Source of the DNA: Bdellovibrionales bacterium
Lineage (GTDB): Bacteria; Bdellovibrionota; FAC87; UBA2466; JACKAF01
Length of the DNA stretch: 36,951 nucleotides
Reading direction: 5' to 3'
NCBI GenBank assembly: GCA_020435295.1
Contig: JAGQZV010000013.1
Location: 1-36,951, forward strand
Positions 1 to 36,951 of the stretch are shown piece by piece (positions within the stretch are counted from its first letter, which is position 1; every line of letters begins with the position of its first letter). The position numbers and the translations under genes are program-made. The notes beneath the pieces were generated by a model. That model ran no database searches. It had not been told where the DNA came from and was given only the letters and a program-made list of their open reading frames with translations.

Positions 1-138
1 AGAGAAGTCGGTGCCGCCCGTCTCCGTTCAAACCTCCACAAGCCCTCTTTGCAGACGCCCCCCACCCAGAACTCTGGCCCTCCCCTTGCAGTACCAAAGC
101 GTGGCAAATGTTCGCAGACACAATCCAAGGGGGGATAA

Positions 139-501
139 ATGAAAAAATTTCTGGTTCTCGCGGCCATACTGACACCGATGTTTGGCTTTGGCAGTTCTGT
201 GTTTAATCATTGCTCATCGAGTGACGCGGTTTGCGTGGGAGAGGTGCTGTTGGAAATGCTCGCCGGAGGGGGCAACAATTCGGTGCTTGTGCTTTCGGGG
301 GAATACAAATGCGCCAACGGACAGGCGATTAACGTAGCCGGGAGTTATGACTCCAACGGGAAACTCGTGGGACTTCGATTCGGAAGCCGCGATTACACGT
401 GTGCAGGCCGCGTATGCACGAGTGACAGCTTCCAAATCCTCGTCCTCAACCCAAAGACGCTGAATGTACCGGGAGATTTTGCCACCTGTACCATGGAATG
501 A
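139..501 (+). CDS. small exported protein of unknown function
   Basis: A 120-residue protein that I do not recognise. The first ~19 residues (MKKFLVLAAILTPMFGFGSS) form a typical Sec signal peptide with a lysine pair and a hydrophobic core, so the mature ~100-residue protein should be periplasmic or secreted. The mature part has about seven cysteines, which suggests disulfides. The start is supported by a purine-rich AAGGGGGGATAA stretch directly before the ATG. It reads the same way as ppsA but is separated from it by 193 bases, so it is probably a separate unit. The coding call rests on the signal peptide, ribosome binding site and length; no function can be given. Confidence 0.7.
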   Translation: MKKFLVLAAILTPMFGFGSSVFNHCSSSDAVCVGEVLLEMLAGGGNNSVLVLSGEYKCANGQAINVAGSYDSNGKLVGLRFGSRDYTCAGRVCTSDSFQILVLNPKTLNVPGDFATCTME

Positions 502-694
502 GATAGGCATTCTACCTCAATCCGATTTCGAACAAAGGCGGGGTACATGACAAATTGCCCCCCTTGGTGCATCTTATCCCGCGCAGCACAGCAAAGAAGC
601 AGCCTCCGAGCCTGGCAAATTGGCAGGCCAGTTGCAGGTGCAGGCGGAAAACGTCGCACACTTGGTTCTAAAATTCGGGACCCGGGAGGAAGCC
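502..694 (+). other. intergenic leader upstream of ppsA and the hydrogenase operon
   Basis: This 193-base gap should hold the promoter of the ppsA-hyd-hyp operon. I could not find a convincing -35/-10 pair or an FNR-type palindrome. A TAAAAT at 669-674 has no matching -35 element. The only firm element is the GGGAGGA ribosome binding site at 684-690 before the ppsA ATG at 695. Reading frames here overlap the real genes out of frame and look spurious. Confidence 0.4.
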
Positions 695-3058
695 ATGCCG
701 TTCACATTGGATTTTTCACAAATCGGACTTTCCGACATCGCAAATGTAGGAGGCAAGAATGCGTCTCTAGGGGAAATGACACGAGAGTTGACTACCCAAG
801 GCATTCGCGTCCCGGGAGGTTTCGCAGTCACTGCCGAGGCCTATCAGTTTTTTCTTAAAGAAAACGGCCTTGCAGAAACAATCAGTGGAATTCTGAACAG
901 GTACAACACCCAGGATGTCTCCGGCCTCCAAGAAGCAGGGGCCTCAATCCGAAGCGCGTTTATGAACGCCAAAATGCCTGCCCAACTCGCCGAAGCAATC
1001 ATCGCAGCGTATCAGGAAATGGGGGAACCCGACGTCGCCGTAAGAAGTAGCGCCACCGCGGAGGACCTGCCGGGAGCCAGCTTTGCCGGGCAACAGGAAA
1101 CCTACCTGAACATTCGCGGCTCGGGAGCTCTCGTCCATGCCTGCCAGCGTTGTTTTGCTTCCCTCTATACCGACCGGGCCATCCACTATCGCGAAAATCA
1201 GGGCTATGAGCACTTGAAGGTGCACCTCGCCATTGCGGTTCAAAAGATGGTTCGCTCCGATCTGGCTTGCTCCGGGGTAATGTTTTCCATTGATACAGAA
1301 AGCGGTTTCAAGGATGTCATCCTTATCAATGCCGCCTACGGCCTTGGCGAAAATGTGGTTCAGGGCGCCGTCAACCCGGACGAATACTACGTTTACAAGC
1401 CTACACTCGAAAAAGGCTTTCGTCCCATTCTCCAAAAGCGCTGTGGTTCGAAGTTAATCCAGATGGTCTATGACGAAGGAGGCGGAAAAAACGTCCGGAA
1501 TATCCCGGTAGCGGAAAACCGCCAAAAGCAACTCGCACTTAACGATGATGAGATCCTCCAACTCGCAAAATGGGCGGTTCAAATCGAAAACCACTACTCA
1601 AAAAAACACGACCACTTTACCCCAATGGATATGGAGTGGGCCAAAGATGGAAAAAGCGGGGAGCTCTACATCGTCCAAGCCCGACCAGAAACCGTCAAAG
1701 CGACTCAATCCGCAAACATAATCGAAACTTTTCGACTAAAGCGAAAGGGAGCACGACTCATTGAGGGCCGCGCCGTAGGAGAGCGTGTCGGTATCGGAAG
1801 AGCCAGAATCATCCGCAGCACCCAGGAGCTTTCAACGTTTCAACCTGGAGAAGTTCTAATCGCCGAGAGAACCGATCCCGATTGGGAGCCAGTCATGAAG
1901 AAAGCGGCGGCCATCGTCACCGACACGGGCGGCCGCACTTGCCACGCGGCGATTGTCAGTCGTGAAGTCGGCGTCCCCGCGGTTGTGGGTTGCGCAGAGG
2001 CCACGAGCAAAATTCAGCAGGGCCAGATGCTCACTGTAAGCTGCTGCGAAGGGGACGTGGGCCGAGTTTATCCCGAAGAAATTCCATACGAAGTGCAACG
2101 AATAGAACTCGACAAACTACCTGAGCTCAAAACAAGAATCATGATGAATCTTGCTAATCCGGAACAGGCCTTTCATCTAGCGAGTCTACCTACAGCGGGA
2201 GTGGGCCTCGCGCGAATGGAGTTTGTAATAAACAACTACGTCAAGATTCACCCGATGGCACTGGTACAGTTCGATTCACTCACTGACTTGCAGGCAAAGC
2301 ACCAAATCGAATCCCTAACCGAACAGTACGAAGACAAAACAGAATACTTTGTTGATAAGCTTGCTCAGGGAATTTCTATGATTGCCGCGGCCTTCAACCC
2401 ACGGGATGTTATTTTGCGTATGAGCGACTTCAAAACCAATGAATACGCAAACCTCATTGGCGGACGGGAGTTCGAACCCGAAGAAGCCAACCCAATGATC
2501 GGCTTTCGGGGAGCCTCTCGCTATTACAGCCCACGCTACGCTCCCGGGTTTGCACTGGAATGTCAGGCGGTTCAGCGTGTGCGTAAACAAATGGGGCTGC
2601 TCAACCTCAAAGTCATGATTCCCTTTTGCCGCACGATTGAAGAGGGCAAGCAAGTGTTGGAAGTAATGTCCGAAAATGGTCTTCAACGGGGGGATGACGG
2701 TCTAGAAGTGTACGTCATGTGCGAAATCCCCAGCAATGTTATTCTGGCCGACCAGTTCTCGGAAATCTTCGACGGTTTTTCGATCGGATCAAACGATCTG
2801 ACTCAATTGGTGTTGGGCGTTGACCGGGACTCCGAGACGCTCGCACATATTTTTGACGAGAGAAATGCTGCCGTAAAACGGATGATTCAGCAGGTTATTA
2901 AAACAGCAAAAAGTGCAGGACGAAAGGTCGGGATCTGCGGGCAGGCTCCGAGCGACTACCCGGATTTCGCGAAATTTCTTGTCGAACAAGGCATCGATAG
3001 CATTTCCTTGACACCCGACTCTGTGCCCCGAACCCTTATGATGTTGGCCGAGCAGTAG
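695..3058 (+). CDS. ppsA: phosphoenolpyruvate synthase (pyruvate, water dikinase)
   Basis: Converts pyruvate + ATP + water to PEP + AMP + phosphate, the entry step of gluconeogenesis. The 787-residue length fits the family. The N-terminal ATP-binding domain starts with GGKNASLGEM and contains the RSSATAEDLPGASFAGQQET block. The central swivelling domain has the phosphorylated histidine in TGGRTCHAAIVSREVG (His417). The C-terminal PEP/pyruvate-binding barrel includes FSIGSNDLTQ and CGQAPSDYP. I chose the ATG at 695 because GGGAGGA lies five bases upstream; the frame is open to 620 but the added residues do not look like the family. The next gene begins 8 bases after the stop, so this enzyme is probably co-transcribed with the hydrogenase. 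Confidence 0.96.
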   Translation: MPFTLDFSQIGLSDIANVGGKNASLGEMTRELTTQGIRVPGGFAVTAEAYQFFLKENGLAETISGILNRYNTQDVSGLQEAGASIRSAFMNAKMPAQLAEAIIAAYQEMGEPDVAVRSSATAEDLPGASFAGQQETYLNIRGSGALVHACQRCFASLYTDRAIHYRENQGYEHLKVHLAIAVQKMVRSDLACSGVMFSIDTESGFKDVILINAAYGLGENVVQGAVNPDEYYVYKPTLEKGFRPILQKRCGSKLIQMVYDEGGGKNVRNIPVAENRQKQLALNDDEILQLAKWAVQIENHYSKKHDHFTPMDMEWAKDGKSGELYIVQARPETVKATQSANIIETFRLKRKGARLIEGRAVGERVGIGRARIIRSTQELSTFQPGEVLIAERTDPDWEPVMKKAAAIVTDTGGRTCHAAIVSREVGVPAVVGCAEATSKIQQGQMLTVSCCEGDVGRVYPEEIPYEVQRIELDKLPELKTRIMMNLANPEQAFHLASLPTAGVGLARMEFVINNYVKIHPMALVQFDSLTDLQAKHQIESLTEQYEDKTEYFVDKLAQGISMIAAAFNPRDVILRMSDFKTNEYANLIGGREFEPEEANPMIGFRGASRYYSPRYAPGFALECQAVQRVRKQMGLLNLKVMIPFCRTIEEGKQVLEVMSENGLQRGDDGLEVYVMCEIPSNVILADQFSEIFDGFSIGSNDLTQLVLGVDRDSETLAHIFDERNAAVKRMIQQVIKTAKSAGRKVGICGQAPSDYPDFAKFLVEQGIDSISLTPDSVPRTLMMLAEQ

Positions 3059-3066
3059 AGGCCCAG

Positions 3067-4173
3067 GTGAAAGAAACCCTCTACAGTCTAGACATCGGGG
3101 ATTTCGAAAGACTGCTTACGGTCATTCAAAGCCACTTCGAACTTTACGGCCCAACGGTCAGGGACTCAGCCGTTGTCTACGAGAAGGTTGAAACCACTCG
3201 GGATCTCCCTCAGGGCTGGGTTGACGATCAAGCGCCGGGTCGTTACCGCCTGGAAAAGACAGACTCTCCTCTTTTCTTTGGTCATGTGGTGGGACCCCAG
3301 TCCTGGAAGAAGTACCTTTTTCCGGCACGGGAGCAGCTTTGGTCTGTTAAGAAAGAGTCTGCGCAAGTGAAACGGTCCGCTAATCCCCAGAAGCCGATGG
3401 CGTTTCTCGGGGTCCGGAGCTGCGAGCTTGCCGCCATTGAGGTTCAGGACAAGGTTTTCTCCCACGGGACGCAACCGGACGCCTTTTATCACCGCAGACG
3501 AAACGATCTTTTTATAGTCGCCGTAAACTGCACCACTTCGTCACGAAATTGTTTTTGTACCTCAATGAATAGTGGCCCAAAATGCAACGGAAACTTCGAT
3601 TTGGCACTGACCGAGGTACTTGATGGCGCCATTCACCGTATTGTTGTTGAGGTAAAATCCAAAAGGGCGCAAGATCTGATTGCACCCCTTCACCTAAAAA
3701 CACCCTCGCCGGCTGAGATCGCAGCCGCTCAGCACGCCGTCGAAGAAAACGCCAAAACAATGGCACGCTCATTTTCCACAGAGGGCCTAAAAGAAAGCCT
3801 ACAAAATTCCCCTGATCACCCTCGTTGGAACAAAATCGCGGAACGCTGTCTAGATTGCGCCAACTGCACCATGGTTTGCCCCACATGCTTTTGTTCCTCT
3901 ACGGTGGACACGACCGACCTCACTGGAGACAATGCCGAGCGCTGGCGCCAGTGGGACTCCTGTTTCAATCTGGAGTTTTCCTATATTCACGGGGGAGAAA
4001 TTCGCAAGTCCACAGCCTCCCGTTACCGCCAATGGCTGACCCATAAACTGGCAAATTGGTGGGATCAGTTCGGAACTAGCGGATGCGTTGGCTGCGGTCG
4101 ATGTATTAGCTGGTGTCCAGTCGGAATCGACCTCACCGAAGAGGCAACGGCGATCCAGGAGGGTCAAGAATGA
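3067..4173 (+). CDS. hydB: group 3b [NiFe] hydrogenase beta subunit, dicluster 4Fe-4S protein (HydB/AsrA-like)
   Basis: Electron-transfer subunit of a cytosolic NADP-linked hydrogenase, related to the A subunit of anaerobic sulfite reductase. The 368-residue protein has the family features: a middle segment with clustered cysteines ([11 protein letters not shown]) and two C-terminal 4Fe-4S motifs, [14 protein letters not shown] and [14 protein letters not shown]. It would pass electrons between the hydrogenase small subunit and the flavin subunit encoded at 4618. Translation probably starts at GTG 3067, preceded by AGAGG, 8 bases after ppsA. The adjoining NiFe large and small subunits decide the hydrogenase assignment over sulfite reductase. 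Confidence 0.9.
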
Positions 4174-4625
4174 TTAAGACAATTCAGCAGGAAGTAAAGG
4201 ATCATCCCTTCTTTAAGGAAATGCCGGCCGACGTAACAGACTTAATTGCTGGATGCGGCAAAAACCTCCGCTTCAATGCGGGGGAACATATTGCAAAGCA
4301 AGGAACTCCCGCCGACCAATTTTACCTGGTCCGCGAGGGTACGATCGCCATTAAGCTTCATGTGCCCGGGCGAGGTGCGGTTTTCATTCAAACTGCTGAG
4401 CCCGGGGAAATTGTGGGTTGGTCCTGGCTTTTCCCCCCATATCAGTGGATGTTCGATGTCGACGCTCAAACTGACGTCGCGCTCATTGCGCTGGATGGGC
4501 TCTGCCTGCGAAACAAGTGCGACGCTGACCCCAAACTTGGCTACGATCTTATGAAACGTTTTTCGCAAGTATTGGCAGAACGCATTGGCCACACTCGGCT
4601 GCAGCTTTTGGATGTTTATGGATAA
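4170..4625 (+). CDS. cyclic-nucleotide-binding-fold protein of the hydrogenase operon
   Basis: A 151-residue single-domain protein of the Crp/Fnr cyclic-nucleotide-binding fold without a DNA-binding helix-turn-helix. The beta-roll is visible from KNLRFNAGEHIAKQGTPADQ to PGEIVGWSWLFPPYQW, and a C-terminal helix ends in RLQLLDVYG. The arginine that normally binds the cyclic phosphate in the PGE...RAA motif is not seen; the matching stretch reads PPYQWMFDVDA, so cAMP or cGMP binding is doubtful. The start ATG overlaps the hydB stop (ATGA). Its place between beta and gamma subunits suggests a regulatory or accessory subunit of the hydrogenase; I recall similar genes in other group 3 hydrogenase operons but cannot check this here. 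Confidence 0.88.
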   Translation: MIKTIQQEVKDHPFFKEMPADVTDLIAGCGKNLRFNAGEHIAKQGTPADQFYLVREGTIAIKLHVPGRGAVFIQTAEPGEIVGWSWLFPPYQWMFDVDAQTDVALIALDGLCLRNKCDADPKLGYDLMKRFSQVLAERIGHTRLQLLDVYG

Positions 4626-5433
4626 GAGCCCGCACGAGTGGATGACGCCCACATTCGTTCCTATTTTACAGGTTCGTCCAGAAAGTAGCGACACGTTCTC
4701 CATTGAGCTGGAGTCCGAGCATTTTCCCAGCCCCGGTCAATTCAACATGCTGTACGTGTTTGGCGTGGGAGAAGTTCCCATCTCAGTCAGCCGCGCGAAA
4801 GCTTCGCGCTATATTCATACGATTCGCTCTGTCGGCGCGGTCACACAAGCTCTACGCAAACTCAAGACCGGTGACTTGGTTGGGGTTCGGGGTCCTTTTG
4901 GACGAGGATGGCCCATCGAAAAAGCCAAAGGACGCGACCTTTTGATTTTGGCCGGGGGAATTGGCCTGGCTCCGTTAAGACCGATCTTGGACGAAGCAGC
5001 CAGAAACATCGAGCAGTTCAAGAATGTTACCCTACTTTATGGAGCTCGAAAGCCCTCAGACTGTCTTTTCAAAGAAGATTGGGAGAACTGGGAGCGAGCA
5101 GGTATCAACATACTAGCCACTGTCGATGCAACAGAAACAAACTGGAATCGAAGCGTCGGGGTTGTTACCAAGCTCATTCCGAAAGTTAAGTTCGATCCTG
5201 CCAATGCAATCAGTTTCGTATGTGGCCCTGAAATCATGATGCTCTTTTGTGTGGAGGCTTTGAACAATCAGGGAATGGAAGAACACAACATTTACCTCTC
5301 GATGGAGAGAAACATGAAGTGTGCCGTCGGCTATTGTGGACATTGCCAATTTGGAGTGGACTTTATCTGCAAACAGGGACCCGTCTTTCCCTACCCCGCG
5401 CTTAAGTCTAGACTGAAAGTAAGGGAGATATGA
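4618..5433 (+). CDS. hydG: group 3b hydrogenase gamma subunit, FAD/NAD(P)-binding oxidoreductase (HydG/AsrB-like)
   Basis: Flavin subunit that exchanges hydride with NADP(H). The 271-residue protein shows a ferredoxin-NADP reductase layout: an FAD-binding barrel at about 15-100, a nucleotide-binding domain beginning [13 protein letters not shown], a CGPEIMM motif, and a C-terminal 2Fe-2S site of four cysteines in [19 protein letters not shown]. This matches sulfhydrogenase gamma and the B subunit of anaerobic sulfite reductase. The start is uncertain: ATG 4618 overlaps the previous gene by 8 bases and has no clear ribosome binding site; ATG 4612, ATG 4642 and TTG 4585 are alternatives. The hydD start codon overlaps its stop. 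Confidence 0.9.
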
Positions 5434-6209
5434 ACCCCTCTACCAAACCCAAGCTTGCGGTCTGGAAATTCGCCTCCTGCGACGGATGTCAGCTGTCCAT
5501 TTTGGACTGTGAAGACGAGCTGCTTGCAATCGCGGATAGAATAGAAATTGCTAACTTTCCAGAAGCAAGCCGCCAAGTGATGGATGGCCCTTATGATCTT
5601 TCTCTTGTGGAGGGATCCGTCACGACTGAGCACGACCGCAAGCGATTATTAGAGGTACGCAAACAGTCGCGATTCCTTGTCACTATCGGCGCCTGCGCCA
5701 CAGCAGGAGGCATCCAGGCCCTTCGAAACTTTTCCGATGTTAAGGAGTTTACCTCCGTCGTTTACGCCCGACCGGAATACATTTCCACTTTGGAGACCTC
5801 CACCCCCATTTCTGATCATATTCCGGTAGACTTCGAGTTGCGCGGTTGTCCCATTAACAAAGAGCAGCTGTTAGAAGTCATTCAAGCATTTCTCATTGGC
5901 CGAAAACCTAACATTGCCCCGCATAGCGTGTGCGTTGAATGCAAACTTTCTGGTAAAGTCTGCGTCATGGTGGCTGAGGGGACACCTTGCCTAGGGCCTG
6001 TTACTCACGCAGGCTGTGGAGCCCTGTGCCCCGGGTATGCACGTGGCTGCTACGGGTGTTTCGGCCCGATGAATTCCGCCCAACCCAAATCCCTCGCTCA
6101 ACAGTGGAAGAGGCTGGGAAAAAGCGACGCCGAAATATTTCGTGTCTTTCATACCTTCAATGCAAATGCAGAACCGTTTCGATCCATGGAGAAAGCCGAT
6201 GCCGACTAA
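5430..6209 (+). CDS. hydD: group 3b [NiFe] hydrogenase small (delta) subunit
   Basis: Small subunit carrying the iron-sulfur relay next to the NiFe site. The 259-residue protein starts with the proximal cluster motif [14 protein letters not shown] (Cys17 and Cys20), continues with GACATAGG and [10 protein letters not shown], and ends with a cysteine-rich region ([11 protein letters not shown], then [18 protein letters not shown]) that would hold two more clusters. No Tat signal is present, which fits a cytosolic group 3 enzyme. The ATG overlaps the hydG stop (ATGA), and AGGGAG lies just upstream. The 3' end overlaps the large-subunit start by 11 bases. Confidence 0.94.
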
Positions 6210-7497
6210 AATTATCAAGGTCGACTACCTTGCGCGAGTCGAAGGGGAAGGTGCACTCTACATCAAGACCAAAGGAAAGGAAGTGGAGGCAGTCGAGCTC
6301 AAAATTTTCGAGCCCCCTCGTTTTTTTGAGGCCTTTCTCAGGGGACGATCCTACGAGGAAGCGCCGGACATCACGGCTCGCATTTGCGGGATTTGTCCCG
6401 TCGCCTATCAAATGAGCGCCGTCCATGCGATGGAACAAGCATTGGGAATCTCTCTCGATCCCGAGATTCGAAAGCTTCGGCGACTTCTGTATTGCGGGGA
6501 ATGGATCGAGAGCCATGTGCTCCACATTTACATGCTTCATGCACCGGATTTCTTGGGTGTTTCAAGCGCCATGGAGCTTGCCAAAACACACAAGGCAGAA
6601 GTCGAGCGCGGGCTTCGCATGAAAAAAATAGGCAATAGGATTGTTTCGCTAGTGGGTGGGAGGGAGATTCATCCCATCAACGTCCGAGTGGGCGGATTCT
6701 ATCAAATTCCCAAGCAGCGCGACCTCGAAGCGCTCCTCCCCGAGCTGGAATGGGCACGACAGGCGTCAAAACAAACGGCGCAGTGGGCGGCTGGCTTCAC
6801 ATTTCCCGATTTTGAATCCGAGTACGAATTTGTTTGCCTGAGCCACCCCAACGAGTACCCTTTCAATGAGGGCCAAATCACCTCCAGTCACGGCCTTTCT
6901 ATCCCGGCGGCGGATTTCGAAAAACACTTCGAAGAACAGCACGTAGCCCACTCCAACGCACTCCACTGTGTTCGAAAAGGGGGCGGGGCCTATTTCACCG
7001 GACCCATGGCCCGCTTTGCGATGAATTTTGAAAAACTTTCCGATGATGTACGAGCCGAGGCTAAGAAGATAGGAGTCGGACCCGATTGCCGGAACCCTTT
7101 TCGTAGCATCTTGATTCGCTCCTTGGAGGTAATGCACGCCTACGAAGAGGCCATGCGAATTATTCGGTCAAGACCCAACCCAAGCGAAGCAGCACCTAAG
7201 ATAACTCCCAAAGCCGGATGGGGTGCCGCCGCAACCGAGGCGCCGCGCGGGCTGCTCTACCACCACTATAAGCTGGGCGATTCTGGGCTCATTGAGGAAG
7301 CCAAAATTGTCCCGCCGACCTCACAGAATCAAAAGCGAATCGAGCAGGACCTGCGCCAGTTCGTAACAAAAAACATTGCGGCCGATGACGAAAAGCTAAC
7401 GTGGCAGTGCGAACAGGCCATTCGGAATTACGATCCGTGTATTTCCTGCGCGACCCATTTTCTAAAAGTAAAGTGGGATCGAGAGGAGCCCACATGA
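6199..7497 (+). CDS. hydA: group 3b [NiFe] hydrogenase large (alpha) subunit, catalytic
   Basis: Catalytic subunit holding the Ni-Fe(CN)2CO centre; oxidises H2 or reduces protons with NADP(H) as partner. The 432-residue protein has both ligand motifs: RICGICP with Cys63 and Cys66, and [10 protein letters not shown] with Cys414, Cys417 and His420. Twelve residues follow His420; in this family such a tail is removed by a specific protease after nickel insertion, and the next gene encodes that protease. Residue 70 is tyrosine where many NiFe enzymes have histidine; this may be normal for the subgroup. The ATG at 6199 is preceded by GGAG at 6188-6191; the frame is open from 6142 but that region overlaps hydD. 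Confidence 0.95.
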
Positions 7498-7982
7498 CAA
7501 CCCCGCTGCAAATAATCGGTATTGGAAATCCCATGCGAGGGGACGATGCATTGGGGTGGCAGGTTGTCGAACAATTGAGAGAAATGTTCCCCGAAGTTCC
7601 CATGCTAACCTGTGATGGAGAAGCAACGCGTCTTCTTCAGTACTTTGAGCAAAGCAACGAAGTTATCCTGATCGACTGTGTCCACTCCGGGGCCCCGGCC
7701 GGAAAGATGTTTCGTCTCGAGGGCGAACAAATCAGAGGCGAAAGCTTTCGTACTTCGACGCACACATTTGGTCTAGAACAGGCGATAGAGCTCGCTATAT
7801 CACTCAAAAAGCTTCCTCGGACATTACTTTTTTTTGGTGTCGAAGGTGCCCAATTTGATTGGGGGGCACCTCTATCGGAGGCGGTTTCACGAACGATGGA
7901 AACTCTGATCAGTGAGCTAGCAAAAGAAATCCTAAGAAATGATGGAGGTATTCACGGTTATGCACGAACAGTCCCTAATTAA
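7494..7982 (+). CDS. hycI: [NiFe] hydrogenase maturation protease (HyaD/HycI/HybD family)
   Basis: Endopeptidase that trims the C-terminal tail of the hydrogenase large subunit once nickel is inserted. The 162-residue length fits. Motifs are clear: [16 protein letters not shown] near the N-terminus, with Asp17 at the nickel-sensing acidic position, a second acidic site in LIDCVHSG, and a conserved histidine in STHTFGL. The start ATG overlaps the hydA stop (ATGA). Its only nearby substrate is HydA, whose predicted tail begins after His420. The 3' end overlaps the short hypA by 23 bases. Confidence 0.93.
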
Positions 7983-8232
7983 TAACTTGATGGACAAGAT
8001 TGCGGAGCAGGCGAAAATCCACGGAGCCAATAAAGTCACGGAGGTTCATGTTTGGTTAGGAGCCCTAAGCCACATGTCTCCCGAACATTTCAAGGAGCAC
8101 TTTGACATCAGCGCCAAAGATACGCTCACGGATGGGGCAAAACTCAAGATTGAGACTTCAACCGATATTCACGATCCTAACGCCCACGATATTCTTCTTC
8201 GAAATGTTCAAATTGAGATCGAAGGAGAATAA
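7960..8232 (+). CDS. hypA: short HypA-like nickel metallochaperone lacking the zinc domain
   Basis: HypA normally delivers nickel to the hydrogenase large subunit with HypB. This copy has only 90 residues instead of about 113. The nickel-binding N-terminus MHEQSL is intact (His2), and the core VTEVHVWLGALSHMSPEHF and the terminal strand NVQIEIEGE follow the family. The zinc domain with its two CxxC pairs is absent, and the protein has no cysteine at all; a short DIHDPNAHDILL segment replaces it. I chose ATG 7960 over 7939 because HypA proteins begin MHE and GGAGG lies at 7944-7948. It overlaps the protease gene by 23 bases. No frameshift is visible, so it looks like a genuine short form. Confidence 0.85.
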   Translation: MHEQSLINNLMDKIAEQAKIHGANKVTEVHVWLGALSHMSPEHFKEHFDISAKDTLTDGAKLKIETSTDIHDPNAHDILLRNVQIEIEGE

Positions 8233-8243
8233 CGATTTCGGAT

Positions 8244-10499
8244 TTGCTGGCACGTCAGAGAATTCGCTGGGCGCTGCAGGGGAAGGTTCAAGGAGTAGGT
8301 CTGCGCCCGAACCTATTTCGTTTGGCACACGCCAATCAGTTTAAGGGGCTCGTTCGAAATCTGGGCGACCGAGTGGAGGTGGAGCTAGAAGGATTCGGCG
8401 TAGCCACCGAGTTTTCGCGCTTTCTCGAACAAAATCCATCTATTGAGGTACGCGAACACACTTGCCTCCCCCCGCTGGGCTCCGCGGAATTTGAAATTTG
8501 TGACAGTTTAGCCGAGTTATGCGGGCCCCAAAACTATCCAGCCGATCGGGCCATCTGCGCTGATTGCGAACTCGAACTTCGAGATCCCAACGATCGACGC
8601 TTTGGGTACCCCTTTATCAGCTGCACTCAGTGTGGTCCCCGATACACGCTGATTGAGCAACTACCCTTTGACAGAAAACGAACGACGTTTCGCAAACACC
8701 CCGCCTGCCAGGAATGCGAGGCGGAGTATCGCGCCCCCAGTTCTCGTCGATTTCACGCCCAATTGATATCCTGCCCGCAGTGTGGTCCGGGGCTATGGTG
8801 GGAACACGAAGGGGAGGATTCGGTAACCGGTAGAAAAGGGGCGCTTGAAAAAGCTGCCCACGAGATTCGACTGGGGCGAATCGTTGCGGTCAAGGGCGTT
8901 GGGGGCTTTCACCTCTTTTGCTTGGCTTCAGATAAAAGAGCCGTTGAGCAACTCAGAAAAAGAAAGCAACGCCCCACTAAGCCCTTCGCGGTCATGTTCC
9001 CTACGCTCGATTTGATTGAAAAATACGTCCAGCTCAATCACAAGGAAAAGGAACTTCTGCAAAGCCCAGAGGCTCCGATTGTCTTGGTTCGAAGAAAACA
9101 ACGGAGTTTGGATTGGGTTTGGGGAAACTCACCTAGTTTGAGTGCGCTTCTTCCCTATTCCGCGCTCCACCATTTGCTCCTGGATCAAGTGGGTGAGCCT
9201 GTGGTCGCAACCAGTGCCAACAGAGCCGGTGACAGACTTATCTGCGATAATCGCCACGCCATTGAAGAACTTCGCGATATCGCGGATTCGTTTTTGATGC
9301 ATGACTTGGAGATTCGTCGCCCCTTAGACGATTCCATTATTCAAGTCATCGGCGAAAAAAGCATGCTGTTACGTAGAGGACGGGGTTTCACTGGACCGCT
9401 CTGGAAAAGTCCGCGACGTTTTCCAAAAGCCGCGATTGCTTTGGGGGGGCATCTAAAGGCAGCTCCGGCCTTCGCTCAAGGAGATTTCATTGAGCTCAGC
9501 CCCTATCAAGGAGATCTCAGCAGCGAGTCTGTCTGGGATCAATATGAAACGAGTGTGAACACCTTCCGAAGAAAAGCAGAAGATGCGGTCCTAGTTTTTG
9601 ACCCGCATCCCCATTACCTTTCACACCAATGGGCGAAAAAACAAAAAAACTATAAACAGCCAGTCTATCATCACGTAGCCCACTTGCTCGCGTGTACTCT
9701 GGAGCACGGGATAGTCGAACCCGCACTCGGCGTGGCCTGGGATGGCACCGGCTTCGGCCCCACACCTCGTCCTGGCCTTTCAAGGGGCAATCGGATTTGG
9801 GGAGGGGAATTTTTTCTGATGGCCGGGCAGGCTCTCCACCATTGCTTCCAACTACGACCCTTTCCCCTACCCGGTGGGACCCAGGCCATTTTGGATCCCC
9901 GACGTTCTCTTTTGGGCATGCTGTACGAAATGGAAAAATCTCTCGCCTTTGAGCGCCCGATTATCCTAGAACTTTTCTCGGACCAAGAAAGGCGGATGCT
10001 TTCAACCATGCTTTCTCGACAAGCGCATTGCCCACAAACTTCAAGCGTTGGGCGGATGTTTGACGCGGTTTCCGTGCTCTTGGGTTTTCGAGGTAAAGTA
10101 AGCTACGAAGCTGAAGCAGCAATGTGGCTGCAGAGCCGTGCTCAAAGCAGCTCAAAGAGGAGAGACCTGCGCCTGAGAGTGCACACTCAGATATTAGACT
10201 GGGAACTTGTGTTGCGTAGGCTTTTGGCTTCAAAAAACACACCTGAGGACTCCGCCTCGGATTTTCACTGGACATTGGCCAACGCGATCTCTTCCATAGC
10301 GCAAAGACTGGAATGCAAAATGGTTTGTTTGGCGGGTGGCGTGTTTCAAAATAGCCTCCTAGTCGAACACGTCTCGGAAAAACTTGGCCACGACGGAATT
10401 GCGCTCAACTTTCCAGAAAATATCCCCCCCAACGATGAGGGTCTTTCCTTTGGACAGTTAGCCGCATTTTCCTCCCAGGAGAATAACCTATGTGTTTAG
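8244..10499 (+). CDS. hypF: carbamoyltransferase HypF (cyanide-ligand synthesis)
   Basis: Uses carbamoyl phosphate and ATP to carbamoylate the HypE C-terminal cysteine, the precursor of the iron cyanide ligands. The 751-residue protein has all family domains: acylphosphatase (about 1-90, GKVQGVGLRP), two zinc-finger units (CADCELEL...CTQC and CQECEAEY...CPQC), a YrdC-like domain (about 200-390, with KPFAVMFP and ATSANRAGD), and a Kae1-like domain with the metal-binding HHVAH and the nucleotide-binding AWDGTGFG. The start is probably TTG 8244; no ATG fits, and ATT 8235 is a less likely alternative nearer the GGAG at 8224-8227. It lies 11 bases after hypA and overlaps hypC. Confidence 0.95.
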   Translation: MLARQRIRWALQGKVQGVGLRPNLFRLAHANQFKGLVRNLGDRVEVELEGFGVATEFSRFLEQNPSIEVREHTCLPPLGSAEFEICDSLAELCGPQNYPADRAICADCELELRDPNDRRFGYPFISCTQCGPRYTLIEQLPFDRKRTTFRKHPACQECEAEYRAPSSRRFHAQLISCPQCGPGLWWEHEGEDSVTGRKGALEKAAHEIRLGRIVAVKGVGGFHLFCLASDKRAVEQLRKRKQRPTKPFAVMFPTLDLIEKYVQLNHKEKELLQSPEAPIVLVRRKQRSLDWVWGNSPSLSALLPYSALHHLLLDQVGEPVVATSANRAGDRLICDNRHAIEELRDIADSFLMHDLEIRRPLDDSIIQVIGEKSMLLRRGRGFTGPLWKSPRRFPKAAIALGGHLKAAPAFAQGDFIELSPYQGDLSSESVWDQYETSVNTFRRKAEDAVLVFDPHPHYLSHQWAKKQKNYKQPVYHHVAHLLACTLEHGIVEPALGVAWDGTGFGPTPRPGLSRGNRIWGGEFFLMAGQALHHCFQLRPFPLPGGTQAILDPRRSLLGMLYEMEKSLAFERPIILELFSDQERRMLSTMLSRQAHCPQTSSVGRMFDAVSVLLGFRGKVSYEAEAAMWLQSRAQSSSKRRDLRLRVHTQILDWELVLRRLLASKNTPEDSASDFHWTLANAISSIAQRLECKMVCLAGGVFQNSLLVEHVSEKLGHDGIALNFPENIPPNDEGLSFGQLAAFSSQENNLCV

Positions 10500-10723
10500 C
10501 AATTCCCGGAAAAATTGAAGAAATCCTTGAGGGGGAAGAATTATCACGGGCGGGTACGGTAAGCTTCGGGGGTATTCGAAAGCAAATCAATCTCAGCTTT
10601 GTTCCAGAAGCAGTGGTAGGAGACTACGTGATTGTTCACGTCGGTATTGCCATTTCAAGAATTGACCCCAGAGAGGCACACCGTGTATTTGAACTTTTGG
10701 AGAGTTCCCATGAAGTTTCTTGA
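10490..10723 (+). CDS. hypC: hydrogenase assembly chaperone HypC
   Basis: Small chaperone that works with HypD to build the Fe(CN)2CO group and hand it to the large-subunit precursor. The 77-residue protein starts [12 protein letters not shown], with the invariant Cys2 that must be exposed after methionine removal, and has the [15 protein letters not shown] core. CAGGAG lies upstream, within hypF, which it overlaps by 10 bases. Its 3' end overlaps hypD by 14 bases. Confidence 0.95.
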
Positions 10724-11795
10724 AGAATACCGGAATCCCAGAACCATTCGCGCACTGGCAGAAAAAATCGCCCAGACAACTAAGAGCACCTGGAAAATCA
10801 TGGAGGTTTGTGGTGGGCAAACACATTCGATTATGCGGTACGGTTTGCAAGAGATCCTTCCAAAAGAGATCGAACTCATTCACGGACCTGGGTGTCCGGT
10901 TTGTGTCACTCCGCAATCAATCCTGGACCAGGCAATCGAAATCTCTCGTCAGGCGATCCTTTGTACCTTTGGCGACATGCTAAGGGTTCCGGGGAGCCGA
11001 TCCAGCCTCATGCAAGCTCGCGCGGAGGGTAGTGATGTTCGAGTTGTCTACTCACCGCTAGATGCGCTTGAGATAGCAAAATGCGACCCGAGGCAAGCGG
11101 TGGTCTTTCTTGCGGTCGGATTTGAGACCACCGCCCCCGCAAATGCGCTGACTGTTTTCCAAGCCGAAAAACAAGGAATCAGTAACTACTCGCTTTTGCA
11201 ATGCCACGTTCGGGTCCCACCCGCAATCGAAGCTATCTTGGATAGTCCAGACTGCCGCGTCGATGGTTTTCTTGCCGCAGGCCACGTCTGTACGATCATG
11301 GGAACGCAGGAGTACGAAGTACTTGCTAAGAAATACAGAGTTCCGATTGTCATCACAGGCTTCGAACCCGTTGATATTCTAGAGGGAGTCTGGCTTTGCA
11401 CCGAACAGTTAAGCAAAGGACAGCATTTAGTGGAAAACCAGTACCGAAGATCTGTTCTTAGCGACGGTAACTTAACTGCAAAACGAGTCCTGGAGGAAGT
11501 TTTTGAAAAAGCAGACCAGCAGTGGCGTGGTCTCGGTGAGATTCCTGAGAGCGGATTTCGACTCAGAAAAAAATATGAGGCCTTTGATGCAAGGCTTAGA
11601 TTTGAATTTTCGCAAAGGAGTTCTTCGACCAGTACGTGCATCAGCGGGGATATCCTCAAGGGTGTAAAGAAACCACCCCAGTGTCCCGAATTTGGCAAGA
11701 AGTGTACACCTCGAAATCCTTTGGGAGCTCCGATGGTTTCCTCAGAAGGTGCCTGCGCCGCCTACTTCGCCTACCGGGAGCCACATCGTGGATAA
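10710..11795 (+). CDS. hypD: hydrogenase formation protein HypD
   Basis: Iron-sulfur scaffold on which the cyanide and CO ligands are assembled together with HypC and HypE. The 361-residue protein shows the family signatures [25 protein letters not shown] and [16 protein letters not shown] in the middle, and C-terminal cysteines ([19 protein letters not shown]) that bind the 4Fe-4S cluster. ATG 10710 was chosen because the protein should begin [10 protein letters not shown] and GGAGAG lies six bases upstream; the longer frame from 10632 lies inside hypC. The hypE start overlaps the end. Confidence 0.95.
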
Positions 11796-12810
11796 GTCTT
11801 TTGAATGTCCCTTGCCTGACCCTGAACAGGATAAAATCTTGCTTGGCCACGGAGGTGGCGGACAATTAACCCATGAACTCCTGCATGACGATATTCTGCC
11901 CAGAATTGGATCGCCACTAAACAATCACGATGGTGCCGGGATTTCTATCGGATCAACTAGGTATTATTTTACAACCGACTCCTATGTTGTTTCTCCCTGG
12001 AGGTTTCCGGGAGGAGATATTGGGAAATTGGCCGTTTACGGGACAGTCAACGATCTCGCCATGTGTGGTGCCGAGGCAAAAGCACTCAGCATCGCTTTTA
12101 TACTTGAGGAGGGTTTCTCACGTGCCGCTTTTCGCGAGATCTTGAGTTCCATGCAGTACGCAGCTGCCGAGTGCCGACTCGACATCGTCACGGGTGACAC
12201 CAAAGTCGTAGAACGCGGAAAGGGGGATGGCATCTACGTTAACTCTACCGGCGTCGGAGAATCCCGCCTGACCACAGCGATCGATCACACCCGAGTTGAA
12301 CCAGGGGACCAAATCATCGTAAGTGGTGATATCGGCCGCCATGGGCTCACCATCATGGCAACGCGCGAGGGGCTTTCTTTTGAATCTGAACTCCAAAGTG
12401 ACTGCAAGAGTCTGTGGCCTGAGGTGAGTAGCCTACTCGCCAGGGATATCGGGATCCATTTCCTTCGCGATCTGACTCGCGGAGGGCTCGCTACCGCACT
12501 GGTTGATATCGCCGAAGAAAGCGGCTACGACATTGCTGTAACGGAAGAACTCATCCCCATCTCCGCTGAGGTGCGTGGTGCTTGCGAGCTTTTGGGGCTA
12601 GACGCTCTTACCGCCGCCTGCGAAGGCCGATTTGTAGCCATCGTGCCGGCACGGGAAGCTTCACGAACGCTAGAGTGTTTGGGGGACGCAGCGTCAGTCA
12701 TTGGAGAGGTTCAGAACAAAAAACAAAAGACCCTTCGCCTGAAGACGGCTACCGGTATCTTCAGACGCCTGCACCGACTGCAGGGGGAACTACTGCCAAG
12801 AATTTGCTGA
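11788..12810 (+). CDS. hypE: hydrogenase expression/formation protein HypE
   Basis: ATP-dependent dehydratase of the PurM/ThiL fold that turns the carbamoyl group on its own C-terminal cysteine into thiocyanate. The 340-residue protein begins the conserved part with [15 protein letters not shown], has the nucleotide-binding [22 protein letters not shown] region, and ends in the diagnostic PRIC tail, so the acceptor cysteine is the last residue. GTG 11788 is preceded by GGGAG with normal spacing and overlaps the hypD stop. It is the last gene of the + strand operon and converges with the small membrane protein gene ending at 12832; I see no clear intrinsic terminator between them. Confidence 0.95.
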
Positions 12811-12831
12811 AGGACTGCCCCAGAGCGGTTT

Positions 12832-12984
12832 TCAGACTCTTCTATAAATGACTACGAGGCTTGCGCACCCAAGGGCCAGTAGCAGAAGGCCTAGTGCAGC
12901 AATGGTATCATAATGAAAATGAGGCACCGTGCTCGCGTGGGCAAAGGCACTGCGGACGCTGCGCAACCAAAGCAGCCAGGCCAT
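12832..12984 (-). CDS. 50-residue single-span membrane protein at the end of the por operon
   Basis: A short gene that I translated from the sequence. The 50-residue product begins MAWLLWLRSV and has a clear membrane segment near residues 27-47 (TIAALGLLLLALGCASLVVI), then a basic RR tail. The upstream stretch has several histidines and one tyrosine. The ATG overlaps the stop of the preceding gene by one base (TGATG), and GGAGG sits eight bases upstream inside that gene, so translation is well supported and coupled. I do not recognise it. Its place after the ferredoxin-containing fusion suggests a membrane tether or small accessory subunit, which is only inference. Confidence 0.68.
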   Translation of the reverse strand: MAWLLWLRSVRSAFAHASTVPHFHYDTIAALGLLLLALGCASLVVIYRRV

Positions 12985-14612
12985 CACTTTACCTCCGGCA
13001 CAAAATCAATACACCCGCAGGGGCACTCTTCCACACACAGTCCACATCCCTTGCAATAGTCGAGATTAAATTTATACCCCTTACCGGTACCTAGCTTTAT
13101 CACAGCATTGTCCGGGCAAACTCCAAAGCAGTTGTCACACTCAAAACAATTTCCACATGAAAGACAGCGGCGCGCCTCAAATTTGGCCGTCTCTTCGTCC
13201 AGTCCCTGCACGATTTCCTCGAATCCCGTCTTTCGACGGACTCGATCTAGCATCTCCTGCCGACTTCTTGACGCATCCGTGTAGTACCAGACGTTGAGGG
13301 CATCAAACTTTGCAAGTGGCGGCTTTTCAGGGTGGGTATAGGGCGTACCCTGAAGGTAGGCATCAATGTACCGTGCCGCCTTTTTACCGTGCCCAATCGC
13401 GTTGGTAACAGTCCTTTCAGCCGGCACCATATCCCCCCCGGCAAACACACCAGGAGCCCCGGTCTGCATTTGGGCATCCACCCCAATCGTGCCGTCTGAT
13501 CGCACTTCCACTCCGGGAAGTTTTTTCAAGAACTCCGAGCTCACATTCTGTCCGATTGCCATAATTAAGGTATCTGCAGAAAGCGTCTCTTCCCTCCCCG
13601 TTGGAACGAGTGTACCGCCCTCCAGCTTCATTTCTTCGACCGTAATGGAATCCTCCGTGATCGCCTTGATCGTACGAAGCCAATGGATATGGACTCCCTC
13701 ATCAAGCGCTTCTTGTGCCTCGAAGTCGTGTGCCTTCATATGCTCGCGATCCCGACGATAAATCACCATGACCTCGTCAGCCCCAAGTCTTTGAGCGGTA
13801 CGAGCTGCATCCATGGCCGTATTCCCTCCGCCGTAGACGGCGACTCTGCGACCAATTTTCGGAGGCTCGGCTCCTTCCATTTCTCGTAAGAATTCTGTCG
13901 CACCAAGAATTCTGCAGGCATCTTTCGCTGGAATTTCTGTTTTTCGGTTCAGGTGTGCTCCGATCGCAATAAACACTGCATCGGCGCCTCCCTTCCTTAA
14001 GGCGTCCACATCGTCAATGGTCCGATTAAACTCGAACCGAACCCCCATCTTTTCAATTCGCTCGATTTCCGCATCGAGAATTTCTCGAGGCAACCGATAC
14101 TTTGGAATTCCAAAACGCATCATGCCACCCGCTTTTGGACCCGCGTCATAGACGCTAACTTGATGGCCCAGCCTTCGCAGGTGATAAGCCGCAGTAAGCC
14201 CGCTGGGACCGCCTCCGATGATAGCGACGTGTTTTCCTGAATCAGCTCCTGCTTTGAACGACCATTTTTTTTCAATGGCCAGATCCCCAAGAAACCGCTC
14301 GATAGCATGAATATTCACGGACAGATCGAGCTTATTCCGATTGCATCCCATTTCACACGGATGGTAGCAGACTCTGCCCACAATGGCGGGAAAGGGATTA
14401 TTCTTGCTAATTTCTTCCCACGCTTCCCGATATTTGCCTTCCTCAGCCCAATAGAGCCACTGCTGAATGTCTTCACCAGCCGGGCACGCTTGATTGCAAG
14501 GAGGAAGAAAATGAGAGTAAACCGGACGCATCGTTCGCCAGCTGCCCGTAAGGTTGTGCATGCTAGAACCAGGATCGAGCGTAATAGCAAAAGGCCTTGG
14601 AGGTGTTTTCAT
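12984..14612 (-). CDS. GltD-type NAD(P)H oxidoreductase fused to a PorD-type ferredoxin
   Basis: Probable electron-transfer subunit of the adjacent pyruvate:ferredoxin oxidoreductase. The 542-residue protein opens with a PorD-like stretch (LTGSWRTMRPVY, about 21-32). A GltD-type module follows: N-terminal cysteines (CNQACPAGEDI, RVCYHPCEMGC), an FAD site (IIGGGPSG, near 132), an NAD(P) site (VYGGGNTAMDAAR) and a late FAD motif. The C-terminal ~60 residues hold two 4Fe-4S motifs (CDNCFGVCPDNA and CKGCGLCVEECPCGC). The ATG overlaps the porB stop (ATGA) and is preceded by GGAGG. It could move electrons between NAD(P)H and the PFOR iron-sulfur chain. No separate porD is present. Confidence 0.88.
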   Translation of the reverse strand: MKTPPRPFAITLDPGSSMHNLTGSWRTMRPVYSHFLPPCNQACPAGEDIQQWLYWAEEGKYREAWEEISKNNPFPAIVGRVCYHPCEMGCNRNKLDLSVNIHAIERFLGDLAIEKKWSFKAGADSGKHVAIIGGGPSGLTAAYHLRRLGHQVSVYDAGPKAGGMMRFGIPKYRLPREILDAEIERIEKMGVRFEFNRTIDDVDALRKGGADAVFIAIGAHLNRKTEIPAKDACRILGATEFLREMEGAEPPKIGRRVAVYGGGNTAMDAARTAQRLGADEVMVIYRRDREHMKAHDFEAQEALDEGVHIHWLRTIKAITEDSITVEEMKLEGGTLVPTGREETLSADTLIMAIGQNVSSEFLKKLPGVEVRSDGTIGVDAQMQTGAPGVFAGGDMVPAERTVTNAIGHGKKAARYIDAYLQGTPYTHPEKPPLAKFDALNVWYYTDASRSRQEMLDRVRRKTGFEEIVQGLDEETAKFEARRCLSCGNCFECDNCFGVCPDNAVIKLGTGKGYKFNLDYCKGCGLCVEECPCGCIDFVPEVK

Positions 14613-15595
14613 TTTTCCTCCATCAAGTTAAATTCCGCGATATTCGCATCCGCCATCTTCTGAAGCAGGCCTATCGTAGCGGGCTCTTTTAGGATATGCG
14701 CGAACCTCTTTTGGAGTCTGAGATATTCTTCCACCTTAACTTGTCGTCGAATCTTGTAGGAATGGGTGAGTTTGCCGTACTCCGCTTCAAAGATAGGAAA
14801 GAGCCCGCTTTCCATTGCCATTCGGGCCACTTTCAATGTGTGCTGCGGAAGCGAGCCCCATCCCAAAGGGCAGGGAACAAACACATGAATATAGCGAGCA
14901 CCCTGGATAGGAATCGCCTTTCTGACCTTTTCTTCCAAATCGTGCAGATTCGCAACCGAAGCCGTGGCTACGAAAGGAATTCTGTGGGCCATTGCAATGC
15001 GGGGCAAAAACTTTCCTACGCCAAATTCATTTCCCGGATGCACACCCACCGCCTGCGTTGTGGCCGTGCGGGCACTTGGAGGGGTCGCCCCTGAACGTTG
15101 GACACCGGTGTTCATGTACGCTTCGTTATCGTAACAAATGTAAAGAACGTCCGCGTTTCTCTCGAACATTCCTGAAAGACATCCGAATCCGATGTCCACA
15201 GTTCCACCGTCCCCCCCTTGGGCCACCACCCGGATATTTTTTTTCCCTTTGACCCGCAAGGCGGCGGCCACACCATCGGCCACTGCAGGCGCATTCCCAA
15301 AAACCGAATGCAACCAGGGGATCTGCCAAGCGGTTTCCGGATACGGAGTGGAAAACACCTCCAAACATCCCGTCGCGTTGACCGCCACTAGCTGTCCGTT
15401 GGTCGCTTTCATCGCCGCATCAATAGCGTAGCGTGCACCCAAAGCCTCCCCGCATCCCTGACAGGCGCGGTGCCCCGAATTGAGTGAGTTGGTTCGCTCC
15501 GCGGACGCTTGGACGTGGCGTTCTTCTTCAGACAGAAGGCGATTCCCCACGGTGAAGGTGCCCGTCTGGTAAAATTTCACAGTCTTAGATTCCAT
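14609..15595 (-). CDS. porB: pyruvate:ferredoxin oxidoreductase beta subunit
   Basis: Thiamine-diphosphate-binding subunit of the enzyme that interconverts pyruvate + CoA with acetyl-CoA + CO2 + reduced ferredoxin. The 328-residue protein has the HRACQGCGEALGARYAID cluster motif, the TPP-binding GGDGGTVDIGFGCLSGMFER region with the following N, and the DNEAYMNTGVQRSGATP motif typical of PorB. GGGAGG lies six bases before the ATG. It overlaps porA by 11 bases and the downstream fusion gene by 4. Lengths and motifs favour pyruvate over other 2-oxoacids, but substrate is not proven. Confidence 0.93.
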   Translation of the reverse strand: MESKTVKFYQTGTFTVGNRLLSEEERHVQASAERTNSLNSGHRACQGCGEALGARYAIDAAMKATNGQLVAVNATGCLEVFSTPYPETAWQIPWLHSVFGNAPAVADGVAAALRVKGKKNIRVVAQGGDGGTVDIGFGCLSGMFERNADVLYICYDNEAYMNTGVQRSGATPPSARTATTQAVGVHPGNEFGVGKFLPRIAMAHRIPFVATASVANLHDLEEKVRKAIPIQGARYIHVFVPCPLGWGSLPQHTLKVARMAMESGLFPIFEAEYGKLTHSYKIRRQVKVEEYLRLQKRFAHILKEPATIGLLQKMADANIAEFNLMEEK

Positions 15596-16835
15596 GAAAG
15601 CCTCCCTTTTCCGCCACCGTTTTGACGACGGACTCTGCTACCGGACCAGAACGACGGATCTTCTTTTGATTTTCCAGCACCGATCCGATCACTTCCCAGT
15701 TCAGGCCAAGAAAGTGCGGTTCGTCCAAACGGTTTCGCTCCGCCCAGAGGCCATCCAAAGCGGCCAACGAAATTGGCCGCCCACCAATGCCCCCAATCAC
15801 CGCCTGCACCTGTTTGCCGCTATGCTGTAGGGCGTGACGAACCTCGCTGGCCACCACCCCACACGTACCGGGAGCCAAGTGTTTTTCCACGCAAATTACT
15901 CGTTGAGCACTGTCGGCGAGACTTCGAACGACCTCTGAAGGGAACGGCCGATAAGACACAAGCTTAATGCACCCGACCTTTTCCCCTCTTGCACGCCGGA
16001 GATCCACAAAGTCTTTGATCGTTCCATTCATAGATCCCAAGGCCACAAAAATGGTCTCCGCATCCTCGTGGAAATAACCCTCCGCCAATCCGGCCGCTTT
16101 GCGCCCAAAGGTTTTTTCAAACTCTCTAGCAATCGTGGGAATCCGTTCCAATGCTCGAAGATGTTTTTCATGATGCAGGTAACGAACTTCAAAAAAAGCG
16201 TTAGGTCCAACCATCGTTCCCATGGAAATTGGGTTTTCGGGGTCAAGCACCTGTACCGGATCAAAGGACGGTAGAAAGGAATCCACTTGCGCTTGACTGG
16301 GGATTTCTACCGGTTCGAAAGCGTGAGTAAGAACAAATCCGTCAACACAAACCATCACCGGGAGACTTAAAGATTCTGCCAAGCGAAAAGCTTGGATATG
16401 GAGATCCACCGCCTCCTGGTTAGATTCTGCATACAATTGTACCCAACCAGCATCCCTCATGGACATGCTGTCAGAATGGTCATTCCAAATGTTGATGGGC
16501 GCTCCAATGGCGCGGTTTCCTATGGTCATCACGATCGGAAATCCCATCCCCGAAGCGTTATAGACGGCTTCCGCCATATAAAGAAGCCCTTGGCTCGCGG
16601 TGGCCGTATACGTTCGGGCGCCAGCGGCGGAGGCCCCAATCAAAACGCTGAGCGCGGCGAACTCGGATTCGACATTGATAAATTCACAATTCTCTAGCTC
16701 GCCCGACTTCACTTTGGCGGAAAGGGTTTCGACAATATGAGTCTGGGGCGTAATGGGGTAGCAGGAGATCACTTCAGGGCGGCAACACTGGACGGCAGCA
16801 GCGATGGCCTGAGAACCTTCAATCTGTTTACGCAT
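15585..16835 (-). CDS. porA: pyruvate:ferredoxin oxidoreductase alpha subunit
   Basis: Alpha subunit supplying the pyrimidine-binding and transketolase-like C-terminal domains. The 416-residue protein carries the YPITPQTHIVETL motif near the N-terminus, EFAALSVLIGASAAGART, and the ASQGLLYMAEAVYNASGMG region that contacts thiamine diphosphate and substrate. A strong GGAGGTG is seven bases before the ATG, inside porC, which it overlaps by 8 bases. With PorC, PorB and the ferredoxin fusion it completes a four-subunit enzyme of the archaeal/anaerobe type, not the single-chain bacterial PFOR. Confidence 0.94.
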   Translation of the reverse strand: MRKQIEGSQAIAAAVQCCRPEVISCYPITPQTHIVETLSAKVKSGELENCEFINVESEFAALSVLIGASAAGARTYTATASQGLLYMAEAVYNASGMGFPIVMTIGNRAIGAPINIWNDHSDSMSMRDAGWVQLYAESNQEAVDLHIQAFRLAESLSLPVMVCVDGFVLTHAFEPVEIPSQAQVDSFLPSFDPVQVLDPENPISMGTMVGPNAFFEVRYLHHEKHLRALERIPTIAREFEKTFGRKAAGLAEGYFHEDAETIFVALGSMNGTIKDFVDLRRARGEKVGCIKLVSYRPFPSEVVRSLADSAQRVICVEKHLAPGTCGVVASEVRHALQHSGKQVQAVIGGIGGRPISLAALDGLWAERNRLDEPHFLGLNWEVIGSVLENQKKIRRSGPVAESVVKTVAEKGGFHGI

Positions 16836-17385
16836 CGCCCACCTCCGCTTTCACATAGGCATAGGCCTTTTGCGCTACGGCACAGTTCTTCTCACCAATT
16901 TCTCCTGTAAACCTAGATCGAATAGCATCCTGAATCGCAGAAAGCGAAATGCTCTCGCACAGCGCTGCCAAACCGCCTAATAACGCGGTATTGGGACGAT
17001 CCACCCCGAGCACGTCCCGCGCGATCGCGCTAGCGGGCACGTGCAACAAACGCACCGGCGTTTGCCCCAGTCCTAAATCGTTCACTGAGTGAGTTGAGTT
17101 AATTAGGCATTGAGCGTTCTCTGAAGCCCCCTCAAAAATCGGGACGTGATGCAGCAAGGTGGGATCCAAAACGAGAAGAATGTCTGGGTGTTCAATAGGC
17201 TCGCGCAAGCGAATCTCCTTGTCGGAAATGCGACAGAACGATGCGACAGGGGCTCCCATTCGCTCGGAACCAAAACTCGGGAAAGCCTGCGCAAAATTGC
17301 CTTCGTTGAACGCTGCAACGGAGAGTAGTTCCGCTGCGGTGACGGCTCCCTGCCCTCCTCGACCATGAAAACGAACCTGAAACAT
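16828..17385 (-). CDS. porC: pyruvate:ferredoxin oxidoreductase gamma subunit
   Basis: Gamma subunit that helps bind coenzyme A. The 185-residue protein begins MFQVRFHGRGGQGAVTAAEL, the hallmark glycine-rich start of PorC, followed by the AFPSFGSERMGAPV signature and PNTALLGGL near the C-terminus. I chose ATG 17385 rather than TTG 17388 because AAGAGG lies six bases upstream. It is the first gene of the four-enzyme-gene por operon reading leftward, with all downstream junctions overlapping. Confidence 0.93.
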   Translation of the reverse strand: MFQVRFHGRGGQGAVTAAELLSVAAFNEGNFAQAFPSFGSERMGAPVASFCRISDKEIRLREPIEHPDILLVLDPTLLHHVPIFEGASENAQCLINSTHSVNDLGLGQTPVRLLHVPASAIARDVLGVDRPNTALLGGLAALCESISLSAIQDAIRSRFTGEIGEKNCAVAQKAYAYVKAEVGDA

Positions 17386-17580
17386 CAAAACCTCTTAGAA
17401 CATTCGAAGCACTCAATTACCAACTACTCTGGGCGAGCTGTAACAACAACCATACCCCCGAGGCAACTATGAATTTTCGATCGCGAAAGAGGATTGGGGA
17501 CATTTCACCCCATCCCTGGGCGAATCCGCTCAAGTGTGCCGGAGTGCGGTAAAATTTTGGTCTTGCAGTTGTTATCTAGC
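17386..17580 (-). other. intergenic region upstream of the por operon
   Basis: This 195-base gap lies between the end of the lipoprotein gene and porC, both on the - strand, and should carry the por promoter. I found no convincing -35/-10 pair. Two small inverted repeats are visible: TTTCG-ATCG-CGAAA at 17475-17488 and TGGGG-N8-CCCCA near 17496-17513. Either could be a regulator site or chance; no strong terminator for the lipoprotein gene is seen. Confidence 0.35.
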
Positions 17581-20500
17581 TTAGGACGCTAGAGGAATGC
17601 GAAACACGCGATGGCTTCGGCCGTCGGTGAAATAGAGAAAGCCGTTGCGGATAGAAAAGCCATGAATCAACAGACCAGAGGGCATACTGCCTGCAACGGC
17701 AACGGGCTCGAGCTGAGCGAGTCCATTGAGGTCAATCTCATTCGAATCGCTCGCAAAACGGTAGATTTTTCCGTTCGTGCCGATGTGTAGCGCTCCATTC
17801 GTAAACTCGAATGTGCCCGGCCCCTGACACGCGACTGAGTTGCCTCGATCGTCTTTCGCCGAGAAAATGCGAATCTCCGCCGATGTTCGATTGTATTTCG
17901 CAAACCGGGAACCCTCACACCAGTAAAAGTTCTCATCATTGGCGTCAAAGGCAATAGTACCAACGCTAGAATACCAATTGTAAGACCCGGCACCGGTCAA
18001 CATGCGATACTCGGTAGCAGCGTAAGCGGAATTGCCGAGCGGCACCGCTTGCGGGCACGCGACGGTGTTCCCCGACCCATCATCACAAAACCTCTCGCCA
18101 ACGGCCAGCCGATCCGGATGCGTGAGGAGCGCCGCAGTCGGATTGGCCTGCGCCCCGCCCGCCACCACGGTGCCCGTAAAATCACTCAGGACTAGAAATG
18201 CCTTAGATGCCGTTCCCGAAGCCGCATTCCAAATTGAGGACTTATATGCCCAGCGCAACTCGGTAAAGTTGTTACCAAAGCCCATCGTGATATCGTACGC
18301 ATACTGCTCTGGAGAAGTGGAATGTACCGGTGCCAGGTTTCCGGAAAGATCGAATTTAGTTAGCGTTTGCCGAGAACCCAATATTAGCTCATTCGTGACG
18401 CTATTGTACTTGAAAACTCCTGCGCTCGGTGCCTTGCCGATGAGACTTAGCTCGTGGTTTCGTGAGGGATCCAAAGTCACGCGGTAGATGTTCCAAAGAT
18501 CATTGAATATGACGGACCCATCATTTGCCACATCCACCGAGCGTGGGAATTCGATGCTTTGGTTCACTCCAGTTGTCACCGCGCTGGATCCGATATCATT
18601 CCCGATAACGCGCTCAAGGTTCAATCTGTCTAGGTGAAGACTGAACACGGAGCCCGTATAACGACTGTTAAAAAGAACCACATTCGAGCCAGCGTAAATC
18701 ACCGACTGTGACCACATGTAAAAGTCCACCGGCAGCGTAACGCTCGCGGTATCGAGAAACGAGTGACTAGAAGCGAATAGCGCTTTTTCCCCGGTGGCAG
18801 TCACATAACGAGTCACCCACTCGAATTGGTAGCTATCGGCGGGAGATCCTAACGGTGGGAGATTTACAACTGAAACCCCGTGCCATCCCGACGCCATAAA
18901 AACCCGATCGTGGCTTGGATCATACGATAGTTGGGTAACATAATAATTTGTGGGCTCGTTGCCCGCGCCCAAGCCGCCATTCTTCGTGAGAATTTGAAGG
19001 CTCACCGGCTGTGACGTGTTTTCGTATGAAAAGCTGCCCAATACGTACGTCATTCCGCGCCCCGAACCGTTGTGGCTCTGAGGGTGTTTGGGACCCCCAA
19101 AGAGAATGCGCCGATCTTTGGTGACAAGAAAGGATTGCACTGGAAACGGAATGATGAGATCGCTTTGAGCGACATCGGCTTGCTCAGGAGGATTCGCCTC
19201 TCCGCTTCCACCAAGAATGTAATTGAGAGTTCCCGTCTCGGTATCAATGGCATAGAGCATTCCCGACTTGAAAAAGAGAAGGCGCCGCGCCACCGCATCG
19301 AAATAGACGTACCCATCCGCACCTTTTACCGAAAAGTCTCCAACCGGGGCTCCGACGATGCTTGCTCCCAATGCACTTCCGGACTCCGTCATTAGCGCAC
19401 GTGAAGTACGGTGCTTGAAATCAATTTCGATGAGCGCCTGCGGGTTATAGGCCATTACATAAAAGACATCCTTTTGGGCATCATAAGTCCACGGTGAGCC
19501 ATGGAGAGAGTAAGCCGTTTCAACGATATTTTCGCAGTCAAACGGAGTGGAAGCGCCGCCACCGGGTTTTGCGAATCGGCAACTCCGTTTGTCAACGGCG
19601 CTTAAGCGCAAGTTGTTCGTCGTATCGTAGATGTTGCCCCTCTTATCGTAGGCGATCCAAAACACCCCTTGATACCGATCGACGTTTGGTCCAGACGCTC
19701 CAAGGCCCCGCCAAGTTTTCCCTGCGAGTACTTCGTACGAAACATTTAGAGGTTGGGTCGAGGCCACGAAGGAATTACCTGAGTTGTCGATGGCGGTGAT
19801 CATGAGGAGGTACTGTTTTCCAGGATCCCAACTCTGGGGAACTCGAAACTCGAAAGAGCCGATGTCTCCGCCTTCTGCTCGGAAGCCATGCGATCCTTCC
19901 AACGAGGGCTCAGGACACTGGCGCCACTCACGAGTATTGCGGAAATTGCAGCCCAGGTATCCAAAGTCGGTGGAGTTGTTTGCATTGACGTAGCTTAAAA
20001 TGACTTTAATTTCCTCAAATGGTGTGTCGTTATCTGTTACCCGCCAACGTATTTCGTGCTCTTCGTGCGGTTGCCAACCCGCCGTGGTGATTTGGCTTGG
20101 CGAGGGGCTTAAAATCTCGATTTGCGGCGCCAAACCTGGGTCCATTTCGATATCGTCTCTGCCACTGCCAATATTCCCGGCTCTATCTTTTACAAAAAGC
20201 GTAACGTCGTTGTGTCCGTGATCCACAAAGGCAACCTGGTTCAGCGAAGCGACATCCTCCCAACAGCTGTCGCCCGCGTCGGGAGTACCAGCAGAGTTAG
20301 AGAGCACACAGACCTGCGCCACACCGGAAAGGTTGTCGTGTCCGCAATACTCGAAAGGAATGAGGCGCGAAGAGACGTTCGTCACATTGGCGGCCCCATT
20401 GCACCCTTGTCCGGCTTCCGCACCAAGGATAAGATCAGCTGAAGGGGGTGTTTTGTCGACAATCAGCTCTGCTCCAGCGCCGAGTTTTCTTCCGTCCCAA

Positions 20501-20865
20501 AGCACCGAAAAGACCGTAACCGCGTAACTCCCTTCATCGAAGACAGGAGGGAGTTCGACCGTTCTCTCCGTGTTACTAACCAGTCCGAAAAAGCCTAGCA
20601 CCCCTCGTTGCCCGGCGGACGTTTGGGTTTCATAAACAACACTTCCACCTTGGGTGACTTGGATTTCGTAACCAGTAACATCCGAGGCCGCAGCTTCGGG
20701 GGGGGTAAACGTTACGGGGATGGTGGACGCACCGTTGGTGATGATTGGGGTGGTCACGACCGCCCGCAACAAAGCTTCCGGCCGCGAGGTACGGTTTCGC
20801 GTGTAACAGCCTGAAAAAAAGAAGGCGGCTGCAATTAGGGCAAAAATTTGGACTTGAGCGCGCAT
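17581..20865 (-). CDS. large propeller-like lipoprotein
   Basis: A 1094-residue predicted lipoprotein of unknown function. The start ATG 20865 gives MRAQVQIFALIAAAFFFSGC, a signal peptide ending in a lipobox with Cys20. Next come about 100 residues of Ig/fibronectin-like sequence with IPVTFTPPEA and YEIQVTQGG, and a second Ig-like segment (HEIRWRVTDND). The rest has many short blocks pairing an aspartate/glycine turn with hydrophobic strands, such as VDVANDGSVIFNDLWNIYRV, suggesting NHL-type or quinoprotein-like propeller blades. The frame extends to 20925, but a possible promoter lies between the two starts. It is probably surface or periplasm anchored. No ligand can be named. Confidence 0.82.
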   Translation of the reverse strand: MRAQVQIFALIAAAFFFSGCYTRNRTSRPEALLRAVVTTPIITNGASTIPVTFTPPEAAASDVTGYEIQVTQGGSVVYETQTSAGQRGVLGFFGLVSNTERTVELPPVFDEGSYAVTVFSVLWDGRKLGAGAELIVDKTPPSADLILGAEAGQGCNGAANVTNVSSRLIPFEYCGHDNLSGVAQVCVLSNSAGTPDAGDSCWEDVASLNQVAFVDHGHNDVTLFVKDRAGNIGSGRDDIEMDPGLAPQIEILSPSPSQITTAGWQPHEEHEIRWRVTDNDTPFEEIKVILSYVNANNSTDFGYLGCNFRNTREWRQCPEPSLEGSHGFRAEGGDIGSFEFRVPQSWDPGKQYLLMITAIDNSGNSFVASTQPLNVSYEVLAGKTWRGLGASGPNVDRYQGVFWIAYDKRGNIYDTTNNLRLSAVDKRSCRFAKPGGGASTPFDCENIVETAYSLHGSPWTYDAQKDVFYVMAYNPQALIEIDFKHRTSRALMTESGSALGASIVGAPVGDFSVKGADGYVYFDAVARRLLFFKSGMLYAIDTETGTLNYILGGSGEANPPEQADVAQSDLIIPFPVQSFLVTKDRRILFGGPKHPQSHNGSGRGMTYVLGSFSYENTSQPVSLQILTKNGGLGAGNEPTNYYVTQLSYDPSHDRVFMASGWHGVSVVNLPPLGSPADSYQFEWVTRYVTATGEKALFASSHSFLDTASVTLPVDFYMWSQSVIYAGSNVVLFNSRYTGSVFSLHLDRLNLERVIGNDIGSSAVTTGVNQSIEFPRSVDVANDGSVIFNDLWNIYRVTLDPSRNHELSLIGKAPSAGVFKYNSVTNELILGSRQTLTKFDLSGNLAPVHSTSPEQYAYDITMGFGNNFTELRWAYKSSIWNAASGTASKAFLVLSDFTGTVVAGGAQANPTAALLTHPDRLAVGERFCDDGSGNTVACPQAVPLGNSAYAATEYRMLTGAGSYNWYSSVGTIAFDANDENFYWCEGSRFAKYNRTSAEIRIFSAKDDRGNSVACQGPGTFEFTNGALHIGTNGKIYRFASDSNEIDLNGLAQLEPVAVAGSMPSGLLIHGFSIRNGFLYFTDGRSHRVFRIPLAS

Positions 20866-20898
20866 GGACGAGCGAAAAAGGTGCAAAACAAGGACCAA

Positions 20899-20925
20899 AT
20901 TGTACAGGCACGAGACAGTCGTCAA
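20899..20925 (-). promoter_or_regulatory. possible sigma-70 promoter of the lipoprotein gene
   Basis: Reading the - strand, TTGACG (20925-20920) and TACAAT (20904-20899) match the -35 and -10 boxes well, and a TG precedes the -10. The spacing of 15 bases is two short of ideal. Transcription would begin near 20891, about 26 bases before ATG 20865, which fits that start codon rather than the upstream one. Confidence 0.42.
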
Positions 20926-20974
20926 TTTCTTAGGAAGTTGTCGAACTTTTTGACACCCCGTCGTTCATAATCGG

Positions 20975-21001
20975 AAAACCAACCTGCAAACAGCGAGTTG
21001 G
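20975..21001 (-). terminator. possible weak terminator after the barrel-protein gene
   Basis: On the - strand, CCAAC at 21001-20997 can pair with GTTGG at 20983-20979, followed by TTTT. The stem is only five pairs and the loop is 13 bases, so the terminator is weak at best. It lies just after the gene ending at 21018 and before the possible promoter of the lipoprotein gene. Confidence 0.33.
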
Positions 21002-21017
21002 ACTGTCTGTCTAAGAA

Positions 21018-21668
21018 TTAGCGACTGGTGTTGTAGATAAAGCCAGGCTTGGCCCCTCTCGAGACGCGGAAACCCACTTGGTACACCACTTGAGCCCCCA
21101 CAATCGAGCGATTGGGAGTATCGAGATACTTTTCGAACCGAATTCCAAGACGCATGGGAATGGCATCCCGATTGGTTTCAAACATCAACTGGAACCCGGC
21201 CATGAGGGCAGTGCTCTTGGATTGTTCACTGGCGAGAATCGGCGAAAGTGCCGGCCTATAGCTCAGATCTTCTCCGAACAACACCGAAAAAAACGGCCCT
21301 GCATGAAAGATTTCGCCGAAGCGAAATCGAATGGCGGATTCCCAGGCCAAAGAAAGAGTGTCCACCCCAACAGCAAGTCCCCCGCTTCGGACACCGGCAA
21401 CGTTTTTGTATTTCAGCTTGGCACCCATCTCGAACAGGGCCGCCTTTCTGTAATAGCTAAACATCATCGCAACCCCAGCATCGGGCCCTTGTTTGTCGGC
21501 CTCTCCGGCTACTCTACTATCCAGCCACGTCCAACCCGCGTCCACACCGATGAACGTCCAAATTCCGAATAGGCGGTGATCGCCAATGAACGGCGTTTTC
21601 GATCCCCCAAGCGCGTACACGCTCCCACTTAGGAGAAAAGATAACAGAATGGCATGGAAAAACCGCAT
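21018..21668 (-). CDS. predicted outer-membrane beta-barrel-like protein
   Basis: A 216-residue protein with a Sec signal peptide (MRFFHAILLSFLLSGSVYA). The mature part has alternating strands rich in glycine and aromatic residues (for example AGWTWLDSRVAG, AGFQLMFETN, YQVGFRVSRGAKPGF), which resembles small outer-membrane barrels. I cannot assign a family. No ribosome binding site is visible before the ATG; instead a GC-rich hairpin lies about eight bases upstream (see the feature at 21677). It is transcribed divergently from the exported-protein operon starting at 21889 and is followed by the large lipoprotein gene on the same strand. Confidence 0.72.
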   Translation of the reverse strand: MRFFHAILLSFLLSGSVYALGGSKTPFIGDHRLFGIWTFIGVDAGWTWLDSRVAGEADKQGPDAGVAMMFSYYRKAALFEMGAKLKYKNVAGVRSGGLAVGVDTLSLAWESAIRFRFGEIFHAGPFFSVLFGEDLSYRPALSPILASEQSKSTALMAGFQLMFETNRDAIPMRLGIRFEKYLDTPNRSIVGAQVVYQVGFRVSRGAKPGFIYNTSR

Positions 21669-21676
21669 GAATACCG

Positions 21677-21695
21677 CGGCGCGCTATTCGCGCCG
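21677..21695 (-). promoter_or_regulatory. GC-rich hairpin directly upstream of the barrel-protein start
   Basis: CGGCGCG (21677-21683) and CGCGCCG (21689-21695) form a perfect seven-pair stem with a five-base loop. In the mRNA it ends eight bases before the ATG at 21668, where a ribosome binding site would be expected, and none is seen outside it. It may affect translation initiation; it is not followed by a U-run, so it is not a terminator. Confidence 0.4.
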
Positions 21696-21888
21696 TGCTC
21701 CCTCGGTCCCTTATCGGAAAAAAGTGGGAGGAAATAGAATGCGGCCCTCGACGTAGCGAGTCAACAGGCAGCCCCACCCTGGGCTCCCAATCAGCCGCGC
21801 TAAGACTGCGGCCACTTTTTCTCCTCTTGGATGCATCGAGTCATATTTGATAGGCTTTGCAGGCAGTTGCTTAACCAGGAGGGATGGA

Positions 21889-22773
21889 ATGAAACTCTTT
21901 TCGTGGCGCCGACGGGCGCTGGCAGCAGTCGCTTTTCTGTATTTGCTTACAAGCGCGACGCAGGGAATGGGGCAAATTTATTTGTCCTCAGACGATACCG
22001 ACGACCACATCTTCCAGCGAACCACAGAGCGCGACATGGACTCATTGGAAGAACAGTTCTTCTACATTCTGCCGGAGAACCCTCGTTCGAAGGAGATCGT
22101 CAAAGAACTCGTCGCAAAGGTCTTGAAAGAATTCCCTACGCGCCGGCTGGATGCTGTACGCTTCCAACAGCTAGCCGTACTTCCAGTGAAGGAGTTCGCC
22201 GCGTTTCGCGACAGCGACGGAAAACCAAAGGTCCGACATGATTGGAAGTCTGTGATCCTAGTGGGCATCAGGCAGTCTAAGAACGAACCTGTCATTGATA
22301 TAGAAGCTTTTATGAAAAAGGATGAGCAAATTACGACTGAGGACACCCTGATCGAATGGTTGGATCAAAATGATCTTAGGCTACTCGCCTTGCAAAACAC
22401 AAAAAATCCGCTCTCCACGCTCACCCCCATCGGTCGGGCGCCTAAGGGAAGTTCAAGCGCCGCTAAGGAAGCGGAGCGAGCGATGCTATTTGCAGACAAG
22501 GCATATGAACTCCTGTTTAAAGAATACGGCGCGTGGGTAGTTTCCACTGGCGAGATCCCAGTCCACCGTTTTGAGAAAGTGGAAGGGAGCGAAATCCAGG
22601 TCGGGTCTGAAAAACCCCTCTTTTCCGTGCCATTGTTCAGTGTTGCGGGATTCCCAACCGACTACCACTACCGCAAGGTTTTGGGTGTTGCCAACGCCGC
22701 ACCAAGGGCCTGGGGGGGAAGCTTACTGCGGCTCGGAAAGGACACTGTAATTCTACCCGGCGGAAGCGAATAG
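21889..22773 (+). CDS. exported protein of unknown function, first gene of a three-gene operon
   Basis: A 294-residue protein that I do not recognise. It starts MKLFSWRRRALAAVAFLYLL, a signal peptide that probably ends near residue 28, so the protein should be periplasmic or secreted. The mature part is mixed alpha/beta with many charged residues (DMDSLEEQFFYILPENPRSKEIVKELV) and no recognised catalytic motif. AGGAGGG at 21877-21883 before ATG 21889 decides the start; the frame is open to 21847 but lacks the signal peptide there. The next gene begins three bases after the stop, and the three genes appear to form one operon. Confidence 0.78.
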   Translation: MKLFSWRRRALAAVAFLYLLTSATQGMGQIYLSSDDTDDHIFQRTTERDMDSLEEQFFYILPENPRSKEIVKELVAKVLKEFPTRRLDAVRFQQLAVLPVKEFAAFRDSDGKPKVRHDWKSVILVGIRQSKNEPVIDIEAFMKKDEQITTEDTLIEWLDQNDLRLLALQNTKNPLSTLTPIGRAPKGSSSAAKEAERAMLFADKAYELLFKEYGAWVVSTGEIPVHRFEKVEGSEIQVGSEKPLFSVPLFSVAGFPTDYHYRKVLGVANAAPRAWGGSLLRLGKDTVILPGGSE

Positions 22774-22776
22774 CGG

Positions 22777-24732
22777 ATGCGGGGTGCCCGTTTCTGGGGT
22801 CGGTACTATCTCGTTCTGATCGCCCTCATCTCGCGTAACGCTGCGTGGGCAACCGTTTGCGGAGACGAGGTCGCTCGTGTCGAGCAGACGTACACGCGCC
22901 AACAGGGTTGGACCCTTTCGGAAGTGCTCGATGCGGTCATCGCACTTCACGAAGCCGGTTTTTGCGTGTGGGCCCCGTTTCTGCGGGAGGATAGTAGCGA
23001 CGACGGCGCCGAGTTTCTCTTCAACGCCATTGAGCGGCGCGTGCCCGTCCGCACACTCTACGCGACAGGTATCCGACTCAAAGGCACCTGGAGTGAGGTC
23101 CTCATATCGGCAAGCGCCAAGGCAAGGCGGCTTGGAAAACCCGATGTGGCGCGCGCTCTAACCCCGACCGCCGTGCGCCGTCGCGGAATGCAATTGCGCT
23201 TTCCGACCGCTATCGCGACTCAGCCAGAATCCGGCAATCGAATTAGCCCTGAACGAACCCCTTTAGAAAAATGGATTCATGAAAAGGGGGGGACGCCCAA
23301 TTGGCTCCGCAAAGAAAAGCCATGGAAGGCACCGCCAAGTTGGAGTCCGCGCGGCCAATACGACTGGAGTGAAGAAAGAATCCGAGCCGTTTTCTCCATC
23401 TTAGAATGGGAAGAAGTGTCGCTCGATAAGGCCACGATCGGGTCCGACAACCCCCTTTTGCTAGAAGCTATTCACTTCGTGATTGGAAAACATAGACCAG
23501 GCTCCCATCTGGTCAACGCAGTCGTAGCCCGTTGGGGTTCCAATTGGACACACAACCTTGAAATCTTGGGCTACCCGCCTTCGTATGGCTACCACAGTCA
23601 CTGGACGAAGAAACGCATCACGCGAGCGATTCTGGCTCTCTATCTTGCGAATCGCCCACTGAGCGCACTAAAGGTAAGCTTGGACCGCACCGTGCGCGGG
23701 CGCCGTGTGATCAAACGCGAAATTGGAATCGACACGACGGCCGCGGCAGTCTACCAGGCCGCCAAGAAATATTTTGGAAACTGGGATGCTGCCCTCCTCT
23801 CAGCCGGTTTGGATCCGGAAGCGATCCGCCTACGTTCCGCGAAGGCTTACTGGGACGCAGAAAAAGTCACCACCGCCATTTACTGGCTGGCACACCATGG
23901 GGTCGCACTAAACCCCAATGCGATTTCCCTGGATGCATCAGAAAGAACCAAACGCATTCTGGCCCAAGCCATCGGCTGGCCGTCGACCGGGAAATCGCTT
24001 TACCTGCAAGCATTCAAGCTGTTTGGCGGGTGGTGGGACGCGCTCGAAGCCGCCGGTTTTGATCCGGATGAATACTTCTACTACCGAAAGTATAGTGAAA
24101 AGAATCTAATCGATGCAGTGAACACTCTCCATCGGGCAAAAGTTCCACTAAATGCGTACGCGATACAAAATGATTTCTCGCCTGAAACCAAGGCCCTTAT
24201 AAAAAAAGCAATCGGGTGGACGGCAAGCGGCAAGGCCATCTACGACGCTGCGTTTCGAATGTACGGGCGCGGGGGCTGGGACGCGCTGCTTATCCGAGCG
24301 GGAAAAGATCCCCGGGCTATCCGCAAGCGCCACTACGCCCGTTCGGGGCTTAGCCTCGTCACTTTACAAACCGTGTTGGATAGTGACGCACCGGCCACGC
24401 GGAGTTGGCAGAGTACGCCCTCCGGTGAACGTAACGCTATGGACGCAGATGCCGAGGAGTTTTGTGCCGAGCTCATTCGAATCATCGAGGAACTGCCCGA
24501 CGAGGAGCGGGAGTTGAATTATTCCCTGTTGGATACCCTCGTCGACAACCGAACTGCGGACGACGTCTCTGCTTTAGTTACTGTACTTTCGATGGAGCGG
24601 GAAGAAGCCTACTCGCCCATCCAGGTTGAGAGTGCTCTCAAATTTCTGACAGCGCATGAGAAGTTGATCCGCTTCCGCTGGCGATCCACACCCAACCGCA
24701 GCGGCAGGCGAAGTTTTGATTACCGAAACTGA
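22777..24732 (+). CDS. predicted exported protein with homing-endonuclease-associated-type repeats
   Basis: A 651-residue protein with a hydrophobic N-terminus (YYLVLIALISRNAAWA) that looks like a signal peptide. The middle holds about four related units of ~80 residues starting near 195, 273, 356 and 438. Each has a helix with an AI..L pattern, a linker, an (I)G(W) spot, then A...FG.WDAAL..AGLDP (FGNWDAALLSAGLDP, FGGWWDALEAAGFDP, GRGGWDALLIRAGKDP). This pattern resembles the repeats found beside HNH homing endonucleases (Pfam HNH_repeat type), thought to bind DNA. No HNH nuclease motif is seen. A degenerate copy may lie near residues 44-125. The C-terminus (~500-651) is acidic, then basic, and unrecognised. 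Confidence 0.75.
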   Translation: MRGARFWGRYYLVLIALISRNAAWATVCGDEVARVEQTYTRQQGWTLSEVLDAVIALHEAGFCVWAPFLREDSSDDGAEFLFNAIERRVPVRTLYATGIRLKGTWSEVLISASAKARRLGKPDVARALTPTAVRRRGMQLRFPTAIATQPESGNRISPERTPLEKWIHEKGGTPNWLRKEKPWKAPPSWSPRGQYDWSEERIRAVFSILEWEEVSLDKATIGSDNPLLLEAIHFVIGKHRPGSHLVNAVVARWGSNWTHNLEILGYPPSYGYHSHWTKKRITRAILALYLANRPLSALKVSLDRTVRGRRVIKREIGIDTTAAAVYQAAKKYFGNWDAALLSAGLDPEAIRLRSAKAYWDAEKVTTAIYWLAHHGVALNPNAISLDASERTKRILAQAIGWPSTGKSLYLQAFKLFGGWWDALEAAGFDPDEYFYYRKYSEKNLIDAVNTLHRAKVPLNAYAIQNDFSPETKALIKKAIGWTASGKAIYDAAFRMYGRGGWDALLIRAGKDPRAIRKRHYARSGLSLVTLQTVLDSDAPATRSWQSTPSGERNAMDADAEEFCAELIRIIEELPDEERELNYSLLDTLVDNRTADDVSALVTVLSMEREEAYSPIQVESALKFLTAHEKLIRFRWRSTPNRSGRRSFDYRN

Positions 24733-25964
24733 TGAAGTACCGTCTAGAAATTCTGTGGGTTTCACTTTTCCCTTTTCTCTGCTGGGGCGACGGGCTGCTG
24801 CGTATGGATCGCGCAGTGGAAACTCATAATGGCATTTACGTCTTTTCATTTGTGGAAAATGGGTCGCACGTGCACCCACCTGGACTGAGCGCGCTCTCGC
24901 GCCGAGCGCGGAGAGATTTGTCGGCGCAAGCCCGCGCTCAGATCCAGACGCTTGGTAACTTCAGACAATTTGAAACGAACGAACGGCTGGCCGCAACCCA
25001 AGCAACACTGCTCGAACAAGTCCGCCACGAAATCGCCCCCTGGAAAATCAATGCTCTCATTCAGAGTGGGTTAATCCAACCCACTGAAGATCAAGAGATC
25101 CTTCGTTTTCTACTTCAAACGGAGGCGCTGGAAAACAACAGCAGCATTCTCTTCGTCCGCCGCTACTGGCGGGACAGACGCACTTCGGGGGAGTTTCACC
25201 CGTACGTTGCCAATCTGATAGAACGTCAGGGAGTTTTGCGCAGTAAGCTCGTGGGGCTACTCGCCGTTTCACGCCTGGAGCCCGGGCAGGAGAGTTTCCC
25301 AGCTGAAACGAACCTAGCTGAAACGGGATTACGCTTCGCACGCCCTTACCCTTCGGCACTTCCAGCCAAACTCAAAGCCCCCCGCCTTTGGATCCCAGGC
25401 TGGGAGCAAACAGGCTTAAGACGCAAGTATGGCGGAACCATTGTTCTAAATAGCAATATAGTCGACGACCCCGGCCAACCGTCAGTTAGGCCGTTGATCT
25501 ATTACGTAGCTTTCACCCACGGGCTTTTCTCCACTGCGCAGATCGTGCCCTCGGGGAAAACCGGAATATTTGACGACAACGAATCGCTTTCCGGACCGTA
25601 CGGTCTCGTACCCTCACAAATCGCAATAGAAGCAGTAGGCGCTTCCCTGAAGAGATTTTACGAGAAGGAAGGCTGGGTGCATCAGGTGACGAAAGAATCG
25701 CCAAAGGGAAAGCGTTACCACGGACACGTTTTGACGATGGACTACTCTAGCTTCATCGATACCTACGCATTGCAACAACTTAGTAACCCGGGTGCCGAAC
25801 TCCTACGAGGCGCCAAGTTCGGTAGCCCGCAACTGGTTTTTCTTTCTGAACAGAATAGTGGCCAAGTGGGCGAGATGAGAGATCCGCTCGGCAACTCAAA
25901 ATATCTATCCCGTTGCATCGGGGCACTTCTCGGCGAAACAGCGCTGAATTTAATTGGCCAGTAA
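24732..25964 (+). CDS. exported protein of unknown function, last gene of the operon
   Basis: A 410-residue protein that I do not recognise. It starts MKYRLEILWVSLFPFLCWGDG, a short signal peptide. The N-terminal third is helical and charged; the C-terminal half contains aromatic and glycine-rich stretches such as PRLWIPGWEQTG and DDNESLSGPYGLVPSQIA. The ATG overlaps the stop of the preceding gene by one base, so translation is probably coupled, but no ribosome binding site is obvious. It ends just before the hairpin at 25972-26000. Confidence 0.75.
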   Translation: MKYRLEILWVSLFPFLCWGDGLLRMDRAVETHNGIYVFSFVENGSHVHPPGLSALSRRARRDLSAQARAQIQTLGNFRQFETNERLAATQATLLEQVRHEIAPWKINALIQSGLIQPTEDQEILRFLLQTEALENNSSILFVRRYWRDRRTSGEFHPYVANLIERQGVLRSKLVGLLAVSRLEPGQESFPAETNLAETGLRFARPYPSALPAKLKAPRLWIPGWEQTGLRRKYGGTIVLNSNIVDDPGQPSVRPLIYYVAFTHGLFSTAQIVPSGKTGIFDDNESLSGPYGLVPSQIAIEAVGASLKRFYEKEGWVHQVTKESPKGKRYHGHVLTMDYSSFIDTYALQQLSNPGAELLRGAKFGSPQLVFLSEQNSGQVGEMRDPLGNSKYLSRCIGALLGETALNLIGQ

Positions 25965-26000
25965 AAACAAAGCCGCCGCCACAAATTTAACTGCGGCGGC
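25961..26000 (-). terminator. intrinsic terminator for the - strand genes ending at 26034
   Basis: GCCGCCGC (25972-25979) and GCGGCGGC (25993-26000) form a perfect eight-pair GC stem with a 13-base loop. On the - strand it is followed by TTTGTTTTT, giving a classic terminator 34 bases after the NTF2-like gene. On the + strand there is no T-run, so it would act only partly for the operon ending at 25964. Confidence 0.78.
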
Positions 26001-26033
26001 GGATTCTTGCGTTGCAGTCCTCAGGCAGCTGTC

Positions 26034-26393
26034 TTATCCCGCAAAAGCCCGAGCATCGAAGTACAAACGAATTTCCTGGATTTTGCCGGCCTTTATCTTG
26101 AAGTATTCCGCCATGGGTACCTCGGGAACGGCTTTTCCATTCGCTAGCCGGTAAAAATAGCAGGCCTCCTCTCCCTGCACGAGGCAGTTGACGGGTTGTA
26201 TTTTGAACTGCCGAAAATCGGGGTTTTCCGCCATCTTTTTGCAGCTCGAAATAAAATCTTCACTGCTGTCGTGTTGCTCCATGGGGCCTCGGAAAACCAA
26301 GTCCTTAGAAAGGACCTCCCGCATCGAATCGATATTCCCCGAATTCCAGCTCGCATAATATTTTTCTACCGTTTGTTCTGTTGTGAGTGACAT
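26034..26393 (-). CDS. NTF2/SnoaL-like domain protein
   Basis: A 119-residue cytoplasmic protein starting MSLTTEQTVEKYYASWNSGN, followed by SMREVLSKDLVFRGPMEQHDSSEDF and a strand ending IRLYFDARAFAG. This pattern matches the nuclear-transport-factor-2/SnoaL fold, a small cone-shaped barrel used by many isomerases, hydrolases and ligand carriers. The ATG at 26393 is set by GGGAG eight bases upstream; the open frame to 26513 overlaps the preceding gene out of frame. It follows the periplasmic protein gene after a 55-base gap with a strong hairpin, and is followed by an intrinsic terminator. Substrate is unknown. Confidence 0.82.
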   Translation of the reverse strand: MSLTTEQTVEKYYASWNSGNIDSMREVLSKDLVFRGPMEQHDSSEDFISSCKKMAENPDFRQFKIQPVNCLVQGEEACYFYRLANGKAVPEVPMAEYFKIKAGKIQEIRLYFDARAFAG

Positions 26394-26414
26394 TTTTTCT
26401 CCCAGTTGATTTGA

Positions 26415-26438
26415 GGAGGCCCGAGCGACCGGGCCTCC
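26415..26438 (-). repeat. perfect GC-rich hairpin between two - strand genes
   Basis: GGAGGCCCG (26415-26423) pairs with CGGGCCTCC (26430-26438), nine perfect pairs around a six-base loop. It lies in the 55-base gap between the genes ending at 26449 and starting at 26393. No T-run follows on either strand, so it looks more like a message-stabilising or partial attenuating hairpin than a full terminator. Confidence 0.6.
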
Positions 26439-26448
26439 CACACTCTTG

Positions 26449-26931
26449 CTAGTCTTGTTTTTTAAGTTGATCTCGGAAGGTACTCCCCCCCTCAAAGTTG
26501 ACCAAATCACCAATTCGATAGAGCGTCTTTTCCGCCGGGCTGTAGAAGACGCTTATGTGCATCGGCCCCTTCTCAGTCGCTAGTTTGTGATCGCACCACT
26601 TAGAGTCGGCATCTTTGCGGCAATACCCCGAACCGACAAATTCGCCATTTTTCTTTACATTGTAGGTACCATTCTCCGCAAACTCATACGTGGTGACGTA
26701 GGTTTCCCCCTCCTTTGCCTCCTGCCCCGAGCTTTTGTCTTCGCTCTTGATATTCCAGGTTTCTTCCATTTGAACTACGCCTTTTTCAAGCTCGGTAATG
26801 ACTATCTTGGCGCTATATTTCATGTCTTGTTTGCCGGGGGTACCCCACACACCTTCGCCCACATAGGTCCCGGGTTCCGCATACGCCAGTGTCCCAAGCA
26901 GTAAACTCAGGATGAATAGTGTTTTGGTCAT
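26449..26931 (-). CDS. small periplasmic protein of unknown function
   Basis: A 160-residue protein with a clean signal peptide (MTKTLFILSLLLGTLAYA, cleavage before EPGTYVGEG). The mature part is strand-rich with two cysteines (GYCRKDADSKWCDH) that could pair. It resembles small lipocalin-like or avidin-like barrels in overall texture, but I do not recognise a family. GGAGTG precedes the ATG at 26931; the longer frame to 27027 would lose the signal peptide. It is transcribed divergently from the TetR-type gene and shares an upstream region with two inverted repeats, so that regulator probably controls it. Confidence 0.75.
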   Translation of the reverse strand: MTKTLFILSLLLGTLAYAEPGTYVGEGVWGTPGKQDMKYSAKIVITELEKGVVQMEETWNIKSEDKSSGQEAKEGETYVTTYEFAENGTYNVKKNGEFVGSGYCRKDADSKWCDHKLATEKGPMHISVFYSPAEKTLYRIGDLVNFEGGSTFRDQLKKQD

Positions 26932-27017
26932 TTTTTCACTCCATTTTTTGGACAACCAGCAAATCGCATCCACCCCGTGTGGCCCATCGCGGCCGTCCTT
27001 TTCCGTTCGAATAGTTA

Positions 27018-27058
27018 GACTTGTCACTCAAGTCAAATTATTTGTCTATTTAGACAAA
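27018..27058. promoter_or_regulatory. two inverted repeats, likely TetR-type operators
   Basis: In the ~215-base divergent region, GACTTG-TCACT-CAAGTC (27018-27034) and TTTGTCTA-TT-TAGACAAA (27041-27058) are perfect inverted repeats lying seven bases apart. The second is an 18-base palindrome of the size typical for TetR-family sites. A further TAGAC half-site is near 27102-27108. I infer autoregulation of the TetR gene and control of the divergent pair. Confidence 0.6.
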
Positions 27059-27146
27059 ATAGAAGCCTAGCAAAAGAGCCTTAAAAGAGTCCAAATAGAA
27101 GCTAGACAGACAACCCCTGAATTGCCTAAAAGAAGGGATGGCAAAC

Positions 27147-27779
27147 GTGGAAGACTCCAGATTTTTTCGGCTCTTCGAAGTACAGCCCCGAAAAGGGGAT
27201 CTTCGAAAGCTTGAAATCGTGCTAGGCGCTGTGCGCTTAATCGCTACCCGGGGAGCCGATCAGGTAACACTCGATTCCGTCGGCAAGGGCCTGGGAGTGA
27301 GACGCTCCCACGTAGCTTACTATTTCGCCACCCGCGAAGAACTCATCGAATCGGTGATCCAGCTTATAATTGCGACCGGCCAGGACATACTGATCGAGAC
27401 TGTCAAAACGGCGCGCACGCCCCGCGAGGGAATCGAAAAGCACGTTGAGGGCCACTGCGAGTGGCTGCGCAAGTACCCGGAACACGCCGCCGTCATGTTG
27501 ATGTTTTACTATCAATGCACCTACGACAAGAAGATGCGGGCACTCAACACCGAAATCCGAAGCAAGGGGCAAGATAGAATTGTAGGAATGCTCGATCAGT
27601 TTCCTAAATTCAAAAAGCTAAAGCGCCTACAAAAGATCAAATTGGCAGCAGACTACCAAAACATTTTAACCGGCCACCTAATCGCCCATTTCAGCAGCGC
27701 CGGAAGCAAGGACCTAAGAGCAGTACGAGAAAGCATTCTAAACTGCCTTTGGGCTTTACTTACTCCATACCTTCCTTAG
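27147..27779 (+). CDS. TetR-family transcriptional regulator
   Basis: About 210 residues with the N-terminal TetR DNA-binding domain: LEIVLGAVRLIATRGADQVTLDSVGKGLGVRRSHVAYYFATREELIES shows helices 1-4, including the recognition helix and the YYF motif. The C-terminal ligand-binding domain is divergent, as usual. The start is not certain. ATG 27138 directly abuts the AGAAGGG ribosome binding site with no spacing, so GTG 27147, nine bases away, fits better. The divergent periplasmic and NTF2-like genes are the likely targets. The effector cannot be guessed. Confidence 0.9.
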   Translation: MEDSRFFRLFEVQPRKGDLRKLEIVLGAVRLIATRGADQVTLDSVGKGLGVRRSHVAYYFATREELIESVIQLIIATGQDILIETVKTARTPREGIEKHVEGHCEWLRKYPEHAAVMLMFYYQCTYDKKMRALNTEIRSKGQDRIVGMLDQFPKFKKLKRLQKIKLAADYQNILTGHLIAHFSSAGSKDLRAVRESILNCLWALLTPYLP

Positions 27780-27837
27780 ACAAGTCGCTCTGCGGACGAT
27801 TCCCTAGAGAATTTGCTCTTTTCGTCGTCATTCATAA

Positions 27838-27855
27838 CTAGTAGAAGAGTACTAG
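27838..27855. promoter_or_regulatory. inverted repeat upstream of the octahaem cytochrome operon
   Basis: CTAGTA-GAAGAG-TACTAG is a perfect six-base inverted repeat with a six-base spacer, located 32 bases before the proposed start of the cytochrome gene. A short TTGATCAA palindrome follows at 27858-27865. Both could be operators of a redox or nitrogen-oxide regulator, but neither matches a consensus that I can name. Confidence 0.4.
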
Positions 27856-27887
27856 CATTGATCAAAATGCGAGTGGAGGGTACTGAC

Positions 27888-29387
27888 TTGAAAGCTTTCG
27901 GTGACTTGGCCATGGGGCAATTTTTCCCATTACGGATACGAAACGTCACAGTATGGCTTCAACTGGTGTTTTTGGGAGTCACCTTGCAGCTTCCCACGAG
28001 TTTTGCACTCAACCCACCGACCGGCCGAGGGTTTTCCCGGGAGTCGCAAGCGTGCTTGGATTGCCACGAAAAGAGCTCTCACGGCATCACCCAGCAATGG
28101 GGCGCCTCAAAACATTACCGCGCAAAGGTCGGGTGTTTTGAATGCCACCAGGCCAACGCGAATGATGTTGACGGCTTTGTTCACCATGGCCAGCGCATTG
28201 CGATCATTGTATCTCCCAGCGATTGCCGTCGGTGCCACCAAAAGGAAGTCGATGAATTCGAGCACAGCCACCACGCACAAGCCGGCAAGATCATGGGATC
28301 CCTAGACAATACGCTTGCCGAAATTGTTGAGGGAGATACCGGATTTGTTACTCCCGCTTTCCCGCACGGAGTTTCAGCCGCCGCAGTAAGTGGTTGTTGG
28401 CAATGCCATGGGAGCGAGGTCAAAGTTATCAAAGGCGGTAAACTTGATCCAGCCACATGGCCAAACACAGGGATTGGCCGCCTTAACCCGGACGGCAGTC
28501 GCGGTGCGTGTACCGCGTGTCACAGCCGCCACAAATTTTCCGTGGCACAAGCTAGGAACCCCGAAAACTGTGGCAAGTGTCACATGGGCCCGGATCACCC
28601 GCAGCTGGAAATCTACAACGAATCTAAGCACGGCATCGCCTTCAGAGCGAATCTGAACGAGATGAATATGGAAAACTCGAAGTGGATTGTCGGGGAGGAC
28701 TATAACGCCGCCCCTACCTGCGCCACCTGTCACATGTCGGCGACCAAAGATATGCCAGTCACCCACGACGTAGGCATGCGCATTTCTTGGAACAACCGTC
28801 CCATCAAGTCAGTCAGGCCGGAGGTAGCTGACAAGAAAATGGGACTGCCGGGAGCAAACATTGATTGGAAAACGCGTCGGAAGAACATGCAAAACGTCTG
28901 TTTGAACTGTCACAACCAAGTGTACGTAGATGCCTTTTACAAACAGTACGATGCGCTTATCGACTTATACCACAAGAAGTTTGCGGATCCGGGAATCGCC
29001 TTAATGGAAAAGGCACGTCCGCTGCTCAATCCCATAGAGTTTACGAATAAACTCGACTTCATTTGGTTTGAGCTTTGGCACCACGAGGGAAGACGTGCGC
29101 GGCACGCGGCATCGATGATGGCGCCCGATTACACGCACTGGCATGGGACCTATGAGATTGCGCAACACTTTTACGTGAAGTTCCTGCCGGAGCTGCAACA
29201 TCTTGTTGAAAAGCATGAAAAGCACGCCGATGCGGCAAAAGTGACGGCCGCCGACGCGTTAAAAAAGGAAATTGATCGCGTGCTTAATTCGCCAGAGCAC
29301 CGCTGGTTCTTGGGAAAAATGTCCCCTGAGGAAAAGAAGCAGAGAGAGCAACGAGCTAAAGAGTTTAAGGACCGGTATAAGAATTAG
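27888..29387 (+). CDS. octahaem cytochrome c, hydroxylamine oxidoreductase (HAO) family
   Basis: A 499-residue periplasmic multihaem protein with eight CXXCH motifs, in order CLDCH, CFECH, CRRCH, CWQCH, CTACH, CGKCH, CATCH and CLNCH, spaced as in HAO-type cytochromes. After the last motif a helical region has DYTHWHGTYE (residues 414-423), the area where HAO carries its haem-crosslinking tyrosine, and THDVGMRISW follows the seventh motif. The family oxidises hydroxylamine or hydrazine, or reduces nitrite/hydroxylamine to ammonium. I prefer TTG 27888, with GGAGGG seven bases upstream; ATG 27912 is the alternative and gives a compact signal peptide ending FAL-N. Coupling to an NrfD-type membrane protein favours a quinone-linked reductase role, by inference. 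Confidence 0.88.
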   Translation: MKAFGDLAMGQFFPLRIRNVTVWLQLVFLGVTLQLPTSFALNPPTGRGFSRESQACLDCHEKSSHGITQQWGASKHYRAKVGCFECHQANANDVDGFVHHGQRIAIIVSPSDCRRCHQKEVDEFEHSHHAQAGKIMGSLDNTLAEIVEGDTGFVTPAFPHGVSAAAVSGCWQCHGSEVKVIKGGKLDPATWPNTGIGRLNPDGSRGACTACHSRHKFSVAQARNPENCGKCHMGPDHPQLEIYNESKHGIAFRANLNEMNMENSKWIVGEDYNAAPTCATCHMSATKDMPVTHDVGMRISWNNRPIKSVRPEVADKKMGLPGANIDWKTRRKNMQNVCLNCHNQVYVDAFYKQYDALIDLYHKKFADPGIALMEKARPLLNPIEFTNKLDFIWFELWHHEGRRARHAASMMAPDYTHWHGTYEIAQHFYVKFLPELQHLVEKHEKHADAAKVTAADALKKEIDRVLNSPEHRWFLGKMSPEEKKQREQRAKEFKDRYKN

Positions 29388-29396
29388 GCGCGGGAC

Positions 29397-29768
29397 ATGA
29401 TTCAGGAGATAACTCAGGTTCTCAAAGACATGCCAGCAGGGGGGAGCTTTCTACGTTTTGACGAAGGTGGAGAGCTGTTACCCCAATACGGAAAACAAGT
29501 GCTGGCCGTTTTTGAGCTGTGGCAGTCTCCGCTGCTCCTTGACGGGAAGCAGGATCGGCTCCGGTGCCTTGCGGCGCTCTTGCCCCACGGAAAGATTCAC
29601 GTCGCGGAGTCCTTTTTTGTGCTTGCAGACACGAATACCTACCTAGGAACCGGGCGTGTCTTTAGAATAGATCTACCCGATGGGAAGTATGACGAGACCC
29701 AGGATGATATTCTTATCGACGAACTGAGGGAAGCCCTTCTAAAGGGGACCTCTGAGGGGGTCGGGTGA
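29397..29768 (+). CDS. small cytoplasmic protein of unknown function in the cytochrome operon
   Basis: A 123-residue protein without signal peptide or membrane segment, so cytoplasmic. It starts MIQEITQVLKDMPAGGSFLRF and has a strand-rich middle (GKIHVAESFFVLADTNTYLGTGRVFRIDLP) and an acidic helical end. I recognise no family. It begins nine bases after the octahaem gene and overlaps the next gene by four bases (GTGA), so it is clearly part of the operon. A role in complex assembly or regulation is possible but not shown. Confidence 0.72.
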   Translation: MIQEITQVLKDMPAGGSFLRFDEGGELLPQYGKQVLAVFELWQSPLLLDGKQDRLRCLAALLPHGKIHVAESFFVLADTNTYLGTGRVFRIDLPDGKYDETQDDILIDELREALLKGTSEGVG

Positions 29769-29998
29769 CGAGCGCCGAAAAAACAATGTGGCTCGGGGCC
29801 ATCGAGGCGCTTGTCAGGCGGGGTACCGGGCAGCTCGACGAAGCGCAGCTTGCGCAAATCGAAGCGAGAGTCGATTTGGATGCATTTTACGAGACTCAGA
29901 CTCCGGATATAAAAAAAGCGATAGACGCCACGATTTCCCTTAACGGAAACGGATTGGAAGTACTTTTGAGCGAACTCGAGGAGATCTTGGAAACTTGA
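29765..29998 (+). CDS. small helical cytoplasmic protein of unknown function
   Basis: A 77-residue acidic, mostly helical protein (TMWLGAIEALVRRGTGQLDE, IEARVDLDAFYET, SELEEILET) with no signal or membrane segment. GTG 29765 overlaps the stop of the preceding gene, and the tetrahaem cytochrome start overlaps its stop. It has no motif I recognise. The tight overlaps on both sides support that it is translated and belongs to the same complex or pathway. Confidence 0.7.
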   Translation: MTSAEKTMWLGAIEALVRRGTGQLDEAQLAQIEARVDLDAFYETQTPDIKKAIDATISLNGNGLEVLLSELEEILET

Positions 29999-30468
29999 AA
30001 GTTCTAGTATTGAACCTGTTACTTCTCTCTTTCGCTCGTGCAGACAACGTAGTAATGGTCGAACGCACGGGCTCTATGCCCGGTTTTCCATGCATGAAGT
30101 GCCACCAACATACGGATCCTCAATCCGAAGGGAATCTCCCGCATCACCGAACCGAAATTCACCACATGGAAACGGGCGGCGACTGCTATCTTTGCCACGA
30201 TAAGGCCGACCGCAACCAGCTCCGTTTATTGAGCGGTACTACAATTTCCTTCGATGCCTCCCACGAAATGTGCTTGCAATGCCATGGGGATAAGAAGCGG
30301 GAATGGCTCGACGGAACACACGGCAAACAAATTGGCAGCTGGAATGGGCAAAGATATCGCCTTCAGTGCGTAGAGTGCCACAACCCTCACAGCCCGGCAT
30401 TTAAGAAAATGAAACCCGATCCCTCCCCTAAACGACCGAAATTTTCGATTCCGAAAGGGACTCACTGA
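29995..30468 (+). CDS. periplasmic tetrahaem cytochrome c
   Basis: A 157-residue protein with a short signal peptide (MKVLVLNLLLLSFARA) and four CXXCH motifs: CMKCH, CYLCH, CLQCH and CVECH. Extra histidines (HHRTEIHH) could supply distal ligands. It probably shuttles electrons between the membrane complex and the octahaem enzyme, much as the DsrJ, QrcA or cytochrome c3-type subunits do in other NrfD-containing complexes. TTG 29995 overlaps the preceding stop, with GAGGAGA about ten bases upstream. The stop overlaps the next ATG by one base. Confidence 0.87.
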   Translation: MKVLVLNLLLLSFARADNVVMVERTGSMPGFPCMKCHQHTDPQSEGNLPHHRTEIHHMETGGDCYLCHDKADRNQLRLLSGTTISFDASHEMCLQCHGDKKREWLDGTHGKQIGSWNGQRYRLQCVECHNPHSPAFKKMKPDPSPKRPKFSIPKGTH

Positions 30469-31400
30469 TGCCTGATTACGGAAAGCGTTTGCAGAAGAGT
30501 GTAGAACAGAGTTTGGGGATGCCCATTAGGCGACGCTCCTTCCTTAAGGGACTTCTGGCCGGCGGTGCCGCTGCAACGGTCCCACTAAAAACCGCCAACG
30601 CATTTTCTTGGGAGACTTTTTTCCAAAAGCACTACAAAGAGATGACCTCAAAAGACAAAGAACGTGTCTTTAAGCGCATCAAAGCAGAAGTAAAAAAGAA
30701 GTATCAGGTTGACCCCGTGATACTGGATCCGGCTCCTATGGATGGAGTGCGGTTCGCCTTTTGCCTCAATCTTTCGAAATGCAATGGTTCGCGCTACTGC
30801 GTCAGTGCTTGCGTCAAGGAGAATAACCAGGGCCGCGAGCCTGAGATGCAATACATTAAGGTCATTGAAATGGAGATGGGCAGCCTAAATTTAGAGCGCG
30901 GTGACCTCTATTATAACGCAGAATCGGTACCACGCGACGGCAAGTTCTATCTACCGGCGCAGTGCAACCAATGTGAGAAGCCCCCCTGCACGAAAGTGTG
31001 CCCAGTCGAAGCCACTTGGAAAGAGCCGGACGGGATCGTGGTCATAGATTACGACTGGTGTATCGGGTGTCGCTATTGCATGTCTGCATGCCCATATGAA
31101 GCACGGCGCTTTAACTTTACCGAGCCCAAAGTTCCCCAAGGCGACATCAATCCGAATCAAGGTTACTTGAGCAATCGAATGCGGCCCAAAGGAGTCGTCG
31201 AGAAGTGCCATTTTTGCCTTCATCGGACGCGTAACGGACAATACCCAGCCTGCCTAGAAGCGTGCCCAACGGGGGCTAGGAAGTTTGGCGACTTAAACGA
31301 TCCCAACAGCGAGGTTTCGAAGGTTCTAAAAACCAAACGTGTTTTTGTGTTGAAAGAGGAACTCAATACAATTCCTCGTTTCTTTTACTATTTTGATTAA
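30468..31400 (+). CDS. Tat-exported 4Fe-4S ferredoxin subunit (DsrO/NrfC/HybA-like)
   Basis: A 310-residue electron-transfer subunit with a twin-arginine signal (RRRSFLKG at 21-28, then a hydrophobic run ending TANAF). The mature part has cysteine groups for about four 4Fe-4S clusters: CLNLSKCNGSRYCVSAC, CNQCEKPPCTKVCP, CIGCRYCMSACP and CHFCLHRT...CLEACP. This is the typical partner of NrfD/PsrC membrane proteins and would sit on the periplasmic side, taking electrons from the quinol site to the cytochromes. It overlaps both neighbours by one base or less. Confidence 0.92.
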   Translation: MPDYGKRLQKSVEQSLGMPIRRRSFLKGLLAGGAAATVPLKTANAFSWETFFQKHYKEMTSKDKERVFKRIKAEVKKKYQVDPVILDPAPMDGVRFAFCLNLSKCNGSRYCVSACVKENNQGREPEMQYIKVIEMEMGSLNLERGDLYYNAESVPRDGKFYLPAQCNQCEKPPCTKVCPVEATWKEPDGIVVIDYDWCIGCRYCMSACPYEARRFNFTEPKVPQGDINPNQGYLSNRMRPKGVVEKCHFCLHRTRNGQYPACLEACPTGARKFGDLNDPNSEVSKVLKTKRVFVLKEELNTIPRFFYYFD

Positions 31401-31401
31401 G

Positions 31402-32643
31402 ATGCACGACTACGCACAATACTGGTTAGCGATGATTCGATACGGTTTTCGAAAAAACCGCCTATTTAATCACTGGATGATAGGCTTAGGTGTATTCATC
31501 ATTCTTGGCCTTTCGGCATACGGAGTCCAACTCTCTCGCGGTTTGATTGCCACCAATATGACGGATCAGGTGAGCTGGGGTGCCTATATTGCAAATTTTA
31601 CGTATCTTGTAGGAGTAGCTGCAGCCGCAGTGCTACTTGTGATACCCGCCTACATATACAAGCACGACGACGTGAAGGAAGTTGTCATTATTGGCGAGCT
31701 CCTGGCGGTTTCTGCGATTGGGATGTCTTTACTCTTTATTGTTGTGGACTTGGGTCGCCCCGATCGCATGCTTCATATCATTCCACTGATCGGACGCCTC
31801 AACTTTCCGCAGTCTATTTTGGCCTGGGACGTGGTGGTTCTCACCGGATACCTGTTTTTGAACTTACACATCCCTGGGTACCTTCTTTACAAAAAATATA
31901 GAAACGAAACTCCAACGACCAAGTATTACCGGCCGTTTGTTTTCATATCTATCTTGTGGGCGGTGTCCATTCACACCGTAACGGCTTTCCTGTACAGCGG
32001 ACTGGGTGGGCGTCCGTTTTGGAATTCGGCTATCCTGGCACCGCGTTTTTTGGTGAGCGCGTTCGCGTCAGGCCCCGCGCTTATGATCCTATGCTTCTCG
32101 GCTATCAACCACGTAACCCACTACCACGTTAAACCCAGTGTCGAGACATTGATGATTCGGATCATTCGGGTGGCGCTTCCAGTGAACTACTTCCTGCTGT
32201 TTTGCGAGCTTTTCAAAGAGTTCTATACAGACTCCGTACATTCGTTATCAGCACACTATCTGTTTTTTGGGATTCAGGGTCATGGAATGCTCGTACCTTA
32301 CATTTGGGCCTCTCTACTTTTCGGGATAACCGCCGGCGCTATCTTTTTTACACGGCGTTGGGTCGCGGATCGAAGGCTTTTGCTTTTAGCCTGCGCGCTA
32401 ACCATCGTTGGCATTTGGATTGAAAAAGGGATGGGACTCATCATCCCGGGATTTATCCCCACACCGTTGGGGGACCTCGTCGAGTACACGCCGTCTTGGG
32501 TAGAGTTTTTTATTTGTTTAGGCATTTGGGCGACGGGCGCCGCCGTGTTTACCGTCATGGCACGCGTCGCCCTTGGCATCGAGATGGGAAAGCTCCGCTT
32601 GAAGGCACCTAGCCAAGTAAAAGAACCGCAGGATCGGGAATAG
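31402..32643 (+). CDS. NrfD/PsrC-family quinol-interacting membrane protein (DsrP-like)
   Basis: A 413-residue integral membrane protein with about ten hydrophobic segments and the NrfD pattern: a conserved SWGAYIANFTYLVGVAAAAV second segment, FIVVDLGRPDRMLHII, and HYHVKPSVETL. This family exchanges electrons with menaquinol or ubiquinol. Size and motifs look closest to DsrP. The start is ATG 31402 (one base after the preceding stop) or TTG 31393 with three more residues. It is the last gene of the cytochrome operon; the next gene has its own promoter at 32677. Confidence 0.92.
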   Translation: MHDYAQYWLAMIRYGFRKNRLFNHWMIGLGVFIILGLSAYGVQLSRGLIATNMTDQVSWGAYIANFTYLVGVAAAAVLLVIPAYIYKHDDVKEVVIIGELLAVSAIGMSLLFIVVDLGRPDRMLHIIPLIGRLNFPQSILAWDVVVLTGYLFLNLHIPGYLLYKKYRNETPTTKYYRPFVFISILWAVSIHTVTAFLYSGLGGRPFWNSAILAPRFLVSAFASGPALMILCFSAINHVTHYHVKPSVETLMIRIIRVALPVNYFLLFCELFKEFYTDSVHSLSAHYLFFGIQGHGMLVPYIWASLLFGITAGAIFFTRRWVADRRLLLLACALTIVGIWIEKGMGLIIPGFIPTPLGDLVEYTPSWVEFFICLGIWATGAAVFTVMARVALGIEMGKLRLKAPSQVKEPQDRE

Positions 32644-32676
32644 GGTAGAATGCAGAGTCCCATCAAATCGTGGGCA

Positions 32677-32705
32677 TTGGCAGCGTTGTTTTTTGCCCCT
32701 ATAAT
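32677..32705 (+). promoter_or_regulatory. sigma-70-type promoter of the Ycf35/radical SAM genes
   Basis: TTGGCA (32677-32682) and TATAAT (32700-32705) are separated by exactly 17 bases, a near-perfect housekeeping promoter. Transcription would begin near 32712, giving a leader of about 34 bases before ATG 32746. A small inverted repeat GGGCA...TGCCC (32672-32676 and 32694-32698) overlaps it and could be an operator or chance. Confidence 0.75.
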
Positions 32706-32745
32706 GGTTTCTTAGTTTCTTACTTTTTTCTGGATCGGTACCACA

Positions 32746-33117
32746 ATGAGTGCTTGTTCTTACATTCGTCTGGTGTTTTGTTCGCTTCGAAATCTAGTGG
32801 AGGCTCTTGACGAACTTCAATATGCAAGAAAAGAAATAGCGTCCTTAACTCGGCTCGATGGTAAAGTTGAGATTGTTGATTTCGCTTTTGAGGATGAAAA
32901 AGGCAACCTGATCGGAGTTCGTCAAAACAAGGAGAATGAACTAGAACTTATTGCGAGGGATGGGTGCAACCAGTCAGCTATCGAAACCATTGACAAAGTT
33001 AAGCAAACTTATGCAAGGCTGAAAATCCTCGATGAAGTGCAGCGGAAGGGATACAAGCAGGTTAAAGAAGAAATTCTTCCGGATGGCTCAATCCGGCTCG
33101 TCGTGGAGAAATGGTAA
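32746..33117 (+). CDS. Ycf35-like protein (DUF1257)
   Basis: A 123-residue protein of the Ycf35/DUF1257 family, known from cyanobacteria, algal plastids and scattered bacteria, and without established function. Signs are an N-terminal strand followed by a helix (LRNLVEALDEL), a middle FAFEDEKGNLIGVRQN region, and the C-terminal DEVQRKGYKQVKEEILPDGSIRLVVEKW pattern, which is characteristic of the family. No signal peptide, so cytoplasmic. No strong ribosome binding site is seen before the ATG. The next gene starts within its stop codon, and a Ycf46-like ATPase lies 2 kb downstream; plastid genomes also carry both ycf35 and ycf46. Confidence 0.85.
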   Translation: MSACSYIRLVFCSLRNLVEALDELQYARKEIASLTRLDGKVEIVDFAFEDEKGNLIGVRQNKENELELIARDGCNQSAIETIDKVKQTYARLKILDEVQRKGYKQVKEEILPDGSIRLVVEKW

Positions 33118-33326
33118 TGAAAAAAGAGCTCATCATTACAATTGCGCCGAATGGGAGTCTGAAAATTAAGACTGTTGGACTGAAAGGAACTGCTTGCGAA
33201 GACGAACTAAAACCAATCGAGCGCGCTATGGGAAGAGTAACGTCCCGAGAAAAAACGTCAGAGTACTATGAAAAGGACGACGCCAAGGTCAGAACTACCG
33301 CCACAACAAAGCGACATCGTTATTAG
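33117..33326 (+). CDS. DUF2997 small protein
   Basis: A 69-residue protein. The pattern ITIAPNGSLKIKTVGLKGTAC, then ERAMGRVTSREKTSEYYEK, fits DUF2997: a strand pair, a KG-x-x-C centre and a C-terminal T-x-REKT-EYYEK. Function unknown. It typically accompanies DUF1257 proteins. ATG 33117 is chosen over ATG 33111 because GGAG lies nine bases upstream of it; it overlaps the previous stop by one base. The last 59 bases overlap the radical SAM gene, so the three are translated as a tight group. Confidence 0.82.
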   Translation: MKKELIITIAPNGSLKIKTVGLKGTACEDELKPIERAMGRVTSREKTSEYYEKDDAKVRTTATTKRHRY

Positions 33327-34173
33327 ACCTAACGGCGAAGTGCTTGTTAGCTTTCTTTGGGATGATCTCTGTTTCGCCCGTGACTCGAAGCCTGTGCCCA
33401 CAGGTACGCATCCTGAAATTGAACCCCGGATCCCCCTCGAAGAATATCGCTCCTGTCGTGCGTGCCCCAAGCAATGCAACTTCAATAGAGTAACGAGCTC
33501 CCACCCCAACTGCGGAGACTACCATCTACGCGTTGGGACCTGGGGACTGACGATGGGTGACGAACGCGCGATTCGAGGGCGCATTGGATCGGGAGCGATA
33601 ATGCTTAGTGGGTGCCCGCTAACCTGCAACTCATGCCAAAATTACGAGATGGTACAAGAGGGCCATCGCGTAACCTTTGAACAATTTATCGAAATGGCGC
33701 TGACTCTCAAAGCGCGGGGCGCACATAATCTGCAAGTTCTATCCCCAACAGTTCATTTTCCAAGTTTGCGGCAACTGTTGCCTATCATAAGAAAAGAAGC
33801 ACCGAACTTCCCTATTATCTTCAAGAGTTCAGGCTACGAAAGCGTGGAGGCACTTAAACGCTTTGAAGGGCTTGTTGATATTTACTTGCCGGATCTTAAG
33901 TTTGGGAGCCAATCCAGGTGGGCGCGATGTGCTGGCGCCGGAGATTACTTACAAGTGGCTAAACTAGCCATTGATGAAATGTTTTCACAAGTAGGGCCGC
34001 TTGAAGTGGATCGGGAAGGAATTGCCTCCAAGGGACTGTTAATTCGGCATGTAAAGGCTCCTCTGCCGGCGGCAGAGCAAGAGGAACTCGAAGGATACTT
34101 GTCCGAAATGGGCCGTCGTACCCAAATATCAATACTTGAACACTTTGTCCAACTAGAGCAACCACCTACATAG
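33268..34173 (+). CDS. PflX-like radical SAM protein
   Basis: A 301-residue radical SAM enzyme of the PflX group (COG1313), related to pyruvate-formate-lyase activators but of unknown substrate. The radical SAM motif is CPLTCNSC (Cys116, Cys120, Cys123), followed by QNYEM. Before it is an auxiliary cysteine group CRACPKQC (63, 66, 70) with another Cys82. Later motifs SSGYESVEAL, VDIYLPDLKFG and GLLIRHVKAP match the family. The N-terminus (DIVIRPNGEVLVSFLWDDL) looks like an additional strand module. No pyruvate-formate-lyase gene is nearby, so another target is likely. Its end overlaps the end of the opposite-strand gene by eight bases. Confidence 0.87.
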   Translation: MKRTTPRSELPPQQSDIVIRPNGEVLVSFLWDDLCFARDSKPVPTGTHPEIEPRIPLEEYRSCRACPKQCNFNRVTSSHPNCGDYHLRVGTWGLTMGDERAIRGRIGSGAIMLSGCPLTCNSCQNYEMVQEGHRVTFEQFIEMALTLKARGAHNLQVLSPTVHFPSLRQLLPIIRKEAPNFPIIFKSSGYESVEALKRFEGLVDIYLPDLKFGSQSRWARCAGAGDYLQVAKLAIDEMFSQVGPLEVDREGIASKGLLIRHVKAPLPAAEQEELEGYLSEMGRRTQISILEHFVQLEQPPT

Positions 34174-34984
34174 ATACTGATCCCCTATGGAAATATGGCG
34201 CAGTTAGGTGGTACCAACGATGCCACCTCAACTCTCGCTCATAGTGAACTTTTAGATCGAAGTTCTTTATAGTCTGTTGATCTTTTTGAAAAGTAAGGAA
34301 ACTGGAATTAAATGCGGTAGACTGCGCAAAATGCTTCAGATCGTTAACGAGTTCAATAAAATTAAGGACGTAATCGCGCGTCAATCTCCCACCTAGATAC
34401 TCGTAATCGAAAGTGTTGGGCATAATCTGAAACCTTCTAAAAGGCCGTTCGCAAAGGACATCCAAGAATATGTGATCGGTCTTAATCTCTTTGAATTTGG
34501 CCTCTTTCCACACCAACGGCATGACTCGCCCACCGCCCCACCAGCTCCGACGCGGAGCCCCTCCCCAAATGGGCGTCCATCCTCCTTGTTCAGCGAGCTT
34601 AGTGTCGGTTTGCTCGTAGGCCGCTAAGGATATCACGGAGATTGCTTGCCAAGGAAAATACTGCGGTGTGTCTGGGTAAACAAAGAGAGAGATCTTATCG
34701 GACGAAAAGGTTGCTTTTCTCACAGTCGTAATGGGCGCCAAGGCCAAGAGTCGCTCCGACGTCGCGGTAGCACCTATGGAATGCCTGTTAAGTATCTCCG
34801 CCAGTTCGACCGCCTCGTGCTCTTCCATCGCCTGGCAGATGATCCCATAAGCCTCTCTCGAAAGTCTTTTAGCATCAAAGGTGGTCAACTTAGGCCACTC
34901 CCCGAACGCTTTAACGAGCTTTTTTTGGTCTATAGGCGCTAGGCTTTGCTGCACTACGGCAAACTTTTCCGACGACTTATGCAT
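34166..34984 (-). CDS. unrecognised 272-residue protein inside the Ycf46 locus
   Basis: A cytoplasmic protein on the strand opposite to its neighbours. The first ~95 residues look like an alpha/beta domain (AFGEWPKLTTFDAKRLSREAYGI..., EAVELAEILNRHSIGATA). The middle has a strand-rich stretch (SLFVYPDTPQYFPWQAISVISLAAY) and the last ~90 residues pair FRRFQIMPNTFDYEYLGGRL with a helical, tryptophan-rich tail. I do not recognise a named family. GGGAGCAGGAAG lies just before the ATG, supporting translation. It shares a 70-base divergent region with the Ycf46-like gene, so the two may be co-regulated. Confidence 0.75.
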   Translation of the reverse strand: MHKSSEKFAVVQQSLAPIDQKKLVKAFGEWPKLTTFDAKRLSREAYGIICQAMEEHEAVELAEILNRHSIGATATSERLLALAPITTVRKATFSSDKISLFVYPDTPQYFPWQAISVISLAAYEQTDTKLAEQGGWTPIWGGAPRRSWWGGGRVMPLVWKEAKFKEIKTDHIFLDVLCERPFRRFQIMPNTFDYEYLGGRLTRDYVLNFIELVNDLKHFAQSTAFNSSFLTFQKDQQTIKNFDLKVHYERELRWHRWYHLTAPYFHRGSVSM

Positions 34985-35006
34985 CTTCCTGCTCCCTTTC
35001 GACAGG

Positions 35007-35016
35007 TTTAGCTAAA
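35007..35016. promoter_or_regulatory. palindrome in the divergent region before the Ycf46-like gene
   Basis: TTTAGCTAAA is a perfect ten-base palindrome in the 70-base space between the divergent starts at 34984 and 35055. It could be an operator shared by both genes. No full promoter could be placed with confidence. Confidence 0.35.
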
Positions 35017-35054
35017 GAGTAAAGCGCTTATTTCCGATTAAATCTTGGGGACTT

Positions 35055-36662
35055 ATGGGAACTCCACTACCGAATACCAATACACTTAACCACACGATGA
35101 AGGAAATTGATGTCTTTATTCGGGCACGCTATCCGGTGTTGTACCTACTGACGCATGAAGAATCTAGGCTGGAAAAGCACCTCTATAGGTTAGCTGCGAA
35201 CCAAAAAAAGCAACTCCATCTGTGGAGCGCCCCAACCGGCCTAACAGCATACAGCGATCGCTCAGAGCGCCCGACCGGACGGGGAGAATACAATGACCCC
35301 ATTGAACTCCTGCGGCACATACAGCAATCAAAACAACAGGCCCTCTATCTTCTTAAGGACTTTCACCCCTTTTTGAATGATCCACATGTCGTCAGGTGTC
35401 TGCGCGAACTCGCAAGTGATTTAAAGGAAACCTATAAAACCGTTCTGATTTGCTCCCCTGAACTAAACCTTCCCATTTCTTTAGAAAAAGACATCACTAT
35501 TATTGATATCCCACTCCCTGACTTTAGAGAACTCTACCAATTATTGACCGACATTTGCAAAGTTGTTCACAGCACAAATAAAGATGCTGTCCAACTCAAC
35601 AAGAACGATGCCATTGAGATAGTTCGCGCTACGCAGGGGTTGACTCTATCCGAGGCTGAAAACGTGTTTTCAAAAGCGGTAGTTAATGACGCCGTCTTTG
35701 ACAAGAAAGACATACAGCTAATCCTAAAAGAAAAGCAGCAAATTATTCGCAAGTCACAGATTCTGGACTTCTACCCGTCAGACTCCAAGCTGGCTGAAGT
35801 AGGTGGGCTAAACAACTTGAAAGATTGGCTACGGAGAAGAGGCAAAGCATTTTCGGGCGACGCGCAGAAGTTTGGCCTAACTCCTCCGAAAGGGGTTCTG
35901 TTGTTGGGAGTACCCGGGTGCGGAAAGAGTCTAACCGCGAAAGCGATAGCAGCCGCTTGGCACACGCCGCTCGTAAAACTGGATCTGGGACGGATATTTT
36001 CCGGCCTAGTAGGAAGCTCAGAAGAAAACATGCGCAGGGCTATCAAAGTGGCAGAAAGCGTAGCCCCAGCCGTTCTGTGGATAGATGAGATTGAAAAGGG
36101 CCTCTCTGGCAGTAGCGGAAGTACTTCCGATAGCGGAACATCTGCCAGAGTCTTTGGGACGTTCCTAACCTGGATGCAGGAAAAAACGGCGCACGTGTTT
36201 GTTGTCGCCACCGCCAACAGAATTGATGCCCTTCCTCCTGAACTGCTCCGCCGAGGACGCTTCGATGAAATATTTTTCATAGATCTTCCCGGCGAAGGAA
36301 TACGAAAAAATATTCTTGAAATTCATTTGTTGAAACGAAAGAGAAATCCGAATCATTTTGACTTAGACGAGCTTGCTGCTTTGACCAATGGATTTTCTGG
36401 CGCGGAACTCGAACACTGTGTTGAGGAGGCGCTTTTTAGAGCCTTCGATCAAAACAAAGAGCTAACCCAAGGTGATTTACTGCAAGCAACCAAAACCATC
36501 ATTCCCCTTTCTAAGTCGTACCGAGAAGAGCTGACTCGATCCAGGGAGTGGGCTTCGCATAGAGCGCGTCCCGCTGACACCCCTGGTCCGCAAAATGACA
36601 GCAACTCACGGAAACTGGAGCTTTTCGATGCGCAAAAAGAGAATCGAAAAACTGGAAGTTAA
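35055..36662 (+). CDS. Ycf46-like AAA+ ATPase
   Basis: A 535-residue AAA+ protein of the Ycf46 type. The N-terminal ~200 residues form the Ycf46-specific region ([43 protein letters not shown]), itself reminiscent of a degenerate P-loop domain. The active AAA+ module has Walker A GVPGCGKS (285-292), Walker [11 protein letters not shown] (about 340-349), a sensor stretch [23 protein letters not shown] with arginines 399-402, and a C-terminal helical lid. The final ~50 residues are polar and disordered-looking. Function of Ycf46 is not settled; I recall a reported link to inorganic carbon uptake in cyanobacteria. The start ATG 35055 has GGGGA four bases upstream. Confidence 0.92.
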
Positions 36663-36951
36663 CTTCAACAGAAAACCCACACCTGATTCCAAGGTTACAA
36701 AGGAACAAGACCAATCGACAAGCTTGGAGCATCGTCACCTTGCATCGCCAAGTTTCCCAAAGCCCAGCAATGAAGCGGAATCTAGCCGTTCAGATCTTTC
36801 CAGATTGCGAGACCATTCCAAGGGAATAAGCCCCAGGCAGTTGGCAAAAAAGACGGGCCTCAGACAATCCCATTTTGAGAATTTAATGCAAAAGGCACAT
36901 CTCTCTCGAGAACTAGAACGAGCTCATCGACGAAAGACCAGAGCAGTCCTT
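36628..36951 (+). CDS. partial open reading frame after the Ycf46-like gene, cut by the window end
   Basis: I translated a frame that stays open for 108 codons to the window edge. It starts [14 protein letters not shown], overlaps the end of the Ycf46-like gene by 35 bases, and has GGAG eight bases before the ATG. The visible part is very basic and polar: a serine- and proline-rich low-complexity stretch, then ISPRQLAKKTGLRQSHFENLM, which looks like a helix-turn-helix, and a basic helix ending ERAHRRKTRAVL. A nucleic-acid-binding role is possible. The length is unknown. Confidence 0.55.
   Translation, partial: MRKKRIEKLEVNFNRKPTPDSKVTKEQDQSTSLEHRHLASPSFPKPSNEAESSRSDLSRLRDHSKGISPRQLAKKTGLRQSHFENLMQKAHLSRELERAHRRKTRAVL

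Follow-up and report, generated by a model that had tools for sequence, protein, structure and literature searches.

A recurrent DUF1257/DUF2997/radical SAM/Ycf46 gene module outside photosynthesis and a terminal RFxxLE motif on the neighbours of its AAA+ ATPase

Genes and features of the locus

The window analysed here is a 36,951-nucleotide stretch of DNA from a Bdellovibrionales bacterium. Its last part, up to the contig end, carries genes for a DUF1257 protein, a DUF2997 protein, a radical SAM protein and the AAA+ ATPase Ycf46, with the following features.

32677..32705, plus strand: putative sigma-70-type promoter-like site, TTGGCA-N17-TATAAT, 5' of the DUF1257 gene (consensus scan, 11/12 positions)
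32746..33117, plus strand: DUF1257 (Ycf35-like) protein, 123 aa (PF06868, E 3e-13)
33111..33326, plus strand: DUF2997 protein, 71 aa, with invariant G26 and C29 (PF11211, E 8e-14)
33268..34173, plus strand: radical SAM protein, 301 aa (Radical_SAM, E 2e-5, below the cut-off; CX3CX2C intact)
34166..34984, minus strand: lone 272-aa ORF that precedes Ycf46 (nothing matched in Pfam, NCBIfam or PHROG)
35055..36662, plus strand: Ycf46 AAA+ ATPase, 535 aa (Pfam AAA and AAA_lid_3)
36609..36623, plus strand: RKLEL motif at residues 519-523 of the Ycf46 tail, where the model has low confidence
36628..36951, plus strand: partner gene, its start overlapping the end of Ycf46, cut by the contig end

All four genes were found where a first-pass annotation, made from the sequence alone, had placed them. 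The DUF1257 and DUF2997 proteins scored 50.3 and 51.6 bits, against Pfam gathering cut-offs of 22.2 and 24.1, respectively. Ycf46 was 46-60% identical along its length to related Ycf46 proteins. The radical SAM protein stayed below its Pfam cut-off (25.3 bits, cut-off 29.5) and was assigned to the superfamily by the intact CX3CX2C in a radical SAM fold. The first three reading frames overlap, as had also been described, the overlaps being 7 and 59 bases long. The strong promoter proposed for them is less certain; the 11/12 consensus site exists and ranks best, but it is one of 6 such sites where ~4 are expected by chance.

The locus had also been called compact. A minus-strand ORF precedes Ycf46 and another gene follows it. 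The 272-aa ORF, for which 58 further genomes from the phylum showed no detectable homologue, is probably an insertion that lies outside the module. Because it splits the three-gene run from Ycf46, the latter is probably not transcribed from the promoter-like site 5' of DUF1257. The gene from 36628 extends the system beyond the four genes described earlier. Its product is a basic protein, and its position and the kind of protein match those in six related loci (L018, L019, L021, L022, L025 and L085). Its codons at 36640-36657 specify a variant of the RFxxLE motif described below, in the weaker form RIEKLE. The contig is part of a metagenome-derived Bdellovibrionota genome, and related loci of the same order or phylum came from Bdellovibrionaceae, Bacteriovoracaceae and Oligoflexia assemblies. 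We also considered an operon with the upstream multihaem cytochrome and NrfD genes; among the related loci listed, none showed these genes close to the module, and the idea was dropped.

The DUF1257 protein of the window is a diverged subtype that does not have the usual MSHFT start. In an alignment of 53 sequences MS was invariant, and G57, Y89 and G102 were near-invariant. Its AF2 model (pLDDT 81) gave no significant match in a fold search (best E 0.03, with weak KA1/TBP-like resemblances), and therefore we claim no function from the fold. Sequence searches of the PDB with the DUF1257 and DUF2997 proteins returned nothing convincing (best E about 0.002, to unrelated proteins). In DUF2997, G26 and C29 were invariant in a 50-sequence alignment, and the cysteine was kept also in the Omnitrophota and cyanobacterial rows.

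Recurrence of the module and the place of the radical SAM protein

Of 97 genomes of the phylum, 7 had DUF1257, 10 had Ycf46 and 11 matched the radical SAM profile. DUF1257 was accompanied by Ycf46 in 6/7 genomes (p 1e-6) and by the radical SAM protein in 7/7 (p 3e-8), and the DUF1257, DUF2997 and radical SAM genes were adjacent in all seven. A scan with Ycf46 gave 80 named loci from many phyla; DUF1257 and DUF2997 lay alongside in somewhat under half of them. We also assembled a held-out set of 50 usable loci drawn by DUF2997 alone, from Planctomycetota (41) and Spirochaetota (9), in which DUF1257 was found in 43, Ycf46 in 39 and the radical SAM protein in 18. Versions of the module were carried by plasmids (Paenibacillus, Bacillus, Paenarthrobacter and Pseudanabaena) and by phages (Rhizobium, Pseudomonas and Aeromonas). 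The linkage suggested earlier thus held outside this genome, in the phylum as well as in the held-out loci. These data support the view that DUF1257, DUF2997, the radical SAM protein and Ycf46 form a real, recurrent and widely conserved system outside photosynthesis, as had been proposed from this single locus.

The radical SAM protein of the window has an N-terminal CX2CX3C...C set, as in COG1313, followed by CX3CX2C (C116, C120 and C123); the latter three cysteines were invariant across 14 radical SAM proteins of the module. At least two subtypes were seen among these 14. A PflX-like subtype with the N-terminal cysteine set was found in the window group and in Planctomycetota, and an NrdG-like subtype with GGEP in Spirochaetota and others. 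The description of the window protein as PflX-like is apt as to subtype, but does not extend to a glycyl-radical enzyme activase, since the NCBIfam activase cut-offs were not reached (best 21 bits, cut-off 174). CX3CX2C is common to the module protein and to both the PflX/COG1313 and NrdG types, from which the module protein differs in scoring below the curated Pfam and NCBIfam activase cut-offs and in being linked to Ycf46. No glycyl-radical enzyme gene was seen beside the radical SAM gene, no relative was found in IMG/VR, and a sequence search of the PDB gave 0 hits.

The presence of this protein varied between lineages. It was found in 9/9 held-out Spirochaetota loci and 9/41 held-out Planctomycetota loci, and was undetected in the Omnitrophota loci (0/13). 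In cyanobacteria, the order of 'cluster g' is DUF2997 - ycf35 (DUF1257) - fed7 (PMC4284462). DUF2997 adjoins DUF1257 here as in the module and an iron-sulfur protein gene comes next, but the ferredoxin Fed7, which carries N-terminal RSG[LF]EPELGG repeats of its own, occupies the radical SAM position, and Ycf46 is encoded away from this cluster in the genomes sampled, next to a second copy of DUF1257. Because it was not detected in the Omnitrophota and most Planctomycetota modules, gives way to a ferredoxin in cyanobacteria and comes in at least two subtypes, the radical SAM protein looks like a recruited, lineage-specific accessory rather than a core component. The same observations tell against the earlier idea of a system whose main task is radical modification. 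The genome of the window also encodes a [NiFe] hydrogenase and pyruvate:ferredoxin oxidoreductase, which is consistent with an anaerobic life that would allow radical SAM activity.

The Ycf46 C-tail and the terminal RFxxLE motif

Ycf46 consists of a degenerate N-terminal AAA-like domain, in which Walker motifs are missing, and an intact AAA domain with Walker A GVPGCGKS and Walker B LWIDE, both conserved in 63-67 sequences. Its AF2 model (pLDDT 90) ends in 20-30 residues of low confidence, a predicted disordered C-tail, and matches p97/Cdc48 over 564 alignment columns, nearly the full length (TMq up to 0.68). The model favours a reading of Ycf46 as a remodeller of the Cdc48/p97-like double AAA kind whose first ring is degenerate, and the remodelling motor of the first-pass annotation is plausible. 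Over the full length the modelled fold resembles the double-AAA fold of Cdc48/p97, but unlike Cdc48/p97, Ycf46 has a first AAA domain that lacks Walker motifs and comes with neither the p97 N domain nor a ubiquitin system. Short peptides serve p97 cofactors for binding, and partners are recruited by the p97 C-tail. A cyanobacterial Ycf46 (Slr0374) has reportedly been linked to the regulation of photosynthesis.

The C-tail carries a motif, [RK]x?[LIVM]E-hydrophobic, that tracks the DUF pair. It was present in 32/51 Ycf46 proteins with DUF1257/DUF2997 nearby versus 2/55 without (p 2e-11; here, as in the other statistics, related loci are counted as independent). Shuffled tails gave 1/51 and other proteins 37/1336. 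The two exceptions (L077 and L102) adjoin a radical SAM gene, and L102 lies beside injection-system genes. From this co-variation, the DUF1257/DUF2997 pair is proposed as the reader of the Ycf46 tail. In the held-out loci the motif was found in only about a quarter of Ycf46 tails; other clades have alternative, conserved-looking tails (RRxVxRDPSxN and NPFIxD). Among held-out loci with Ycf46 and the DUF pair, the tail motif predicted a tagged neighbour (8/10 versus 7/31, p 0.002).

The tag in question is a terminal RFxxLE, common to Ycf46-neighbour proteins of at least five unrelated folds; its carriers include zinc-ribbon, NHL-propeller, TPR, pentapeptide-repeat and SbcC-like proteins and the basic Bdellovibrionota protein. 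Where the gene directly 3' of Ycf46 encodes a zinc ribbon, an NHL propeller or the basic protein, RFxxLE falls within about the first dozen residues, and in Planctomycetota a TPR protein starts with it. Relatives of Myxococcus xanthus have the tagged zinc-ribbon gene next to ycf46. In contractile injection clusters the tag is C-terminal, after a linker, on a pentapeptide-repeat protein or another small protein (...GRFGGLEL, ...NRFSRLEF), and the SbcC-like protein of an archaeal locus (Candidatus Borrarchaeum) has RFQSLEL at its C terminus. The 58 aligned instances had R in 58, F in 56, L or I in 56 and E in 58; the search pattern itself imposes R and E, and F and L only in part. Tags are often doubled, about 22 residues apart.

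The density of terminal tags was determined by a six-frame scan, which recovered several tagged genes in GC-rich loci. In the discovery loci, on which the motif was defined post hoc, it reached 0.66 per 10 kb up to a distance of 5 kb from the module versus 0.046 elsewhere (14-fold). The held-out loci, which alone are a fair test, gave 0.35 near the module versus 0.048 per 10 kb far from it (7-fold), and some of their single-frame matches may be chance ORFs. The tag is not universal, being missing from many Planctomycetota modules, from cyanobacterial loci and from phage or plasmid modules. In about 30 tagged loci Ycf46 was present and DUF1257/DUF2997 were not nearby, and most of the sampled genomes of this kind had no DUF2997 whatsoever. 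As tagged partners thus coexist with Ycf46 in genomes devoid of DUF2997, Ycf46 is a likelier reader of the tag than the DUF pair. We infer from these sequence patterns that RFxxLE looks like an address label read by Ycf46.

The module also occurs in contractile injection clusters. A second, diverged DUF1257-DUF2997-radical SAM set in the window genome (L015) sits inside one, and in two relatives (L013 and L017) and a Spirochaetota locus (L096) sheath, tube or baseplate genes surround the whole module. All four sets thus have the location typical of Pvc15/Cis15; the window locus itself is not in a contractile injection gene cluster. An AAA+ ATPase is invariably encoded in such clusters and is needed for activity and not for particle formation (PMC10020575). 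Pvc15 is a tandem-AAA ATPase with D2 as its sole active domain, and a terminal signal peptide directs effector loading (PMC11495950). Ycf46 resembles Pvc15/Cis15 in its apparent tandem of AAA domains with D2 alone active and in the presence of the AAA+ gene in the cluster (PMC11495950, PMC10020575), and, by analogy, may likewise act through short terminal peptides. Pvc15 differs by an additional N domain and by effector signals that are N-terminal, and DUF1257, DUF2997 and the radical SAM protein are not described with it. By this analogy, the module may stand in for Pvc15, the effector-loading ATPase, in contractile injection clusters. Our search of non-subscription literature found no paper joining Ycf46 with contractile injection or RFxxLE, and the papers examined on DUF2997/DUF1257 described only the cyanobacterial gene order.

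A candidate docking code and its alternatives

The reading we favour, to which we give a little less than an even chance, is that the module is a tag-guided AAA+ loader or remodeller, with DUF1257 and DUF2997 as cofactors and the radical SAM protein as a lineage-specific accessory. Ycf46 would bind the RFxxLE-hydrophobic tag of a client or adaptor and then pull, insert or hold the client. Clients and adaptors would be proteins of otherwise unrelated folds, usually encoded next door, with the tag at the extreme N or C terminus; in the window, the role of client would fall to the truncated basic protein from 36628. DUF1257 and DUF2997 would be a cofactor pair docking on the RKLE-hydrophobic C-tail of Ycf46, as the co-variation suggests, and the radical SAM protein, or the ferredoxin in cyanobacteria, would contribute a redox or radical reaction in certain lineages. 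The full-length match of the Ycf46 model to Cdc48/p97, which threads its substrates, speaks for this reading. Counting against a tag-guided machine are the patchiness of the tag, the weak RIEKLE of the window and the orphan gene that splits the window Ycf46 from the rest. We tentatively propose that AAA+ ATPases of the Ycf46 branch use RFxxLE as a docking code across many phyla, and that the RKLE-type tail recruits DUF1257/DUF2997.

The same motifs could be assembly peptides that dock partners on DUF1257/DUF2997 or on each other, with Ycf46 only disassembling the finished complex. Short, terminal and often doubled tags would suit such a role, as would a Cdc48-like fold, but the coexistence of tagged partners with Ycf46 where DUF2997 is missing counts against it, and we hold it unlikely. 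Quite unlikely, in our estimate, is a scheme in which the radical SAM protein performs a radical modification with DUF2997, which has an invariant cysteine, or DUF1257 as substrate or carrier, and the Ycf46 motor presents or removes the product. The invariance of that cysteine and of the radical SAM cluster cysteines, and the constant company of the radical SAM protein and DUF1257 in Bdellovibrionota genomes (7/7) and held-out Spirochaetota loci (9/9), are as it would predict; yet most modules elsewhere keep the DUF2997 cysteine with no radical SAM protein, and the radical SAM proteins fall into at least two subtypes with no activase family match above the cut-off. We consider it very unlikely that the module is a mobile-element or defence-type conflict cassette whose neighbourhoods reflect joint transfer and not joint biochemistry. 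Phage and plasmid versions, the patchy distribution and SNF2 helicase or Hsp70/GrpE genes near some versions point that way, whereas the Omnitrophota copy is chromosomal and syntenic in a housekeeping setting, gene order is conserved across many phyla, and the module is retained in cyanobacteria and plastids.

New here are the terminal RFxxLE on unrelated Ycf46-neighbour proteins and the matching motif in the Ycf46 tail. For a tag-guided Ycf46 machine, they suggest which ATPase and which labelled protein serve a group of contractile injection systems, and that the radical SAM step is separable from the core machine. Plastid ycf46 and ycf35 are still listed without function; the docking code, if true, would be the first mechanistic handle on them, and a short, mutable tag on a conserved module turns the ycf46/ycf35 question into a binding experiment.

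Other genes of the window

Outside the module (DUF1257, DUF2997, the radical SAM protein and the Ycf46 AAA+ ATPase), we observed the following genes.
3067-12810: NAD-linked [NiFe] hydrogenase-like subunits, then HypF, HypD and an AIRS-domain protein (HypE-like)
27813-32643: multihaem cytochrome (Multi-haem_cyto), small c-type cytochrome, Tat-signal Fe-S protein and NrfD-like membrane protein
The genes at 27813-32643, which encode a respiratory complex, are located immediately upstream of the module. Large ORFs of 1114, 651 and 410 aa (17584-25961) had no match in Pfam.

Neighbourhoods of related modules

The same genome carries a second DUF1257-DUF2997-radical SAM set (L015; G000:C287, 2918-4403), surrounded by a contractile injection cluster. 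A pentapeptide-repeat protein encoded near this set ends in GRFGGLEL. The module operon of a Zipacnadia MAG (L185) contains further genes, for a zinc-ribbon-bearing SNF2 helicase, an unknown protein of 771 aa and a ferredoxin. On a Pseudanabaena plasmid (L108), genes for GrpE, Hsp70 and a WD40 protein are interspersed among DUF1257, DUF2997 and Ycf46. Among the plasmid search matches, Ycf46-like ATPases (∼34% identity) are frequent on large conjugative plasmids of Enterobacteriaceae.

Terminal peptides of Ycf46 and of partner proteins

In the Planctomycetota loci L208, L211, L216, L218, L225 and L237, Ycf46 has a different tail that looks conserved and ends in RRxVxRDPSxN; that of Spirochaetota and some others ends in NPFIxD.

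Mre11/Rad50-like genes adjoin the module in Borrarchaeum (L082/L187), where the SbcC-like protein ends in RFQSLEL. Cyanobacterial Fed7, the ferredoxin found in place of the radical SAM protein, carries two RSG[LF]EPELGG repeats N-terminal to its ferredoxin domain (L162, L164, L166 and L169). These repeats look like docking peptides as well.
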